NCBI RefSeq assembly: GCF_000299355.1
Contig: NC_018664.1
Span: 1,968,380 to 2,032,379, forward strand
Source of the DNA: Gottschalkia acidurici 9a
GTDB lineage: Bacteria; Bacillota; Clostridia; Tissierellales; Gottschalkiaceae
Length of the DNA stretch: 64,000 bases
Direction of reading: 5' to 3'
Position 1 is the stretch's first letter, and each line of letters opens with the position of its first letter. The position numbers and the translations under genes are program-made. Below the pieces are notes generated by a model. The model saw only the letters and a list, made by a program, of their open reading frames with translations, was not told the DNA's origin and did no database searches. Of this stretch, positions 1 to 64,000 are shown piece by piece.

Positions 1-747
1 AATATTTTGTATAGATCCATATAGTACAGTTTTTGTAGGCGATGCTACTATTGAGTCTAGATGAATTTTTGTATTATTAGACTTTAAAGTTTCATTAATA
101 TTCTGCTTTAATGTATAGCCCATTGCCTTATCTTTATCTATGGTAAAACTAATATTACCTACTTCCGTTGTGTCATCATATGCTAATTGTATGTTTAAAT
201 CTAATGTCTTATCAAATAGATATGGTCTCTCAAAACTATATATCCATTTTATTTCTGTTTTTTCATCATTTATTTTCCCTTGTCCACTGTTACCTTTATA
301 TTCCTTATTAGCTCCTTTAATAGTTATATGAATATTACTATCTTTATCAATTTGCCCACTTGGATCTCTTAGTGTATAAAAAACTAATAGCTGATTTTCG
401 TCTACCATTATTCCATCTAATGTTAGACTTAATCCATTCTTGAAGGTATAGCTTTTTCCAATAGTCTGACCTTTTCCCAATTCATTTAGTCCCTTTAAAG
501 TACCATTCATAATTTGGTCATATCCCAGAAGTTTTTTCCCATAATATGCAATAGCATTAAAGTTATATCCTATAAGTAAAAATATAATACAAGCGACTGC
601 GACTCTGATTTTCCAACTCCTTCTTTTTGGCTTAGCTAAAGAGATTTTATTTAAAGCACTATATAATCTTGTCTCTAATTCTTCAGGGACTTCAATTCTA
701 TCTATATCTAATTTATTTTTGTTCAACATTTTCTCAATTTCTTTCAT
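1..747 (-). CDS. DUF4179 membrane protein, probable anti-sigma factor (runs off the window)
   Basis: The reading frame is open from an ATG at 747 to the left edge, so the C-terminus lies outside the window (at least 249 residues). A GGGGTG ribosome binding site precedes the ATG. The protein has a charged cytoplasmic N-terminus of about 55 residues, one membrane segment at about residues 60-80, and an extracytoplasmic part resembling DUF4179. The start lies inside the last codons of the upstream sigma-factor gene, so the two are translationally coupled. In this family such proteins bind and hold the co-encoded ECF sigma factor. That role here is inferred from position. Confidence 0.75.
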   Translation of the reverse strand, partial: MKEIEKMLNKNKLDIDRIEVPEELETRLYSALNKISLAKPKRRSWKIRVAVACIIFLLIGYNFNAIAYYGKKLLGYDQIMNGTLKGLNELGKGQTIGKSYTFKNGLSLTLDGIMVDENQLLVFYTLRDPSGQIDKDSNIHITIKGANKEYKGNSGQGKINDEKTEIKWIYSFERPYLFDKTLDLNIQLAYDDTTEVGNISFTIDKDKAMGYTLKQNINETLKSNNTKIHLDSIVASPTKTVLYGSIQNI

Positions 748-1261
748 ATTTATCACCCCTTAGACTTTCTTCTAATTTTTTAAGCCCTATATGAAGACGA
801 GACTTTACTGTTCCAGGAGGTATCTTTAAAATATCTGATATAGCTTTATAGTCTAAATCTAAAAAATATCTAAGTCTAATAATTTCTTGATGCTTATCAG
901 TAAGTTTTAACAAATGCTCTTCTATTACAATTTGTTCTTCTTTCTCCTTTAAGTGAACTTCACAAACTTCTTTTTCAATGATATTTTCATTAACAAATTT
1001 ACTTTTATCCCTTAAAATCTTTTTACAGCAATTTACCAAAATAGTTTTGCTCCAACTATAAAATGCGTCTCGATTTTTTAATTGCTGTATATTTTCGTAT
1101 AGTATTGTAATCATATCCGACATAGCATCTAAAGAATCTTCTTTGTTTTTCATATATACAAAGGCTAATTTGTAGTATTCCTCTTTTTGAGCCATAATTA
1201 ACTTTACCAGTGCATCTTTATCTCCCTTCTTTGCTTTTTTAACTAGTACCTCTATATCCAC
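734..1261 (-). CDS. ECF-type sigma-70 family RNA polymerase sigma factor
   Basis: A 175-residue protein with a sigma-2 region at about residues 10-75 and a C-terminal sigma-4 helix-turn-helix (residues about 115-165, including HQEIIRLRY and GTVKSRL). The frame stays open upstream, but a strong AAGGAAGGTG site sits just before a GTG at 1261, which I take as the start. The gene overlaps the start of the DUF4179 gene by 14 bp, a typical sigma/anti-sigma arrangement. It probably directs RNA polymerase to a small envelope-stress regulon and to its own promoter. The regulon cannot be told from the sequence. Confidence 0.85.
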   Translation of the reverse strand: MDIEVLVKKAKKGDKDALVKLIMAQKEEYYKLAFVYMKNKEDSLDAMSDMITILYENIQQLKNRDAFYSWSKTILVNCCKKILRDKSKFVNENIIEKEVCEVHLKEKEEQIVIEEHLLKLTDKHQEIIRLRYFLDLDYKAISDILKIPPGTVKSRLHIGLKKLEESLRGDKYERN

Positions 1262-1363
1262 TTTAACACCTTCCTTCATATATAAGAGTATAATACTATG
1301 TAAAAAGTTCATTTTAATTTATTTTTTATAGTTTTTATATTAGATTTATACAAAGTCTTTGAA

Positions 1364-1392
1364 ATAAAAAAGAATCCTATTATAAGGATTCT
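1364..1392 (-). terminator. Rho-independent terminator of the EamA gene
   Basis: An 8-bp stem (AGAATCCT with AGGATTCT) is followed on the minus strand by a run of six T. It lies between the EamA gene and the sigma factor and ends EamA transcription. Confidence 0.7.
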
Positions 1393-1604
1393 CATAAGAG
1401 TGGTCTAATTATCGTTCTTTAAAGTGAATTTTTAAGGCTCTCATATATCTTTTTATATATTGTTAAATATATTTTAGAAAATATAAGTATATATGTATTT
1501 ATTCTTTATCCAATTGTATATTTACATATTAACTTTTTCTCTACTTATTACATTAAGTCAATAAATCTTCAAAGAAATATTTCTTTGATATATATTTAGT
1601 ACCA

Positions 1605-2018
1605 TTATAATATCATTACAAAAGTACCAGCTGTAATCAATGTTCCACCTATAATAGCCTTAGTTGTTATAGGTTCCTTTAAAATAATAAATGCTAATAC
1701 TATTGTAAGCACAATACTGAACTTGTCAATAGGAACAACTTTTGATACCTGTCCTATTTGTATTGCTTTAAAATAAAAAAGCCATGATAGACCTGTGGCA
1801 AGTCCGGATAACACTAGAAAGATCATACTTTTTTGAGATATGTCTTTTATCCCAGTTTGTGAACCAGTAATAAAAACCATACCCCATGCAACAATTAATA
1901 TTACTATAGTTCTAATTGCAGTAGCAAGATTTGAGTTAACATTTTCAATACCTATCTTAGCTAGAACTGAAGTCAGAGCTGCAAAAACAGCTGAAAGAAT
2001 AGCGTACAAAAACCACAT
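1605..2018 (-). CDS. Small EamA/DMT-family transporter
   Basis: A 137-residue, very hydrophobic protein with about five membrane helices and one EamA unit. The usual DMT transporters are about 300 residues with two units; half-length versions are a known separate family and probably act as dimers. I chose the ATG at 2018 because GGAGAAG lies 5 bases upstream; the frame extends further to an Ile-rich stretch without a good site. C-terminal features include the KxPITxxxxIGxxLI pattern common in this family. The substrate is unknown. It is monocistronic, with a terminator downstream. Confidence 0.8.
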   Translation of the reverse strand: MWFLYAILSAVFAALTSVLAKIGIENVNSNLATAIRTIVILIVAWGMVFITGSQTGIKDISQKSMIFLVLSGLATGLSWLFYFKAIQIGQVSKVVPIDKFSIVLTIVLAFIILKEPITTKAIIGGTLITAGTFVMIL

Positions 2019-2151
2019 AAGAACTTCTCCTTTCCAATATGTAATGATTATTATTATCATCATTATAGCATATTTAACTCTCCAGTACTATTAATAAGCA
2101 CTTTTACATGGTTTAATTAACAAAATTAAAATCTTAAATTTTTACTATCAA

Positions 2152-2181
2152 AAGTTACACTAGGATTACCTAGTGTAACTT
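2152..2181. terminator. Perfect 13-bp inverted repeat, possible terminator
   Basis: AAGTTACACTAGG is followed by a 4-base loop and its exact complement. It lies downstream of the DUF11 repeat gene on the minus strand and is followed there by a moderately T-rich stretch. It may end that transcript, or it may mark an end of the relic element at 2220-2570. Confidence 0.4.
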
Positions 2182-2219
2182 CACTTTGTGGTTTGTTGTA
2201 CTAGTTAACTTTTTACATT

Positions 2220-2570
2220 GAATTTACTAATTTAACACATAATACGGATCTTTCTTATCCTCTTTAAGTGAGGGATGTATAACATCAATTTAGCGAATAC
2301 TCGATGTATTTGCTAAGTTATTCTATGATAGTCCTAAGAATAACTAAAAGCTGAATATATGGAGTTGGTGCAGGAAATGTTCTACATCGTAAATATTCAA
2401 GCACTCGTTAAAGCTGACATAGCGAAAACCAAGCATATATGTCAGTTACAAAAGTTCTTGTACTGTATTTCGAGGTTAGTGCTACCTTTAGAGCCTAGAT
2501 AAACCTGCTACGTTGGTAGTATTAATTAGGAAACCGCACTTCTATAAACGGCTGTAGTTCACGATTACTA
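2220..2570 (+). mobile_element. Structured non-coding relic, IS200/IS605-like right end
   Basis: No open frame is present. The stretch is less AT-rich than its surroundings and holds a chain of good hairpins: TTAGCGAATAC with GTATTTGCTAA near 2290, GTTATTCT with AGAATAAC near 2320-2345, CTGACATA with TATGTCAG near 2414-2445. A final small hairpin, CCG with CGG around an acttctata loop near 2533-2551, is followed by TAGTTCAC. In my memory that ending matches the right ends (omega-RNA 3' ends) of TnpB-type elements in Clostridia. No transposase remains. An IStron (group I intron plus IS) relic is an alternative, but I do not see a clear group I core. Confidence 0.4.
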
Positions 2571-2679
2571 AATTATTGATAAATCCATTGCTTTAAATTC
2601 TTCTAAAGTTAACTGGTGCAACATATTAATTTTTGCACAATGTACTCAAATAATTATACTTTTGTCAAGAGTTTTGCAA

Positions 2680-5600
2680 CTATTCATGATAATTAACTTT
2701 GTAACTATGGTTAACTTTAGGCTTATAACTACAGTTACAGTTACACTTCGGCTTGCAACTACAATTAGGCTTAACTTCTGTAATAATAGTTGATATGTTA
2801 TTATTTAGATTTGGATCAGGAGTTATTGAAGTTACTCTTGCAGTATTGATTATAATCTCTGTAGCTAATGGACTTATTCTTGCCCTGATTAAAATAATTC
2901 TTGAAGTTCCAGCTGCCAAATTCCCTATATTATAGGAATTCGTCCATGAATTCCAGGTTACTCCTCCATCTATTGAAAATTGTGCTTCTGTAAGACTAGA
3001 TGGTATAGTATCTATTAAATTAACATCTTGCGCATCTGATGGTCCTGCATTTGATATTGCAATTGTATAAACTATTATTCCACATAATGTTACTACACAT
3101 GGATTTGCTCTCTTTACAACAGAAATATCTGCCGATGCACTTACTTCTGTAGTTACTGTCGATCTGTTATTATCTGGATCAGGATCCGGTGTTGTTGATG
3201 TTACCTCTGCAGTATTAGTTATGCTTCCTGTTGCTGGTGCAGATACTATACCTCTTATTAAGATAGTTCTTTCATCACCATTTGCTAATGTTCCTATGCT
3301 ATAACTACCAAGCCACATGTTCCAGGTTAATCCTCCATCTATTGAGAATTCTGCCCCTGTAATACTAGATGGAATAATATCTGTTAAATTAACATTCTGG
3401 GCATCTGATGGTCCTGCATTTGAGACTCTAATTCTATATGCTAGAATTCCACCTGCAACTACCGGACTTGTTACTACTATCTTTTCAACTGAGATATCTG
3501 CTGACGTCGATCCACTTATTTCTGTAACTACTGTCGATGTGTTGTTATTAGGATTTGGATCTGGTGTTGTTGATGTTACTTCCGCAGTATTAGTTATCGT
3601 TCCTGTTGCTGATGCAGATACTATTCCTCTTATTAAGATAGTTCTTTCATCACCATTTACAAGTGTTCCTATGTTATAGTTTCCTGTCCATGCATTCCAA
3701 GTTACCCCTCCATCTATTGAGAATTCTGTCCCTGTAATAATAGATGGAATACTATCTGTTAAAACAACATTTTGGGCATCTGATGGTCCTGCATTTAAGA
3801 CTCTAATTCTGTATACTATCATTTCTCCTGCAGCTACTGGATTCGTTACTGCTGTCTTTTCAACTGAGATATCTGCTGATTGATTAACTTCTGTAGTTAT
3901 CGTTGATGTGTTATTACCTGGATCTGGATCTGGCGTTGTTGATGTCACTTCTGCAGTATTAGTTATCGTTCCCGTTGTCAATGGAGATACTGTTCCTCTT
4001 ATTAAAATAGTTCTCACTTCACCATTTACTAGTGTTCCTACATTATAGCTTCCTGTCCATGGATTCCAAGTTACCCCTCCATCTATTGAAAATTCTGCCC
4101 CTATAATATTAGATGGAATAACATCTGTTAAAACAACATTTTGAGCATCTGATGGTCCTGCATTTGATATATTAATTGTATAAGTTATCAACTCTCCTGG
4201 ATTTACTGGATTTGGAGTTGCTGTTTTTACAACTGCGACATCTGCCGATGCAACTACATTAAGTGGAACAGTATTAGAATTTACAGTATACATACCTTCT
4301 ATTCCACCTGATACAGGTGTATAAGAATAGTTTATTGTTGCTGTATTGAGTGTTGGATTAGGAACTGGAACACTTTGAACTTCTGCATCAAAAGTTATTG
4401 TAGCAGTAGTTCCTCCTGGAATATCTGGAATTGTAAATCCTATATTAGGGTCTGCAACTATACTCGATGCCCCATTAATAGTTACACTTCCCGGTAAAAA
4501 AGATAATCCATTTGGTACTAAATCTTGAAAAAACACATTTGTCAGAGGACTAGTACAGGTATTTTCTAACGTTACTGTATAAGTTACCACTTCTCCTACA
4601 TTTGCAACAGGTGTACTAATAGTTTTTACAGGCATAAATTGTGGAACTTGAACTTCTCTTAACGATATATCATCTATAGCATAATCATTTCCAATAGCAG
4701 CTGGACCTTGGCTTAAAAATTCAACAGTAAGACTCGTGTTATTTTGTGAGTTAATTACGGTACCTATTTCCTTCCATTCTGGAGCATTCGTATTAACAGG
4801 AATTTGCTCTCCTAGTGTGGCACTATATATGATATTACCATCTTGATCAAGTATTCGTACCCCTAGCTGAGGTTCTGCATATCCTGTAACTTTAAATAAA
4901 TTTAAAATCCAAGAAGTAAATAGATAATTCGTATTTGGCTGTACTGATACGGTATCTGTAAAGAAAACAGCACCAGGATTAAAACCATTTACTACCATCA
5001 TTCTTCCTGTTTCATTACCCGTAGTATGATCTGCAATACGCCACCAAGCACCCAAATTATTACTAAATGCATTATTCATAATGTTTTGTACTGTATATTC
5101 ACCATCATCAGGTGTATACGTGCTCGGATCTGGAAGTACATATGTGAAGTCTGGTGTTACGCCTGGATAAGGCTCTACTGGTGCGCCAGTATTGGCGGGA
5201 GTACCAGCTGGAAAGAAACCAAACGTTCCATTATTAGCAGCATTTATAAGATTTACATCTGAAACCGTTACACATGGATCCAGTATGTTTTCTATAGGTG
5301 TATATATAACTGGACCATCAAGAAAGTTTTGGTCTACTAGATCCGCTCCGGATACAGTTACCAAAATTGTATCTGGAGTTATTGAGTCTAAGTTAGTTGA
5401 GCCTGTTGGAGGATTTGTTGCAAAACTTATTGGTGGATCTTCACCTACTGGAATAGGTCCAACTACTGCCGTACTGAAATCCCCTGGTGTTGGAACTCCT
5501 CCAGTCGTACCATAGGATTCTACAATTCTATAATCCCCATTTGGCACATTTATAAATGAATAGTTTCCATTTGCATCTGTAAGAACCACAAGTCTTACAT

Positions 5601-5712
5601 TTGTCGCTACATTCTGTAATACAACAGGTACATTAGCCAGACCTGAATCTCCACCATCGATAGTAGCACTTCTGTCCCTATCAAAGACTACACGTCCTGA
5701 TATACTTGCCAT
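2680..5712 (-). CDS. DUF11-repeat surface or spore-coat protein with Cys-rich tail
   Basis: A 1010-residue protein. I start it at the ATG at 5712, after GGGAAGTGG. It begins with an SdrD-B/Cna-B-like beta domain (residues about 3-95). A jelly-roll, carbohydrate-binding-like module follows at about 185-350. After that come one diverged DUF11 domain (about 355-480) and four highly similar DUF11 repeats (about 490-985) sharing NAGPSDAQNV and EFSIDGGVTWN. It ends in a short Cys/Lys/Asn-rich tail (CSCKPKCNCNC). There is no signal peptide, sortase motif or membrane segment. That, with the Cys-rich tail, fits a protein assembled in the mother cell into a coat, exosporium or spore appendage rather than a secreted adhesin. 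It could still be an adhesin exported by another route. Confidence 0.65.
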   Translation of the reverse strand: MASISGRVVFDRDRSATIDGGDSGLANVPVVLQNVATNVRLVVLTDANGNYSFINVPNGDYRIVESYGTTGGVPTPGDFSTAVVGPIPVGEDPPISFATNPPTGSTNLDSITPDTILVTVSGADLVDQNFLDGPVIYTPIENILDPCVTVSDVNLINAANNGTFGFFPAGTPANTGAPVEPYPGVTPDFTYVLPDPSTYTPDDGEYTVQNIMNNAFSNNLGAWWRIADHTTGNETGRMMVVNGFNPGAVFFTDTVSVQPNTNYLFTSWILNLFKVTGYAEPQLGVRILDQDGNIIYSATLGEQIPVNTNAPEWKEIGTVINSQNNTSLTVEFLSQGPAAIGNDYAIDDISLREVQVPQFMPVKTISTPVANVGEVVTYTVTLENTCTSPLTNVFFQDLVPNGLSFLPGSVTINGASSIVADPNIGFTIPDIPGGTTATITFDAEVQSVPVPNPTLNTATINYSYTPVSGGIEGMYTVNSNTVPLNVVASADVAVVKTATPNPVNPGELITYTINISNAGPSDAQNVVLTDVIPSNIIGAEFSIDGGVTWNPWTGSYNVGTLVNGEVRTILIRGTVSPLTTGTITNTAEVTSTTPDPDPGNNTSTITTEVNQSADISVEKTAVTNPVAAGEMIVYRIRVLNAGPSDAQNVVLTDSIPSIITGTEFSIDGGVTWNAWTGNYNIGTLVNGDERTILIRGIVSASATGTITNTAEVTSTTPDPNPNNNTSTVVTEISGSTSADISVEKIVVTSPVVAGGILAYRIRVSNAGPSDAQNVNLTDIIPSSITGAEFSIDGGLTWNMWLGSYSIGTLANGDERTILIRGIVSAPATGSITNTAEVTSTTPDPDPDNNRSTVTTEVSASADISVVKRANPCVVTLCGIIVYTIAISNAGPSDAQDVNLIDTIPSSLTEAQFSIDGGVTWNSWTNSYNIGNLAAGTSRIILIRARISPLATEIIINTARVTSITPDPNLNNNISTIITEVKPNCSCKPKCNCNCSYKPKVNHSYKVNYHE
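2790..4250 (-). repeat. Four tandem repeats of about 370 bp inside the DUF11 gene
   Basis: The same coding block recurs four times. On the plus strand gcatctgatggtcctgcatt recurs near 3030, 3400, 3777 and 4147. Copies are near-identical over long stretches, so recombination could change the copy number and assembly may collapse it. Confidence 0.8.
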
Positions 5713-5843
5713 ATAACCACTTCCCTTTTTAGTTTTGATAATTTTTTCCCTATGTTCTATAATATGCATTTTTCAATGGTTTGGTTACAATATTCAAATG
5801 AATACTTTTACTTATATTGTTTGTCGTATTTTGTTATTCATTG

Positions 5844-5872
5844 TTGATAATATTATATAGCTATGCTAATAT
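5844..5872 (+). promoter_or_regulatory. Promoter of brnQ
   Basis: TTGATA at 5844-5849 and TAATAT at 5867-5872 are separated by exactly 17 bases, upstream of brnQ. The leader is about 70 bases and shows no obvious T-box or riboswitch. Confidence 0.55.
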
Positions 5873-5948
5873 CTAAAAGTACTTCTTATTTAATAAAATA
5901 ATAATTAACTTTATATAATAATTTAGGTAATTTAAAGGAGGAACTATT

Positions 5949-7217
5949 TTGAGGAAAAGTACAAAAGATATAATTATAATAGGATTTGCTTTATTCGCTA
6001 TGTTTTTTGGTGCTGGTAATTTAATATTCCCACCATTTCTAGGTAATATGGTGGGTGACAAATATATTTTAGGAATTATAGGATTTATATGTACTGGAGT
6101 TGGACTACCACTTCTTGCTATAATAGCTACAACAAAAGGTGATGGTACTTTCGAAACAATGGCATCTAAAATAGGTCCAAAGTTTGCTTTAATATTTGCA
6201 TCTACATTATTTATAGCAATAGGACCTATGCTTGCAATTCCAAGGACAGCTGCTACTACTTATGAATTGACTTTAAGCCCATTGTTACCTGGTCTTACTC
6301 CTTTTATTTCAATGGTAATATATTTTGGAATAAATTTAATATTCGTACTAAAAGAATCTTCTATAATAGATACTATAGGTAAGTATCTTACTCCCATGCT
6401 GATACTTATATTATCTTTTATAATTATAAAAGGGATTGTTTTTCCTATAGGAAATATTGTTCACACTAATGTAACATCTGTATTATCATTTTCTTTTATA
6501 GAGGGTTATCAAACTATGGACGCACTAGCTGGACTATTATTCGCATCTGTTATTACAAATTCACTAAAGTCAAAGAATTATTCAAAAGACGAAATACTTC
6601 CTATGACTCTTAAATCAAGTGCTATAGCTATAGTTGGTCTAACTTTTATTTATGGTGGTTTAACGTTCTTAGGAGCTCAAACAAGTGGATTTGAAATTGC
6701 TAATTTATCTAAAACGGGCTTGCTGTTATTACTATCAAGATCTATACTAGGTAACCTTGGTTCCACTATAATAGGCATAGCGATTGGACTTGCTTGTTTA
6801 ACAACTTCTATTGGATTATTGACTGCTGGCTCTTCATTTTTCGAAAAAATATCAAATGGAAAGCTTCCTTATAAAGTAAATGCAGTTGTGATTTCAATAA
6901 TCAGTATTATCATAGGATGTCTTGGAGTTGACAATATTGTTAAAATATCTAACCCTATTTTAAATGTACTATATCCAGTAACAATAACATTAATAGTTAC
7001 TACACTAGCCAATAAATATATAAGAAATATAAAAGCAGTAAGAGTTGGTGTTTATACTTCATTATTATTTGGTCTACTTCAAGTAATACCATCGATTAAA
7101 CTAAATTTTATACCTCTTGGTAAGTTAGGATTTGCTTGGCTTGTTCCAACTGTAGTTTCCATATTAATAGGACATCTTGTATTTTATACACCTAAACAAA
7201 ATTCTAATAATTTATAA
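5949..7217 (+). CDS. brnQ: Branched-chain amino acid transport system II carrier protein
   Basis: A 422-residue membrane protein with about 12 helices, the usual size for the LIVCS/BrnQ family. The N-terminal FFGAGNLIFPP motif (residues about 20-30) is characteristic. It starts at TTG, chosen because AAAGGAGG lies 8 bases upstream and no ATG fits. It imports leucine, isoleucine and valine by sodium symport, which suits an organism that ferments amino acids. It is transcribed alone, with its own promoter and a shared bidirectional terminator downstream. Confidence 0.92.
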   Translation: MRKSTKDIIIIGFALFAMFFGAGNLIFPPFLGNMVGDKYILGIIGFICTGVGLPLLAIIATTKGDGTFETMASKIGPKFALIFASTLFIAIGPMLAIPRTAATTYELTLSPLLPGLTPFISMVIYFGINLIFVLKESSIIDTIGKYLTPMLILILSFIIIKGIVFPIGNIVHTNVTSVLSFSFIEGYQTMDALAGLLFASVITNSLKSKNYSKDEILPMTLKSSAIAIVGLTFIYGGLTFLGAQTSGFEIANLSKTGLLLLLSRSILGNLGSTIIGIAIGLACLTTSIGLLTAGSSFFEKISNGKLPYKVNAVVISIISIIIGCLGVDNIVKISNPILNVLYPVTITLIVTTLANKYIRNIKAVRVGVYTSLLFGLLQVIPSIKLNFIPLGKLGFAWLVPTVVSILIGHLVFYTPKQNSNNL

Positions 7218-7225
7218 TAAAAAAA

Positions 7226-7264
7226 GACTATATCAAACTTCAAGTTTGATATAGTCCTTTTTAT
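7226..7264. terminator. Bidirectional terminator between brnQ and the cyclase gene
   Basis: GACTATATCAAAC and its complement flank a 5-base loop. The hairpin has an A run before it and a T run after it, so it works for the convergent genes on both strands. Confidence 0.85.
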
Positions 7265-7289
7265 ATAGGTAAAACTAATCTATTATCTT

Positions 7290-7835
7290 CTATATACTTT
7301 CAATTTCAACTTTTATTGCTGTAGCATCTTTTAATTGAAGCCATTTTAGATTTACTTTGAGATCAGAAGGAACTTTATCTAAGTTACATATATTCTCCAC
7401 AACGTAAGAATTTCTACTTTCAACATATTTATCTATCACTAAATGATCTTTTCCATGCTGTATTCCACTTAAATCTATTCCTATTAGCTTTGTGTTAAAA
7501 TCTAATAACTTATCTATAACTTGATTTGTTAAATAAGGACTTGTCTTAGAATCAAAGTATTTTTCACTTCCATATCCGTACTGTTCCATATACCCTGTTC
7601 TGAATATTACAAATGAGTTTTGTTCTAGGTTAATATTTTCTAAGACATCAATATCTATAACCTTTATCCCTCTAACATCTATTACTTTAACTTTAATTTC
7701 TGATGGTAACTCTATATTCGAAAGATTATAGCAGTCTATATGAGTTCCTATATGTTGTCTTTGATGTTCTGGTTGTGAATCCCCCCACTCTAATATTTTC
7801 TTCGGAATACTGAATTTCTTTAAGTGTAAGTTCAT
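7290..7835 (-). CDS. Cyclase-family (kynurenine formamidase-like) metal hydrolase
   Basis: A 181-residue protein with the HxGTHxD metal-binding motif at residues 28-34 (HIGTHID), which defines the PF04199 cyclase family. Members hydrolyse amides or esters, for example N-formylkynurenine. It is slightly short for the family (about 200). GGAGATATAAT precedes the ATG. Its gene lies 1 bp downstream of the MarR gene and is presumably controlled by it. The substrate is unknown. Confidence 0.8.
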   Translation of the reverse strand: MNLHLKKFSIPKKILEWGDSQPEHQRQHIGTHIDCYNLSNIELPSEIKVKVIDVRGIKVIDIDVLENINLEQNSFVIFRTGYMEQYGYGSEKYFDSKTSPYLTNQVIDKLLDFNTKLIGIDLSGIQHGKDHLVIDKYVESRNSYVVENICNLDKVPSDLKVNLKWLQLKDATAIKVEIESI

Positions 7836-7836
7836 A

Positions 7837-8298
7837 TTATATCTCCCCTTCTAGTTCTATCATTTCATCCAAATAGTTATTAAACTTGATCAAGAAATTA
7901 GCTACAATCTCTTGATCTTCTTTATCTATGTTTTTAAAAAATTTATTATTTCTTTCTTCCCACTTCTTATGTTGGATTTCATGTCGCTTATATAGTTTTT
8001 CACCTGGTTTTGTTAGCTTAAAGTATATTTCCTTATCATTATTAGGATTTTTATATTTCTCAATAAGATTATTACTTAAGAGTTTTTTGCTAATCTTGCT
8101 TATAGCACCTCTTGTCATATTCATACTCTGAGATATTTTAGTAACATTAGGATCTTTTATTTTTCCTATGATATCTATACAGTGTATTTCTGAAACTCCA
8201 TACTCTTCATACTCATTCTTAAAAGCTATCTTTCCTAGAGTTTCTTCCTTCTCATATATTTCTTTAAGGCTTTTCATGATAATGTCAATATTACTCAC
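7837..8298 (-). CDS. MarR family transcriptional regulator
   Basis: A 153-residue winged-helix protein; the DNA-binding part spans about residues 45-110 (ITKISQSMNMTRGAISKISKKL region). The frame opens at an ATG at 8313, but the perfect GGAGGTG site lies inside it, 6 bases before a GTG at 8298, so I take the GTG. This places the operator palindrome in the leader and not in the gene. It heads a two-gene operon with the cyclase and probably represses it until a phenolic or similar ligand binds. Confidence 0.85.
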   Translation of the reverse strand: MSNIDIIMKSLKEIYEKEETLGKIAFKNEYEEYGVSEIHCIDIIGKIKDPNVTKISQSMNMTRGAISKISKKLLSNNLIEKYKNPNNDKEIYFKLTKPGEKLYKRHEIQHKKWEERNNKFFKNIDKEDQEIVANFLIKFNNYLDEMIELEGEI

Positions 8299-8312
8299 TT
8301 TATACACCTCCA

Positions 8313-8360
8313 TATTGTTTCCTCAGAAACAATAATATCGTTTTTTTGTTTCCTTGTCAA
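8313..8360 (-). promoter_or_regulatory. Promoter and operator of the MarR-cyclase operon
   Basis: On the minus strand TTGACA (8355-8360) and TATTAT (8332-8337) are 17 bases apart. A palindrome with perfect 9-bp arms (TATTGTTTC, 4 bases, GAAACAATA; 8313-8334) overlaps the -10 box. A second GGAAACAA half-site lies between the boxes. This is the expected geometry for MarR autorepression. Confidence 0.75.
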
Positions 8361-8576
8361 CATAAAAAAAATAAAATTGTTATTTTATTTAATAGTAACT
8401 CTTTAATTTCTACAACATTTATTATTCTGACATTAAAATAAATAATTTTAACGTAACGAAAGTAATTACCGTATAACATTAACAAATATTTGTAGTTTTG
8501 TATTTTGTGATATATAATCAGATAAATAGAAAGTCTAAAAAATGAAATAGATCTTATTTATATTGTTGGAGGAACA

Positions 8577-9146
8577 ATGATGAATCACTTAGGAACAGTA
8601 CAAATAGAAACAGATAGATTGATATTACGTAAATTTGATATATCAGACTTACACGCATTGTTTAACAATTGGGGAAATGATATAGAAGTAACCAAATTCT
8701 TAACATGGCCAACCATTATGTCTGTCGAAACGGCCGAAAGTATATTATCAAACTGGGTTGATAGTTATGCTGATAAAAAATTTTACCAATGGGCAATTGT
8801 ATTAAAAGAAAATGGTGATGAGCCTATTGGTACTATCAATGTTGTTCATATGAATGAAGAAATTGGTATGGTACATATTGGTTATTGTATCGGAAGGAAT
8901 TGGTGGAATAAAGGTATAGCATCTGAAGCATTTAAAGGAATTATTCAATTTTTAATTGAAAGAGTTGAAGTTAAACGTATTGAATCTAGGCATGACCCAA
9001 GAAACCCAAGCTCAGGTAAGGTGATGTTAAAATGTGGTCTAAAGTTTGAGGGAACATTACGTAATGCTGACATTAATAATCAAGGAATTTGCGATGCTTC
9101 TATGTATTCTCTTTTAAAAGAAGATTATTATAGTTTTAAAGAATAA
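8577..9146 (+). CDS. GNAT family N-acetyltransferase, RimJ/RimL type
   Basis: A 189-residue protein covering the complete acetyltransferase_3 fold: the N-terminal IETDRLILRKFDISDL is typical, and the acetyl-CoA region is at about residues 95-125 (IGYCIGRNWWNKGIASEA). GGAGGAACA precedes the tandem ATG pair; I use the first. Family members acetylate N-termini of ribosomal proteins or small amines. The substrate here is unknown. The gene is monocistronic. Confidence 0.85.
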   Translation: MMNHLGTVQIETDRLILRKFDISDLHALFNNWGNDIEVTKFLTWPTIMSVETAESILSNWVDSYADKKFYQWAIVLKENGDEPIGTINVVHMNEEIGMVHIGYCIGRNWWNKGIASEAFKGIIQFLIERVEVKRIESRHDPRNPSSGKVMLKCGLKFEGTLRNADINNQGICDASMYSLLKEDYYSFKE

Positions 9147-9166
9147 GGCCTTAATACATTTTTATT

Positions 9167-9208
9167 ATTAGTCTAAAAGAGAACGCATGTGTTCTCTTTT
9201 AGACTAAT
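9167..9208. terminator. Hairpin between convergent genes
   Basis: An 18-bp perfect stem (ATTAGTCTAAAAGAGAAC and complement) with a 6-base loop sits between the convergent acetyltransferase and ABC permease genes. The T-rich part lies in the stem, so termination is likely in both directions. Confidence 0.65.
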
Positions 9209-9254
9209 ATTGTTATCAGCAATATTTTTTAGATTAGCTTAAAGTATAAATGTT

Positions 9255-11147
9255 TTATTTTATATATTCTATAAGATGCTTAGTAAATCTTTGTCTAACC
9301 CCTAGAAAATAAATTCCTTGTACTAAAAAGAATGCAATCAATACTAGAGTAGACTTAGACCCTATAACATCTTGAGAAGACGTTTTTAACATCTGTATAG
9401 CTACCGAAGAGTGAATTGCAGCGACAATGTATGGTATAAAAAACAAACTAGCTATTTCAATAGTTGTAATCTTCTTTAACTCTTCATTAGACAATCCTAA
9501 TTTTGAAATACCTTTATATTTTTCTCTTTCTTCATCTAAATCACTATAAAATCTAAAGTATAAAAAACTTCCCGCTCCTATAAAGAATATTAGTCCAATA
9601 AAAAAAGCGATATATAATAATATATTCGATTGTTGCTGTTCTACCTCATACATATCTCCACCAGTAAGAAATATAAATGGATCTTTATATTTATGTTGAA
9701 ACTCATCTTTTAATGTAGTAGCTATATCACCTGTATCTGTCCATCTTTCTGTATCATAAAGATATAACTTTTCTTTATCTCCTTTTAATTTACTAAACGT
9801 TTGGTCATCTATTACCATAAGAGTATCTAAAACACCTTGTGGTACTATATTTTTATCTACAATATCTACTACTTTAAATTCTAAATTATTTTTATTTAAA
9901 TGAATTTTTGAATATTGCTGCTTTATTTTTTCCCAATCTTGTTTCTTCATACTAGAGTTTACTAGCGCTACTTCACCTTTATTTAAATTTAAACTTTTAG
10001 TGTCTATATTAATACCCACTTTATTAAAATCTGATTGTTTTATCATATAGAAGTCTTTTTGTTCATTCATAGTATCTTTTACATAATCCATATTATATTT
10101 TTTATAATGAAACCCTTCTGATTCAAGAAGTTCTTCTATACGTAGTGTGTGCTTTAACTCATCTTTATTCCCTTCCATAGATACATAGATAAAAGGAAAT
10201 GGAAAATGAACTTTAGTTGTAGAGATTTGATTTGTTTTCATAGAATAAAGTAATCCTATAGATATAAAAGTTACTGTAGAGGCAATACATACTAAAAACA
10301 GCATTCTTGAGTTATCCTTTACTTTATAAGATAAGTTAGAAATCCATAATAAATTTGTTTTACTCAAATAAATATTCCTATTTCTTTTTAACAAGTTCAA
10401 TGCAAAAACGCTAAATTGACTAAACAACAACAAAGTTCCTACTAGTACTAGCCCTGTCATTAGATAAGGAACGAAGCTTTGTTCATATTTATCACCAGAT
10501 AAACCTATATAGTATCCAGCACCTATCATTAAAATAGACATTAAAGCTAAGATTATTGATGACTTAGGAGCTTTACTGGCTTTTTTTCCTGCTTTTAAAA
10601 GTTCAACTGTCTTTTCTGCGTTAATTAGCTTAGGCACAATAAATGAAATTAGTATAAATATTATAGAAAATGATATAACAGTTAATATTATAGCTTTTAA
10701 TGGAAAGTAAAACTCTAAGTTTTGAACCCCTAAAAATTTACTTGTAAACATTAAAAATAGTTTAGATGAAGCTAGTCCAATTATTATTCCAGTAATAATT
10801 GACGAGTACCCTATAACCATATTCTCTATAAATATTAATTTATTAAAGTCTTTTTTATCCATTCCTAGTATAGTTAAAATTCCAAACTCTTTTTTTCTAA
10901 CCTTTAAAAACGTGTTTAGTGAATATAGTACGAAGAAAAAAGTAAAAGAAAAGATTATGATTTCTGATAGCAGTAATGCTGTGAATACTGAAGAGCCTGT
11001 TTCATATGAGTTAAAGAGTAATGGATGGTATAAGGATAGAGCAAACGAGAAGAATATAAAAACTGAAAATACACAACTTAAAGAATAAGCAATATATGCG
11101 TGTATATTTCTTTTAACATTGTTAAAAGCCAATTGAAGTAAAGTCAT
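9255..11147 (-). CDS. BceB-type ABC transporter permease
   Basis: A 630-residue FtsX-like permease with about ten membrane helices and a large extracytoplasmic loop between helices 7 and 8 (about residues 310-510), the hallmark of peptide-antibiotic resistance permeases. AGGAGGAGATAAG precedes the ATG. It overlaps the ATPase gene by 26 bp. In characterised systems this permease both removes peptide antibiotics from lipid II-cycle intermediates and senses them for the partner kinase. The specificity (bacitracin, nisin or others) cannot be read from sequence. Confidence 0.88.
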   Translation of the reverse strand: MTLLQLAFNNVKRNIHAYIAYSLSCVFSVFIFFSFALSLYHPLLFNSYETGSSVFTALLLSEIIIFSFTFFFVLYSLNTFLKVRKKEFGILTILGMDKKDFNKLIFIENMVIGYSSIITGIIIGLASSKLFLMFTSKFLGVQNLEFYFPLKAIILTVISFSIIFILISFIVPKLINAEKTVELLKAGKKASKAPKSSIILALMSILMIGAGYYIGLSGDKYEQSFVPYLMTGLVLVGTLLLFSQFSVFALNLLKRNRNIYLSKTNLLWISNLSYKVKDNSRMLFLVCIASTVTFISIGLLYSMKTNQISTTKVHFPFPFIYVSMEGNKDELKHTLRIEELLESEGFHYKKYNMDYVKDTMNEQKDFYMIKQSDFNKVGINIDTKSLNLNKGEVALVNSSMKKQDWEKIKQQYSKIHLNKNNLEFKVVDIVDKNIVPQGVLDTLMVIDDQTFSKLKGDKEKLYLYDTERWTDTGDIATTLKDEFQHKYKDPFIFLTGGDMYEVEQQQSNILLYIAFFIGLIFFIGAGSFLYFRFYSDLDEEREKYKGISKLGLSNEELKKITTIEIASLFFIPYIVAAIHSSVAIQMLKTSSQDVIGSKSTLVLIAFFLVQGIYFLGVRQRFTKHLIEYIK

Positions 11148-11895
11148 TCTTATCTCCTCCTAACAAAGAAAGTGTATCCATAATTTCTTGATAAAATACT
11201 TTCGTGTTATTTCCTCTATGAATTTCATTATAGAGTTCTCCATCCTTTATAAATATTACTCTATGACAAAAACTTGCTGTATATGGATCATGAGTAACCA
11301 TTAAAGTAGTAACTTTCTCTTTTAAGTTTATATCATGGAATAACTTCATAACATCTTTAGCTGACTTAGAGTCTAGATTTCCAGTTGGTTCATCAGCTAG
11401 TAATAAACTAGGGGTATTTATAATAGCTCTAGCAACTGCTGTTCTTTGAGCTTGACCTCCAGATACTTCATAAGTTCTCTTATTTAATATTTCTTCGATA
11501 CCTAGCTTTTTTGCTACTTCATTAAGTCTTTTATCCATTTCTTTTACAGGATATTTGTCTAAAGTCAATGGAAGTATTATGTTCTCACCTATTGTTAGAG
11601 TATCTAGTAGGTTAAAATCCTGAAATACAAAGCCTAATTCTTTTCTTCTAAATTCAGCTAATTCTTTTTGATTTAAACTATGAGGATTAAATTCATTAAT
11701 TATCACTTCTCCAGATGTCGGTAAATCAATAGTAGATATAATATTTAATAATGTAGTTTTTCCACTTCCCGAAGGTCCCATTATTCCAACAAACTCTCCT
11801 TTTTCAATAGAAAGGTTAATGTTTTTCAAGGCTTTATATGCTACTTTTCCTTCATATACCTTATTGAGTTTGCTTATTTTAAGTATTTCTTTCAT
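11122..11895 (-). CDS. BceA-type ABC transporter ATP-binding protein
   Basis: A 257-residue ATPase with Walker A GPSGSGKTT (residues 40-48), Q-loop FQDFNLL, signature VSGGQAQRTAVARA (about 143-156) and Walker B LLLADEPTGNLDS. It partners the overlapping permease. A candidate BceR box lies in the 100-bp gap upstream, so the transporter pair can be induced separately from the regulator genes. Confidence 0.9.
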   Translation of the reverse strand: MKEILKISKLNKVYEGKVAYKALKNINLSIEKGEFVGIMGPSGSGKTTLLNIISTIDLPTSGEVIINEFNPHSLNQKELAEFRRKELGFVFQDFNLLDTLTIGENIILPLTLDKYPVKEMDKRLNEVAKKLGIEEILNKRTYEVSGGQAQRTAVARAIINTPSLLLADEPTGNLDSKSAKDVMKLFHDINLKEKVTTLMVTHDPYTASFCHRVIFIKDGELYNEIHRGNNTKVFYQEIMDTLSLLGGDKNDFTSIGF

Positions 11896-11978
11896 ATATA
11901 TCAGTCCTTTTTTTATTATTATAGCCTTATTCTAATACTTATAAAAAATATCTACTATCGAGTTTTCTTTCACATATA

Positions 11979-11992
11979 TTACATGTCTGTAA
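11979..11992 (-). promoter_or_regulatory. Candidate BceR-type regulator box upstream of the ABC genes
   Basis: TTACAGACATGTAA (minus strand) fits the TNACA-N4-TGTAA pattern described for BceR-like regulators. It lies 2 bases after the kinase stop and upstream of the ATPase start. A TATAAT follows about 60 bases further on. Confidence 0.6.
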
Positions 11993-11994
11993 TG

Positions 11995-12843
11995 TTAGTC
12001 AAATATTATATTAACAGTAGTTCCCGTTCCTTCTTCCGATTCAATTTCTATATCATGAGATAATTCTTTGCATACTTCTCCAGCAATATAAAGTCCCATT
12101 CCAGTAGATTCTCCAAACTTTCTTCCATTTTCACCAGTATAAAATTGGTCAAAAACTCTTTTTATATCTTTCTTTGGAATTCCTACACCATTGTCAATTA
12201 TTGATAATTTAACTTTATTCTTTTCTTTATAACTTTTTATATAAATTTTATTACTTTTCATACAAGAATACTTTATAGCATTTATAATTACTTGTTCTAC
12301 AATAAATACTAGCCATTTAATATCTGAAAATACCATTATATCTTCGTCTATATCTACTTCAGGAAATACATTATTTACTATAAAATATCTTCTCATATTA
12401 TTTATAACTTGTTTTATTAAAGGTTTTAGCTTTACTTTATCAACATGAAAGTCATGAGTAAAAGTATCGAAACGAGCCATATATAGAGCCATGTCTAGTC
12501 CCATATCTAATTTCTCTAACTCATTTTTTATACTATCCATATAAGTTTCTTGTTCGTTTTCCTGTACTATTAAATTTATTACAGAAAGCGGCGTCTTCAT
12601 TTGATGTACCCATTGATTTATAAAAGTTAAATGCTCTTTTTGCTTGTCCTTGTATATTTCTATACTCTCTTGATATAGCATATACTGTTTTTTTAACAAA
12701 CTGCTTACTTTCATTGTCAGTGGAGAATCACCCAAATAACTTAAAACTTCATCCATATCCTTAGGTTCTGATGATAGTTTTTTATATAATTCCCTATTTA
12801 TAAAATATTTGTATACTAAAAATAAAAACAATATAAAAAACAT
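11995..12843 (-). CDS. BceS-type sensor histidine kinase, catalytic part (frameshifted)
   Basis: A 282-residue frame with the H-box FINQWVHQMKTPLSVI (about residues 74-89) typical of intramembrane-sensing kinases, followed by the N, G1 (DNGVGIP) and G2 (GMGLYIAGEV) ATP-binding boxes. The family is about 330 residues with two N-terminal membrane helices; here only part of the second helix is in frame. The missing N-terminus is encoded in another frame at 12816-12974. One extra base in the run of six A at 12835-12840 (plus strand) joins the two. It is most likely an intact kinase with a sequencing error, or a recently broken gene. Confidence 0.8.
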   Translation of the reverse strand: MFFILFLFLVYKYFINRELYKKLSSEPKDMDEVLSYLGDSPLTMKVSSLLKKQYMLYQESIEIYKDKQKEHLTFINQWVHQMKTPLSVINLIVQENEQETYMDSIKNELEKLDMGLDMALYMARFDTFTHDFHVDKVKLKPLIKQVINNMRRYFIVNNVFPEVDIDEDIMVFSDIKWLVFIVEQVIINAIKYSCMKSNKIYIKSYKEKNKVKLSIIDNGVGIPKKDIKRVFDQFYTGENGRKFGESTGMGLYIAGEVCKELSHDIEIESEEGTGTTVNIIFD

Positions 12844-12974
12844 AGGAAAATAAAATATAGTGTATTTGAAAAAGTGTCAAACCCTCCTACCCATCTATAA
12901 AAAATAAATAATATAGAGAAGTTAAATAAATATAGCAAAATATAAGAAATGTGTTCTTTTAAAAATAACTTCAT
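12816..12974 (-). pseudogene. N-terminal membrane segment of the same sensor kinase, out of frame
   Basis: The frame starts at an ATG at 12974, preceded by GGAGGAATTAAT and only 1 base after the response-regulator stop. It reads MKLFLKEHISYILLYLF and on into a second hydrophobic stretch. It runs to a stop at 12816, overlapping the catalytic frame. The quality of the start site and the BceS-like sequence show this is the true N-terminus of the kinase at 11995-12843. Confidence 0.75.
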
Positions 12975-12975
12975 A

Positions 12976-13674
12976 TTAATTCCTCCAAGTAATTACTATT
13001 TTATAGCCTACACCTCTTACAGTTTCTATTGCATTATCTACTCCTAACTCTTCAAATCTTTTTCTAAGTCTTGCTACATTTACATTAAGAGTATTTTCTT
13101 CTACAAAAGACTCATCATCCCATAGCTTCTCTAGTAGTAATTGCCTTGATACTGCCCTTGGATAGTTTGATATAAGTATTTCTGCAAGAACTGCTTCCTT
13201 CTTAGTTATCAGTATACTTACATCTTTATATGAAATTTCAGGTCTTTCAGGATATAGAGTTAACCCTTCTAACTGTACTACTCTTTCTGAAGATTTCGTA
13301 GCATAACTGCTATAAGCTCTTCTTAACTGACTTTTTATTTTAGCAACTAGAACTTCGTAGTAAAAAGGCTTTGTAATATAGTCATCTCCTCCACTTTCTA
13401 TGCCCATAACCTGTTCCATTTCTCCACCTCTAGCAGAAACAAATATTATTGGACAATTAGAATTTTGCCTTATTTTTCTGCACCAGTAATAACCATCAAA
13501 CTTAGGTAAGTTTACATCTAACAGTACTAAATGAGGATCTATCTCATCGAAGTCTACTAATATATTATTAAAGTTTTTAACTAAAAAAGATTTATATCCA
13601 TATTTCGAAATGTGCGAGGACAAAAGCTCAGCTATACTTAGATCGTCTTCAACAATCATTATTCTATAATCCAT
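12976..13674 (-). CDS. OmpR family response regulator, BceR-like
   Basis: A 232-residue protein. The receiver domain has acidic residues D10 and D11, phospho-acceptor D53 (LLDVNLP) and the conserved lysine in DDYITKPF. The C-terminal winged helix spans about residues 130-230 (NTLNVNVARLRKRF). It is the first gene of the Bce-type operon, and the kinase ATG follows after 1 base. When phosphorylated it should activate the ABC genes through the box at 11979-11992. Confidence 0.9.
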   Translation of the reverse strand: MDYRIMIVEDDLSIAELLSSHISKYGYKSFLVKNFNNILVDFDEIDPHLVLLDVNLPKFDGYYWCRKIRQNSNCPIIFVSARGGEMEQVMGIESGGDDYITKPFYYEVLVAKIKSQLRRAYSSYATKSSERVVQLEGLTLYPERPEISYKDVSILITKKEAVLAEILISNYPRAVSRQLLLEKLWDDESFVEENTLNVNVARLRKRFEELGVDNAIETVRGVGYKIVITWRN

Positions 13675-13771
13675 AAAATCACCCTCCTTATTAATAGGAT
13701 TAATTATACTATACCCTCATTCATATATTAATAAAATAACCAATAGATTGTAGTTTATAACTTTTAAATAT

Positions 13772-13802
13772 AATAGGCTGATAGTAAAAATATCAGCCTA
13801 TT
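13772..13802 (-). terminator. Terminator downstream of traX
   Basis: A 12-bp stem (AATAGGCTGATA and complement) with a 7-base loop, followed by a T-rich tail. It separates the TraX gene from the Bce-type operon. Confidence 0.7.
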
Positions 13803-13832
13803 ATATTTATTATATTTAAGTTTTGGACGATT

Positions 13833-14537
13833 CTACTGCATAAAAGCTTCTATCAAAGCTATCGCCCATAAGTGTAATGGATAGAACATATAGAAAAAAT
13901 ATTTAGTAAACTTATTGTTGGGTCCTCTTTCTCCATTGTATAGAAGAATAAACGGTAAGGCGAAAACCATAAGTATTTGTGGGTCATATATTAAGAGTTT
14001 CTCGTATATTGTACCATCACTACCACTAAGGGAGCCTGGTATTATTAACAGTGTAAACACTAAGATATATACTACTGATAGTAACATTTTTTTATCTCTA
14101 CAGAAATAAAATATTAAGAACATCAGTACTCCAAATATTGATGCCTCTGAAAATAAGCCCAACATTCCAAATACTACAGCCAATGGTAGACCCTTTTTAT
14201 AATCTTTTGAAGTTCTCATATATTCTATAGCTGATAACATAGCAACCCCATGTGCAAGAGATAAGAATATATTATTAGTTATATACTGTGCGTTTGGAAC
14301 CGATATAGAAAGCATTCTAGATCCAATAAACATTACTAATGTCCAAGTGTATAGTCTTAAAACATATTTTTTCCTACTACTGGTATGAAAAAACCCTTCC
14401 ACCACTAAATAAATAAATATAGGTGCTACTAACCTTCCTAACCATGGAAACCAGATAGGAGTGTTCCCTATATAGCTTGCTAGGTGGTCAAAGACCATAA
14501 AAATTACCATTATAAGCTTTAATATAAATGCGTTCAT
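13833..14537 (-). CDS. TraX family membrane protein
   Basis: A 234-residue protein with about eight membrane helices matching PF05857: an N-terminal LKLIMVIFMVFDHLASYI, a central LAHGVAML and a C-terminal KYFFYMFYPLHLWAI, which is the most conserved stretch. The founding member acetylates F-pilin, but Firmicute homologues are chromosomal and not tied to conjugation; they are probably membrane acyltransferases acting on surface components. AGGAGGATTAT precedes the ATG. It is monocistronic. Confidence 0.85.
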   Translation of the reverse strand: MNAFILKLIMVIFMVFDHLASYIGNTPIWFPWLGRLVAPIFIYLVVEGFFHTSSRKKYVLRLYTWTLVMFIGSRMLSISVPNAQYITNNIFLSLAHGVAMLSAIEYMRTSKDYKKGLPLAVVFGMLGLFSEASIFGVLMFLIFYFCRDKKMLLSVVYILVFTLLIIPGSLSGSDGTIYEKLLIYDPQILMVFALPFILLYNGERGPNNKFTKYFFYMFYPLHLWAIALIEAFMQ

Positions 14538-14780
14538 AATAATCCTCCTTTGTTTCTTTACTTATACTACAATTCTAAGTTTAAGTATTATCTTGAACAA
14601 TTTATTAAAATTACATTTTAAAAAGTTTTCTTACAATCATGTAATAAAAGAATAAGACATAACAAAATAATTTTAAAATTATCTTAATCATGTCTTATTT
14701 CATTAATTTTATTATATTAACTTAGGTTGCTTAGTAAGTTATAATTTTCATAACTTATATTATGTTTTGACCATACTTTA

Positions 14781-14918
14781 ACCCAACAAATTGCGGGACA
14801 AATGCAAGCAGGTTTTCTCATATCTGGATTTTATGAAGACTATCATCCAAGTGCACGACTTTTAATTGATGAGTTTATGTCTACCTACATTGCTACTAAA
14901 GCAATTAAAATTCTTTAG
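14781..14918 (+). pseudogene. C-terminal remnant of a SAM-dependent methyltransferase
   Basis: The frame has no start codon, is bounded upstream by a stop and ends at TAG 14916-14918. It encodes about 46 residues including QIAGQMQAGFLISGFYEDY and TYIATKAIKIL. These match the C-terminal end of class I methyltransferases of the small-molecule type. The rest of the gene is missing, so this is a deletion relic. A good terminator still follows at 14985-15026. Confidence 0.6.
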
Positions 14919-14984
14919 TATGTTTTTTAAATCATAGCTAATTTGCAAGTTATATTGCATAGTGAAAAAATAGTCATCTATATT

Positions 14985-15026
14985 AAAATGAGCTAATTAT
15001 TATTTAATAATAATTAGCTCATTTTT
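14985..15026. terminator. Bidirectional terminator
   Basis: An 18-bp stem (AAAATGAGCTAATTATTA and complement) with a 5-6-base loop lies between the methyltransferase relic on the plus strand and the SDR gene on the minus strand. Between 14538 and 15158 I see only this, the relic and a weak repeat at 14651-14699 (AATAAGACAT with ATGTCTTATT). Confidence 0.75.
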
Positions 15027-15158
15027 ACAATATATGGGTTCGGAGTAAATAAATCAATTTCTTTTTTACCCACTTTTAATTTTATAATAAGATTTTGGAT
15101 ACAGAAAGTTCGCCTTTTCAGTAACAGCTTTTTTAATATGTCTACCTTAAACTCTAAA

Positions 15159-15911
15159 CTATTTTATTAACCATCCTCCATCAATAACAAATGCCGATCC
15201 ATGAACAAACTTGGCGTCTTCACTAGCTAAATAAACTGCCAATTTTCCTATTTCTTCTGGCTTTCCTAATCGCTCTGCAGGAGTCGTTTTTATTAGTGGA
15301 GCAGCTTGGCTTCCTTCGTCAAACATCCCTGACGTCATTTTTGATTCTATAGCTCCAGGACATATTGCATTACAATTAATTCCTTTTCTACCATAGTCAA
15401 ATGCCATTTGCTTAGTTAAGCCCAAAACAGCATGTTTCGTAGCTACATAACCAGCACCTGAACCAACCTCAAAAGAAGCTATAGAAGCTATATTGATAAC
15501 TGATCCTTCTCCTGATTTTAGTATTTCAGGTATAGCATACTTACTCATTAGAAAAATACTATTTAAGTTTATATCTATCATTCTATACCAGTCTTCTTCT
15601 TCTATATCTGCTAATGGATATGGAGGTTGAGTTATGCCTGCATTATTAACTAATATATCAATTTTACCAAAATGTTTAATAGTTTCTGAAATTAACATTT
15701 GTACTTCTTGACTTTTTGACACATCAGCTTTAATAGCCAAAGCTTCTCCACCTATTTTATTAATCTCTTCTACTACTTCATTTGCAGAATCAATACTTCT
15801 AGCTACATTTACTACCACTTTAGCGCCTTCTTTGGCATACTCTAAAGCAATTCCCTTTCCAATACCAGAACCTGATCCAGTAACTATAGCTACTTTATTT
15901 TTAAGCTTCAT
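15159..15911 (-). CDS. Short-chain dehydrogenase/reductase
   Basis: A 250-residue classical SDR with the Rossmann motif TGSGSGIG (residues 11-18), NNAG (89-92) and the catalytic set Ser143, Tyr155 and Lys159 (YVATK). The C-terminus (FVIDGGWLIK) is complete. The size and motifs resemble FabG-like and glucose-1-dehydrogenase-like enzymes; the substrate is not predictable. GGAGGAGATTTT precedes the ATG. It lies alone between a terminator and the XRE gene. Confidence 0.88.
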   Translation of the reverse strand: MKLKNKVAIVTGSGSGIGKGIALEYAKEGAKVVVNVARSIDSANEVVEEINKIGGEALAIKADVSKSQEVQMLISETIKHFGKIDILVNNAGITQPPYPLADIEEEDWYRMIDINLNSIFLMSKYAIPEILKSGEGSVINIASIASFEVGSGAGYVATKHAVLGLTKQMAFDYGRKGINCNAICPGAIESKMTSGMFDEGSQAAPLIKTTPAERLGKPEEIGKLAVYLASEDAKFVHGSAFVIDGGWLIK

Positions 15912-16115
15912 AAAATCTCCTCCATTTCTTATATATTTTTATACCCTTAGTAAATATTGAGAAACAATATTAAGTATTTTAAAATTAGATAATTATATTT
16001 CAATCACCATCTTCTATAAGTATATATATTGGAGTTTTATTTATGATATGATTCTACATTTTGTTATAATTAAGACTTTATAATCTTTTTAATATGTTTT
16101 TATCAGCACTTTTAT

Positions 16116-16135
16116 TTAGATTATATATAATCTAA
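16116..16135. promoter_or_regulatory. Perfect 20-bp palindrome upstream of the SDR gene
   Basis: TTAGATTATATATAATCTAA is a perfect palindrome about 200 bp upstream of the SDR start and 50 bp downstream of the XRE stop. It may be an operator for the SDR gene or a small terminator for the XRE gene. No regulator is assigned. Confidence 0.35.
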
Positions 16136-16185
16136 TATGATATAAATATATACTAATAATTTAGTTGCAAGCAAGCTTTAAGATT

Positions 16186-16740
16186 TTATACTGGATAATA
16201 AATAACCATACTTAACAAGCAAGTGGTATCATCTAAATTTTTATAAGTATGAGGGTTATCAGCTTTAAATCGTATAGAATTTCCTTCTGTTATAACAAAA
16301 TCTTCACCATCTATATTAATAGTAATGTTGCCAGAAAATACAGTTATAAATTCCTGTGTTCCTTTTTGGTGAGGATCTGAAGATAAATAACCTCTAGCAT
16401 CGATCTCAATAGAATATGTTTCAAATCTCGTTGTGCTATCAAATGGAAACATAGGAAATATTCTTATCTTACCCTTATCCTCAATAACTGGATGAACTTG
16501 AGATTTATCTACGATTTCAAAGTCAACTTCAGATATGCTCATAAGTTGAGTACATGATATCTTAAGTCCATTTGCAATCTTCCATATCGTTGATACAGTG
16601 GGATTTACTTCACATCGTTCAATCTGACCAAGCATACTTTTACTTACATTAGTCAATTTTGAGACATCATTAAGACTAAGCGTCTTTTCTTCACGAAGTT
16701 TTTTTAAATTCTCTGCAATAATAAAATTAAGTTTTTCCAA
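16186..16740 (-). CDS. XRE family regulator with C-terminal cupin domain
   Basis: A 184-residue protein. A helix-turn-helix of the XRE type lies at about residues 8-62 (LSLNDVSKLTNVSKSMLGQIER), followed by a cupin sensor domain at about 105-182 (HPHQKG-like segment DPHQKGTQEFITVFSG). Such HTH-cupin proteins often control amino acid or polyamine genes. It starts at TTG, 7 bases after GGAGG; no ATG fits. It is divergent from the LysE exporter gene, which it probably regulates from the shared 117-bp spacer. Confidence 0.87.
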   Translation of the reverse strand: MEKLNFIIAENLKKLREEKTLSLNDVSKLTNVSKSMLGQIERCEVNPTVSTIWKIANGLKISCTQLMSISEVDFEIVDKSQVHPVIEDKGKIRIFPMFPFDSTTRFETYSIEIDARGYLSSDPHQKGTQEFITVFSGNITINIDGEDFVITEGNSIRFKADNPHTYKNLDDTTCLLSMVIYYPV

Positions 16741-16758
16741 AATTTAACCTCCATTTTA

Positions 16759-16787
16759 TTGACAGTATACCGTACAAATAGTATTAT
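16759..16787 (+). promoter_or_regulatory. Promoter of the LysE-type exporter gene with flanking repeats
   Basis: TTGACA (16759-16764) and TATTAT (16782-16787) are 17 bases apart. Around and after them lie related GTATGATATAT-like half-sites in both orientations (about 16795-16840), suitable for binding the divergent XRE-cupin regulator. Confidence 0.6.
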
Positions 16788-16857
16788 TATATCACATGGT
16801 ATGATATATCATCCTTTTTGAACATTATATCATACGATCATCAGTAGGTAAATAAAC

Positions 16858-17448
16858 ATGGCCAATTTCACAGCATTTTTATCCTATGTCTTTATTGCAA
16901 ACTTTGCACCTGGTCCTAATACCATTATGTCAATGTCTAACGCAAGTAGATATGGATTTAAGAAAAGCATAATGTTTAATGTAGGCATATTTTTTGGTGT
17001 CTTTATTGTATTTGCTTTAAGTAGTATATTCACTGTTGCACTTTACGATTTTATGCCATCAATTAAGTTAATTATGTCTTATGTTAGTGCAGCTTATATC
17101 TTATGGCTTGCATGGCAAACCTACAAAAGCAAACCTCAAAATGATGGCAAAATACAAAAGAATACAAGTACTTTTTCATCTGGATTACTTTTACAGTTTT
17201 TCAATCTCGGTGTCATCATTTATGGTCTTACAACAGTTTCAACATTTATCATCCCCCATTACAAATCGGTATCTATACTTGCATATTCTTCTGTAATTCT
17301 TGCTTTTTTAGGCTTTATAGGAACCTGCTGCTGGGCGCTATTTGGATCTATATTTCAAAAGTTTTTTATAAAAAATTATAAATTCGTTAATATAGTTATG
17401 ACAATACTGCTCGTTTATTGCTCAGTTTCATTGTTCTTTAATAAATAG
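16858..17448 (+). CDS. LysE/RhtB family amino acid exporter
   Basis: A 196-residue protein with about six membrane helices. The N-terminal FIANFAPGPNTIMSMSNASRYGF is the family signature, and the size is normal. It probably exports an amino acid or derivative; the PGPNT type includes cysteine/O-acetylserine and homoserine exporters. The ribosome binding site before the ATG is modest (TAGGT). It is transcribed divergently from the XRE-cupin regulator. Confidence 0.85.
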   Translation: MANFTAFLSYVFIANFAPGPNTIMSMSNASRYGFKKSIMFNVGIFFGVFIVFALSSIFTVALYDFMPSIKLIMSYVSAAYILWLAWQTYKSKPQNDGKIQKNTSTFSSGLLLQFFNLGVIIYGLTTVSTFIIPHYKSVSILAYSSVILAFLGFIGTCCWALFGSIFQKFFIKNYKFVNIVMTILLVYCSVSLFFNK

Positions 17449-17671
17449 CTTTTTAAATCTAAAAAAATAATAAAATTTGATGAAACTATTATAGGATATA
17501 ATTAATCATTTAAAATCAACTTTACTAAACACTTGTCTACTTTATATTTTTTTATTTTTTCTAGCTAAAACAACTGTCTATAGCTAAGAAGGCAAGTTTA
17601 TATATTAATTTTTAAAAAGTTTATTAAGTAAAGAAATTCATAGTTACTTTAATTTAAAGAGGAGGATATAT

Positions 17672-18235
17672 ATGAAACGTGAAGAAGCATTAGTATTATT
17701 AAAAAACCATGTTAAAACAGATCGTGTATTTAGGCACTCTCTTGCTGTTGAAGCTGCAGTGATGGCTTATGCCGAAAAATTTGGACAAGATAAAAATTAT
17801 TGGGGATTGTTAGGACTGCTTCATGATATTGATTTTGAAAAGTACCCAGAAGAACATCCAAATCATGCTCCTGCAATTCTTGAAGCTGCAGGTTTTGACA
17901 AAAGATTTATTGAAAGTGTTCTTTCTCACTGTCCAGAATCCAATATTTCAAGAGATTCAAAGGAACGTCAATGTTTATATGCTGTGGATGAAATGGCAAG
18001 TTTCATTATTGCAATTGCACTAATGAGACCTACAAAATTGGAAGGATTAAATGCAAAATCTGTAAAGAAAAAAATGAAAGATAAGGCATTTGCTAAAGCT
18101 GTTAATCGTGATAAATTAATTTCTTCAGCTGAAGAGCTGGAAGTTGATTTTGTCGACCATATAAATACTATTGTTAATGGTCTCATTGCACATGAAGCAA
18201 AGCTACAAGCTGAAGGATATAGTTTGCTAGATTAA
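17672..18235 (+). CDS. HD domain-containing hydrolase
   Basis: A 187-residue protein with HD-superfamily metal ligands: His22 (FRHSLAV), His51-Asp52 (LLHDID) and later histidines (about His64, and HCPES near 89). The C-terminal third is helical and basic. Such small HD proteins are phosphohydrolases of unknown substrate. GAGGAGG precedes the ATG. It is monocistronic, with hairpin-rich AT sequence downstream. Confidence 0.85.
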   Translation: MKREEALVLLKNHVKTDRVFRHSLAVEAAVMAYAEKFGQDKNYWGLLGLLHDIDFEKYPEEHPNHAPAILEAAGFDKRFIESVLSHCPESNISRDSKERQCLYAVDEMASFIIAIALMRPTKLEGLNAKSVKKKMKDKAFAKAVNRDKLISSAEELEVDFVDHINTIVNGLIAHEAKLQAEGYSLLD

Positions 18236-18305
18236 TCTATAAACTATTATAGGATCTAACTGTTTCAATGTAAGAAAATAATTTAAATTAAATCTCATAA
18301 GAAAT

Positions 18306-18367
18306 TAAATATATGGGTAAGTGGAAATCCTCATCATTAAAATTTTACACTTATCCTTATATTTAAT
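18306..18367 (+). terminator. Probable terminator of the HD gene
   Basis: A long imperfect hairpin (ATTAAATATATGGGTAAGTG with CACTTATCCTTATATTTAAT) is followed by TTCTTTAAT. The remaining gap to 18555 shows nothing else I can support. Confidence 0.45.
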
Positions 18368-18555
18368 TCTTTAATAGTTTAGTAATATTTTATATTACAT
18401 ATATAGTTTTTTAAGATTATATACTTGCTATGTATAATTTGTAAAATTAAAGAAGCTGTTTAGCCAAAAGTTTACTTAATGAATTTCACCCTTGTTATTA
18501 ATCCTTTCGTTTACTATGAATATAATACAGTAAAATTTTTATATATAGTCTAAGC

Positions 18556-18596
18556 ATATAAAGAGCAACTAAAATACATTCAGTTACTCTTTATAT
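18556..18596 (-). terminator. Terminator of the TetR-antiporter operon
   Basis: ATATAAAGAG pairs with CTCTTTATAT, extended inward by AACT/AGTT. It lies just after the antiporter stop on the minus strand. Confidence 0.55.
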
Positions 18597-18612
18597 ATTT
18601 ATTTTAATCGCT

Positions 18613-19851
18613 TTAACAAAGTTCAATATCACGTTTCTTATGAAATTCTCCTGACCATTCAAAAGCTTTTTTAGCAACAATTACTGCAATAACTTCGTTT
18701 ATTACCGCTGCTGCTGCAATAGTACCCTGTATAATCTTTGCACTTTCAGGATTAGAGCCCGATAAAGCAGAAACTGCTATTCCTGTAAATACTAGTGATA
18801 CTCCTGAGTGTGGTAATAATGTGAGTCCTAGATATTTCTTTACAGTTTGTGGTGAATTAGTAATAGTTGCGCCAAATAATGCTCCACTATATTTCCCTAT
18901 AGCTCTTGAAACAATATAAATTGCAGTAAATAGTCCTGCATCCAAAATTAAATTATAGTCAAGTGGTGTACCTAGATCTAATATTACCACTAGAAGAGAT
19001 ATACCTAAAATAGGATTGAATGTAATCATTACTTCAGCCAATCTGGCTTCTGAGATCATATTAGCAAATGTAGCTGAAAATGCCATTCCTATTAACATAA
19101 AGTTTAATACTGGCTTAGATAAAATTATATTATTGAATATAAATCCTACACCTGATGATATTAATATAGTTGTGATTAAAAGTAGCATAGTTTTTTGTAA
19201 TGAATTATCTTTTTTAAGTAAAACGCCTGCCAAGAATCCTGTAGCAATTCCAATGATAACTGGTAATAATATCGCTAGTAAAATCATATATATAGGTACT
19301 TCTTGCTCTGAAACACTAGCAGATACAATTGAAATTGTTGAGAAGAATACAACCACTGCTACCATATCATCAAGTGCTGCCATGGGAATTAATGTCTTGG
19401 TTACAGGACCATCTGTCCTAAATTCTCTTACTATCGATAATGCTGGTGCTGGTGCTGTTGCAAGAGCAATTCCACCAAAAATAAAAGCAAGATATATTGG
19501 ATTGCCTGTAAAATAAAATACAACTCCAAATGCCAAACTAACTACAAAAAATGTTCCTAATGATTGTGTTAAAGTAGTTACTATAATTTGCTTTCCAGAT
19601 TTTTTAATTTTGTTCCATACTAGCTCTGTTCCAACTAAGATTCCTACTATACATTCAAAGATATCTACAATAACTTTATACCACTCGGCATCTAAAACAG
19701 TTTCATTTACAATACCTAATGCATGAGGACCAAGTATCATTCCTGTAAGTAACCATCCTAAAATAGCAGGTAATTTTATTTTTGATAATAGTTTACCAAC
19801 AAAAAAGGCAATTATAACTGCTATTATTAATCTTAATACTAATTGTAGCAT
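18613..19851 (-). CDS. Cation:proton antiporter (CPA2-like)
   Basis: A 412-residue membrane protein with 11-12 helices and the Na/H exchanger fold; GWLLTGMILGPHALGIV near residues 32-49 and the LVILDLGTPLDYNLI region are typical. It lacks the C-terminal RCK domain of KefB/C. It probably exchanges sodium, potassium or another solute for protons. The ATG overlaps the TetR stop by 1 base (TAATG), so the two are coupled and TetR very likely controls this transporter. An efflux role is an alternative. Confidence 0.85.
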   Translation of the reverse strand: MLQLVLRLIIAVIIAFFVGKLLSKIKLPAILGWLLTGMILGPHALGIVNETVLDAEWYKVIVDIFECIVGILVGTELVWNKIKKSGKQIIVTTLTQSLGTFFVVSLAFGVVFYFTGNPIYLAFIFGGIALATAPAPALSIVREFRTDGPVTKTLIPMAALDDMVAVVVFFSTISIVSASVSEQEVPIYMILLAILLPVIIGIATGFLAGVLLKKDNSLQKTMLLLITTILISSGVGFIFNNIILSKPVLNFMLIGMAFSATFANMISEARLAEVMITFNPILGISLLVVILDLGTPLDYNLILDAGLFTAIYIVSRAIGKYSGALFGATITNSPQTVKKYLGLTLLPHSGVSLVFTGIAVSALSGSNPESAKIIQGTIAAAAVINEVIAVIVAKKAFEWSGEFHKKRDIELC

Positions 19852-20477
19852 TATTTTAAATCCTCCTTTGCAATACCATAAAGCATAATGTTTAGTATTT
19901 TCCCAAGCTCCATTTCATGTTCATTAATTAAAGAATTAAAGTCGTAATTCTCATATTTTTTGCTTTCAAAGTATCCATTAAACATTTCTTGAAAAATCCA
20001 AAAATATTCTATTGCTTCTTCTTTTGTTATGCCTTCTCTTAATGTTATTTTACTTAATGCAAATTGATAAATATTCATATTGAGATCATCAAACTTCTTT
20101 CTTAAAACCTTAATTTCTTGTTTTAAGTGCATAGGTGGTTGTAAGACTGCGTTAACAAATATATGACTTAAATGAATATTTTCTTTAAAAAAGCAATATC
20201 TTAGATCTAAACATTTTTTCATAATACTTTGAAAATTATTTTCTTTAAACTCTTCAACTTGAAGATAATCTACAAATTGATCAAAACAGTACTTTACGCA
20301 ATTTAAAAATAAATCATCTTTATTTTTATAATAATGATATATAAGTCCTTTTGAAATACTATTATCATTACAAATATTATTTAAAGATGCATTTTCATAA
20401 TTTTTAGTCCCAAATTCTATAACAGCTGCATTTAATATTCTTTCTTTACTAATTTCACTTTTTTCTTTTTGCTTCAT
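19851..20477 (-). CDS. TetR/AcrR family transcriptional regulator
   Basis: A 208-residue protein. The N-terminal helix-turn-helix covers about residues 12-58 (NNICNDNSISKGLIYHYYKNKDDL), with a divergent ligand-binding C-terminus. I start it at the ATG at 20477 because GGAGG lies 7 bases upstream; the frame extends 6 codons further, across that site. It is the first gene of the antiporter operon, and two palindromic operators lie across its promoter. Confidence 0.88.
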   Translation of the reverse strand: MKQKEKSEISKERILNAAVIEFGTKNYENASLNNICNDNSISKGLIYHYYKNKDDLFLNCVKYCFDQFVDYLQVEEFKENNFQSIMKKCLDLRYCFFKENIHLSHIFVNAVLQPPMHLKQEIKVLRKKFDDLNMNIYQFALSKITLREGITKEEAIEYFWIFQEMFNGYFESKKYENYDFNSLINEHEMELGKILNIMLYGIAKEDLK

Positions 20478-20496
20478 TTTTTTCCCTCCAAACAAA

Positions 20497-20548
20497 TATA
20501 GACCACGCAGTCTATATTTAGCATATCAAAAATAGACCACCTGGTCAA
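20497..20548 (-). promoter_or_regulatory. Promoter with two TetR operators
   Basis: Minus-strand TTGACC (20543-20548) and TATGCT (20520-20525) have a 17-base spacer. Operator 1 is TATAGAC-N6-GTCTATA (20497-20516), downstream of the -10 box. Operator 2 is GACC-N4-GGTC (20535-20546), overlapping the -35 box. This geometry fits autorepression. Confidence 0.75.
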
Positions 20549-20576
20549 CAACCCAAATATTATTATTTTATAAAAA

Positions 20577-20613
20577 ATAAGCTAGTAAAACAATTTTTGT
20601 TTTACTAGCTTAT
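20577..20613. terminator. Strong terminator hairpin
   Basis: A 15-bp stem (ATAAGCTAGTAAAAC and complement) with a T-rich loop lies between the TetR promoter and the DUF2785 pseudogene, whose transcript it would end. Nothing else is visible between 20614 and 20823. Confidence 0.7.
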
Positions 20614-20823
20614 ACTTTAGTAATAATCAATTCTTCTTTATTTTTTAAACGTTCATATAGTATAATTAATTTTATGTTTATGATAATTAACAATATTTAA
20701 CTATATCGTATCTTATTATATATACTTGATATTAAAGTTGTATAATTTATACGTTCAAACGTTACAGTTTTGTTATTAGTCTTTTTTAAGGTCACTTATA
20801 ATAGTATGACTCACTTTTGTATC

Positions 20824-21647
20824 TTATAATTTTCTAAGTATGCTTCTTATTTCTTCAATAATAAAATTTAACTCCTCTTCTTCTAAGAATCTAAAATATA
20901 AACTTCTTAAAAATCCTTTGATATTAACTTTTAAGTGATATTTATTAATATATTTAGCCTTTGGTCTCTCAATTTTAAACCCTTGTAACCAATCCATTAT
21001 TTCTGAGTTACTAAGTATTTTTCTATTTAAAGCACTCTATATTACTGTAACCATTCTTTCATCTTCTTCATCTACATAAACATAATATCCAATCCAAACC
21101 TTAGACTTTATAGAATTCAATACATCTAGTAAATCAGTCTTATTAAAGCAATCGCATTGAACTATTTCATCCAAAGCATCAGCAGTATGTGCTGCCGAGT
21201 GAACCCAACCTTTTACCTCAACATACCCTCTAACATCTCGTTCAGTAAGCATAGATTCAATCAGCTTATCTTTAACTTGATATAATACTTCTTCTGATAA
21301 AAACTTTTCTTTTCTATGTTCATATGAGATAAGAGCTACTATTAATACTGAGAATATTCTTTTAAAAATAGAGTCGTCATCTTTATTATGTATTTTATAA
21401 AAAAGATGTGAACTATCCAAACTAATATTTAGTAAATATTTAAGTTGATCAATATTAAGTCTGCCATTTGGAATCCAATGAAATAAAGTTCCATATATCA
21501 ACTTATCTCTTAGATCAGAATCCAAAGATCCGATATTGTCCATCATCTCTAAGGCTAATGGAAAATAGCTTTCCTGATTTTCTAGTAAATAATTATTTCT
21601 TTTATTTTGATTAATTTTTCTTTTAAAACATTTTTTCCTTGTATCAT
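20824..21647 (-). pseudogene. DUF2785 protein gene, frameshifted and interrupted by a stop
   Basis: GAGGAGATACTAT precedes an ATG at 21647. After about 20 codons the frame breaks; one extra base in the run of six T at 21631-21636 (plus strand) restores it. The main frame (about 21546-21037; KGWVHSAAHTADALDE and DEEDERM are DUF2785 landmarks) stops at TAG 21037-21039. The same frame then continues for 70 codons (DWLQGFKIERPKAKY) to TAA at 20824, the usual family length of about 270. The frameshift could be an error; the nonsense codon looks real. The function of the family is unknown. Confidence 0.75.
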
Positions 21648-21680
21648 ATAGTATCTCCTCAATGTATTCTTATTAAATTT

Positions 21681-24600
21681 CTAGCTCCATTCTATTTTAA
21701 CCTTACTACCACAAATCCCTGATACTGGTGGTGACACCAATAGCTTAACTGGTACTCTATTTTTTAGTTCTTCAACGTGACTTATTATTCCCACACTTAG
21801 CTTTTCAGTATGAAGCTTTTCAAGTGAACTCATAGCTACATCTAAAGTTGTAGTATCTAATGTTCCAAAACCTTCATCTAAGAAGAAGAATTCTAGAGAC
21901 ACTTTTCCTTTTAATTGTATTTCAGTTGAAAGGGCTAATGCTAGGGATAGTGACACTAAGAAAGTTTCCCCACCAGATAAAGAGTTACATTCTCTTTTCA
22001 CTCCACCATTGTAGTTGTCTACTATTATGAAATTATTTTCTTCATCTATTTCTAGTCCATATCTTTCTCTAGTTATTTTTTTTAACTTTGATGTTGCTGT
22101 TCTAGATATTGCTTTTAGATGATTCTTGCTTATATATTTTATAAAATCTTTTCCTCTAACTAAGTTTGACATCTCTTGTAAGATATCGTCCTTAGATTGC
22201 AGCTTCTTAATCTCACTTTGAATTTCATTTACTCTATCTAAATTTTTACTTAATTCACTTATCTTTTCTCCAACTTGTCCTTTTTTCTTTTGTAGTTCGT
22301 TATTGTAGTTAATTTTTTCTTCTTTCTCGCTAATTAAGCTATTCCATTCTTCCGTACTTATTGATCTACCTTCTAGCTGTCTATTTATTTTCTCTATATT
22401 TGATTTTAAAAGATTTAATTCTTTTTCATAGTTTTCTATCTCATACTTTAAAACCTCTAATTTGGACCTTTCTATACTATTTTCTTTTACTTCCTCTATA
22501 CTTTTAAACTTATTTTCTTCTAAAGCTACTTCTAGTTTATCACTCGTGTCTCTAATATTCTTCTCTAATAATAAGTCTTTTTCTTCTGCTCCACTTATCT
22601 CTTTTTCTTTACTACTTAAACTACTTTTTAGTTGTTCCAATTCTAATTTTAATTTACTTTCTTTTTTTAAAATATGCTCCACATACTTTTCTATTTTTTC
22701 TTTTAAATCTTTTAAATTCTTTCCATCTGATACCTTTTGTATCTTTTCAATGTGTATTTTTATTATTTCTTCTTTTGAATTTATTGATTGCTCTATCTTG
22801 ATTAACGAATCTTTTAAACTATTTATAGCCTCTTCTATTTGACTTTTCTCTTTTTCCAATACCTTTAGTTTTTCTTTTCGAGTATTCAGCACTATTGTTA
22901 TTTCTTCTAACTCTTTATCTGTATTGGTTATTTCATCTAATTTTTCTTTTATATTTTCTAGTTTTAATTCCTCTTTTATTTCTTCATAGGATTTTAAGAT
23001 AAGTTCATATTGTGTCTGTAGCTTTTCTAAATGTACTTCTAATTCATTTTTCTTTTTAACACTATTTTCTATATTAGCTGTAAGAATTGTGTTTCTTTTT
23101 TCCATATCATGTTTTTCTTTCGTTATTATTTGTAGTTTACTATTTACTTCTTCAGTTTCACTATTCCACTTTTCTAAATAATCCTGTGATCTTTGAAGCT
23201 TTTCTTCTAACATGTTTTTTTCTTTTTCTAACTCTTGAGAATTTGTAGAACTTATTTTTTCTTTTAATGTCTCTATTTCTCTTTCACTATTTTGACTATC
23301 TTTGCTAAGAGATGATCCCATAAATTCTAACTTATTTATATCATCTTTTAATGAAGCTACTGATTTTTCTAGCTCTAATTTTATTTTTTCATTTTCTTCT
23401 ATCTCATCATTACTTACTTTATCTGCTATTCTGGGGTGGGATGTTGAACCACATACTGGACACTCACCATTTTCTCTTAACTCTTTACTAAGAATACTTG
23501 CTAAATTTTTATATTTTAAATCTTCTATAAGCTTTGTTATATTTTCTAATGCTTTTTCTTTAGAATTTAGCTCTTTTTTCTTTATTTCTAGTGTCTCACT
23601 ATTCTCATTTATTTTCTTATCGAGTTCTATTTTTGTATTTTCTATATTCTTTATTTCTATTTCCGTTTCTTTATATTCTTTTATTTTATTATTCATTTCT
23701 AGAATATTTTCTTTTAAACTAAATCTAGTCTTATCATCATCCGGTTTTGATTTTAAAAGTCTTTCTCTTATATCCTCTATATTTTTCAATTCACTATTTT
23801 TATCATTTAACTCTTCTTCTAATACCTTTTTATCTTTGTATAGTTTTTCTATTTCATTTAAAACATTTTCTTTAAGTATTTGATTTTCTTTTATATTTTT
23901 TTCATTTTCTATATGTTTTTCTTCTAGTCTGTACCCTTCTGTAACTTTAGTTCTGTATGTTGATGATATTGATTTTTCAGATATATATTTTTCATCTTTA
24001 CATATTTTTTCTTCTATTTCTTTTTTATCTTTTATAATTTTTTCTAATTTAATTGATAATTCATCTATCTTTGAACCTATATCTTTTCTTTCTACTATTA
24101 AATTTCTATTTTCACTTTCTAACTTTTCTTTCTCTTCTTCTAATTTTATTGCTTCTTCTACTTCATTTTTTTTATCTCTACATAGAGGTATATCCTTTTC
24201 TTTTTTTTCATAGATCACTTTATATTCAATCTCTTTTTCTTTTACTTCAATAGTGAGTCTTTCCAATTGTTCTTTATATTTTTTTAGTAACTCTCTATTC
24301 TCTATTGCAGCCCTATTAGCTTCTTCTAGTGTATATATGTATGGAACTACTGATGATGCATTTATTCCTTTTTCTAATAGTAAATTTTTTTCATTTATAT
24401 TTTCTTGGTTTTCTACTAGTTTTTCATATTTAGTTTCATCTACTGCTAGCTGTTGTTGTAGCTCCCATATCTTTTTATACTTTTCATAATCTTTATTTAG
24501 TGTTTCTATCTGTTTTTCTAACACTTCTTCTTCTAATAATAATTGTTTTTGCTCTTGCTTAAGTACTTCTATATTCTCCTTAGATACACCATCATATCTA

Positions 24601-25226
24601 CTAAGTTCTCCATTCATTAGATTTAATTTTTCTCTTGCTAAGTCTCTCTTTTCATTTATCCTTTTAGTTAATTTATCTCCATACTCTTCTAATCCTAGTA
24701 TTCTCTCTAACATTTTATTTCTCTCTGAACCTGTTAGTGTTAGAAATTCACTAAACTTCCCCTGAGGAAGAACTACTGTTTTTATAAAGTCGTCAAAATT
24801 TAGCCCTATAACATTTTCTTCTATTTCTTTTTTCACATCTGTAGTTTTTTCTATTATATTTTCCTGATTCCCTAAATTGTCATATGTTATTAGCTTTGCA
24901 AATACTGTACTTATACCACCATTTTTTGTTCTCTTTATACTTCTTTCTACCTTATACTTTTTTCTTAAATCTCCATTTCCAGCCTCGAACTCAAAAGATA
25001 TATACAGTTTATCTACTTCTGTATTTATGTAAGAGGTGCTCTTTCTAGCTACTTGTCCATATATAGCAAGTGTTATGGCATCTAGTATAGTTGACTTACC
25101 ACTTCCTGTAGGACCAAATATTCCGAATAGTCCTTTTTCTACTAACTTTGAAAAGTCTATTTCCTCTTCTTGCAGAAAGCTATTTAATCCGCTTATTTTG
25201 AGATTTATTGGTTTCAATATTTTCAC
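21681..25226 (-). CDS. sbcC: SbcC exonuclease subunit, SMC-like ATPase
   Basis: A 1181-residue protein with Walker A GPTGSGKST (residues 38-46), two very long coiled coils, the zinc hook CPVC at about 587-590, signature LSGGETFLVSLSLALAL (about 1080) and Walker B FFFLDEGFGTLD. With SbcD it forms the ATP-dependent nuclease that opens hairpins and protein-blocked DNA ends. AAGAAGGTG precedes the ATG. Its partner sbcD normally lies directly upstream, but here about 2 kb with two plus-strand genes separates them. Confidence 0.95.
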   Translation of the reverse strand: MKILKPINLKISGLNSFLQEEEIDFSKLVEKGLFGIFGPTGSGKSTILDAITLAIYGQVARKSTSYINTEVDKLYISFEFEAGNGDLRKKYKVERSIKRTKNGGISTVFAKLITYDNLGNQENIIEKTTDVKKEIEENVIGLNFDDFIKTVVLPQGKFSEFLTLTGSERNKMLERILGLEEYGDKLTKRINEKRDLAREKLNLMNGELSRYDGVSKENIEVLKQEQKQLLLEEEVLEKQIETLNKDYEKYKKIWELQQQLAVDETKYEKLVENQENINEKNLLLEKGINASSVVPYIYTLEEANRAAIENRELLKKYKEQLERLTIEVKEKEIEYKVIYEKKEKDIPLCRDKKNEVEEAIKLEEEKEKLESENRNLIVERKDIGSKIDELSIKLEKIIKDKKEIEEKICKDEKYISEKSISSTYRTKVTEGYRLEEKHIENEKNIKENQILKENVLNEIEKLYKDKKVLEEELNDKNSELKNIEDIRERLLKSKPDDDKTRFSLKENILEMNNKIKEYKETEIEIKNIENTKIELDKKINENSETLEIKKKELNSKEKALENITKLIEDLKYKNLASILSKELRENGECPVCGSTSHPRIADKVSNDEIEENEKIKLELEKSVASLKDDINKLEFMGSSLSKDSQNSEREIETLKEKISSTNSQELEKEKNMLEEKLQRSQDYLEKWNSETEEVNSKLQIITKEKHDMEKRNTILTANIENSVKKKNELEVHLEKLQTQYELILKSYEEIKEELKLENIKEKLDEITNTDKELEEITIVLNTRKEKLKVLEKEKSQIEEAINSLKDSLIKIEQSINSKEEIIKIHIEKIQKVSDGKNLKDLKEKIEKYVEHILKKESKLKLELEQLKSSLSSKEKEISGAEEKDLLLEKNIRDTSDKLEVALEENKFKSIEEVKENSIERSKLEVLKYEIENYEKELNLLKSNIEKINRQLEGRSISTEEWNSLISEKEEKINYNNELQKKKGQVGEKISELSKNLDRVNEIQSEIKKLQSKDDILQEMSNLVRGKDFIKYISKNHLKAISRTATSKLKKITRERYGLEIDEENNFIIVDNYNGGVKRECNSLSGGETFLVSLSLALALSTEIQLKGKVSLEFFFLDEGFGTLDTTTLDVAMSSLEKLHTEKLSVGIISHVEELKNRVPVKLLVSPPVSGICGSKVKIEWS

Positions 25227-25590
25227 CTTCTTTTTTCTATTTAGTTTATAATTAAGTATTTATTTACTAATCTTTAATAGAGTTATTCTTTATTTTAAGA
25301 AACTGCCTTCTGTCATTTCTTAATAAGTTTTTATACACTTAAGTCTCTCTTTTTATTAGATTATAACATATTGGAAAGTAAGGAGAATATATAGTATTAT
25401 TCTTATTGACTATATTTTCTCTATAAGTCTTATAAACCTTTATATATATTATTAAGTATTTTTATATATTTTTTTAAAAAACTGTATACTTTTTTATATC
25501 TAGATTGTTATATACATGAAAGCTTTCAATTGCAATATTACAATAGAATGTATATTGATATTGTTCTATATAAAATTTAAGGTGGTGCTT

Positions 25591-26100
25591 ATGAAGGATG
25601 ACAGCTTAGAAAACTTGCTAGCTAATGAAATGAAGATTGTATTCAAATATTTAATAAAAATAGGTGCTAGTCTAGAAGATGCAGAAGATGTAGTGCAAGA
25701 TACTATGTATAAAGTTATAACTAATATCGATTCATTAAATGCAGACAAAATTATATCTTGGTTATTTAAAGTTTCGATAAATAGTTACTATAACATATAT
25801 AATCAAAATAAGAAAAAAGATATCTATATAGATATTGATGATACTTCTCTAAAGCAACTATCAGATAATATTTTTACTGAGGAAGAAGTATTAAATGAAG
25901 AGTTTAAAGATTATATCAACAAAGCTTTAAATTCATTAAAGCCATCTTATAAAAATCTGTTAATTCTCAGATACTTTATGTGTTTATCTTACAAAGAAAT
26001 ATCTCTTCTTTTAGGTATAAACGAAAGTACAGTAAAAACTTATCTTTACAGAGCAAGAAATAAGTTTAGAGAAATATGGGAGGGGTTAAAGTATGACTGA
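25591..26100 (+). CDS. ECF-type sigma-70 family RNA polymerase sigma factor
   Basis: A 169-residue protein with sigma-2 (about residues 15-80, DAEDVVQDTMYKV) and sigma-4 (about 115-165, LRYFMCLSYKEISLLLGINESTVKTYLYRAR) regions. The frame is open from 25516, but AAGGTGGTG lies just before the ATG at 25591. It overlaps the following anti-sigma gene by 8 bp. TGAAAGCTTTC near 25515-25525 resembles an ECF -35 element and could be an autoregulated promoter. No other feature is seen in 25227-25590. Confidence 0.87.
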   Translation: MKDDSLENLLANEMKIVFKYLIKIGASLEDAEDVVQDTMYKVITNIDSLNADKIISWLFKVSINSYYNIYNQNKKKDIYIDIDDTSLKQLSDNIFTEEEVLNEEFKDYINKALNSLKPSYKNLLILRYFMCLSYKEISLLLGINESTVKTYLYRARNKFREIWEGLKYD

Positions 26101-27124
26101 TAAAAAAAATGATATATATATTGATGATGAGAAAGAGCTAGATGAAATCTTTGATGAGGTTAAAAGTAATAAAATAAGTAAAGCAATAAAAAATGCTAAA
26201 AGATTTTCAACTTTAAAAATTGTATTTATTAGCTTTTTTACATTTGTAGTTTTATCTTTTCTTTCTATATCTATAGGAGAAAAAGTGATTTATAAAAAAT
26301 GGAATAACTATATTTCTAATGTTGAAAATACATTTTTAATTCAATACCCTAATTCGTTTCCTGGAACGTTTTATACTTATAAAGGCTTTTTTAGCCGTGA
26401 AACTGAGTATAAAACATTTAAACTTATAAATGGAAAAAGAGTCTATACTGGCTCTGATGGTATTAAGTTCGATTTATTAGGTAAGAAATATATTCAAGCA
26501 GATGGACGCCTTATCAGTTCTACAGAAATGACAGCTGAAGATTTGAATTTTTTACCTCGGTATAACTACCTTGGTCAAAAACTAATGGCGTTTTATTATC
26601 CATATGTGGACTATGAAGATAGATATAGCAACGATCTTAATTTACTAGACGATATCGAGAGTAGCAAGTATATAGAATTAGCCTTATCTTTTGATAAGCA
26701 GTATACAATAGATCAAGTTAATGATATGATACCGAGTGATATAAATTTAACTTGGTATTGGATTGATGCTGTAGACGATAAAAGTAAAGAAAATCAAAAG
26801 CGTTACGTAAACAAGCAAGAAGATGGTCAGTTAGTAGAACAATTTCCTGATTTATGTTATGAAGATCAAGCATATGGTATTAAAACTATAAATGAATATG
26901 GAGAAAAGTTAAAAAATCCAGAACAGCGCTTTATAGAAGCTCTAAAACAGCATGATAAAAGTCAAATATATGATATTATTGCTGGAAAAGATAATGAAGT
27001 AACTAAAGATGATATAAAGGTTCAAGGCATTGTAGTTACTGGTAATTCTGAAAATCTTAAATTGTTAAAAAATATGTCTTTTATCAAAGCTTCTTCTCTA
27101 GGTATTGTAGTAGATAAATATTAA
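26093..27124 (+). CDS. Anti-sigma factor with Sigma_reg_N/Sigma_reg_C-type domains
   Basis: A 343-residue protein. An acidic cytoplasmic N-terminus of about 45 residues is followed by one membrane helix (about 45-67) and a long extracytoplasmic part (about 70-343) of the type found in YhdL-like anti-sigma factors. Its start overlaps the sigma gene, so they are coupled. It should hold the sigma factor at the membrane and release it on an envelope signal. The assignment rests on architecture and context. Confidence 0.75.
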   Translation: MTDKKNDIYIDDEKELDEIFDEVKSNKISKAIKNAKRFSTLKIVFISFFTFVVLSFLSISIGEKVIYKKWNNYISNVENTFLIQYPNSFPGTFYTYKGFFSRETEYKTFKLINGKRVYTGSDGIKFDLLGKKYIQADGRLISSTEMTAEDLNFLPRYNYLGQKLMAFYYPYVDYEDRYSNDLNLLDDIESSKYIELALSFDKQYTIDQVNDMIPSDINLTWYWIDAVDDKSKENQKRYVNKQEDGQLVEQFPDLCYEDQAYGIKTINEYGEKLKNPEQRFIEALKQHDKSQIYDIIAGKDNEVTKDDIKVQGIVVTGNSENLKLLKNMSFIKASSLGIVVDKY

Positions 27125-27125
27125 T

Positions 27126-27180
27126 ATATATAGCTAGTATCCAGATATCTTTATATAATATCATGGACACTAGCTATATA
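27126..27180. terminator. Terminator after the anti-sigma gene
   Basis: ATATAGCTAGT and its complement enclose further TCCA/TGGA pairing; ATACTTTTAC follows on the plus strand. It sits between the convergent anti-sigma and sbcD genes and can serve both. Confidence 0.65.
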
Positions 27181-27268
27181 CTTTTACACTAATTATATTT
27201 TCTCTATAACATTTCTGTATTATTAAGTAGATTTTTTATATTTCATATAATAGATATAAGTACATAGT

Positions 27269-28465
27269 TTATTCCTGTGCTATTATCTCATCGAACATAA
27301 CCATAAACTCTTCACTAGGCTCAATTTTGTTTCTTTCCACATAGAAGCTCTTAAATAGCTCTGATATAGTCTTATCTTCAAAGCTTTCTAATTCTTCTTC
27401 TTCAAATTCTGTAAAGTTTATAATGGGGGTTATAGTTAAGATATCTGGTTTTATACTTTTTATTTCTTTTAATTCCGATTGAGTAATTATATCATCGGTC
27501 TTTATTTCTAGATAAACCCATACATCTCTATCTTTATTTTCTTTACATTTTTCTATAGCTTCTTCTACTCCATTACATCTCCATATTTCTATGGGTTTAT
27601 ATATATTTAACTCTATTTGCTCTATTATTGCTTCTTGTCTTGGCTTTAAGTCTACTATATATAAGTATTTTTTATGATTTGCTTCACTTTTACTGTATTG
27701 TATAGGAGATCCCGAGTAATATGCGTTTGTTCTTCCTCCTGCTCTTTGAGACTTATGAAGATGTCCTAGTGCTATATACTGAGCTTTTTCAGGCAAATAA
27801 CCTCCATTTACAGTAAGTCCTCCACCAATTTGTATAGGTCTTTCAGAGTCTGTTGATTCGCCTCCTAGTACAAATATATGACTAGTACAGATATTTATTG
27901 TGTCCTCTCTAAACTTTTTAGATAGTTCAGCTAATATTTCTCCTATTTTTTCTGAATATTCTTTTTGTATTTCTTCCTCATATTTACCTTTATGAAATAC
28001 TTCATTTAATCTTTGTTCACTAGGATACGGTAGTGTTAATATAACTGCTTTTTCTCCATTTATGCTTAATTCTATAAATCCTTCTCCTGAATCTAATACT
28101 TCATGTTCTCCTACACTTCCTATATCTACTGTACTCTTAGGTGTACCTAAAAGTATTATTCCCTGCTCTGTTGCTAATGGTCTTGAAGATGATAGTCTAT
28201 CTGGGTTATCATGATTTCCCCCTATTACTAGAACTATTCTCTGTCCATTACTCGATAGTTTCTTCATTGCTCTATAGAAAAGTTTTTCTGCTTTTGCAGG
28301 AGGATTACTATTATCGTAAATATCCCCCGCAACTATAACCAAGTCTATATTCTTTTCTTCTACTATATTAACTAAGTCTTCTATAAATTTTTCCTGCTCT
28401 TCTAATCGACTATAGTCTTCTAAATATTTTCCTAAATGCCAATCCGATGTATGAAGTATTCTCAA
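27269..28465 (-). CDS. sbcD: SbcD exonuclease subunit
   Basis: A 398-residue metallophosphoesterase with the family motifs: DWH (residues 8-10), GDIYD (47-51), GGNHD (82-86), and later TSHIF and GHLHKSQ histidines. It is the nuclease of the SbcCD complex. It starts at TTG (28465) after GAGGTG. Its TTGA overlaps the natural stop of addA in the corrected frame, so it belongs to the addBA operon. Its usual downstream partner sbcC is displaced by an inverted two-gene insertion. Confidence 0.95.
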   Translation of the reverse strand: MRILHTSDWHLGKYLEDYSRLEEQEKFIEDLVNIVEEKNIDLVIVAGDIYDNSNPPAKAEKLFYRAMKKLSSNGQRIVLVIGGNHDNPDRLSSSRPLATEQGIILLGTPKSTVDIGSVGEHEVLDSGEGFIELSINGEKAVILTLPYPSEQRLNEVFHKGKYEEEIQKEYSEKIGEILAELSKKFREDTINICTSHIFVLGGESTDSERPIQIGGGLTVNGGYLPEKAQYIALGHLHKSQRAGGRTNAYYSGSPIQYSKSEANHKKYLYIVDLKPRQEAIIEQIELNIYKPIEIWRCNGVEEAIEKCKENKDRDVWVYLEIKTDDIITQSELKEIKSIKPDILTITPIINFTEFEEEELESFEDKTISELFKSFYVERNKIEPSEEFMVMFDEIIAQE

Positions 28466-28514
28466 TCTACTTTCACCTCTGTATTTAAATTAAATGAGTA
28501 TATGAAACTCTCTT

Positions 28515-31500
28515 TTACTCTTTTTTAGTTATATTTTCTATAGCCTCTTTATATAGTTTTAACTGACTCTTATATTTAGAAATTAATTTTTCTGGATTTT
28601 CTCCTACATAGTCTGTTTTATAGTCAAGTAATACTATATCTCCATCTTCTTCAAAATAGCAGTCTACTATACCCTGTATATATACATCTTCGCTACAATT
28701 ATTTAACTCTTCTATAACTTTGCAAGCATCTTTTCTATATACAAAAGGTACTTCTCTAAATGATTTTTCCGAATTCAACATTCTCTTTCCTATGCTGCTA
28801 TCAAAGAATTTTAATATTTTTTCTACATCTACTACCTTAGCTTCTTCATCTGTGATTAGTTCATGAAATGTCATTTTTTCTATTTGTAACTTTATAGATT
28901 CTAAACTTATATCACTTTTTAAGTCTATATGTTGCATTACAAAATGTACTATTGTTCCCTTTTCAGCAGATGTAAATGGCTTTTTGCCTTCTAAAAACTG
29001 TGGTATTTTTAATAGCGAAGGTATTTTATACACTACATCGTCTATATCTTTCATATTAGCTTTTTTAATATCTGAGACTGATATCTTTGAGGGTATTTTT
29101 ATGGAATTTTCATAAGGATAATTCCATAAAAATCTTTCCTCTATTAATTTCTTATATTCTGTAAACTCTTCTCTTTTAAAGTTTTCAAGTTTGTCCTTAT
29201 ACTCTTGTTTAAGCTTATTCTCTTCAGCCTTTTCTTTAAAAATATTAGTTTTATCTATAAAGTTTACAGTCCATTTTGAACTATCTTTTATATCTAATAA
29301 TCCATCTATTTCTATATTAACTAAATCTCTAATTGGCTTTCCGTCTTTATGTTTAAATAAGCAGGTACATATCCAATCTAAGTAATTTCTACTACTCATT
29401 AAATTATATATTGTTCCTTTTTTAGACCACTTTTTAGCTTGTTTTTCTATATCTCTAATACTTCCAACTAATATAAGTTTATCTTTAGCTCTAGTTAAAG
29501 CCACATACAATACCCTCATCTCTTCTGAGAGGTTTTCTATTTTCTTTTTACTCTTTATAGCTAACTGAGGAAGAGTTTCTCTATATCGACGTTTTGATAT
29601 ATCAACATGTTTAGGACCTAATCCTAATTCTTTATGAAGTAATATATCTTGTTGCATATCTTTTAAATTAAATTGCTTACCTAGTCCCCCACATATAACT
29701 ACTGGAAATTCTAGACCTTTACTCTTGTGTATTGTCATTATTCTGACAACATCTTCATTTTCTCCTAATACTTTTGCTGTCCCCATTTCTCCACTTGCAC
29801 TTTGAAGTTTATCTGCAAATCTTATAAAATTAAATAGTCCATTTATAGATGCCTTTTCAAATTCATTTGCTCTATCCACTAATATTCTTAAGTTAGCTTG
29901 TCTTTGTGCTCCTCGTGGCATAGCTCCTACATAATAGTAGTATCCAGTATCCATCATTAGCTTCCACATAAACTCATCTAGTTTTAAATATCTAGCTTCT
30001 TCACACCAGTAGTCTATTTTTGATATAAAATTCTTTAGTTTTTCTGATAGCTCGTCCATATTATCTTTTATATAACCTTCTATTGCCTCATAATAACTTG
30101 AATTCTTATTATTTATTCTTATTTTTATAAGCTCTTCTGTTGTAAATTTTCCTATTGGTGATCTCATTATACTTAGTAGTGGAATATCTTGTCTCTTATT
30201 ATCTATTATACTTAGTAAATTTAAAAATATCTTTATTTCTAATACATCAAAATATCCTGAACTGTCATCTATATATACTGGTATTCCTTCTCTTGTAAAA
30301 ACCTCGCTAAATATATCTGACCAATTTTTAGTAGCTCTAAAGAGTATAACTATATCCTTATACCCTATCTCCCTATATCTGTTTTCTTTTATGTCAAAAG
30401 TCGATTTTCCTATAAGATTTTTTATTTTATCAGCTATTACTTTAGCTTCTATTTCTGCATCTGTCATCTCTTCCAGATTTATATCAATATCGCTATCGTT
30501 ATTTTCTCTCTCTTCATTATCGGACATGTTTTTTTCTATTATATTTATTTCTATAGATGAATCTTCTATTTCTTCATAGTTTGCTCCATTATACAAATAA
30601 GCATCTTCTGTATAATCTACTTCTCCAAGTTCACTAGTCATTATATTTTTAAATATAAAGTTGACTCCATCTAGTATTTCCTTTCTACTTCTAAAGTTTT
30701 GAGAAAGATCTATCCTTTTATTTACACTCTCATCATCTTTAGAGTAAGTTGTATACTTTCCTATGAATAAAGATGGATCAGCTAATCTGAACCTGTATAT
30801 ACTTTGCTTTACATCTCCAACAAAAAATAAATTATTTTCTCTCTTTATATTATCTATAATAGTTTCCTGTACTATATTACTATCCTGGTATTCATCTATA
30901 AATATATATTCATAGCAATTTTTAAGTTCTTCTCTTACATCTTCACTTTCTAATGCTTGAAGAGTATAGTGTTCTAAGTCATTAAAATCTAATAATCCTT
31001 TTTCCAACTTCTTCTCACTATATAGTTCGCCAAATGACACTACTAATTCATATATACTATTCATAACTGGATAAAAATCTTTTACATCTTCAAAATAACT
31101 ATCCATATCTCTTTTTAATATATTTTTACTAAATAGTTCATTTATTATATCTTTATATTCATTTCTTAAATCATATACTTCTGCTTTTAAAACTTCGTCT
31201 ATTTCTAGTTCACTTATCATTTTCTTAGTTATAGTTTTTAACTTGGTATGCTCTATTTTCATATCATCAACATGTATATTTCCTAGAACATAATCCTCTA
31301 TCATACTCTCTAGCTTTTCAATGTCTATTAAATCTTGATTTAGTGCTTCTAAATACGGTTCTGGTCCTCCTGCTTGTTTTGAAATAGCTATCGCTTCTTC
31401 AATTATATTTTTAGCACCTTTTAACTTAGTATTTATATCTTCCTTTATGGTTTGTATCCATGTACTTTCATTTAATTCGTTCCTGTCCATATTAAACATT

Positions 31501-32084
31501 TCTACACTTTCTTTAAGCCATTTATATGGATATGGCTGACTTTGAATAAATAGATATATACTTAATACTAGTTCTTCTATTTTTATATCACTTTTATTTC
31601 CACTAAAACTTTCTACTAGTCTTAGAAAATCTTTTTCTCCTTGTTCATATTTGCTTTCTAAAACTTCCTCTATAGATTCTTGAGCTATTATTCTTATCTC
31701 TGTTGTATCACCTATTCTAAACGTAGGATCTATTCCTATTATATGAAAGTTTTTTCTTACTACATTTATACAAAACGAATGCAGAGTAGTTATAGATGCT
31801 TTATTTATTAGTGACACTTGCTTTCTTAAATTTTTCTCATCACTATTTTCTTTTTCCATTTCATCTGTAATTGCTTTTAATATTCTTTCTCTCATTTCAC
31901 CAGCGGCTGCATTTGTAAATGTAACTATCAGTAGCTTGTCTATATCAATTTTATCTTCCACTATAAGCTTTATTATTCTCTCTACTAAAACGGCTGTTTT
32001 CCCAGAACCAGCAGCAGCAGAAACAAGTAAATTACATCCTCTATTTTTTATAGCTTCACTTTGAGCTTCAGTCCATTTTGGCAT
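28515..32084 (-). CDS. addA: AddA helicase-nuclease subunit (last codons frameshifted)
   Basis: A 1189-residue UvrD-type helicase with Walker A AAAGSGKT (24-31), DEYQDSN, QNFRS, the GLEFPVV motif and the C-terminal RecB-type nuclease (LLDYKTDYV). It processes double-strand breaks with AddB. The annotated stop at 28515 follows a run of six T (28521-28526, plus strand). With one extra base the protein gains about 17 residues ending at TGA 28462-28464, which overlaps the TTG of sbcD as TTGA. That coupling suggests the longer form (28462-32084) is the real one. Confidence 0.93.
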   Translation of the reverse strand: MPKWTEAQSEAIKNRGCNLLVSAAAGSGKTAVLVERIIKLIVEDKIDIDKLLIVTFTNAAAGEMRERILKAITDEMEKENSDEKNLRKQVSLINKASITTLHSFCINVVRKNFHIIGIDPTFRIGDTTEIRIIAQESIEEVLESKYEQGEKDFLRLVESFSGNKSDIKIEELVLSIYLFIQSQPYPYKWLKESVEMFNMDRNELNESTWIQTIKEDINTKLKGAKNIIEEAIAISKQAGGPEPYLEALNQDLIDIEKLESMIEDYVLGNIHVDDMKIEHTKLKTITKKMISELEIDEVLKAEVYDLRNEYKDIINELFSKNILKRDMDSYFEDVKDFYPVMNSIYELVVSFGELYSEKKLEKGLLDFNDLEHYTLQALESEDVREELKNCYEYIFIDEYQDSNIVQETIIDNIKRENNLFFVGDVKQSIYRFRLADPSLFIGKYTTYSKDDESVNKRIDLSQNFRSRKEILDGVNFIFKNIMTSELGEVDYTEDAYLYNGANYEEIEDSSIEINIIEKNMSDNEERENNDSDIDINLEEMTDAEIEAKVIADKIKNLIGKSTFDIKENRYREIGYKDIVILFRATKNWSDIFSEVFTREGIPVYIDDSSGYFDVLEIKIFLNLLSIIDNKRQDIPLLSIMRSPIGKFTTEELIKIRINNKNSSYYEAIEGYIKDNMDELSEKLKNFISKIDYWCEEARYLKLDEFMWKLMMDTGYYYYVGAMPRGAQRQANLRILVDRANEFEKASINGLFNFIRFADKLQSASGEMGTAKVLGENEDVVRIMTIHKSKGLEFPVVICGGLGKQFNLKDMQQDILLHKELGLGPKHVDISKRRYRETLPQLAIKSKKKIENLSEEMRVLYVALTRAKDKLILVGSIRDIEKQAKKWSKKGTIYNLMSSRNYLDWICTCLFKHKDGKPIRDLVNIEIDGLLDIKDSSKWTVNFIDKTNIFKEKAEENKLKQEYKDKLENFKREEFTEYKKLIEERFLWNYPYENSIKIPSKISVSDIKKANMKDIDDVVYKIPSLLKIPQFLEGKKPFTSAEKGTIVHFVMQHIDLKSDISLESIKLQIEKMTFHELITDEEAKVVDVEKILKFFDSSIGKRMLNSEKSFREVPFVYRKDACKVIEELNNCSEDVYIQGIVDCYFEEDGDIVLLDYKTDYVGENPEKLISKYKSQLKLYKEAIENITKKE

Positions 32085-32088
32085 AGTA

Positions 32089-35000
32089 TCACAACCTTTT
32101 TAGTTTTGTTTTCTGTTTTACTTTCTTTAATACTTCTTCATTTTTCAACTTTTTCAAAACATTATATTCATTATCTTCAAAGTTAGTATCGAACTGACAT
32201 ATAGAATCAAATTCACAGTACTCACAAGATACCTGATTACCATTTTTACAAGGCTCTATTTTAATTTTACCTTTTAATATTTCTGTTGCTATGTCTCCTA
32301 CTAAGCTTTTCACATGAGTAATTAAATTATCTAAGTCTTCTTTTTCAAACACTGAAGAATTCTTAGAAGGTTCTCCATCCTTTTTTAATGTTACTGGTAT
32401 TACTCTAGAAGTTACACCATTATCTATAGTATTGTCTAATGCTTTGATAACGTTTATATCTTTTAGCACTAGTCCATCCATTTTTAACTCTTTGTGTATT
32501 TCTTTTTCTATTACACTGGCATTATCTTCATCCGTCTGTATTATAGGATCGTCTATTTTAAAGTAAAAAGCTCCTGCTGGATATACATCATTTTTTACTA
32601 ATTTATGCTTGTTACTTAAAACTGCATCCATATATACAACTAGTTGTATTTGCAATCCATAGTATACATCCGAAAGACTAAATCGTTTATTACCAGACTT
32701 ATAATCTATTACTTTTACATAGCTTCCAGATTCGCTATCTAACATATCAACTCTATCTATTCTTCCTTCTAGTTTTATTTCTTCTCCATTAGGTAGTCCT
32801 ATCACTATTGGAGGTATACCATTTTCTTTATCATCTCCAAAGAAAATCTCATGTTTTAATGGTATAAATTCTCCACTCTTTAAATGTTCTGTAAGCACCC
32901 ATATTGCTCGTTTACTTACTCTTTTTAGTTTATTTGATAAGTATTTATATCTATGAGTGCTTAACAATACTCCATTTTGAAAGTTATCTATCATTCTATC
33001 TAACACTTTTTCTACTAGTTCATCTGATTTTTGTCTATCTATTTCATTCCAGTTTAAATTTTCTATAGTTAATTGTTTAGAAAAGTTTTCTATTGAATTA
33101 TGAAAAAGTGTCCCTATATCAGGCATTCTAACTGAATATTCTTTTCTTTCATTTGGCTTTAATCCATACTTCACAAAGTGAGAGAAAGGACAATTGGCGA
33201 AAGTTTCTAATCTAGATATACTGGATTTGAAAGGTATATCGTATAAGTTTTTAGCATAATTCTGACTCATATTCTCTTCCTGATTAGCATGAAATAGTCC
33301 ATCTATTATTAGTCTTTTCTTTTCATCCCAATCTTTATTATCATTGTACCAACTATAGACATCCCACCATATTTCACTAATATTATTTTCTTCTAAATCT
33401 TCCCTTAGATTTTCCGTTAGATATTTAAATGTTGAGTGAGGTCTAGATATTAGTTTTAGTGATATTTCATCTGATTTGATTACATCACTTTCAATAGTTA
33501 TATTGAACACCTTTTTAAACCTATCTATTAATGTTGAAGGTCTTAAAGCTCTTCCCTCTATATCACCTAGTGCATAACTTATATATAAGTACTGACTTGG
33601 TTTAGTAAAAGCTGAATATATCGATAGTCTTTCTTGTTTTGATCTAGTAGCATTGTCAGAGTATAACTCTATACCTGATTCTTGCATTATTACTTTTTCA
33701 TCATCTAATATTATACCTCCGTCATTAAATCCGGATGGAAGTATGCCATCATTTACCCCTACTACAAAAAGTGCTTTTATATCTTGACTCTTAGATCTCT
33801 CTAAATTACCTATTAAAACTTGATCCATCGTAGGTGGAATTATACCTATTTCATGATTACTAAGTCCTGATTCTAGTATTTTTATATATTCTTTTAAGCT
33901 TATATTCGTATCACCTAATATTTCTACGAGTTGATCGAATATTTCCATTATTGTATTCCAAATTTGAGTATTTTCATTCACATAGTCTAAATTTCCTTTT
34001 TGTTTTTGAAGCTCTATAATCGTCTCAATTTTACTCTCTAATTTCATTTCTGTTAAAAACTCAAAAATATATCTAGTTGTATCTATTACTTTGTTCTTTG
34101 TTTTCAATTTATTCTTTAAACTTATAAAAGGAGTTACAAATTTAACTCTTATTTCATTTAATTCATCTTTTATTTTTTCTCTATCTTCTTCATCTTTGAC
34201 ATTAATATATTTAAAATCTTCTAGCCAACTATTTCCCTTTATACCGAACTCTAGAACATAATTCTCTAGTTTTTCATATTCATATTTATCTAAATCGCTT
34301 AATCCCGTTTTAACACATTTAAATACATCCTCATATCTAAAATTTCTTGATATGATTTCTAATGAAGATATCAAAAACTTTATAATAGGGTTCCCCATTA
34401 TATTTCTTTTTTCATCTAAAAAATATGGTATTTCATATTCATTAAATACTCTTTTTATATTTGGGGTGTATATATCTAAAGAATTGCAAACTAGTGCTAT
34501 ATCTCTCCATCTATAATTTTTTTCTCTTACAAGTGATATTATATTTATTGCTACGTTTTCTATTTCTGTATACTGATTTACTCCTGAAAATATATTTATA
34601 TGATTTAATTTTTCACTATATCTCTGATATGGATATGAAAAGAACTCTCTTTCTAAATGTAATATATCTTTACTTTTATCATTATAGTTTCTTTCTAGAA
34701 CTGTTTTTGTTTCTTTTATACCATTTCTAGTAGCTAGTTCCCTTATTCTTTTATATGTATCTAGTGTTGGTTCAAATAAGTCATAGTCTTTAGCTTTTTC
34801 ATCCACATCAAGAGTAAGAGATATATTTACTTTTCTAGTCTTTAAAAATAACTTTTCTAATATTTGATACTCTTGTGTAGAAAATGTACTAAACCCATCC
34901 ACCCAGATTTCCGCATCATTGAAATAGTTTGACTGCTCTAGTCTCTCTATAACTAAATTTAAGTTATCATCTTCGTCTGTATAGCTTCCTTCTAAGTATT

Positions 35001-35502
35001 GATTAAACTTTTCATATATTAAACTTATGTCTTTTAGTTTTCTTTTTAACATATTGTCTTTTTCAAAAGAATTTATTTTTGTTTGTAGTTCCTCTATAGA
35101 CACACTATTCTTTTTGAATTCCGATACTAAACTACAGAAGCTTTTTAAAAATCCTTCTTGATTAAAACCTTTCTTAAAAACTTCTAAATCCCCTGAATTT
35201 TCCTCAAATAGTTTTCTTAATATCATTATCTTTCCTAATTCATTTATAGGTATTTTCTTTATTCCTCCAACTTCATTTAAGACTTTAAATCCTAATGTAC
35301 TGAAGCTTAATACTTCTAATCTCATAATACCGTCTAGGTTCATTTTAGATATTAAATCAGCTTCACCTTGTAGAGTAAATTGTTCTGGAACTAATAATAT
35401 TAGTTTATTTGTGTCGCTCTCTTCTAATCTATATTTGATTTCTTCATATACTCTATGAGTTTTTCCTGTCCCTGATCTTCCTAGTATATATCTGACTTTC
35501 AT
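32089..35502 (-). CDS. addB: AddB helicase-nuclease subunit
   Basis: A 1137-residue protein with an N-terminal Walker A GRSGTGKT (8-15), a degenerate helicase core and a C-terminal RecB-type nuclease (KVIDYKSGN). The iron-sulfur cluster ligands are visible: a cysteine in FANCPFSHF and the C-terminal CEYCEFDSIC. GAGGTGAAAAG precedes the ATG. The addA start follows 4 bases after its stop. The operon order addB-addA-sbcD is common in Clostridia. Confidence 0.95.
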   Translation of the reverse strand: MKVRYILGRSGTGKTHRVYEEIKYRLEESDTNKLILLVPEQFTLQGEADLISKMNLDGIMRLEVLSFSTLGFKVLNEVGGIKKIPINELGKIMILRKLFEENSGDLEVFKKGFNQEGFLKSFCSLVSEFKKNSVSIEELQTKINSFEKDNMLKRKLKDISLIYEKFNQYLEGSYTDEDDNLNLVIERLEQSNYFNDAEIWVDGFSTFSTQEYQILEKLFLKTRKVNISLTLDVDEKAKDYDLFEPTLDTYKRIRELATRNGIKETKTVLERNYNDKSKDILHLEREFFSYPYQRYSEKLNHINIFSGVNQYTEIENVAINIISLVREKNYRWRDIALVCNSLDIYTPNIKRVFNEYEIPYFLDEKRNIMGNPIIKFLISSLEIISRNFRYEDVFKCVKTGLSDLDKYEYEKLENYVLEFGIKGNSWLEDFKYINVKDEEDREKIKDELNEIRVKFVTPFISLKNKLKTKNKVIDTTRYIFEFLTEMKLESKIETIIELQKQKGNLDYVNENTQIWNTIMEIFDQLVEILGDTNISLKEYIKILESGLSNHEIGIIPPTMDQVLIGNLERSKSQDIKALFVVGVNDGILPSGFNDGGIILDDEKVIMQESGIELYSDNATRSKQERLSIYSAFTKPSQYLYISYALGDIEGRALRPSTLIDRFKKVFNITIESDVIKSDEISLKLISRPHSTFKYLTENLREDLEENNISEIWWDVYSWYNDNKDWDEKKRLIIDGLFHANQEENMSQNYAKNLYDIPFKSSISRLETFANCPFSHFVKYGLKPNERKEYSVRMPDIGTLFHNSIENFSKQLTIENLNWNEIDRQKSDELVEKVLDRMIDNFQNGVLLSTHRYKYLSNKLKRVSKRAIWVLTEHLKSGEFIPLKHEIFFGDDKENGIPPIVIGLPNGEEIKLEGRIDRVDMLDSESGSYVKVIDYKSGNKRFSLSDVYYGLQIQLVVYMDAVLSNKHKLVKNDVYPAGAFYFKIDDPIIQTDEDNASVIEKEIHKELKMDGLVLKDINVIKALDNTIDNGVTSRVIPVTLKKDGEPSKNSSVFEKEDLDNLITHVKSLVGDIATEILKGKIKIEPCKNGNQVSCEYCEFDSICQFDTNFEDNEYNVLKKLKNEEVLKKVKQKTKLKRL

Positions 35503-35533
35503 CTTTTCACCTCTTTAGATTACTTATAGATAT

Positions 35534-35563
35534 ATTATATCTTAAAATGTATGTTTAGGATAA
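35534..35563 (-). promoter_or_regulatory. Probable promoter of addB-addA-sbcD
   Basis: Minus-strand TATAAT (35534-35539) lies 18 bases after TTATCC (35558-35563), about 30 bases upstream of the addB start. The -35 box is weak. Confidence 0.4.
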
Positions 35564-35634
35564 TTATTTGGATTGTTTATTATTTCAAATAATTATAAAT
35601 TTAAGCTTATATTTTGATAGTCTACTTTAAACAT

Positions 35635-35686
35635 AGAAAAGCACTATTAATATTATTAATTTTAATAATATTAATAGTGCTTTTCT
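35635..35686 (-). terminator. Long perfect hairpin ending the metal-handling cluster
   Basis: A 24-bp uninterrupted stem beginning AGAAAAGCACTATTAATA, with a 4-base loop, lies between the MoeA-like gene and the addB promoter. The minus-strand 3' arm ends in GCTTTTCT. Confidence 0.65.
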
Positions 35687-35735
35687 AATTAAATATATCA
35701 GTCTTATACAAGGTATAGTTTAGTTATATATATAG

Positions 35736-35798
35736 ATAGTTATTTTGGAAACATCGTCATTAGGGGTGACTATAGTTTCGCAATTCCAAAATAACTAT
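35736..35798 (-). other. Compound hairpin downstream of the MoeA-like gene
   Basis: A 15-bp perfect outer stem (ATAGTTATTTTGGAA and complement) encloses a 33-base insert that is less AT-rich and itself folds through GAAAC/GTTTC and GTCA/TGAC. It may be a processing or stabilising element of the cluster transcript, or a small RNA. I do not recognise a family. Confidence 0.45.
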
Positions 35799-35869
35799 TT
35801 ATAATCTTATTATTAATCGGTTATCTAAGTATTACTATAACGGATTTTTTATTTTTTGTCAATATATTT

Positions 35870-37087
35870 TTAAACTTTTTCTTTTCTTATATATTCTTTT
35901 AGTACTTTTAGTTCTACCGTTACGAGTTCTCCTTTATCAAAAGATTTTTCACTGGGAATGTGTAAAATTGCATTTGATTTTACTGATAAGTTTATTCTTG
36001 AAAATTTATCTCCTTGTAAAGGAATTCCAAAATATTCTCCATCTTGATTGATAACTTCTAATTGTGTGTAGAAGTCAAAAGGTACAGGTGAGCTTACTGA
36101 ATTTAATAACGTAACCCTAAGTGTTTGCGACTTTACTGTAGGTTGTCCCAAATATTTATCAATTAATGGTTTTACGTACCATCCTGCCGTTAGTTCAGTT
36201 CCAATAGGTGGTCCTACAAGTCCAATAATTGGTTTATTATCTGCTACAGCAAAACTTGTAGGTCTACCAGGTCCATGAGCTACCTGATAAGCTAATACCT
36301 TACCAACCTTCTCTAAAGCATCAATTGTATAATCATGAGTACCTTTTGACGAGCCTGCATTAAAAATCACTATATCTGAAGATTCCACTGACTGCTGCAG
36401 TACATTACAGAGTTGTTCAAAGTCATCAGGTATTATTGGATAAACTATTGGTTCCCCTCCCCATTCTTTCACTAATGCCTCTAGTACAAAACTATTAGTT
36501 TCTATATTTTTCCCCGGAGGAACTGGTATTCCTGCTGATATTAGTTCATCTCCTGTAGGAATTATTGCAACCTTAGGTTTAGCAATTACTTCTAATTCTC
36601 TAATTCCTGCTGAAGCTAGTATTCCTAATTGATACGCAGTTATTAAGTAATTTTTAGGTATTACTAAATCTCCTTCATTTATTATGTAACCACATGGATT
36701 AACCTTATCACCTTTATAAGAAGGTACTTTTTTAATATGAAGTCTTCCATTTTCATCGAACTCTACAGCTTCTATTGGTATAGCCGTGTCATATTCTGAC
36801 GGAATAGATACACCCGTGTTACTAAATATATATTCTTTTCCTAGCTCCCATTTAGTAGTATCTACTATATTTTCACTTAAAAGTGATTCAAATTTAATTG
36901 CTATACCATCCATTGCACTAGTCGGTTGATTAGGCAAAGTATTTATAGAGTAAATATCTGTGGCTGCAACTCGTCCTACACTATCTTTTAATGTAACAAT
37001 CTCCGCTCTTATATCAAAGTTCACATTAGAAGTTGAAAGCTGTATATATTCTTCTCTGCTTGGTTTTACTATATCTTCTCTATTCAT
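35870..37087 (-). CDS. MoeA-like molybdopterin-binding protein
   Basis: A 405-residue protein with MoeA landmarks: TSAMDGIAI (about 53-61), PTGDEL (about 177), and the GxSxxxxD loop as GSSKGTHDYT (about 246) in place of the usual GGVSVGDYD, then GPPIG. MoeA inserts metal into molybdopterin. The altered loop places this in the clostridial/archaeal MoeA-like branch whose partner molecule is less certain. AAGGAGAGGAAT precedes the ATG. It is the last gene of the 17-gene cluster, so it may serve that system rather than general molybdenum cofactor synthesis. Confidence 0.7.
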   Translation of the reverse strand: MNREDIVKPSREEYIQLSTSNVNFDIRAEIVTLKDSVGRVAATDIYSINTLPNQPTSAMDGIAIKFESLLSENIVDTTKWELGKEYIFSNTGVSIPSEYDTAIPIEAVEFDENGRLHIKKVPSYKGDKVNPCGYIINEGDLVIPKNYLITAYQLGILASAGIRELEVIAKPKVAIIPTGDELISAGIPVPPGKNIETNSFVLEALVKEWGGEPIVYPIIPDDFEQLCNVLQQSVESSDIVIFNAGSSKGTHDYTIDALEKVGKVLAYQVAHGPGRPTSFAVADNKPIIGLVGPPIGTELTAGWYVKPLIDKYLGQPTVKSQTLRVTLLNSVSSPVPFDFYTQLEVINQDGEYFGIPLQGDKFSRINLSVKSNAILHIPSEKSFDKGELVTVELKVLKEYIRKEKV

Positions 37088-37173
37088 ATTCCTCTCCTTA
37101 ATATTTTATATTGTAAATTAAAAGATAGAAAATAATGTATAAAACATATTTCTATCTTTTAGTTTGAATTTTA

Positions 37174-38379
37174 CTATTTAGCATTCCATACGTTATAAAA
37201 TTCTTTCTTTATATGTTCTTCTAATTCTCCCATATCTCTTGACTTTATGAAATCCCAACCTAGCCACTTTAATTTATGTTCCTTTAGCGTAGGATTTTCT
37301 ATATTAGGACTTAAACTTAATGCATGGGATTGAATAAGGTTCAAGCCATAGTTATCAAATACGTAGTCTATTAATAGCTTAAGTTCTTCTTCTTTTCCTT
37401 TTTTAACTAACATAGCAAATGGATATATCATAGCTCCATCTTCAGGTATTACTAATTCAAGTCCTTCTTTTACACATGATTTTGCAAATATAAGTGGCAT
37501 AGTATATATTGCTCCTGCCTCTTCACTGTTTGTCCCTATTAGTCTTGCCATTTTAGGCGAATGAATTATTCCTTTTACATTTAATGCATACTGTTTAATC
37601 GAGTCTTCCCCATATTCCTTATATAAGTAAAGCGGTATTGCTGTCGATAATTCCTCACCTTTTTTAATTGTGATTATCATATCTCTGTACATAGGGTTTA
37701 ATAGATCTCCCCAGGTTTTAGGAACAGGTAAATCTCCTAGTCTTTTTTTATCTATCAATAGCGCATCTAGAAAAGCTCCATACATTGTATAGTCTTCGTC
37801 TAAACATCCAGCTTCTATAAATGTCTTATCTATATTAGAACTATTTACACTTTTAAAGTAGCCTTTACTAACCAAGTTATCTATAAACTCTTTTTTATAA
37901 AAATCATCAAAACCTTTTGACAGAACTATATCAGGAAACTTATCTATATCTTTTTCTTGCCATATATCATCATATTTAGAGTTATCATCTCCATGTCCTG
38001 TGTGAACATAGCAGTTAAATGTTTTTCCCGTTTCTTTTCTATAATTCTCTAAAGTCTCTTTAAGGTTATCGTTAAAAGTTTTTCTTAGCGGACATATCGA
38101 ACTTCCTAAAAAGTTTAATTCTTTAGTTTCGTCATAGTAAATATCATTAAAGTTTTCTTCTACTTCTTCTTCAGATATTTTTTCATTTAATGCATTTATA
38201 AATAGCTCTATATTTATGTTTCTAACTTTAAGTACAGTTTGTAGCATAGTATCTTTTCCTAGCAGATTTATAAGTTCATCTTTAGATTCAGCTTTAAATC
38301 CATTTGATAGAAACACTTCAAACATTTCTTCTTTTTCTAGTATTGATCCGATTTTAGTTGTTTTATCTATATTTATCAT
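37174..38379 (-). CDS. DUF1858-like domain fused to a cytosolic binding-protein-like domain
   Basis: A 401-residue protein. Residues about 1-65 form a small helical domain resembling DUF1858 (TKIGSILEKEEMFEVFLSNGF). The rest (about 85-401) resembles type II periplasmic substrate-binding proteins, with phrases such as PKTWGDLLNPMYRD. It has no signal peptide or lipobox, so it should be cytosolic. I start it at the ATG at 38379 after GGGGG; the open frame is 10 codons longer. A paralogue lies at 39632-40831. Possible role: an intracellular carrier for the cluster's ligand (inference). Confidence 0.65.
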   Translation of the reverse strand: MINIDKTTKIGSILEKEEMFEVFLSNGFKAESKDELINLLGKDTMLQTVLKVRNINIELFINALNEKISEEEVEENFNDIYYDETKELNFLGSSICPLRKTFNDNLKETLENYRKETGKTFNCYVHTGHGDDNSKYDDIWQEKDIDKFPDIVLSKGFDDFYKKEFIDNLVSKGYFKSVNSSNIDKTFIEAGCLDEDYTMYGAFLDALLIDKKRLGDLPVPKTWGDLLNPMYRDMIITIKKGEELSTAIPLYLYKEYGEDSIKQYALNVKGIIHSPKMARLIGTNSEEAGAIYTMPLIFAKSCVKEGLELVIPEDGAMIYPFAMLVKKGKEEELKLLIDYVFDNYGLNLIQSHALSLSPNIENPTLKEHKLKWLGWDFIKSRDMGELEEHIKKEFYNVWNAK

Positions 38380-38416
38380 ACCCATCCCCCTTGACACAAT
38401 AAAACCCATATATTAA

Positions 38417-39553
38417 TTAATTAGCTATAGCATTTTGAAGAATTTCTTCTATATCTCCATCTTTTAATTCATAGTGATAAAATTTTTCATAAAATTCTTT
38501 AGTTTCTTGTTCTATGTCATATTTAAATTTATCTGGATATAATAAATTTCCTAGCCATTTAATTCCTAAAATACGACTTACTGAAGGAGGTCTATCTATA
38601 ATGTTGTAAGGAGAGTCTGGTATTTCATAAACTTGATTTTCTTTTACTGCTCTTAAGCTACTCCATTTATTATCAGTCGTAATTGTTTCATAACTACTAG
38701 AAACTTTCCCAGTTTTATTGTTTTTATCTTTACAAACTATTATTTTATCTGGATTCCAATTTAATATCTGCTCTATAGATACTTCTGTTCTACCATATCC
38801 ACCTTTTGATTCAACATCAGCTATATTTTTCGCACCTACAAAATCAAATACTCCTGCGTGAGTTGACTTAGCTGGATCTGTTTGTAAACCTTCTGGTCCT
38901 TGAGCATAGTATATTGTAACTTTTTCTTCCTCCTTTATACTATCAGCAATTTCTTTAGATTCTTTAAGGGTTTTTTCACAATAATCTGCTAATTCTTGTG
39001 CACGTTTTTCTTCGTTTAATACTTCTCCTAGGAATTTATAACTTTCAGGAGTTTTTTCTAACTCTCCATCTGCTATAACTACAGGCTTTCCAATTTGTTT
39101 TTGAAGATCATCTGCAAATTGCTTGCTGGCATCATCAACATCACCCATAGCAATTATTACATCTGGATCAACCTTTAAAATCTCTTCTATATTACCTTTA
39201 TTATCTTTACCAAACCAACCTCCTAAAATAGGTAACTCACTATATCCTTCTACAGTATATTTTTTCTCCATTTCTGTTAGTTCAAATAGTAGTCCTGTAA
39301 GCTTTTTAGAATCTATAGTATATACTGCCATCTGAGCTATAGGACTAGTTGAATACACTTTTTCTACCTTGGATGGAATCTTAACTTCCCTTCCAGACAT
39401 ATCAGTTATGATTCTTTCTTTATCTTCTACTTGGCTTTGCTCTATGCTATTACCCTTACTCGATGTTTCTGTCTTATTACATCCTACTGTTAAACTTAAT
39501 GCTAAAATTAATATTAATAACAGTGATGTCAATCTTTTAAAATTCTTAAACAT
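38417..39553 (-). CDS. Substrate-binding lipoprotein, Fe/cobalamin type (copy 1)
   Basis: A 378-residue protein with a lipoprotein signal peptide (lipobox LTVGC, Cys25). It is followed by a Peripla_BP_2-type fold (ITDMSGREVKIP, VDPDVIIAM, ILNWNPDKIIV). GGAGGGACAAAAA precedes the ATG at 39553, which lies five codons inside the open frame. It closely resembles the lipoprotein at 46914-48047 and more distantly the other two of the cluster. It should deliver a metal complex to the single FecCD permease at 50139-51242. Confidence 0.85.
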   Translation of the reverse strand: MFKNFKRLTSLLLILILALSLTVGCNKTETSSKGNSIEQSQVEDKERIITDMSGREVKIPSKVEKVYSTSPIAQMAVYTIDSKKLTGLLFELTEMEKKYTVEGYSELPILGGWFGKDNKGNIEEILKVDPDVIIAMGDVDDASKQFADDLQKQIGKPVVIADGELEKTPESYKFLGEVLNEEKRAQELADYCEKTLKESKEIADSIKEEEKVTIYYAQGPEGLQTDPAKSTHAGVFDFVGAKNIADVESKGGYGRTEVSIEQILNWNPDKIIVCKDKNNKTGKVSSSYETITTDNKWSSLRAVKENQVYEIPDSPYNIIDRPPSVSRILGIKWLGNLLYPDKFKYDIEQETKEFYEKFYHYELKDGDIEEILQNAIAN

Positions 39554-39631
39554 TTTTTGTCCCTCCAATTTATTTATATTTTTTTAATTAACTCAAATTT
39601 ATTTTCTTTATTTGAGATTCTTAATATATAA

Positions 39632-40831
39632 CTATTTATTGTTCCATATCTTATGGAATCTCTCTTGCAGTTCTTCTCTAAACTTAACAATATCATTATA
39701 TTTTATATAATCCCATCCTAACCATTTATAATTGGCGTTATCAGGCGTATTGTTTTTTATCTTAGGGTTTAAAGATATTGCATTTATACTAGTGCACATT
39801 TTTCCATAATCATTTAATAAACAGTCTATTACAACATCCAGTTTTTTAACTTTATCTTTCTTTACAAGTATAGAAAGTGGACTTATATTAGCTCCATCCT
39901 CAGGCCATATTATTGAAACATCATTTTTTTCACAAGTTTTAGCAAATGTTAATGATGTTATATAGATAGAACCACCTTCACTACTATTAGTTCCTGCTAT
40001 TTTCACCATCTTAGCATTATGATAAATATCCTTCACATTATGTGCAAATTGTTCTATAGCTTTTTCTCCAAATTCTTTATATAAATATAGAATCATACCC
40101 TTAGCTATTATATTTTCTCTACCAGATGCTATTATCTGATCTTTATATATAGGGTCTAGCAGATCCTTCCATGATTTAGGTTTTGGAATATCTCCTAATC
40201 TTTTTTCGTCTACTAGCATAACGTCCACCATGGCGGTATTTAGTGTATAGCTGTCATCTAGGCAATTTATGCTTGAAAATTCTTGATTAGTGCTTTTGAG
40301 TACATTTTCAAATTTACCTGTTTTAATAAACTTATCTATAAATTCTTTATTGTAAAATACATCAAATCCTTTTGACATTATTATATCCGGAAGCTTGTCT
40401 ATATCTTCTTCCATCCATACATCTTCATGCTTAAATGAAGATCCACACCCATCTACAACATAACAGTTTATCTTTTCTCCTGTTTCTTCTTCATGATCTT
40501 TTAATAGTTCAGTTAACCTTTCCTTTAAAAGTAATCTTGTAGGACATGGTGTTTGTACTAAAACGTTTAGCGGTAACCTAGGATCATATAGTTCATAGCC
40601 TGTAGTTTCTATTATGCTATTATGTTCTGATTTCTCATTTAGCATATTTATGAATATATCTACATTTATGCCCTTTACTTTTAAAACTGTTTGTAGCATA
40701 GTATCTTTTCCTAGTGAGTCTATTAGTTTATCTACCGAACTAGCTTTAAAGCCATTTGCTAAAAAAACTTCATAAGCTTCAGTATGTTTTTTTAAGACAT
40801 CCCCAATTTTATCTGTAGGATTTATCTTCAT
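39632..40831 (-). CDS. DUF1858-like domain fused to a cytosolic binding-protein-like domain (paralogue)
   Basis: A 399-residue paralogue of 37174-38379, with the same N-terminal helical domain (TDKIGDVLKKHTEAYEVFLANGF, then GKDTMLQTVLKVKGIN) and a type II binding-protein-like body. It shares PKSWKDLLDPIYKD and KWLGWDYIK with its paralogue. It also has no export signal. GAAGGAGG precedes the ATG. A conserved Cys-Pro near residue 95 (TPCPTRLL) matches CPLRK in the paralogue and could bind metal (speculative). Confidence 0.65.
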   Translation of the reverse strand: MKINPTDKIGDVLKKHTEAYEVFLANGFKASSVDKLIDSLGKDTMLQTVLKVKGINVDIFINMLNEKSEHNSIIETTGYELYDPRLPLNVLVQTPCPTRLLLKERLTELLKDHEEETGEKINCYVVDGCGSSFKHEDVWMEEDIDKLPDIIMSKGFDVFYNKEFIDKFIKTGKFENVLKSTNQEFSSINCLDDSYTLNTAMVDVMLVDEKRLGDIPKPKSWKDLLDPIYKDQIIASGRENIIAKGMILYLYKEFGEKAIEQFAHNVKDIYHNAKMVKIAGTNSSEGGSIYITSLTFAKTCEKNDVSIIWPEDGANISPLSILVKKDKVKKLDVVIDCLLNDYGKMCTSINAISLNPKIKNNTPDNANYKWLGWDYIKYNDIVKFREELQERFHKIWNNK

Positions 40832-40860
40832 AAAATAAACCTCCTTCTATATTTTTGGTC

Positions 40861-41868
40861 TTAAAAATTTACTATATTATCATCTATTATTCCACCTAGT
40901 CTTATATGATTTCTTATGTCCATCATCTTTTTATCTATTTTCTCTAAAGTATCTATATATCTTTTTTCTTCATTAGAGGAATTTATAACTTTATGTATAC
41001 CTCCATTTTTTATAACTATTCTTTTGTCACCTATAAGAGCTAACACTGGGTCATGTGTTGAGATTAGTACTATCTTTTCTTTTTTAACTAATAGTTCTAT
41101 AGCGTTTTTCCTGTCTATACCTGCATTTTCTATTTCATCTATAAGTACTATTGGTGAAAGACTCAGAAGTGCAGTATCTGCAATCATAAGTGCTCTAGAC
41201 TGACCACCGCTTAACTGAGTAAGAGGAGTACTTTTATTGAATTTTTCTCCTGCTAATTCATTTGCACAGTGGACTATTTCTTCTACGATTTCTCCTATAT
41301 TTTCAATCATTCTACTCTCTGCATGAAGCTTTACAAATTCTTCTACAGAAAGATCCATTACAAAGTTCATGTTTTGCGAAAGTTGAGCAACTAATTTATT
41401 CTCTATAGAAAATCTCTTACTTACATCTGGTATTTCTCCATTTAATAGAACTTGTCTATTAGTAGGAGTATCGTTTTGAGCTAGACATTCAATATCTCCA
41501 AGTAGTCTACTTTTTCCTGATCCTGTAGGTCCTACTATAGATACTACGTCACCTACTTTTAACTCTAATACTACGTTTTCATCATTTCCAAATTTGTCTT
41601 GTCCACCAATTATAGTTATAGATTCTATAGTATTATTAGATGATTTTTTTAATTCCTCCATTTTTTCTATGAAAGATATGAAATTTTCAACTAATTGTTC
41701 TCTAGTGAGTCCGTTATCTTCTAGTATTTCATCCTTTATATTTAGTGTTAATTCTTCTAAGGTTAGTTTGCTATCTATATTGTTTATTGATAAAGATATA
41801 AAGAAATCTTCTGCATAAGTATATTTTTTAAATATATCTTCAATTTTAAGTAGTTTTATGCTCTCCAT
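40861..41868 (-). CDS. Soluble ABC ATPase with DUF1858-like N-terminal domain
   Basis: A 335-residue protein. Residues about 1-70 resemble the helical N-domain of the two neighbouring binding-protein-like proteins. The ATPase follows with Walker A GPTGSGKS (113-120), signature LSGGQSRALM (about 222) and Walker B IVLIDEIENAGID. There are no membrane helices, and no second permease is nearby for it. The best ribosome site (AAGGGA) fits the ATG at 41868. Probably a cytosolic ATP-driven machine of the cluster, not an importer subunit (inference). Confidence 0.7.
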   Translation of the reverse strand: MESIKLLKIEDIFKKYTYAEDFFISLSINNIDSKLTLEELTLNIKDEILEDNGLTREQLVENFISFIEKMEELKKSSNNTIESITIIGGQDKFGNDENVVLELKVGDVVSIVGPTGSGKSRLLGDIECLAQNDTPTNRQVLLNGEIPDVSKRFSIENKLVAQLSQNMNFVMDLSVEEFVKLHAESRMIENIGEIVEEIVHCANELAGEKFNKSTPLTQLSGGQSRALMIADTALLSLSPIVLIDEIENAGIDRKNAIELLVKKEKIVLISTHDPVLALIGDKRIVIKNGGIHKVINSSNEEKRYIDTLEKIDKKMMDIRNHIRLGGIIDDNIVNF

Positions 41869-41889
41869 TAAATTCACATCCCTTCTATG

Positions 41890-42576
41890 CTAGATTTTCA
41901 TTTTTCTTATGTTTCCTGTCTGGTATTCGTCTCCTATTCTAGTTTCTCCTACGCAGTATGAGCATAAGGCAGATGGCATAGAAAATCTAAGTCTCTTGTC
42001 TTGAAGACTTTCAAACTCGGATGCTTCTTTTAATTTAACTGCTAAGTCATAAGAACCCTGTCCTGTTATTCCATTTATAAAAATTATAGATGCTTTAGGA
42101 TTAGCTTGTTTAACTCTAAATGCAAATACCTCTCTTTCTGCTTGAGAAACTATATCGCCCTTAGTTATTACTACTATGTCTGCTAGTTTTAGCATAGGTC
42201 CTATTTTCTTAGGGGTATTTACTCCCGATAAATTATCTATAACGCATATTGAAAGTACATCTTTTATGTGAGGTGAACATCTATTGCAAAGTCCTGCACT
42301 CTCACTTATAAGTATATCTAAGTTTTCTTTCAATCCCCACTGAACACAGTCCTCTATATTACTTATATAAAAGTGATCTGGACAGAGATTTCCTGAAAGA
42401 CCCACTTTTACTTTTGCTCCTGTTTTTTCATAAAGCACATCATCATAAGTAGATAAGCTATCGAACTTTATAACTCCTATATTTAATTTTTCTCTCTTTA
42501 AATTTTCTATAGTTTTAATGGCAACTGCCGTTTTACCTGATGATGGAGGTCCTGAAATTGTAACTATTTTCATCAT
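41890..42576 (-). CDS. HypB/UreG-like GTPase, probable metal-insertion factor
   Basis: A 228-residue protein with P-loop GPPSSGKT (9-16), a Cys-rich centre (SAGLCNRCSPH), the base-recognition motif VITKGD and a C-terminal CSYCVGE. This is the SIMIBI G3E type used to load nickel or cobalt-type cofactors. The start follows GAGGAG, which overlaps the end of the methyltransferase gene, so the two are coupled. No hydrogenase or urease gene is in the window, so the client is unknown. Confidence 0.75.
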   Translation of the reverse strand: MMKIVTISGPPSSGKTAVAIKTIENLKREKLNIGVIKFDSLSTYDDVLYEKTGAKVKVGLSGNLCPDHFYISNIEDCVQWGLKENLDILISESAGLCNRCSPHIKDVLSICVIDNLSGVNTPKKIGPMLKLADIVVITKGDIVSQAEREVFAFRVKQANPKASIIFINGITGQGSYDLAVKLKEASEFESLQDKRLRFSMPSALCSYCVGETRIGDEYQTGNIRKMKI

Positions 42577-42578
42577 TA

Positions 42579-43223
42579 TCACTCCTCTTTTGAAATTATA
42601 ATCCAGTATCCACTATCGTCATCTACTATTTCAAACCTATCTATACTTGCACTTTTTAAGATTTTAAGTATATTATTTTTAGTATCATCAGCCTTCTTTT
42701 TTATTTTTCCTTTTTTCCAAGTTTCTGAGTTTCTCTCTAACATTTCTTTATTTATTTGTTCTCTTAATTCTTTACATCCAAATCCTCCACCTATATATGT
42801 TTTTCCACCATTTTTAAGTATTCTATATATTTCTTTAAAAGCTTTAACTTTATCTTCCCAGAACCAAAGAGAACCTCTACTTATAACTAAGTCTACTGAG
42901 TTATCTTCTAGTGATATAGATTCTACATTCCCTCTTACTGCTTCAACTTTACTTTCAAGTCTTTTTTCTTTTATTCTAGCATTGCATATATCTATAGCAT
43001 CTTGCTGTATATCATAAAGATATACTTTCATGTTTGCATCTGTATTTTCAGCTAATGCTATTCCTAAGTGTCCGCCTCCACACCCTAAGTCTATACAAGT
43101 TCCCTCACTAATTTCTGTCTTTTCTATGGCTTGTCTAACTATTATAGGATATGCTTCTCCAAATACATTAGTAGCTATTTCATCAAATTCATATGATTTC
43201 ATTTTCTCTTCTTTACTTTGCAT
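42579..43223 (-). CDS. Class I SAM-dependent methyltransferase (copy 1)
   Basis: A 214-residue protein with motif I IDLGCGGGHLGIAL (about 44-57), an acidic motif II (VYLYD) and post-motif LVISRGSLWFWEDK. It is a paralogue of the methyltransferase at 45412-45969, sharing FDEIATNVFGE and SGYWIIISK. AGGAGGTTAGC precedes the ATG. Presumably it methylates an intermediate made by the radical-SAM enzymes of this cluster (inference). Confidence 0.8.
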   Translation of the reverse strand: MQSKEEKMKSYEFDEIATNVFGEAYPIIVRQAIEKTEISEGTCIDLGCGGGHLGIALAENTDANMKVYLYDIQQDAIDICNARIKEKRLESKVEAVRGNVESISLEDNSVDLVISRGSLWFWEDKVKAFKEIYRILKNGGKTYIGGGFGCKELREQINKEMLERNSETWKKGKIKKKADDTKNNILKILKSASIDRFEIVDDDSGYWIIISKEE

Positions 43224-43316
43224 GCTAACCTCCTAATTACCTATATCACTTCTATTTTTGTATTGATAATTTAGTTTTCTAAATCAATTAATTAAACATA
43301 TTAATAAATAATCAGT

Positions 43317-44414
43317 TTAAGGATTTAAGTGCTTTAAGATTTTATCTGTCTCTTCATCACTTAAGTCATAACGATAAAACTCTTTGTAAAAATATTTCAA
43401 CTCTTTTGACATATCTAAGTCTGCAAATTTATCAGGATGTAAAGATTTTGCCATCCACATTAGCATTAGAATTTTTTGTTGTCCAGAGTCCCAGAAAAAT
43501 ACTCCTGTTGGAGAAATGTGTACATTATTATTTTTTACTGCATTAATTTGCTGGTATCTACCATCATTCAACATTTCTTTAATAACATCTTCTGCACTTG
43601 CATTTCCCGAAGAACCAGCATGGTCAACAAAAATATGATCAGGATTCCAGTCTAGTAACTGCTCTACAGAAATTTCATTTTTAGATCCACCATCTATATC
43701 TTTGTGTACGCAGTTTCCTCCTGCAAGTTCAATTAACTCTACCAAGTCAGATTTTTTACCTGCAGTCCATAGTATTTCTTGATTAGAAAAATAAGCTTTA
43801 GGTCTTTCTTCTTCAGGAATTTTAGAAGTAATATCAGTAACCATTTTAACTTTTTCATCAAAATATTTTGCATATTTTTGAGCAATTTTTACTGACTCTC
43901 CACCTAGAATATCCGCATATAAATTTAATACATTTTTCGTATCTTCAAATTTACCTGTAGACGCCATTGGAACAGCAGTCATTCCTGATTGATTTATAGC
44001 TCCTACAGCATCTGGATTTGGAAAATAAAATACTACTTGCGGATCATATTTCAGTAAATCTTCAATGTTTAAATCAGAATGTGCATTTTCAATTCCAACT
44101 ATGTCATTTAGCTTTTTATAAATAACGTTCGACCATGGCCATCCATCTTTATGAAAGTCTCCTGCTGCAACAATCTTATCTTCTGCATTAAGAATATATA
44201 GTTTTTCATAAGAAGGTCCAAATAGTGCTGCAACTCGTTCTACATTAATAGGAACTTCTATTTTAGTGCCATCAAGATTAGTAACTGTTTTAGTCTTAGC
44301 TTCATTAGAAACTGGCTTTTCTTTATCAGATACAATTTTTTCACTACCACATCCACTAAGTGTACTAACAATCATAATTGCCGCTAGAAACATACTCAAA
44401 AATCTTTTCATCAT
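43317..44414 (-). CDS. Substrate-binding lipoprotein, Fe/cobalamin type (copy 2)
   Basis: A 365-residue protein with signal peptide and lipobox LSGC (Cys22) and a Peripla_BP_2 fold (LLKYDPQVVFYFP, LLDWNPDHIFVDHAG). It is less similar to the other three. AAAGGAACG precedes the ATG pair at 44414. It sits between the rSAM gene and the methyltransferase gene, so biosynthesis and uptake genes are interleaved. Confidence 0.82.
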   Translation of the reverse strand: MMKRFLSMFLAAIMIVSTLSGCGSEKIVSDKEKPVSNEAKTKTVTNLDGTKIEVPINVERVAALFGPSYEKLYILNAEDKIVAAGDFHKDGWPWSNVIYKKLNDIVGIENAHSDLNIEDLLKYDPQVVFYFPNPDAVGAINQSGMTAVPMASTGKFEDTKNVLNLYADILGGESVKIAQKYAKYFDEKVKMVTDITSKIPEEERPKAYFSNQEILWTAGKKSDLVELIELAGGNCVHKDIDGGSKNEISVEQLLDWNPDHIFVDHAGSSGNASAEDVIKEMLNDGRYQQINAVKNNNVHISPTGVFFWDSGQQKILMLMWMAKSLHPDKFADLDMSKELKYFYKEFYRYDLSDEETDKILKHLNP

Positions 44415-44473
44415 TTTCGTTCCTTTCATATATATTTTTCTAAGTTTAAATATTTACTTAAGTACAAATGATT

Positions 44474-45298
44474 TTATTTATATTGCCTTGGAAATTCATA
44501 ACTTCCATTTGCTCCTGTTAATAAGCTATATTCACCATAAAATCCAGATTGCATATCCGAAAATATATTTGCTTTCTTCATATAGACATGAGCTTGTGCA
44601 ACTGTCCTTGCCCAATATAAGGGATTTGCTGGGTTATCGCCCATCATGTTTGTAAATGGGTAGGGAGTAAAGGGTAATATTGATAAAGATTCAGGTTCTA
44701 AACCTTTTAATATATTTAATCCTTTAATAACGTCTTTTTCTTCTTCTCCAAATCCAACTAAAAATCCACTCCAAATTTTCAGACCCAGTTCTTTAGAATA
44801 GTATAGAGTGTTTAATCTATCTTGCAGTGTATCTCCACCTGGTCGGAATTTTCTGTAAACTTCTTCATTGGGTGACTCTATACCACATAAGTATCCATCC
44901 ATTCCTGAAGATTTAAGTCTTTTCAAACTTTCTTTATCTATAGCCCCTAATAGTCCAAAGACCTCTAATTCTGTGTTAGTCTTTAATGCCTCAATATAGT
45001 TTGGATAATCTTCTGGTATCTTATATCCCATCCACCCTGATGCTGTGAATACACGATTTATTCCAACACTTTCTAAGAACTGTCCTCTTTCTATTACGGC
45101 CTCTACAGAATTTTTTAGCGAAAATTGCTCGTTTTTTTCTTTTGTATTATCCCACTTACAGTGGTTACAGTGTGGCTTTGTTAAACACTCTCCTGTTATA
45201 ATAGCAGGGCTTGCCTTAATTTTCACTTTGCCAGAGCCTATCCCTTGTGCTTTTGAGAAAAGCTCCTCATCTGATAATTTCATTATGTCATCTATCAT
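44474..45298 (-). CDS. Radical SAM enzyme with CX5CX2C motif, HcgA/BioB-like (copy 1)
   Basis: A 274-residue TIM-barrel radical SAM protein. The cluster-binding cysteines are C38, C44 and C47 (CLTKPHCNHC), giving CX5CX2C, not the usual CX3CX2C. This spacing is known from HcgA of [Fe]-hydrogenase cofactor synthesis. GLLGAID, LCGIESPNEEVY and FLVGFGEEEKD follow the BioB-like pattern. I start it at the ATG at 45298, after GGGAG. It probably performs radical chemistry on a small precursor; the substrate is unknown. Confidence 0.8.
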   Translation of the reverse strand: MIDDIMKLSDEELFSKAQGIGSGKVKIKASPAIITGECLTKPHCNHCKWDNTKEKNEQFSLKNSVEAVIERGQFLESVGINRVFTASGWMGYKIPEDYPNYIEALKTNTELEVFGLLGAIDKESLKRLKSSGMDGYLCGIESPNEEVYRKFRPGGDTLQDRLNTLYYSKELGLKIWSGFLVGFGEEEKDVIKGLNILKGLEPESLSILPFTPYPFTNMMGDNPANPLYWARTVAQAHVYMKKANIFSDMQSGFYGEYSLLTGANGSYEFPRQYK

Positions 45299-45411
45299 AT
45301 TTACTTCTCCCATCAACCTTTTAGTGTTTCAGTTTAATTATTTTTTAGAGATAATGATCCAGTATCCGCTTTCATCTATTATTATTTTGAATACGTTAAC
45401 TTTAGCTTCCT

Positions 45412-45969
45412 CTATAACTTCTTCGATTTCTTTTTTCTTGCTTCTGATTCTTTTTTCTTTTTACCTTTTATCCACCCTTTAGCATTTCTCTTTATCATTT
45501 TATCTTCTATTTTTTCTTCAAGCTGTTTACTTCCATATCCTCCGCCTATATAGGCTTTTCCACCATATCTTAGTACTCTATATATTTCTTTAATAGCCCT
45601 GACTTTGCTTTCCCAAGAATGATAAGATGCTCTACTTACAATCAGATCTATTGTATTATCCTCAATTGGTATAGTGTGAACATCACCAACAATACCTTTT
45701 ACTCTTTCTCCTATTTTTTTATCCTTTATTTTCACTTCAGCTATTTCTTTAGCATCATATGATCTGTCGTACAAGTAAACTTTCATGTCTGTAATTTCTG
45801 ATATTGCTATACCTAAGTGTCCTCCTCCAGATCCTATATCGATACATATACCTTCTCTTATACTAGTTCTTTCCATAGCTTGTCTAGCTATTACCGGATA
45901 AATTTCACTAAAAACATTAGTTGCCATTTCATCAAATTTATATATACTTTTTTCAAATTTATTTTTCAT
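45412..45969 (-). CDS. Class I SAM-dependent methyltransferase (copy 2, C-terminus frameshifted)
   Basis: The open frame gives 185 residues with motif I IDIGSGGGHLGIAI and FDEMATNVFSE shared with its paralogue at 42579. The last residues are a Lys-rich artefact. One extra base in the run of six T at 45431-45436 (plus strand) extends the protein to TAA at 45338-45340 and gives an ending (SGYWIIISK) identical in pattern to the paralogue. The intact gene is therefore 45338-45969. Its ATG overlaps the DUF364 stop by 4 bases. Confidence 0.78.
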   Translation of the reverse strand: MKNKFEKSIYKFDEMATNVFSEIYPVIARQAMERTSIREGICIDIGSGGGHLGIAISEITDMKVYLYDRSYDAKEIAEVKIKDKKIGERVKGIVGDVHTIPIEDNTIDLIVSRASYHSWESKVRAIKEIYRVLRYGGKAYIGGGYGSKQLEEKIEDKMIKRNAKGWIKGKKKKESEARKKKSKKL

Positions 45970-46835
45970 GAAATATCATCACTCTTAATTGCATAAGACT
46001 CCATATATTCATGGATCATCCCTCCACCATAAAAAGGATTTCTAAGATGATTAAATAGTTTCTCTGGCTGGGTGACTCTGCTAGATATTATATAGTTAAT
46101 TCCATTATCAAATAAGTATTCAGGTATTATCTGTCCACTTGGTCCAAACATACCAATAATCTTTGCTTTTTTTGAATTTTCTATTATTTCTCTAAAAGTT
46201 CCATTTATCAGTGTACAACCACTCATTATGACTATGTCTGAGTTTTGAGTAATTTCTTTATCCTCTCTGACTGTATGAAATGTAATATCTTTCGGTGCAT
46301 ATTCTACATCTTTTCCAATAATCAATGTTTGGAGACTACTTTTAGGTCTCATATCTATCACGTGCAGTTCTTTACATTTTCCGTAAAGTTTATTTATGAC
46401 TCCACCATATCCAATAACAGTTACTATATCGTTCTTATCAACAAAACTGAACTCATTTGGATCTACTAGTTGAATTCCTCTTTCTTTTAATTGTTCTTGT
46501 GAACTAATAGCTTGTGATAGAGCATTAAGCATGGCTAGACAATTAGATCTAGCTTGTATTCCACTATATGCTAGTAGATGTTCAATAATTTCAAATAGAT
46601 TTTTACCTATATAACTTTGTATTTTTTCAAGTTCATTATAGTCTACGTAATCACCATAGACTGCATGCTCTCCTGTAAAATTAAATGCAATCCCAACATA
46701 GTTATCGCTTGTATAAGCTATATTCCATTTATTACAAAATGTAAATTTCTCTAATACTCCAGGCTCTTTATTCATCTTTTCGTATATACTTTTTATTTGT
46801 TTATAAGCTAATTTCAAATCTTCGTTTGTTTTCAT
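45966..46835 (-). CDS. DUF364 (PF04016) protein, putative heavy-metal chelation type (copy 1)
   Basis: A 289-residue protein. An enolase-like N-terminal domain precedes a Rossmann-like C-terminal domain (about 140-270; VTVIGYGGVINKLYGKCKEL, VIMSGCTLINGTFREII, MFGPSGQIIPEYLFDNGINYI). A published structure of this family suggested a metal-chelating active site between the two domains. AGGAGTAATATAGAA precedes the ATG. A shorter paralogue begins the cluster at 53331. Confidence 0.8.
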   Translation of the reverse strand: MKTNEDLKLAYKQIKSIYEKMNKEPGVLEKFTFCNKWNIAYTSDNYVGIAFNFTGEHAVYGDYVDYNELEKIQSYIGKNLFEIIEHLLAYSGIQARSNCLAMLNALSQAISSQEQLKERGIQLVDPNEFSFVDKNDIVTVIGYGGVINKLYGKCKELHVIDMRPKSSLQTLIIGKDVEYAPKDITFHTVREDKEITQNSDIVIMSGCTLINGTFREIIENSKKAKIIGMFGPSGQIIPEYLFDNGINYIISSRVTQPEKLFNHLRNPFYGGGMIHEYMESYAIKSDDIS

Positions 46836-46913
46836 TTCTATATTACTCCTATTTGGCTTTATACATTCAAGTATGAATTGTATACTTTTTTTAATCTGAT
46901 GATAGTGTTTAAA

Positions 46914-48047
46914 TTACTTAGATATAGAGTTTTTTAAGATTTCATCTAAGTTCTTATCAATTAATTTATAGTCATAGAATTTTTCGTAAAATTCTTTAGT
47001 TTCCGCTTTTATATCATATTTAAATTCTTCAGGATAAAGTAAGTTATCAAGCCACTTTATACCCATTATCCTATTTACTGACGGTGGCATATCGTACCAG
47101 TTAAAAGGTAAGCAAGGTATCTCATAAACTTGATTTTCTTTTATGGCTTTTATACTACTCCATCTACTATCTTTTAAGAGTTTTTCATACAAGCTTTCTT
47201 CACCCTGATTATCTAAAGATTCTTGTTTATGTAATATTATCTTCTCTGGATTCCAAGCTAATATTTGTTCTGGTGATACTTCTGTTCTATCATAGTTTTC
47301 TTTAGATTTAACATCTGCAGCGTTAATTCCACCCACTAAATCTATTATCTCTGCGTGTATAGATCCTGAAGGATCAGTTGTTAATCCATCTTGGCCTAAA
47401 GCACAATATACTTTAACTCTTTTTTCTTCTGGTATCTTACTTGCTATATCTTTTGTCTCATCTAAAACTTTTTTACAATACTGTGCTAATTCTTCTCCTC
47501 TTTCCTTTTCATTTAGTAGTTCACCTAAGAATTTATAACTTTCTGGTATACTTTGAAGTCTCCCATCTACAAGTATTATTGGTATACCTAACTTCTCTTG
47601 ATTTTCATCAGCTTCTTTTATCAAATTCTCATTTAGATTTCCCATATATATAATGGCATCTGGGTTTACTTTTAGTATCTCTTCCTCATTACCATCCTTC
47701 CCATGCATAAACGTTCCTAATGTTGGTAAATTACTGTATTCTTCTTTCAGATATTTTCTTTCAGATTCCTTTACATCAAAAGTTTTACCTGCCATTTTAT
47801 TTGGATTAATCGTATACATTGCTACGTTGGCTATATAAAATGCTGGATGTGCTTTTTTAATCTCTTTTGGTACTTCCACTTCTCTTCCAGCCATATCTTT
47901 TATTATTCGTGTTTTACTCTCTTGTTGTTCTTGCTTTGGTACATTTTTTGAATCCGTTTCTGTATTTGAACTACATCCTGATATAGATGTTGTAATCAAT
48001 GCTACAGCTAATGATAGTGATACTACTTTTTTACTTTTGTAAAACAT
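46914..48047 (-). CDS. Substrate-binding lipoprotein, Fe/cobalamin type (copy 3)
   Basis: A 377-residue protein with signal peptide and lipobox ISGC (Cys25) and a Peripla_BP_2 fold (IIKDMAGREVEVP, ILAWNPEKIILHK). It is the closest relative of copy 1 (38417-39553). The ATG at 48047 has no good ribosome site; GAGGAG lies 18 bases upstream before another ATG in a different frame. A one-base error in the first codons is therefore possible, and the true start may lie about 15 bases upstream. Confidence 0.82.
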   Translation of the reverse strand: MFYKSKKVVSLSLAVALITTSISGCSSNTETDSKNVPKQEQQESKTRIIKDMAGREVEVPKEIKKAHPAFYIANVAMYTINPNKMAGKTFDVKESERKYLKEEYSNLPTLGTFMHGKDGNEEEILKVNPDAIIYMGNLNENLIKEADENQEKLGIPIILVDGRLQSIPESYKFLGELLNEKERGEELAQYCKKVLDETKDIASKIPEEKRVKVYCALGQDGLTTDPSGSIHAEIIDLVGGINAADVKSKENYDRTEVSPEQILAWNPEKIILHKQESLDNQGEESLYEKLLKDSRWSSIKAIKENQVYEIPCLPFNWYDMPPSVNRIMGIKWLDNLLYPEEFKYDIKAETKEFYEKFYDYKLIDKNLDEILKNSISK

Positions 48048-48194
48048 CTATTTTTCATCATATAATCTCCTCTTCTATAAATTTATAAAGATATTGGCTT
48101 TCTTTAGATTACTTATGCTATACTTTTTTAAGTATATAACCTTATGCATACTATTAAATATATTGATTCTCAAGTTCACTACCTATTTTAAAAC

Positions 48195-49250
48195 CTATTT
48201 CAACTCACTTATTATATCTAATCCTAGACTTTCGTATTGTTGTCTAGTCTTCTCCATTCGATTGGAATACTCCATATCATTTTCATAAATACAGCCTTTA
48301 CTAGCTATATTAGATATAATTTTATAATGTGGGGTTCTATTTATATGAATTCCCAATACCCTATTTCCGCTACCAGCCATAAGTGGAGTTGGATAGTCAT
48401 CTGGTTTCCATCCCGCTGCTGCTTTAATATCTATATTTCTTAATACCAGACGCATTACTGCCATAACTCTAGCTGCTTCCCAAGTTGAGCACTGTGGATG
48501 ATCTTTCATAGGAATAGTTTTAAACGGATAAAATTTACTAATATATACACTTTTTAAATGTTGATATTGTTTAACATGAAATATAAAGTCTACATAGTCC
48601 TTATATTGGGTTTCTTTTGGATCTAAACCCGCCATAAGACCCGTTATTAGTCCAAGTCCTGCTTCTCCTATTTCTTTCGCGAACTTATTTTTTTGTTCAA
48701 AATTATCTCCTCGCTTGACCTTCTTAAACCAATCTTGATTCACTGTTTCAAAAACTGCACCAACTCTTGTAACACCTAATTTTTTTAACTTTTTCAAAGT
48801 TTCTAATGACATAGCTGCACCGCAATTTATTTCTATTTCCATATCGTTATACCCAGAGTCACGTATAGCTTGTACTATTTCAAGTATGTCTTTACCATCA
48901 CTGCCTAATATGGTTCCTCCACTTAAATGGAATTCTTTTATTCCATGTTTTGAAATATATTCAACACCTTTTATTATTTCTTCAGTACTTAAGGGATCCA
49001 GTGTATCGTCTTTTCTCCAGTAAGGACAATAGTCACATAATGGCTTTAGCTGGCACTTTACCACTCTTGCTATTCCTGATGTCCAATGATATATATTACC
49101 TAATTCTTTTTCTCTTACCTTGACAGCTGTGCCAAAAAGTTTCATTGCTTTTTCTTCTATTTCACTTTTTTCTATTAGAAACAAGGCTTCATCTTTAGTT
49201 ATAACTTCTGTTTCAGACTTTTTTAATATTTCCTCGAAATTCATATTCAT
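48195..49250 (-). CDS. Radical SAM enzyme with CX5CX2C motif, HcgA/BioB-like (copy 2)
   Basis: A 351-residue radical SAM protein with C66, C72 and C75 (CQLKPLCDYC): again CX5CX2C. A BioB/ThiH-like helical N-terminus (residues about 5-50, LIEKSEIEEKAMKLFGTAVKVRE) and barrel motifs HLSGGTILGSDG and GLITGLMAGLDPKE are visible. The C-terminal end LMAGSGNRVLGIHINRTPHY is conserved-looking. TAGGAGACAG precedes the ATG. It lies between the ABC ATPase and lipoprotein copy 3. The product is unknown. Confidence 0.82.
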   Translation of the reverse strand: MNMNFEEILKKSETEVITKDEALFLIEKSEIEEKAMKLFGTAVKVREKELGNIYHWTSGIARVVKCQLKPLCDYCPYWRKDDTLDPLSTEEIIKGVEYISKHGIKEFHLSGGTILGSDGKDILEIVQAIRDSGYNDMEIEINCGAAMSLETLKKLKKLGVTRVGAVFETVNQDWFKKVKRGDNFEQKNKFAKEIGEAGLGLITGLMAGLDPKETQYKDYVDFIFHVKQYQHLKSVYISKFYPFKTIPMKDHPQCSTWEAARVMAVMRLVLRNIDIKAAAGWKPDDYPTPLMAGSGNRVLGIHINRTPHYKIISNIASKGCIYENDMEYSNRMEKTRQQYESLGLDIISELK

Positions 49251-49353
49251 TCTATTCTGTCTCCTAGCAAATAAACTTCAAATATTCTTTTATAAAATCT
49301 TTTACCTTAATTTTTATATATTTATAAGTATTTATATTTTAAAATCATAGTTT

Positions 49354-50148
49354 TTAATCTTTAAGTATTGGTACACATACTTTCAATTTATCGTTATTCC
49401 TCTTATCTAATACTGTATCTATCTGTACGTTTATCTTATATATCTTCTGTAAGAACTCAGATGTAACAACTTCATCTGGTGAGCCTATTCTAAACTCATT
49501 TCCTCTGTTTATAGCTAGTACCTTTGTAGATGCCATAAATGCATGATCTGGAAAGTGTGATGTCATGATTATTCCTATATCTCTTTTAGAAAGTTCTTTT
49601 ATATGTTTCAGAACTCTTACTTGGTTTCCATAATCTAAGTTCGATGTGGGCTCATCCATTATTAATATTTTAGGTTCTTGTGCTAATGCTCTTGCAATTA
49701 ACACTAGTTGTCTCTCCCCACCACTTATTTCTGTGTAAACGTTATCTTCTAAGTATGATATTCCTAATGACTCTATTATTTCTTCTACTATTTCATAATC
49801 GTTCTGAGATGGTGATGAAAATATTCCCAAGTGAGCAGTTCTACCCATAACTACTACTTCTTTTACTTTGTACGGAAATGGAGGAGTATGTGCTTGAGGA
49901 ACATATCCTATTGCTTTTGCGAAATCTTTTCTAGTCCATTTTTTTATATCTTGTCCATCTAATAGTATGCTTCCACCTTGCAACTTTAAAAAACCTAATA
50001 TTGTTTTAAACAACGTAGTCTTTCCCACTCCATTTGGTCCTAATATACAAAGTATATCTCCAGTTCCCATTTCAAAAGATATATCATTCAAAATTGTTTT
50101 TTTAGCATATCCGCAAATTGCATTTTTTATTTCTAGTTTCAACTCCAT
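49354..50148 (-). CDS. ABC transporter ATP-binding protein, FecE/BtuD type
   Basis: A 264-residue ATPase with Walker A GPNGVGKT (37-44), signature EISGGERQLVLIARALA (about 138-154), Walker B ILIMDEPTSNLD and the H-loop TSHFPDHAF. It overlaps the permease gene by 10 bp, so they form the import channel complex. It is the only membrane-type ATPase of the cluster. Confidence 0.9.
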   Translation of the reverse strand: MELKLEIKNAICGYAKKTILNDISFEMGTGDILCILGPNGVGKTTLFKTILGFLKLQGGSILLDGQDIKKWTRKDFAKAIGYVPQAHTPPFPYKVKEVVVMGRTAHLGIFSSPSQNDYEIVEEIIESLGISYLEDNVYTEISGGERQLVLIARALAQEPKILIMDEPTSNLDYGNQVRVLKHIKELSKRDIGIIMTSHFPDHAFMASTKVLAINRGNEFRIGSPDEVVTSEFLQKIYKINVQIDTVLDKRNNDKLKVCVPILKD

Positions 50149-51242
50149 CCCTTCCTTGTATTAAGTAATAAGTATATGAAAAATGGTGCTCCTACTAAAG
50201 AAGTAAGTATACCAAGTGGTATTTCTATAGATGCTACACTTCTTGCTATATTGTCTACCATAAGTAAATATGTACTACCCATAAGTGCAGATGCTGGTAA
50301 CAGTACTTTAAAGTTTGGGCCTACTACCATTCTTGCTAAGTGTGGTACAATTAGTCCAACCCATCCTATCATCCCTGATACAGATACTGCTGATGCTGTT
50401 AGAAGTGTAGAGCATATTATTACTAGAAATCTTAATCTTCTAGTGTCAATACCTAGTGCCTTAGCTTCCTCTTCTCCAAATGATAATGTATTTAAATGCC
50501 ATCTTACTAAAAATATTGGAACAATGCCTAATAGAAATGGGATTAAAATCATAAATGTATCTCTTTGACTGATAGTTGATAAGCTACCCATTAACCAGAA
50601 AGTTATTGCTGGTAATTTTTCATATGGATCAGCTACATACTTTGACAATGAAATAAATGATTGAAATACAGTTCCTACTAGCATACCGGCTAGTATGAAT
50701 ACAAACATTATATTACCGCCTCTACTTACTTTTGTACTTATTGTATATGTTAATAGAACCGCTAAAAGTCCAAAAGTAAACGCCATAAGTTGTATTCCAA
50801 CCGTATTAAATGAAAGTAATATTGCTAATGCAGCTCCGAATCCTGCTCCTGCTGATGTTCCTAATATATCTGGTGAAACCATGGGATTTTTGAACATTCC
50901 TTGATAAACTGCTCCCGATATTGATAATGCACTACCTACTATCATAGCAGTTACAATTCTTGGTATTCTCACTTGAAAAATAACAGTATGAATTACGTTT
51001 GGATAGTTAGAAGAGCTTGGATAATTTATCTCTATACCTGTTAATTTTGTAAACAAGTTTGCAAACAATTCAATTAATTTTAAAAATAATATATTGAATG
51101 CCTGTCCAATTGTTATGGAATACCTTCCTAATGTGATTGATAATAAAAAAGCTACAATCGGTATTAAAATAAGTATTAAAAATTTCAACTTGTATTTAGG
51201 ATTTTTCTTTGAATCACCTTCACTCTTTAATCCTACAGCCAC
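50139..51242 (-). CDS. FecCD-type ABC transporter permease
   Basis: A 367-residue permease with about ten membrane helices and the family core (VGSALSISGAVYQGMFKNPMVSPDILGTSAGAGFGAALAI region, LGIDTRRLRF, GMIGWVGLIVPHLARM). It starts at GTG 51242 after AGGAGGG. Members import siderophores, heme or cobalamin handed over by binding proteins. Four candidate binding lipoproteins lie in the same cluster. Confidence 0.92.
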   Translation of the reverse strand: MAVGLKSEGDSKKNPKYKLKFLILILIPIVAFLLSITLGRYSITIGQAFNILFLKLIELFANLFTKLTGIEINYPSSSNYPNVIHTVIFQVRIPRIVTAMIVGSALSISGAVYQGMFKNPMVSPDILGTSAGAGFGAALAILLSFNTVGIQLMAFTFGLLAVLLTYTISTKVSRGGNIMFVFILAGMLVGTVFQSFISLSKYVADPYEKLPAITFWLMGSLSTISQRDTFMILIPFLLGIVPIFLVRWHLNTLSFGEEEAKALGIDTRRLRFLVIICSTLLTASAVSVSGMIGWVGLIVPHLARMVVGPNFKVLLPASALMGSTYLLMVDNIARSVASIEIPLGILTSLVGAPFFIYLLLNTRKGWS

Positions 51243-51316
51243 TTTATCCCTCCTAACATTTTATTTAGAATTCAAAATAACCTGTGATACACGCACGAAT
51301 ATAACGATGTTTTTTA

Positions 51317-51352
51317 TCAAGATAGACTTAAAAATTTTTAAGTCTATCTTGA
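51317..51352. other. 36-bp perfect palindrome between lipoprotein copy 4 and permease
   Basis: TCAAGATAGACTTAAAAA and its exact complement form a strong hairpin between the stop of the lipoprotein gene and the permease. Its T tract faces the plus strand. On the minus strand it is more likely a 3'-end stabiliser or partial attenuator that lets the binding protein be made in excess. Confidence 0.55.
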
Positions 51353-51361
51353 ATTTTTACT

Positions 51362-52447
51362 CTATTTCATATCTCCTAATATATCTTTACATTCTTCATC
51401 AGATAGTTCATATCCAAAGAATTTTTTAGAGAATGTCTTAAGCTCTTCATTAATATCTATATCTTTCATTTCTTCTGGATAAAATAATTTTGCCGCCCAA
51501 AGTACTGTAAGTGGCTGTTCCATAGTTCTGTTAGCCCATACATGTCCCATAACAGGTGTAACGTATACCTTTTTATCCTTTACTGCTTTTAAATCCTTAA
51601 ATCTTTCATCACTATAAGCAAATTCTTTGTCTTTTTCAGTTTGAACTAACAATACATCTGGATTCCAGTTAAATAACTCTTCCATAGAGTAATCAGATGA
51701 CTCAGTTTTTCTATCATCTTTAGATACGCTTACTCCTCCAGCTGCTTCAATCCACCATTCTCCGACTAAGTGTCCTAGTGATAATCTCTCAAGTGTAGTA
51801 TTTAATGCTGTAACTCTTTTTTCTTGAGGTATCTTAGAAACTATATTGTTAACTTTTTCAAGAGTCTCATCAAAATATTTGCTATATTCTTTAGCTCTTT
51901 CTGGCTTATTAAATATTTCTCCTAATAAGTTTACTGCCTCTTTTACGTCTTCTGGATCTTTCCAATCTAGTACTATTGCTTTCATACCTTTATCTTCTAT
52001 ATCTTCAGCTGTCTTTTCATCCATAGTAAATACTAAGTCTGGATTTACTTCTATTAGTTTCTCTATCATTATAGTTCCTTCTCCATCTTCAACTACTGTA
52101 TTGTCTGCAATTTTAGGATTAAAAACTTTATGATATTTCCATCTATCGCCTTTAGCAAATTTAGGTGGTAATCCGTTTGCTATTTTATCACCTTCACCCA
52201 TAGCAAATACAAAGCAGTTAAGTACTCCTACAGGTCCTACTGTTACTACTTTTTCTATGTCTTTAGGTATTTCAACTTTTCTTCCTGCTGAATCTGTTAT
52301 GATCTTTGTCTTAGGCTCATTAGCTTCATTTGATGATTCTTTTGAAGTTTTTGTATCAGGTGCACACCCTGAAATTATAGTAGCTAGCATAGTAACTATT
52401 AAGAATAAGCTTAATAGTACTTTTGATTTGTTCTTTATAAGATTCAT
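51362..52447 (-). CDS. Substrate-binding lipoprotein, Fe/cobalamin type (copy 4)
   Basis: A 361-residue protein with signal peptide and lipobox IISGC (Cys28) and a Peripla_BP_2 fold (IITDSAGRKVEIP, LFNWNPDVLLVQTEK). AGGAGGATTAGAGC precedes the ATG at 52447; the open frame is 14 codons longer. It is adjacent to the permease and ATPase and is probably their main partner. The ligand is unknown. Confidence 0.87.
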   Translation of the reverse strand: MNLIKNKSKVLLSLFLIVTMLATIISGCAPDTKTSKESSNEANEPKTKIITDSAGRKVEIPKDIEKVVTVGPVGVLNCFVFAMGEGDKIANGLPPKFAKGDRWKYHKVFNPKIADNTVVEDGEGTIMIEKLIEVNPDLVFTMDEKTAEDIEDKGMKAIVLDWKDPEDVKEAVNLLGEIFNKPERAKEYSKYFDETLEKVNNIVSKIPQEKRVTALNTTLERLSLGHLVGEWWIEAAGGVSVSKDDRKTESSDYSMEELFNWNPDVLLVQTEKDKEFAYSDERFKDLKAVKDKKVYVTPVMGHVWANRTMEQPLTVLWAAKLFYPEEMKDIDINEELKTFSKKFFGYELSDEECKDILGDMK

Positions 52448-52614
52448 ATGCTCTAATCCTCCTGTAAATGTTTTAAGTATATTTTTCAAAACTTATTTTG
52501 CACTATTATCACTTATAACTATTTTTTCAGCATATTTTCCAAAGAAATGATATCCTGAGCCTGCTTCTCCTATTATGTCTAATAGCCTATCAGGATCAGT
52601 AACTTCAACCCCTC

Positions 52615-53331
52615 CTACATAAGTAACTCCTCTCTTAAAAAAGCTTCTGGCATCATACTTACTGTAGGTCCTACTACAATTATCTTAGCAGTTGGCTTTG
52701 CTAACTCTAATAAACCTTCTAATGTATCATTTATGAGTGTTGTTCCTGTTATAATTACATAGTCTGCAATAGGTATTACTTCATTAGCCCGTTCTGATGG
52801 CACATAGTGATCTAACTCTTTTCCTTTTAATGTTGTAGGATCTAGCTCTAATATAGACATGTCTCTATTATTCTTAATTAGCATTTTTATATATGGTACT
52901 AGCGCACCTACTATAACGGTGTGTGTATTTTCCTCTACTTCTATTTTGTCTATAGGGTCTAGACTACTTTCTATTATATATGTATTGTTTTGTTTTCCCA
53001 TACTCCAACAGGTAGTAGCCAACGCATTTATAACTGCTATTCCTAAAGTTTTCTTTAGTGGACTTCCTGAGAACATATTTTCTAAAAAGTATCTTACATT
53101 TTTGCCAGTCATTTTACCAGAGGTAGGCATGGCATATGCTGAACTTGGACAACATACAGCATCAGAAAGTGCTTTTATAGGAGTATAACTTAGTCCACCT
53201 TTGCCGTTACTCAACTTTACACCTGTAAAGAACAATCCAAAAACTATTCTTTCTACAGTTAAGCTATTTATTTCATCACCTAAAGTTTCGTATAGTTTAT
53301 CAATAGTTTCCGACAATATTTTATTTTTCAT
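52615..53331 (-). CDS. DUF364 (PF04016) protein (copy 2, C-terminus frameshifted)
   Basis: The open frame gives 238 residues with the two-domain DUF364 pattern (VIVGALVPYIKMLIKN, YVIITGTTLINDTLEGLLE, VGPTVSMMPEAF). It breaks after EAF at a run of six A (52637-52642, plus strand). With one more base it continues KRGVTYVGG, then DPDRLLDIIGE and GSGYHFFGK, the usual family ending, to TAA at 52493-52495. GGAGGTG precedes the ATG. It is the first gene after the strong promoter at 53408-53436. Confidence 0.8.
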   Translation of the reverse strand: MKNKILSETIDKLYETLGDEINSLTVERIVFGLFFTGVKLSNGKGGLSYTPIKALSDAVCCPSSAYAMPTSGKMTGKNVRYFLENMFSGSPLKKTLGIAVINALATTCWSMGKQNNTYIIESSLDPIDKIEVEENTHTVIVGALVPYIKMLIKNNRDMSILELDPTTLKGKELDHYVPSERANEVIPIADYVIITGTTLINDTLEGLLELAKPTAKIIVVGPTVSMMPEAFLREELLM

Positions 53332-53407
53332 ACAGTATTTTCACCTCCTTCTTTGTTTTAAGTTATTTTCTAACAAATTCAGAGCATCCATCAGTTGTTC
53401 ATATAAA

Positions 53408-53436
53408 AGTATAACGCTGTCTATAATTGTTGTCAA
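53408..53436 (-). promoter_or_regulatory. Strong promoter heading the 17-gene metal-handling cluster
   Basis: Minus-strand TTGACA (53431-53436) and TATACT (53408-53413) are 17 bases apart. The leader is about 70 bases. I see no riboswitch-like fold or clear Fur box in it. Confidence 0.65.
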
Positions 53437-53504
53437 TAAGCTTTTAGAAGTGTATAGTTTTTTTCAATATTACGAAGTGTGCGGTAGTACCTTATTTATG
53501 TAAT

Positions 53505-53548
53505 AAAAAAAGCTGAAGAATTAGCTATATCCTAACTAACCTTCAGCT
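53505..53548 (-). terminator. Terminator of the spore-protein genes
   Basis: AGCTGAAG and its complement flank a 22-base loop just after the SASP stop; a run of T follows on the minus strand. Confidence 0.7.
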
Positions 53549-53557
53549 TCATTATCG

Positions 53558-53743
53558 TTATTTCCCATTTTTTTCTTCCATTAATTGCTTCTGACCAAGT
53601 TCAACTAGTTCTCTTACAATATATCCTGTATGACTTGAAGTTAATGACCTAGGATCATCTACCCCATACTCTTTAGCAAATTCTATTTTAAATTGTTCTA
53701 AAGCTTCTCTAGCTTCAGGAACAACAAGCTTTCTTTTAGACAT
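53558..53743 (-). CDS. Alpha/beta-type small acid-soluble spore protein
   Basis: A 61-residue protein with the family signatures LVVPEAREALEQFKIEFAKE and GYIVRELVELG. It coats and protects DNA in the dormant spore and is degraded by the GPR protease at germination; the FAKEYGV stretch corresponds to the usual cleavage region. GGAGGATAAC precedes the ATG. It lies just after the coat-protein gene and is probably co-expressed under forespore control. Confidence 0.93.
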   Translation of the reverse strand: MSKRKLVVPEAREALEQFKIEFAKEYGVDDPRSLTSSHTGYIVRELVELGQKQLMEEKNGK

Positions 53744-53756
53744 TATTGTTATCCTC

Positions 53757-54215
53757 CTAAGATAAATTATACCAACCTCTAGATTTCATCTCATTAAACA
53801 GTGTTTCAGCATGCTGCTGCTCTTCTTGTTGTATATGTTGAAGTTGCTTTCTTATTTTAGGACAAGCAGATTCTAATACAGATGTATTATATTCACCTGA
53901 AATATGTTTTTCAGTAGATAACGCATCATTTAATAGTTGTGCATCTGTTAGCCCAAGATTATTTTGCATATTTGAAAAATCTTGTTGAGGATCAGCATAA
54001 TTTTCTAGTAAAACTTGAGTATTTACATTGTTTTGGGATAATATACTTTTAATTGTATCTGCATGAGTTTGTTCTTTATTTGCAAGGTCAGTGAATACTT
54101 GCTTTAATTTTGAATCAGATGCCATTGATGCATATTGTTTATATTTTCTTATACATAAGTACTCAGCATTTAAATTTTCTTGTAATAAACTTTTTTCTTT
54201 ACTAGTAAGTGACAT
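53757..54215 (-). CDS. CotF-like spore coat protein (ferritin-like helical fold)
   Basis: A 152-residue, four-helix-type protein: MSLTSKEKSLLQENLNAEYLCIRKYKQYA and the QQEEQQHAETLF repeat of E/H residues are typical of the spore coat protein F family. AGGAGCTG precedes the ATG. The SASP gene follows after 13 bp. The function in the coat is structural or unknown. Confidence 0.8.
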   Translation of the reverse strand: MSLTSKEKSLLQENLNAEYLCIRKYKQYASMASDSKLKQVFTDLANKEQTHADTIKSILSQNNVNTQVLLENYADPQQDFSNMQNNLGLTDAQLLNDALSTEKHISGEYNTSVLESACPKIRKQLQHIQQEEQQHAETLFNEMKSRGWYNLS

Positions 54216-54306
54216 TTTAACAGCTCCTTATATGTTATATTCACTTATAGTATTATCCCTTTTTTATATAATATTCCTTTAAAACGTTTTCCTTAAACTT
54301 TTTAAT

Positions 54307-54687
54307 TTATACTATAATATATTCTGAATTTGGAATTATCTTTTTTAACCTTTTAGCTATTGGATGATTATCTGTATCTTTATTTGGAGACTCCCCTAGT
54401 ATTACATGCGTTATTTCGTTCTTTTTAGCAAAATCACCTATAGCTCCTATCACATCTTTTGCTCTTATTACAGTTAAATCTGCCCCCGCTTTTTTAGATA
54501 CTGCAAATAAGTATTCTAGTGCCTCTCCTTCATTTGAGTTATGTAGAAAACTATCATTCTCGTTTACTACATGTATTACAAATAAGTTGTCTTTTTCTTG
54601 TTCTATCTTCTTATATCCAGTCGTTATAAGTCTTTCACAAGTTTTCTGTTGTGTAACACACACCATTATATTTTTTAGTTTGTTCAT
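54307..54687 (-). CDS. Universal stress protein (UspA)-like
   Basis: A 126-residue protein with the Usp alpha/beta fold: KNIMVCVTQQKTCERLI at the start, LFVIHVV, then ADLTVIRAKDVIGAIGDFAKKNEITHVILGES. The GxxG-type nucleotide loop near the C-terminus is degenerate. The pattern also resembles the Usp domain of KdpD. The ATG at 54687 follows GAAAGGGG; the frame opens three codons earlier. The role is unknown. Confidence 0.7.
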   Translation of the reverse strand: MNKLKNIMVCVTQQKTCERLITTGYKKIEQEKDNLFVIHVVNENDSFLHNSNEGEALEYLFAVSKKAGADLTVIRAKDVIGAIGDFAKKNEITHVILGESPNKDTDNHPIAKRLKKIIPNSEYIIV

Positions 54688-54769
54688 AAAAAACAAGCCC
54701 CTTTCAAAAGAAAGTCAAAATAATTGATCATCTTTATTATATCATACCATTACTGACGATCAAAAATAA

Positions 54770-54792
54770 AAACACCTCATTAAAAGGTGTTT
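54770..54792 (-). terminator. Terminator of the decayed tRNA-Sec copy
   Basis: AAACACCT and its complement with a 7-base loop are followed on the minus strand by TTTTTATTTTT. It lies directly downstream of the tRNA-Sec-like copy at 54845-54925. Confidence 0.65.
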
Positions 54793-54844
54793 ATATATAT
54801 TATATGTATAAATATCTTTTTATATTAGCTTATTAATTTATCAA

Positions 54845-54925
54845 TGGCGGGAATACTTTGGAATCAAACCTCCCCAAGAGGCACTAACCCCTGTGCCAAT
54901 TTTGAATATTTCAGATATCCTTTTT
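54845..54925 (-). pseudogene. Decayed copy of the tRNA-Sec gene
   Basis: It matches the intact tRNA-Sec at 58650-58746 in the same orientation. TGGCGGGAATAC is identical, followed by about 75 percent similarity through the T arm, variable arm and anticodon arm, then decay. The T-arm stem no longer pairs. It may be a displaced tRNA 3' end left by an integrated element, or an old tandem duplicate. Confidence 0.65.
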
Positions 54926-55012
54926 GTTCGCTCTCATATATTGCGATATTGTTTAAAAATAGCTATTCTGTTTTTTTACATTTTGATACAGTCTAATGTT
55001 TTTTGTTAAAAT

Positions 55013-55040
55013 TAGCACGAATGGCACGCAAATTGGCACG
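55013..55040. repeat. Three short direct repeats, [T]GGCACG type
   Basis: TAGCACG, TGGCACG and TGGCACG at 55013, 55022 and 55034 lie about 90 bp from the decayed tRNA-Sec copy. They could be arm-type sites of a lost tyrosine integrase. Nothing else is seen between 54926 and 55250. Confidence 0.3.
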
Positions 55041-55273
55041 ATCTTTTTCAATTTAAGAGAGCTTATTTATTGCAAATAGAATCTCTTTTTCAATCAAAAA
55101 CTAATTCCTTCCTCTATGTATGTAAATAAATTATATTAATACTTAAAAATGAACCAATTAAGACTAAAATTAGAAGGTCATTTTTAGATATCAGTATTTA
55201 AACTGTTTAATATAACTAATGCTATCAATATAATGATTTATAGATATTTTTTCATATTTTCAAGTGGTTATGC

Positions 55274-55299
55274 TATAATATTGTTAGAGTTCTAACAAT
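55274..55299 (+). promoter_or_regulatory. -10 box and operator of the MarR-pentapeptide operon
   Basis: TATAAT (55274-55279) is followed directly by the perfect palindrome TTGTTAGA-GT-TCTAACAA (about 55280-55298). The position fits autorepression by the MarR protein encoded next. Confidence 0.7.
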
Positions 55300-55312
55300 A
55301 AAGAGGTGTGGT

Positions 55313-55747
55313 ATGATAAACTATGATAATTTAGGTATCAGTAGAAAATTTTATGTTGTCAACAAAAAAGTAAAGCACATGTTTGATATGACTTTTGCAC
55401 AAACAGGAATGACAGGAACACAAGGAGCTGTCCTAAATTTCATATATACGCAAAGTAAAAATCAAAATGTTTATCAAAGGGATATTGAAATTGAATTTGA
55501 AATCCGACGTTCTTCAGTTACAAGTATGGTTAATAATCTGGAGAAAGGCGGATTTATAAAGAGAGAGCGCGTCCCAGAAGATAGTCGACTGAAAAGAATC
55601 GTTTTGACAGATAAGGCGATAAGTATCGCTGAACAGCTACAAAACAGTATTGATGAAGTCAACAGAGCTATCTTGAAAGGACTAAACAATGAGGAAATTC
55701 AATATCTAGATTTGATACTCACTAAAATAACTGAAAACTTACCATGA
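55313..55747 (+). CDS. MarR family transcriptional regulator
   Basis: A 144-residue winged-helix protein (DNA-binding part about residues 35-105, IEFEIRRSSVTSMVNNLEKGGFIKRE). AGAGGTG precedes the ATG. A perfect palindrome lies between its -10 box and start. The pentapeptide-repeat gene follows 26 bp after its stop and is probably its target. Both lie between the decayed and the intact tRNA-Sec. Confidence 0.88.
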   Translation: MINYDNLGISRKFYVVNKKVKHMFDMTFAQTGMTGTQGAVLNFIYTQSKNQNVYQRDIEIEFEIRRSSVTSMVNNLEKGGFIKRERVPEDSRLKRIVLTDKAISIAEQLQNSIDEVNRAILKGLNNEEIQYLDLILTKITENLP

Positions 55748-55773
55748 TTGTAAGATATAACGGAGGGAACACT

Positions 55774-56358
55774 ATGCAAGAAAAATATTATGAAGGACAA
55801 GTATTCAAAAATAAAAAAATCAAGGAAATGCAGATAGAACACTATAAGTTTGTCGATTGTGTTTTTGAGGATTGTTCATTTGAAGATTGTAAAATTGTAG
55901 GCTGTGCTTTTGTTAACTGTCAATTTTACAACTGTAATGTTATAAACCTATCTTCCCAATATTCAGAAGTGAAAAGTGCTACATTTAAAAAGTGTAATTT
56001 GATAGGCGTATATTGGAGCGAGCTACTTCCTGCTGGAGTATATGCACAGTCTATTGATGAAATCAAAGACTCTTATTTAAAGTATAACACATTCATGGAA
56101 ATGAGCTTTAGAAAATTTGATTTTTCTGGCAATATTATTCAAGAATCTACGTTTGAGGAATGTAATTTAATGGAAAGTAGTTTTCAAGATTGCAGGTTAG
56201 AAGCTACACAAATTTCCAGGTGTGATATTCGTAAAGCAGATTTTCGTGGAGCAATGGGATATATAATAGACATTTCTACTAATAAGATGAAAGATGCAAA
56301 ATTTTCTTTTCCAGAGGTTATTAGTCTATTAGATTCATTTGGAATAAAAGTTGACTAA
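55774..56358 (+). CDS. Pentapeptide-repeat protein
   Basis: A 194-residue protein made largely of pentapeptide coils in two blocks (about 25-65 and 95-165), rich in Cys at the repeat centres (CVFEDCSFEDCKIVGC, FEECNLMESSFQDC). Length and layout with a non-repeat middle resemble Qnr-type gyrase-protecting proteins (about 215 residues), but many such proteins are unrelated to drugs. ACGGAGGGAAC precedes the ATG at 55774. It lies in an operon with the MarR regulator. Confidence 0.82.
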   Translation: MQEKYYEGQVFKNKKIKEMQIEHYKFVDCVFEDCSFEDCKIVGCAFVNCQFYNCNVINLSSQYSEVKSATFKKCNLIGVYWSELLPAGVYAQSIDEIKDSYLKYNTFMEMSFRKFDFSGNIIQESTFEECNLMESSFQDCRLEATQISRCDIRKADFRGAMGYIIDISTNKMKDAKFSFPEVISLLDSFGIKVD

Positions 56359-56451
56359 TAATTTTCACAAATGAATATGAGGGAGTGGAAATATTGGTTA
56401 TAGAATTTATAAAAAGCTAATCAAAAAACTATACAAGTTTTTATAAAAAAA

Positions 56452-56489
56452 ACATGGTAGACCATAGAATTAACTATAATCTACCATGT
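56452..56489 (-). terminator. Minus-strand terminator of a lost gene
   Basis: ACATGGTAGA and its complement are followed on the minus strand by eight T. The only coding trace upstream of it on that strand is a stretch near 56500-56570 that ends in KYYRPPKE and a stop, so the gene it served has decayed. Confidence 0.6.
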
Positions 56490-56778
56490 AATAAATTACT
56501 CTTTAGGAGGTCTATAATACTTTTCTCTAAGCTCACTTTGTTCATCTTTTGTAATTATATAGTACCACTATTAATCGTATATTTATATTTCTTTTAAATG
56601 CATGAAAAACCCTTCACTCTTTTTTCTGTAGTAGTAAGTTTTTAAGCAACAAAGCTCCTTCAGAAGATATAGTTTGAAACAATTACATATTTAAGGTTGC
56701 ATAAAAAGTCCTTATAGTATATAATTGGGTTTACATTAGTTTTATATCTAATTTTTAAGTTTAATATGTTTAGAATTT

Positions 56779-56843
56779 TTAATTCACATAAAATTAGAGA
56801 TTATAAATTGAGACTAAGTATAATCTGTAATTCTATGTGAATT
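56779..56843 (+). promoter_or_regulatory. Long hairpin in the leader of the cold-shock gene
   Basis: AATTCACATA pairs with TATGTGAATT, with further inner pairing (ATTA, AGATTAT with ATAATCT), and ATTTTTATTT follows. It could act as a temperature-responsive or attenuating structure upstream of csp, or be an upstream terminator. The rest of 56590-56778 shows nothing clear. Confidence 0.45.
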
Positions 56844-56890
56844 TTTATTTCCATAAATTACAGAAATAAAAAATAATGGAGGTACCAAAT

Positions 56891-57088
56891 ATGACAGGTA
56901 CAGTAAAATGGTTTAATGCAGATAAAGGATATGGATTTATTACAACAGAAAATGGTGAAGACGTTTTCGCTCACTTTTCACAAATTCAAACAGACGGATT
57001 TAAAACTTTAAACGAAGGTGACCGTGTAAGCTTTAACGTTGAAAAAGGTGATCGTGGTAATCAAGCTGAAAATATAGTAAAACTATAA
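56891..57088 (+). CDS. Cold-shock protein, CspA family
   Basis: A 65-residue protein with a single OB-fold. It has the RNA-binding motifs KGYGFI (RNP1) and VFAHFS (RNP2), and [16 protein letters not shown] is the classic start. It melts RNA secondary structure. GGAGGTACCAAAT fixes the ATG at 56891; the open frame is five codons longer. A long structured leader and a good terminator flank it. Confidence 0.95.
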
Positions 57089-57091
57089 AAA

Positions 57092-57118
57092 AGAGATGGG
57101 TAATCCATCTCTCTTTTA
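57092..57118 (+). terminator. Terminator of the cold-shock gene
   Basis: AGAGATGG, a 5-base loop and CCATCTCT, followed by CTTTTATTT. Confidence 0.85.
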
Positions 57119-57449
57119 TTTCTCATGATATATTTAGGCTTAATGCTAGATATTGCTTAACTAAATAAAAAAGGATAGATTATAGAGATCGATCTATAGC
57201 CTACCCTCTGTATTCAAATCTTCCTTTTTTCAGTTTTAAGAGTTTTTAAAACCTAACCATATATTTGAAAACCATTATGAAACTCACTATAGCTTTAAAT
57301 TTAAGCCTATGCTATACTTTTAATCTTTCCTTAAACTCAGATATTCATTTCTCAATTAAACTATCTAGTTTTTTCGGTTAAAAAGATTTTCAGTGTAGGA
57401 GCTTTCTTATAAAATTCTTTTACAATATATTGTCTCTTCCTTTTACTCT

Positions 57450-57880
57450 GTTTCAATACAAAGTATCCTCGTCAACTTTCTCATAAGTTATGTTATCTGA
57501 AAAAGTTATTTGAAATAGTCTAAATGACCTTTTATAGTCTATTAATTTTAACTCTGCAACATTATCATTCCATGTGATTGAGTAATTATCCTTATTAGGT
57601 TTTATACCATTAGTATCTATTTTTGTAGTAAATAAATAATGTTTATGTTTTTCTTTATTTTTCTATAATAAACGCTCAAATTATAAGGACTAGAAGAAAC
57701 AAAATTAAACCCCCTGTACTTTACAATTACTTCATATGATTGATCTTGAGATATAGATGTGACTAGATGCTCTTCATACAAAAAACCTAGGTAAGTTATA
57801 GAGATAATTATGAGAGATATGCATGCTAGAGCAGATAAATATCTTTTGTTTTTCTTACTTGTTCATTTATAACAAACACT
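57450..57880 (-). pseudogene. Decayed gene for a small membrane-anchored protein
   Basis: On the minus strand a GGAGTG site and ATG near 57867 lead, after a frame break, into KRYLSALACISLIIISITYLGF (one membrane segment). An extracytoplasmic stretch with a second break near 57660 follows, ending EKVDEDTLY and a stop near 57460. Rejoined, it would be about 150 residues, perhaps related to DUF5412-type proteins, but I do not recognise it with confidence. At least two frame errors are present. The palindrome at 57894-57909 lies just upstream. Confidence 0.5.
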
Positions 57881-57893
57881 CCTTTTTCACTAT

Positions 57894-57909
57894 ATGGTAT
57901 ATATACCAT
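57894..57909 (-). promoter_or_regulatory. Palindromic operator-like site
   Basis: ATGGTATATATACCAT is a perfect 16-bp palindrome directly upstream of the decayed membrane-protein gene. Such sites are bound by GntR- or PadR-type regulators; none is encoded nearby. Confidence 0.4.
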
Positions 57910-57940
57910 TATAATAAAATAATGGTAATTTAACAATATA

Positions 57941-57974
57941 TATAAAAGGCCATTCTTAAGAACAGCCTTTTATA
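57941..57974. terminator. Terminator hairpin
   Basis: TATAAAAGGC and its complement flank a 14-base loop. It lies upstream of the decayed gene and has T-rich flanks on both strands. Confidence 0.6.
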
Positions 57975-58201
57975 CTATATCTTTAAGGACTATATATTCT
58001 TTATCGAACACAAAAACCCTCCACTTGAACCTTTTACATCAATAAAAGAGACAAAAACTTTAAGAATGTAAGCTTACACTTAAATATAGAAAGTTTTCAT
58101 AAGAAGTATTAAATCATAGGAACTTCTAAGATACCTATTTAGAAGTTTAAAATAGGCCAAACAATAAAATAATTTTACAGTCTAGCCTTCAATTTTAAAT
58201 A

Positions 58202-58344
58202 TTAATTCAATCTTTTTTTTAACTCTTCTACTGCTAATTCTATTAAATCATTCGGCTCTTTTTTCAGATAAATAGATTTTTTAATACAGAATACTTTTTA
58301 TCAAGTCCTAATTCTTTTTGTCGAGTGTAGAAGTTATCTTTCAT
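58202..58344 (-). pseudogene. Small 47-residue hypothetical protein, frameshifted
   Basis: An ATG at 58344 opens MKDNFYTRQKELGLDKKYS and breaks at a run of six T (58277-58282, plus strand). With one more base the frame continues EPNDLIELAVEELKKRLN to TAA 58202-58204. There is no good ribosome site, so it may be a fragment of a larger lost gene. I do not recognise the family. Confidence 0.35.
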
Positions 58345-58461
58345 TCTACTATGAATTTATTTGTAATAGTTTTCTATATAAACTTGATAGTAATTTTATT
58401 TTTATTTAATAATACATAAAATAACCTTTTTGTGAGCTCTTAGTGCAAAGCCTTAAACAAA

Positions 58462-58508
58462 AAATAAAAAAGCAATTTCATGATTAACATAAAATAGCTT
58501 TTTTATTT
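58462..58508. terminator. Terminator hairpin
   Basis: AAATAAAAAAGC and its complement flank a 23-base loop. It is functional on either strand and isolates the decayed genes from the tRNA-Sec side. Confidence 0.55.
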
Positions 58509-58610
58509 CGTATTATGTTATAGCATTAAAATAAAAGTTATTGAACTTGACTAAACTCTATTCCAACTAAAATTGCTAAGTAAATATTGTAAAGTAATTT
58601 TTAAGTAATA

Positions 58611-58640
58611 AAAAAAGCTTGTAAATCTTTACAGGCTTGC
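58611..58640 (-). terminator. Terminator of tRNA-Sec
   Basis: AAGCCTGTAAA pairs with TTTACAAGCTT on the minus strand, followed by a run of T, 10 bases after the tRNA 3' end. Confidence 0.75.
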
Positions 58641-58649
58641 GCTTACTAA

Positions 58650-58746
58650 TGGCGGGAATACGTGGGAATCGAACCCACCCAGGAGGCTACTAACCCCCCG
58701 TACTAGTTTTGAAGACTAGAGAGCACACCAGCACTCATCTATTCCC
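58650..58746 (-). tRNA. selC: tRNA-Sec (anticodon TCA)
   Basis: A 97-nt tRNA including an encoded CCA. The acceptor stem GGGAATA pairs with TATTCCC. The anticodon loop CTTCAAA gives TCA, which reads UGA. A long variable arm (TACGGGGGGTTAGTAGCCTCCTG region) and the T loop GTTCGATTC are present. The length and long extra arm are typical of selenocysteine tRNA. It implies a selenoprotein system elsewhere in the genome; none of the partner genes is in this window. A decayed copy lies 3.8 kb away. Confidence 0.93.
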
Positions 58747-58995
58747 ATAATCTATAGGTGCAAGTAATATTATAGATTATTTCTATTGATTTTTCAACAC
58801 TTTTCCGACTTTTTTCTATATCTTTTTGGATATAACGACTTTCTTAATTTCGTCATCTTATATAGTTTGTGACGACATTATGACAGCACAATATAAAGTA
58901 TCAACTAAAACTAATTGAAAATCATATTAAAAACCACCTCAGTATATTATAGCCTTAGATGGTTTAGTCTAATCTCTTCCTTATTATAGTATCTA

Positions 58996-59292
58996 TTATA
59001 ATACAGCTCTAGTGAATATCCCTGTTTCAATTTTATTAGTAGTTTCAATACCTTCTTCACAACATACTAAATCTTCATTGGTATAAGTAATCACTAATAT
59101 TAGTCTACGTGCACTTTGTTCCTTCTTAGTTATAATTTTATTATTTATCATAACTACCGATTCGTAAAGTTGAAGTTTAAAGTTATTTGATAACTTCAGT
59201 AAGTACTGATTTATCTGTATATTATCGGAACTATTAATATCTTTAATTGGAAACTCCTCAGAAAAGAACCCTCTAACTTCTATCCAAATAAG
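58996..59292 (-). pseudogene. Unrecognised protein fragment
   Basis: An open stretch of about 98 codons without a proper start, bounded by a TAA, reads RGFFSEEFPIKDINSSDN and ends TGIFTRAVL. It is downstream of the kinase gene on the same strand. Codon use looks coding, but no domain is recognised. It is probably the C-terminal part of a decayed gene. Confidence 0.35.
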
Positions 59293-59346
59293 TTAAAAAC
59301 TTAAGATCCTAGAACCGTTTAGTTCTTCCAAAATCAATATAAGATA

Positions 59347-60750
59347 TTAAGTGACTTTATAAGTTGATTTTTTAAATTGTATATCTATCCTTAATCCTTC
59401 TCCTAATTTGCCTGTAGCCTTAATATCAGCGCCATGAGCCTTGAGGATATCATGAGCTATAGCCATTCCTAAACCTGAACCCTCTGTTTTCTTACTTGTG
59501 TTTGTTCCTCTATAATATCTTTTGAAAATATTATTTAAATCTTCTTCTGATACTCCTTCGCCATTATCCTCTATTGAAATCTCTATTTTAGTGTCATCAA
59601 CTTTTTGTATATTTATATTTATCTTTACATCACTACTATTATGAACAAATGCATTTATTATAAGATTTATAAATACTCTCTTTACTAAATACTCATCTAG
59701 TTCTAGTGATATTTCTTCATCTGAATAATTAAAGCTTATATTGCTATCGTTATACTTTTCATCATTTATAATATCAATTAATACATGCCTTATTAGGGAT
59801 ACTATATTTATTTTCTTTTTATTTAAAACCAAAATATTATTTTTTAACCTAGTAGATAGGTTTAAATCCTCAACTAAAGTTTTTATATATTCACTTTTAT
59901 TTATTATAGTATTACAACATTTCCCTCTTATTTCATCATTTATTTCGTATTCAGTATCTGCCATTATTTCAGCATTCCCAATAATTGAAGTAAGTGGAGT
60001 TTTTATATCATGAGAAATATTTGAAATCCACTCTGTTCTCATTTCTTCTAACTTTTCTCTTTCCATCTCATTACTATGTAACTTATATGCTAATTGATTT
60101 AGGCATTTTTCTACTTTATAATAGCTTCCTCTTTTTATTTTACTCCTTGAATAATTGCCATCAGATAAATCTAATATCTTATTAACAATCCTATTTATAG
60201 GTCTTGTTATCTTTAAAGTATATAAAAAGCTTATTATTAATACTAAAATTATATTGATAATAATTAATAAAATAAATTTATGTGCTTTCTCAATTAGTTT
60301 AACATCATAAGAATATGTTATTCTCTTTACTTTATTAGAATCTAAAAATAATAAATAGGTATAAGTAGTATCATCTATAATCTTTTCATCTAAAAATAAA
60401 GTCTCTTCTTTATTGCTATACATGTCTACTAGTGATACATTGGAATATTGAAATGGAGCTATATTGGGTTTATTATATTGAAAAACTTCTTGATTATTTT
60501 CATCTAATATTTGCACGCCCATATTATTTGATTCTAATAGCTTAATTCCATCATCAGTAATTAATATCTCATTATCTTCTGATAAATATATGTAACCCTT
60601 AAAGTCTGATATCATCTTTTCTGGATGGTAGTTGTATAATGCTCCTTCTCTATAAATATTAATTCCTATAAAAGTAATATTTATGAAGAAAATAACTAAA
60701 CAGGCTAATATAAATGATATAGCGTAATGAATCATAAGTTTTCCTTTCAT
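59347..60750 (-). CDS. Sensor histidine kinase (HAMP, VanS/PhoR type)
   Basis: A 467-residue protein with membrane helices at about 8-32 and 158-178 flanking a 125-residue extracytoplasmic sensor. A HAMP region follows (about 179-230), then H-box His247 (SNISHDIKTPLTSI) and the N/G1/G2 ATP boxes (DNGEGVSEEDL, GSGLGMAIA). GGGGGAGTAGTGT precedes the ATG. It follows its response regulator by 3 bp. The divergent operon with HsmA and an FMN-binding protein is the likely target. Confidence 0.92.
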   Translation of the reverse strand: MKGKLMIHYAISFILACLVIFFINITFIGINIYREGALYNYHPEKMISDFKGYIYLSEDNEILITDDGIKLLESNNMGVQILDENNQEVFQYNKPNIAPFQYSNVSLVDMYSNKEETLFLDEKIIDDTTYTYLLFLDSNKVKRITYSYDVKLIEKAHKFILLIIINIILVLIISFLYTLKITRPINRIVNKILDLSDGNYSRSKIKRGSYYKVEKCLNQLAYKLHSNEMEREKLEEMRTEWISNISHDIKTPLTSIIGNAEIMADTEYEINDEIRGKCCNTIINKSEYIKTLVEDLNLSTRLKNNILVLNKKKINIVSLIRHVLIDIINDEKYNDSNISFNYSDEEISLELDEYLVKRVFINLIINAFVHNSSDVKININIQKVDDTKIEISIEDNGEGVSEEDLNNIFKRYYRGTNTSKKTEGSGLGMAIAHDILKAHGADIKATGKLGEGLRIDIQFKKSTYKVT

Positions 60751-60753
60751 ACA

Positions 60754-61476
60754 CTACTCCCCCGTCATTATAAATTTGTATCCTAAACCAATTACTGTAG
60801 TTATATACTTAGGCCTTGATGGATTGTCTTCAATTTTCTTTCTAAGTTTTCTTATATGAACTGTAATTGTATTATCATATCCAAAGAAATCCTCACCCCA
60901 TACTTTATTACAAATCATTTCTTTGCTTATAATTCTATTTGGATTATTAATTAAATACATTAATAACTTTAATTCCTTTGCAGTGAATTCTAAACTCTGT
61001 CCATTTTTATATACCTCACCAGTTTCCTCATTTACTTCGATATCTCCAAATTTAATAACCTTATTTTTCTTTATGTTTTTGTTAATTATAACATTGTCAA
61101 AAGCTTTCAATCTTGCTTTTAATCTAAAAGCTACCTCTTTAGCACTAAAAGGTTTAGTAATATAATCATCTGCCCCTATGGCAAAACCTAATAATCTATC
61201 TATCTCTTCTGTTTTTGCTGATATAAATAATATTGGCACTTGACTATATTTTCTTAATTCATTGAAAACATCATATCCACTTATATCAGGTAACATAATA
61301 TCTAACAACACTATATCTGGATTAACTTTCTTAAATAACTCTATTCCATCTATCCCATTATTAGATATAAAAATATTGCTAAAGCCATCTCTTCTTAATA
61401 CAGTATCTAAAATATCTACAATATCTTCTTCATCATCAATTATTAAAATCTTGTATTTCTCAAAAGTATTATCCAT
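60754..61476 (-). CDS. OmpR family response regulator
   Basis: A 240-residue protein with acidic pocket D14-D15, phospho-acceptor D59 (LLDIMLPD), conserved Lys in DDYITKPF, and a C-terminal winged helix (about 140-238, NTITVHIRKLRKKIED). The ATG at 61476 follows AAAGGAGTG; the open frame is three codons longer. It is divergent from the 61644 operon, and four 11-bp repeats suited to an OmpR-type dimer lie between. Confidence 0.92.
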   Translation of the reverse strand: MDNTFEKYKILIIDDEEDIVDILDTVLRRDGFSNIFISNNGIDGIELFKKVNPDIVLLDIMLPDISGYDVFNELRKYSQVPILFISAKTEEIDRLLGFAIGADDYITKPFSAKEVAFRLKARLKAFDNVIINKNIKKNKVIKFGDIEVNEETGEVYKNGQSLEFTAKELKLLMYLINNPNRIISKEMICNKVWGEDFFGYDNTITVHIRKLRKKIEDNPSRPKYITTVIGLGYKFIMTGE

Positions 61477-61534
61477 AGATCTCACTCCTTTTATTTTTTA
61501 AATTATATCATACACCCAACTAGATATAAGTTTA

Positions 61535-61578
61535 TTTAAGATGAATTTAAGATGGATTTTATATGAATTAAATATGCA
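61535..61578 (+). promoter_or_regulatory. Four tandem 11-bp repeats, probable response-regulator sites
   Basis: TTTAAGATGAA, TTTAAGATGGA, TTTTATATGAA and TTAAATATGCA follow each other without gaps. An 11-bp period places them on one face of the helix, the standard layout for OmpR/PhoB-type regulators. They lie between the regulator gene and the divergent membrane-protein operon. Confidence 0.65.
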
Positions 61579-61643
61579 TATAGTAAATTTATATCATAAA
61601 AACGTATTTTAATTCAAAAATCACTAATTAAGGAGGATAATTT

Positions 61644-62309
61644 ATGCAAGCAATTATGGAGCCAATCTTTCACGTAGTTTATTTAACTACAGTAATTACT
61701 TTAGGAATAAAAATGTTAACTAAATCAGAAGGCAATCAATACTTTAAACTATTTGGTGCTATGGCAGTAATTTTGGGATTTGGTGATTCATTCCACCTTA
61801 TACCAAGGATATACGCGCTATTAACTACTGGTCTAGAAAATAATGCAGCGGCACTAGGATTTGGTAAGTTAGTTACATCAATAACTATGACAATCTTCTA
61901 TCTAATTCTTTATAAGATTTGGAAAATTAAATTTAATGTAAAAAATTCAAAATCATTAGATCTAGTAATGTATGTATTGGCAGGTTTAAGAATTATTCTT
62001 TGTCTATTCCCTCAAAACCAATGGTTTGTAAACAATCCACCAATTAGTTGGGGTATATATAGAAATATTCCATTTACAATTATGGGACTTATTATGATTT
62101 ATCTTTTATATAGTTATGGGGCTAAAAATAGAGATAAAGATTACAAAAACCTTGGTATAGCTGTGCTATTATCCTTCGGATTCTACGCACCAGTTGTAAT
62201 TTGGGCTTCTGAAAACTTCCTTGTTGGAATGCTTATGATACCTAAAACATTAGCATACGTTTGGGTAGTCTTAATAGGGTATAAAGAGTTTAAAAAACTA
62301 AGTAAATAA
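61644..62309 (+). CDS. Conserved membrane protein of unknown function
   Basis: A 221-residue protein with about seven membrane helices and short loops; notable residues are FGDSFHLIPRIYALLT (about 46-61) and NPPISWGIYRNIPF. AAGGAGGATAATTT precedes the ATG. It is the first gene of the operon facing the two-component system, followed by the HsmA-family gene. I do not recognise a named family. Confidence 0.75.
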   Translation: MQAIMEPIFHVVYLTTVITLGIKMLTKSEGNQYFKLFGAMAVILGFGDSFHLIPRIYALLTTGLENNAAALGFGKLVTSITMTIFYLILYKIWKIKFNVKNSKSLDLVMYVLAGLRIILCLFPQNQWFVNNPPISWGIYRNIPFTIMGLIMIYLLYSYGAKNRDKDYKNLGIAVLLSFGFYAPVVIWASENFLVGMLMIPKTLAYVWVVLIGYKEFKKLSK

Positions 62310-62473
62310 TAAATATTTACTTAGTTAGGATTAATATACCTACACTTTTATACTAACACCATATATATCGTTATACAAAAGGGATTTCTCAGATTAGAGT
62401 TCTATTTTTATTATATATTTTTTATCTATCTTACAATGAACAATGTTCAAATAATAATATTAGGAGGATTTTT

Positions 62474-62851
62474 ATGTCTACATTATTAATTAGTGCAATG
62501 ATCTTTATAACTTTAGCACTTATATTCTACACAATAGGCGTATTTGGAGAAAAGAAAAAAGGAACGCTACTGAAATGGCATGCGATAATATTTTGGATGG
62601 GATTTATATGTGATACTATAGGTACTACTATAATGAGTAAAATATCTAGTGGAGGATTTAGTTTTAATTTACATGGAATAACTGGTTTAATAGCCTTATT
62701 ACTTATGGCATTCCATGCTATATGGGCAACAATTATTTTAAGAAAAGATGATGAAAAAGCAAAGCAAATATTCCATAAATTTAGTATAGTTGTTTGGGCT
62801 ATATGGTTAGTTCCTTATATATTAGGTATGTTGATAGGTATGAATGCATAA
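62474..62851 (+). CDS. hsmA: HsmA family membrane protein
   Basis: A 125-residue protein with four membrane helices, including KWHAIIFWMGFICDTIGTTIM and HGITGLIALLLMAFHAIWAT with several histidines. It matches the HsmA/TIGR03987 type. In C. difficile HsmA is induced by heme through HsmR and protects against heme and oxidative stress. Here no HsmR is adjacent; the two-component system next door may replace it. AGGAGGATTTTT precedes the ATG. Confidence 0.75.
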   Translation: MSTLLISAMIFITLALIFYTIGVFGEKKKGTLLKWHAIIFWMGFICDTIGTTIMSKISSGGFSFNLHGITGLIALLLMAFHAIWATIILRKDDEKAKQIFHKFSIVVWAIWLVPYILGMLIGMNA

Positions 62852-63070
62852 TCTAGTTGTATTCTAAATCCTCATTCAGTAGACTTTAAATTAGTTTGTA
62901 AGAAGAAGCCATGAAAGTATTCAAAAGAATACGGTTTATATACCTTTTTCATTATACTGAGATTATATTGATTTTAAATTTCTGTAAAACTTGTGTATAT
63001 AGGTGCAAAAAAATATGAAACAAATAAAAAGTAGTAATATAGTATTACCTAAAAAACATCAGGAGGTCTT

Positions 63071-63822
63071 ATGACTTTATTTTTCAATATTTTATTTGCG
63101 TGGATATCAGTAATATCAGCAATACTCCTAAGCATAACATGGCTAATCAAAGTTCTACAAAAAAAATACAAAAATGTTGTAATAAAGATTTATTAATAAA
63201 AATAAATAAGCTTTTAAGAAAAAATCACATTAACTTAGGATACTTATTTCTAATATCATCATTTATTCATGGCGTTCTTTCCTCATATTCAATTATAAGC
63301 TTTAATTATGGAACAATTGATCTGATAATATGGCTACTTTTATGGCATACATTTATTGATAAAAAAACATGGGAAAGACTCGGAAAGACATGGGTACAAA
63401 GACATAGAGAGTTAACAGTCTTACTTATTGTTATTACAGTATTACACATATTTGAAATCGGAGGGTTTGTTGGGTTTGATAGAATTTTCAATAGTATTAA
63501 ATCAGACTTAAATCCTAAAATAAATATAGATAATATCAATATAAGCAATGATTATAAAGATGGAGTATACGAAGGTACTGGCTATGGATATAGACCAGAC
63601 CTTAAAGTTCTAGTGACTATAAATGGTGGAGTAATAGATGAGATATCAATAGTTAGTCATAATGAAGTAGGTGAAATATTTTATACACCAGCTTTTGATT
63701 ATATTCCTAAGCAAATAATAGATAAACAATCATATGATGTTGATACACTAAGTGGCTCAACTTATTCTTCAAAGGGAATTATGGAATCTGTGGAAAATGC
63801 CTTATCTAAAGCTAAAAAGTAA
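63071..63822 (+). pseudogene. FMN-binding membrane protein, frameshifted
   Basis: AGGAGGTCTT leads to an ATG at 63071 that encodes a membrane segment (MTLFFNILFAWISVISAILL) and then breaks at a run of eight A (63159-63166). One more base joins it to the frame that continues to 63822. That frame has three more helices (about 63210-63480) and a C-terminal FMN-binding domain (DGVYEGTGYGYRPDLKVLVTINGG and the flavinylation-type STYSSKG near the end). Rejoined, the protein is about 250 residues. It may be covalently flavinylated at Thr in SGSTYSS and move electrons outside the membrane (family knowledge). Probably intact in the organism. Confidence 0.75.
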
Positions 63823-63875
63823 CCGTATATAAATTAAAAGCTATATTATCAGAATTAATTTATTCTTTAATTACA

Positions 63876-63912
63876 AAGGGTTCTTAGTATTGACACACTA
63901 AGAACCTTTTAT
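63876..63912 (+). terminator. Terminator of the HsmA/FMN operon
   Basis: GGTTCTTAGT and its complement with an 8-base loop, followed by TTTTATTTG. Confidence 0.8.
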
Positions 63913-64000
63913 TTGTATGATTATTAGATAATATTTCAGTCTAAAATAAACTATGATTCTATACTAAAATCATGCTCCGTAACTTATTATACAGTTTACC

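Follow-up and report, generated by a model that had tools for sequence, protein, structure and literature searches.

Gottschalkia acidurici 9a, a clostridial bacterium, encodes two radical SAM enzymes with the cysteine spacing CX5CX2C, that of HcgA, within a 64,000-nucleotide stretch of its genome (contig NC_018664.1, positions 1,968,380 to 2,032,379), referred to here as the window. To our knowledge, HcgA has so far been known solely from the [Fe]-hydrogenase cofactor pathway, and the locus raises the question of what such enzymes do in this organism.

Two radical SAM proteins with CX5CX2C

Both genes are unbroken reading frames on the minus strand, at the coordinates of the first-pass annotation. 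P0001, the short type (44474 to 45298; 274 amino acids), lies in an open reading frame spanning 44474 to 45316 with an ATG start at 45298 and contains GECLTKPHCNHC, which gives C38-X5-C44-X2-C47. P0002, the long type (48195 to 49250; 351 amino acids), contains VKCQLKPLCDYC, which gives C66-X5-C72-X2-C75. Both match Pfam Radical_SAM (PF04055) above the gathering score. Of the 52 open reading frames picked in the window, no others contain CX5CX2C, a motif that arose in 5 and 22 of 20,000 trials when the letters of these two proteins were shuffled. The spacing first annotated was thus confirmed by the reading frames, and it is invariant in full-length relatives: it is kept in 21 of 21 P0002-type sequences and in both full-length P0001-type orthologs, a third ortholog that ends at a contig edge being left out of the count. 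The P0001 orthologs (53 to 58% identity) are found in Desulfosporosinus-class islands (L089, L091, and L083).

The AlphaFold2 model of P0002 (pLDDT, 91.6) is nearest in fold to HydE, BioB, and PylB, with Foldseek TM scores, normalized by query length, of 0.73 to 0.82 for the closest entries. The PF04055 match and the barrel fold indicate membership of the radical SAM superfamily, the predicted structure of P0001 being too poor (pLDDT, 61.9) for use.

Relationship to HcgA, BioB, HydE, and PylB

The HcgA model (TIGR03957) was the top model for both proteins among 18,950 NCBIfam models, with 137.9 bits for P0002 and 89.3 bits for P0001, far below the curated cut-off of 320.9. A search of 398 Firmicutes genomes with this model gave a best match of 221 bits. 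Among the loci read, CX5CX2C was present in 7 of 7 scoring at least approximately 122 bits and CX3CX2C in 13 of 13 at 112 bits or less, 5 of the latter being assigned by model to BioB, HydE, or PylB, which bears out the earlier description of the spacing as rare. The BioB model gave 71 and 74 bits for the window proteins, against a cut-off of 225, and a genuine bioB (405 bits) is located elsewhere in the genome. In addition, both proteins lack the cut-off scores, the CX3CX2C spacing, and the clade position of HydE and PylB.

Firm placement in BioB or HydE, which the first-pass annotation had named as evidence against its view, was not observed for P0002: its clade (support, 100/95) excludes BioB, HydE, and PylB and has CX5CX2C members exclusively. 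P0001 forms its own, weakly placed branch (85/62); the HcgA model is only moderately ahead of BioB for this protein, and BioB is marginally ahead in one ortholog. The tree contains no authentic HcgA sequences, and the model score serves as the proxy for relationship to HcgA. P0002 had no match in a plasmid search, in which its relative from genome G419 gave BioB/HydE-like matches only, or in a single-sequence search of genome contigs; a three-row alignment found three organisms in the contigs, and a seven-row alignment was too diverse.

The sequence comparisons support classification of P0001 and P0002 as HcgA-like enzymes. The proposed HcgA-type identity stands in the top model of both and the separate clade of P0002, but is tempered by scores far under the cut-off and by the weak placement of P0001. 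Like HcgA/HmdB, the FeGP enzyme that forms 6-carboxymethyl-5-methyl-4-hydroxy-2-pyridinol, the window proteins have CX5CX2C, a BioB/HydE-like barrel, and methyltransferases encoded nearby; unlike it, they occur in a bacterial metal-chelate transport and molybdenum context. BioB, HydE, and PylB share the fold and recognizable sequence similarity but differ in cysteine spacing (13 of 13 checked), clade, and gene context.

Absence of Hmd and HcgB

The first-pass annotation found neither hmd nor hcgB in the window, and this holds across the whole genome. Hmd had no match genome-wide, and HcgB had none in this genome and 15 relatives (16 genomes), whereas both controls were positive in Methanocaldococcus jannaschii. 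The co-occurrence with hmd and hcgB that characterizes HcgA is therefore lacking, and the enzymes probably serve something other than the FeGP pathway.

Gene content of the window operon

P0001 and P0002 belong to an operon of 17 genes on the minus strand (53436 to 35637), preceded by a candidate promoter, TTGACA-17-TATACT (53408 to 53436), that is a consensus match only. The first gene encodes a DUF4213/DUF364 protein (52615 to 53331; 73% in L022 and 51 to 53% in the islands of relatives). By homology, it is followed by SBP51 (51362 to 52489), a FepB-like metal-chelate-binding lipoprotein with a lipobox in its sequence, a FecCD/BtuC-type ABC permease (50139 to 51242), and a FecE/BtuD-type ABC ATPase (49354 to 50148). 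Two further FepB-like lipoproteins, also assigned by homology, are encoded directly 3' of the radical SAM genes: SBP46 (46914 to 48047) after P0002, with a similar pairing in Syntrophomonas wolfei and in G455 and G456, and SBP43 (43317 to 44429) after P0001, with a 59% ortholog in L089 that adjoins the P0001 ortholog. Between SBP46 and P0001 lie a second DUF4213/DUF364 protein (45966 to 46835; 49% in islands) and a class I SAM-dependent methyltransferase (45412 to 45969; 185 amino acids).

The distal part encodes a second such methyltransferase (42579 to 43223; 214 amino acids; 37 to 46% homologs in islands), a HypB/UreG/CobW-like GTPase (41890 to 42582; 51% in the S. wolfei island and 80% in L022), and a soluble ABC-type ATPase without a permease of its own (40861 to 41877; 45 to 46% in S. 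wolfei islands), the N-terminal extension of which appears DUF1858-like by eye. The fourth FepB-like lipoprotein by homology, SBP38 (38417 to 39568), lies between two DUF1858 and SBP_bac_6 fusions in which no signal peptide was seen (39632 to 40831, presumably cytosolic, and 37174 to 38409). The last gene encodes a divergent MoeA paralog, molybdenum insertase-like, with Pfam MoeA_N and MoCF domains (35870 to 37087), and is followed by a terminator-like site with a 20-bp stem (35637 to 35684; both strands scored).

Together with the class III binding lipoproteins, the permease and ATPase constitute a FecBCD-type metal-chelate importer, comparable to MolABC. Relatives of SBP51 include HI_1472 and Ni-binding and Fe-chelate-binding proteins, and the PDB homologs of the binding proteins span Fe, Ni, heme, and HI_1472, so that the metal is not fixed by them. 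Unlike MolABC/FecBCD-type systems, the window operon adds four receptors, radical SAM enzymes, methyltransferases, DUF364 proteins, and a MoeA paralog. No exporter was recognized in the operon. A nitrogenase-like reductase partner within the window was considered and rejected; the additional NifDK-like pair of this genome, which has a separate FecBCD, maps to 396 to 399 kb, approximately 1.6 Mb away.

Scores of the MoeA paralog against the MoeA equivalog models (189 versus 440 and 257 versus 534 bits) set it apart from canonical MoeA, and it is 41% to MoeA proteins encoded beside ModABCD/XdhC (L109) and beside ModABC (L110). Divergent MoeA paralogs (66 to 90 bits) are nearly confined to genomes with HcgA-like genes, and one adjoins an HcgA-like gene in this genome and in G403, G466, and G486. 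A hand estimate of this proximity (6 of 14 islands; P of ~3e-6 at an assumed rate of 3.3%) uses approximate counts and is supportive only. A neighborhood of transport and Mo/W genes was already noted for DUF364 genes with the structure of Dhaf4260 (PMC2954201), a family with two members in the window operon; a radical SAM partner is not mentioned there.

Moco riboswitches and Mo/W genes near relatives

Relatives of the window operon are found in Syntrophomonas, Desulfosporosinus, Desulfitobacterium, and Sporobacter. The riboswitch-controlled islands described below hold homologs of window genes: in S. wolfei, those of P0002 (63%), SBP38 (46%), and the soluble ATPase (45%), in addition to the GTPase, and in L089, those of P0001 (53%) and SBP43. 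Among the loci fetched, 19 of 26 HcgA-like genes have a FepB-like receptor gene as a direct neighbor, and in G455 and G456 a two-gene unit of receptor and radical SAM enzyme lies behind a Moco riboswitch.

For 16 of 24 HcgA-like genes, representing 13 of 18 islands, a Moco riboswitch (RF01055) is present on the same strand no more than 10 kb upstream, an association with a chance probability of ~4e-24 by island, given the riboswitch density of each genome. It lies directly upstream of a P0002-type gene in Sporobacter (L046, 9740 to 9881; gene at 9959) and approximately 110 nt before a P0001-type gene in G461 (L091, 3982 to 4113; gene start at 3867). RF01055 RNAs that contain the P3 stem are of the Moco type, and those without it are of the tungsten-cofactor type (Regulski et al. 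2008, PMC2408646). P3 was present in all five island riboswitches inspected: S. wolfei L114, L121 and L123 (G456 and G455), L122 (G461), and Sporobacter L046:9740. At 141 nt, the copy in the S. wolfei island is longer than 12 of the 13 others in that genome, which measure 117 to 124 nt, and the three of those others that were inspected lack P3. The five islands without RF01055 include the window operon, with no match even at an E value of 5, and the G002 operon; the two riboswitches elsewhere in the Gottschalkia genome both lack P3. The island riboswitches share their class with published regulons, but HcgA-like, DUF364, and nitrogenase-like genes are not among the targets (moa, mod, and molybdoenzyme genes) named in the part of Regulski et al. 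(PMC2408646) drawn on here.

Molybdenum and tungsten genes are also found around the relatives. ModD and two ModABC sets lie at the island end in L082, L106, L107, and L108, WtpA is encoded in L092, a signal-less ModA in L085, FmdE in L087 and L107, and an XdhC-type AOR maturation factor in L083. Formate dehydrogenase, AOR, and two MoeA proteins are encoded beside the P0001 ortholog in L091. The most HcgA-like member of the subfamily (G419) instead adjoins nickel-pincer lar genes and CbiMQO, including genes that we take, by eye, to encode LarB and LarE. Replacement of larB by the HcgA-like enzyme in G419 was rejected, as the 305-amino-acid neighbor is, by eye, LarB with a run of N.

Probable molybdenum acquisition and alternative roles

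The riboswitches and adjoining molybdate transporters of the relatives suggest an undescribed organic-ligand route for acquiring or handling molybdenum, and a literature search found no description of such an HcgA-like/DUF364/Mo system. The window operon probably acquires molybdenum, possibly also tungsten, as an organic-ligand complex, with the HcgA-like enzymes building or reworking the ligand. That this operon serves molybdenum is suggested by analogy with its relatives, and action of the radical SAM enzymes on the ligand is likewise inferred. The different purpose foreseen in the first-pass annotation is most likely molybdenum acquisition, for which a pyridinol-like or other ring ligand would be a possible product. 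The lipoprotein receptors and FecCD/FecE importer would bring the Mo-ligand complex into the cell, although the order of steps is tentative. Two HcgA-like enzymes, two methyltransferases, and two DUF364 proteins may make or remodel the ligand in the cytosol, and the HypB-like GTPase, soluble ABC ATPase, DUF1858-SBP fusions, and dedicated MoeA paralog may hand the metal to cofactor synthesis.

Several observations run against molybdenum acquisition. The window and G002 operons lack RF01055, the riboswitches of this genome lack P3, the HypB-like GTPase is by homology a nickel-type accessory protein, the G419 gene lies near lar/CbiMQO rather than Mo genes, and a secreted metallophore would need an exporter, none of which was recognized in the window operon.

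The lack of a recognized exporter fits a catabolic version of the same proposal, which overlaps with it: the importer would take up complexes of molybdenum (or another metal) made by other organisms, the ligand then being broken or altered by the methyltransferases and radical SAM enzymes to free the metal. Anaerobic heme-degrading radical SAM enzymes break a ligand to release metal. Four distinct receptors per single permease and the receptor-radical SAM units of G455 and G456 agree with such scavenging. Nevertheless, unlinked genes could serve export, and HcgA, the nearest characterized family, builds rather than destroys its ligand (PMC10100467); scavenging is considered somewhat unlikely.

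Acquisition of nickel, cobalt, or iron, with the Mo genes as coincidental neighbors, would suit the HypB/UreG-like GTPase, the G419 context, and the usual cargo of FecCD-type importers (Fe chelates or cobalamin). It appears improbable against the riboswitch statistics, the P3-type aptamers, the ModD-ModABC genes ending four islands, and the dedicated MoeA paralogs. Divergence from BioB, HydE, or PylB with drifted cysteine spacing might explain why those models also match, the HydE/BioB kind of fold, and the weak placement of P0001; it is very improbable, and largely refuted for P0002, given the separate clade with exclusively CX5CX2C members and the genuine bioB elsewhere. Least credible is HcgA-fashion pyridinol synthesis for an unrecognized Hmd-like enzyme or other FeGP-type iron cofactor, for which the shared top model and CX5CX2C speak but against which stand the absence of Hmd and HcgB, the low scores, and the Mo/W context.

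Returning to molybdenum acquisition, a more detailed scheme for anaerobic Firmicutes can be drawn, although it is unlikely to hold in full. A pyridinol-type Mo ligand would be made by HcgA-like enzymes and methyltransferases, induced through the Moco riboswitch at low cofactor, taken up by FecCD, and unloaded by the dedicated MoeA, with a nitrogenase-like reductase in some species.

If molybdenum acquisition is correct, HcgA-like chemistry under Moco-riboswitch control would also serve the supply of molybdenum, as its second known role, and the orphan families of DUF364 proteins, DUF1858-SBP fusions, HypB-like GTPases, MoeA paralogs, and nitrogenase-like proteins would be joined in one system. 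S. wolfei is a cultured organism in which this idea is directly testable. Such a system would bear on the supply of scarce molybdenum to anaerobes of sulfidic settings.

HcgA-like radical SAM enzymes

The open reading frames of the short radical SAM enzyme (P0001; 274 amino acids, 44474 to 45298) and the long one (P0002; 351 amino acids, 48195 to 49250) are intact on the minus strand, and both match Pfam Radical_SAM. The best reading of the P0001 start is the ATG at 45298, which yields C38/C44/C47, and the cluster cysteines of P0002 are C66/C72/C75, as read in the first-pass annotation. The CX5CX2C spacing is also as rare as that annotation held: among 52 picked window ORFs, these 2 alone contain it, and shuffled versions of the pair rarely do. 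In an HcgA-model search of 398 Firmicutes genomes, CX5CX2C was found at all seven loci read that scored ~122 bits or more, and CX3CX2C at all 13 loci read that scored ≤112 bits, five of which are assigned by model to BioB, HydE, or PylB.

Assignment to the HcgA type holds in part. HcgA/HmdB is the top NCBIfam model for P0002 (4e-40, 138 bits, versus 71 for BioB, 64 for PylB, and 58 for HydE) and for P0001 (2.5e-25, 89 bits, versus 74 for BioB), but the HcgA model cutoff is 320.9 bits, and therefore neither protein is HcgA by the NCBIfam standard. For one P0001 ortholog, the BioB model is marginally ahead. In a 39-row tree built without authentic HcgA sequences, P0002-type proteins form a single clade (support, 100/95) apart from BioB, HydE, and PylB, whereas the P0001 type, which forms a long-branched clade with good support of its own, is placed only weakly on the P0002 side (85/62). 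Because authentic HcgA was absent from this comparison, the evidence for kinship of both enzymes with HcgA consists of model scores and the motif. The AlphaFold2 model of P0002 is a confident barrel (pLDDT, 91.6) with a predicted fold nearest to HydE, BioB, and PylB; that of P0001 is poor.

In methanogens, HcgA makes the pyridinol precursor, from a substrate that the cited study (PMC10100467) gives as unknown. The lack of Hmd and HcgB noted for the window extends to the genome: whole-genome searches, in which archaeal controls were detected, found no Hmd in the 98%-complete genome and no HcgB in it or in 15 relatives.

Operon organization

Both genes lie in a run of 17 minus-strand genes (53331 down to 35870), which we infer to form one transcript, between a promoter-like site (53436 to 53408) and a strong terminator-like stem (35684 to 35637). 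The order is DUF364a, SBP51, FecCD, FecE, P0002, SBP46, DUF364b, methyltransferase, P0001, SBP43, methyltransferase, HypB-like GTPase, ABC ATPase, DUF1858-SBP, SBP38, DUF1858-SBP, and divergent MoeA, where the numbered SBPs are FepB-like lipoproteins. By eye, all four of these carry lipoprotein signals, and none were seen on the radical SAM or DUF1858-SBP proteins. A tie of DUF364 to metal and Mo/W transport genes has been noted before (PMC2954201).

At 37174 to 41877, the two DUF1858 plus SBP_bac_6 proteins lack signal peptides and the ABC ATPase has a DUF1858-like N terminus (by eye); these are possibly cytosolic metal-binding partners with a common docking domain. A short gene resembling those for small acid-soluble spore proteins, with a terminator-like hairpin (53500 to 53740), lies between the operon and the next gene upstream. 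Elsewhere, the window encodes a 1,029-amino-acid repetitive protein with surface-protein-like repeats (2680 to 5769) and a selenocysteine tRNA (58650 to 58746, minus strand); given this tRNA, the host probably makes selenoproteins. A separate NifH-like, FecBCD, and NifD/K-like cluster without an HcgA-like gene lies elsewhere in the same genome, outside the window (L053, C2:386000-405999, at 6886 to 12912).

Conserved neighborhood in relatives

P0002-type genes occur in 7 of 398 Firmicutes genomes (including that of the window), in 10 of 83 genomes of the class of G403, and, among named records, in Syntrophomonas wolfei, a Desulfosporosinus MAG, and Sporobacter termitidis. FecCD/FecE, FepB-like receptors, DUF364, methyltransferases, HypB-like GTPase, and MoeA recur around them, and 19 of 26 HcgA-like genes have a receptor gene next to them. 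The window operon has many components in common with these islands, with identities of 63% (P0002) and 51% (HypB-like) with S. wolfei, 53% (P0001) and 59% (SBP43) with island L089, and 41% for MoeA with L109 and L110. Nitrogenase-like D/K genes are present in islands L019, L046, L081, L089, L092, and L094.

The most HcgA-like Firmicutes enzyme (G419, L020:76-10851; 221 bits, CX5CX2C) is encoded beside LarC and proteins resembling LarE and LarB, along with a CbiMQO transporter and an importer of the Opp type, which suggests a nickel-linked branch of the family. Also recurring in islands is a ~600-amino-acid fusion of a radical SAM domain, similar in appearance to pyruvate-formate-lyase activase, with a FepB-like binding domain (L015:10756-12534, L083:3009, L088:8512, and L091:978). 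In the S. wolfei island (L014:18294-19762), a SPASM-like radical SAM protein adjoins a 138-amino-acid protein whose C-terminal part contains cysteine, resembling a peptide-maturation pair.

Link to molybdenum

Most islands contain a Moco riboswitch (Rfam). Counted over whole genomes, a riboswitch lies no more than 10 kb upstream, in the same orientation, of 16 of 24 HcgA-like genes; the corresponding island count is 13 of 18, far beyond chance (~4e-24 from the genomes' own riboswitch densities, which is not an exact probability, as the genomes are related and not independent). All five inspected aptamers preceding HcgA-like genes possess the P3 stem, linked to Moco rather than tungsten cofactor by Regulski et al. 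(PMC2408646), who also describe Moco RNAs as abundant in S. wolfei and D. hafniense. The riboswitch at the S. wolfei island is 141 nt, versus 117 to 124 nt for 12 of the 13 other copies, and P3 is absent from all three of those inspected.

Four islands end with ModD and two ModABC sets, and others of the islands' Mo/W genes encode WtpA, a signal-less ModA, FmdE, and an XdhC-type AOR maturation factor. One P0001 ortholog is adjoined by formate dehydrogenase, AOR, and two MoeA genes. Divergent MoeA paralogs, including that of the window, form a low-scoring group (66 to 90 bits to MoeA_N) that occurs almost exclusively in genomes also carrying HcgA-like genes, among them G403, G466, G486, and the window's genome; several members adjoin FecCD, ModABC, or XdhC genes. 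In Sporobacter termitidis (L046:11818-11966 and 12120-15243), a P3-type Moco riboswitch lies upstream of genes for one NifH-like and two nitrogenase-component-1-like proteins, with MoeA-like, FecCD, and FecE genes next in line, and this nitrogenase-like system is apparently under Moco control.

A search found no Moco riboswitch at the window operon, and both copies elsewhere in its genome lack P3; the molybdenum assignment of this operon is therefore made by homology to the islands of relatives, which is its chief weak point. A literature search excluding preprints, most subscription journals, and supplements found no paper on HcgA-like enzymes in molybdenum metabolism.

Proposed function

The data are compatible with either building or dismantling of a ligand. 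The lack of a recognized exporter slightly favors processing of an imported compound. A pyridinol product is possible by analogy with that of HcgA and with ModD, a quinolinate-phosphoribosyltransferase homolog. Molybdenum shortage would switch on the operons of relatives, and the receptors and FecCD importer would bring in a molybdenum complex. The HcgA-like enzymes and methyltransferases would build or rework its organic ligand, and the GTPase, ATPase, and MoeA paralog may then hand on the metal.
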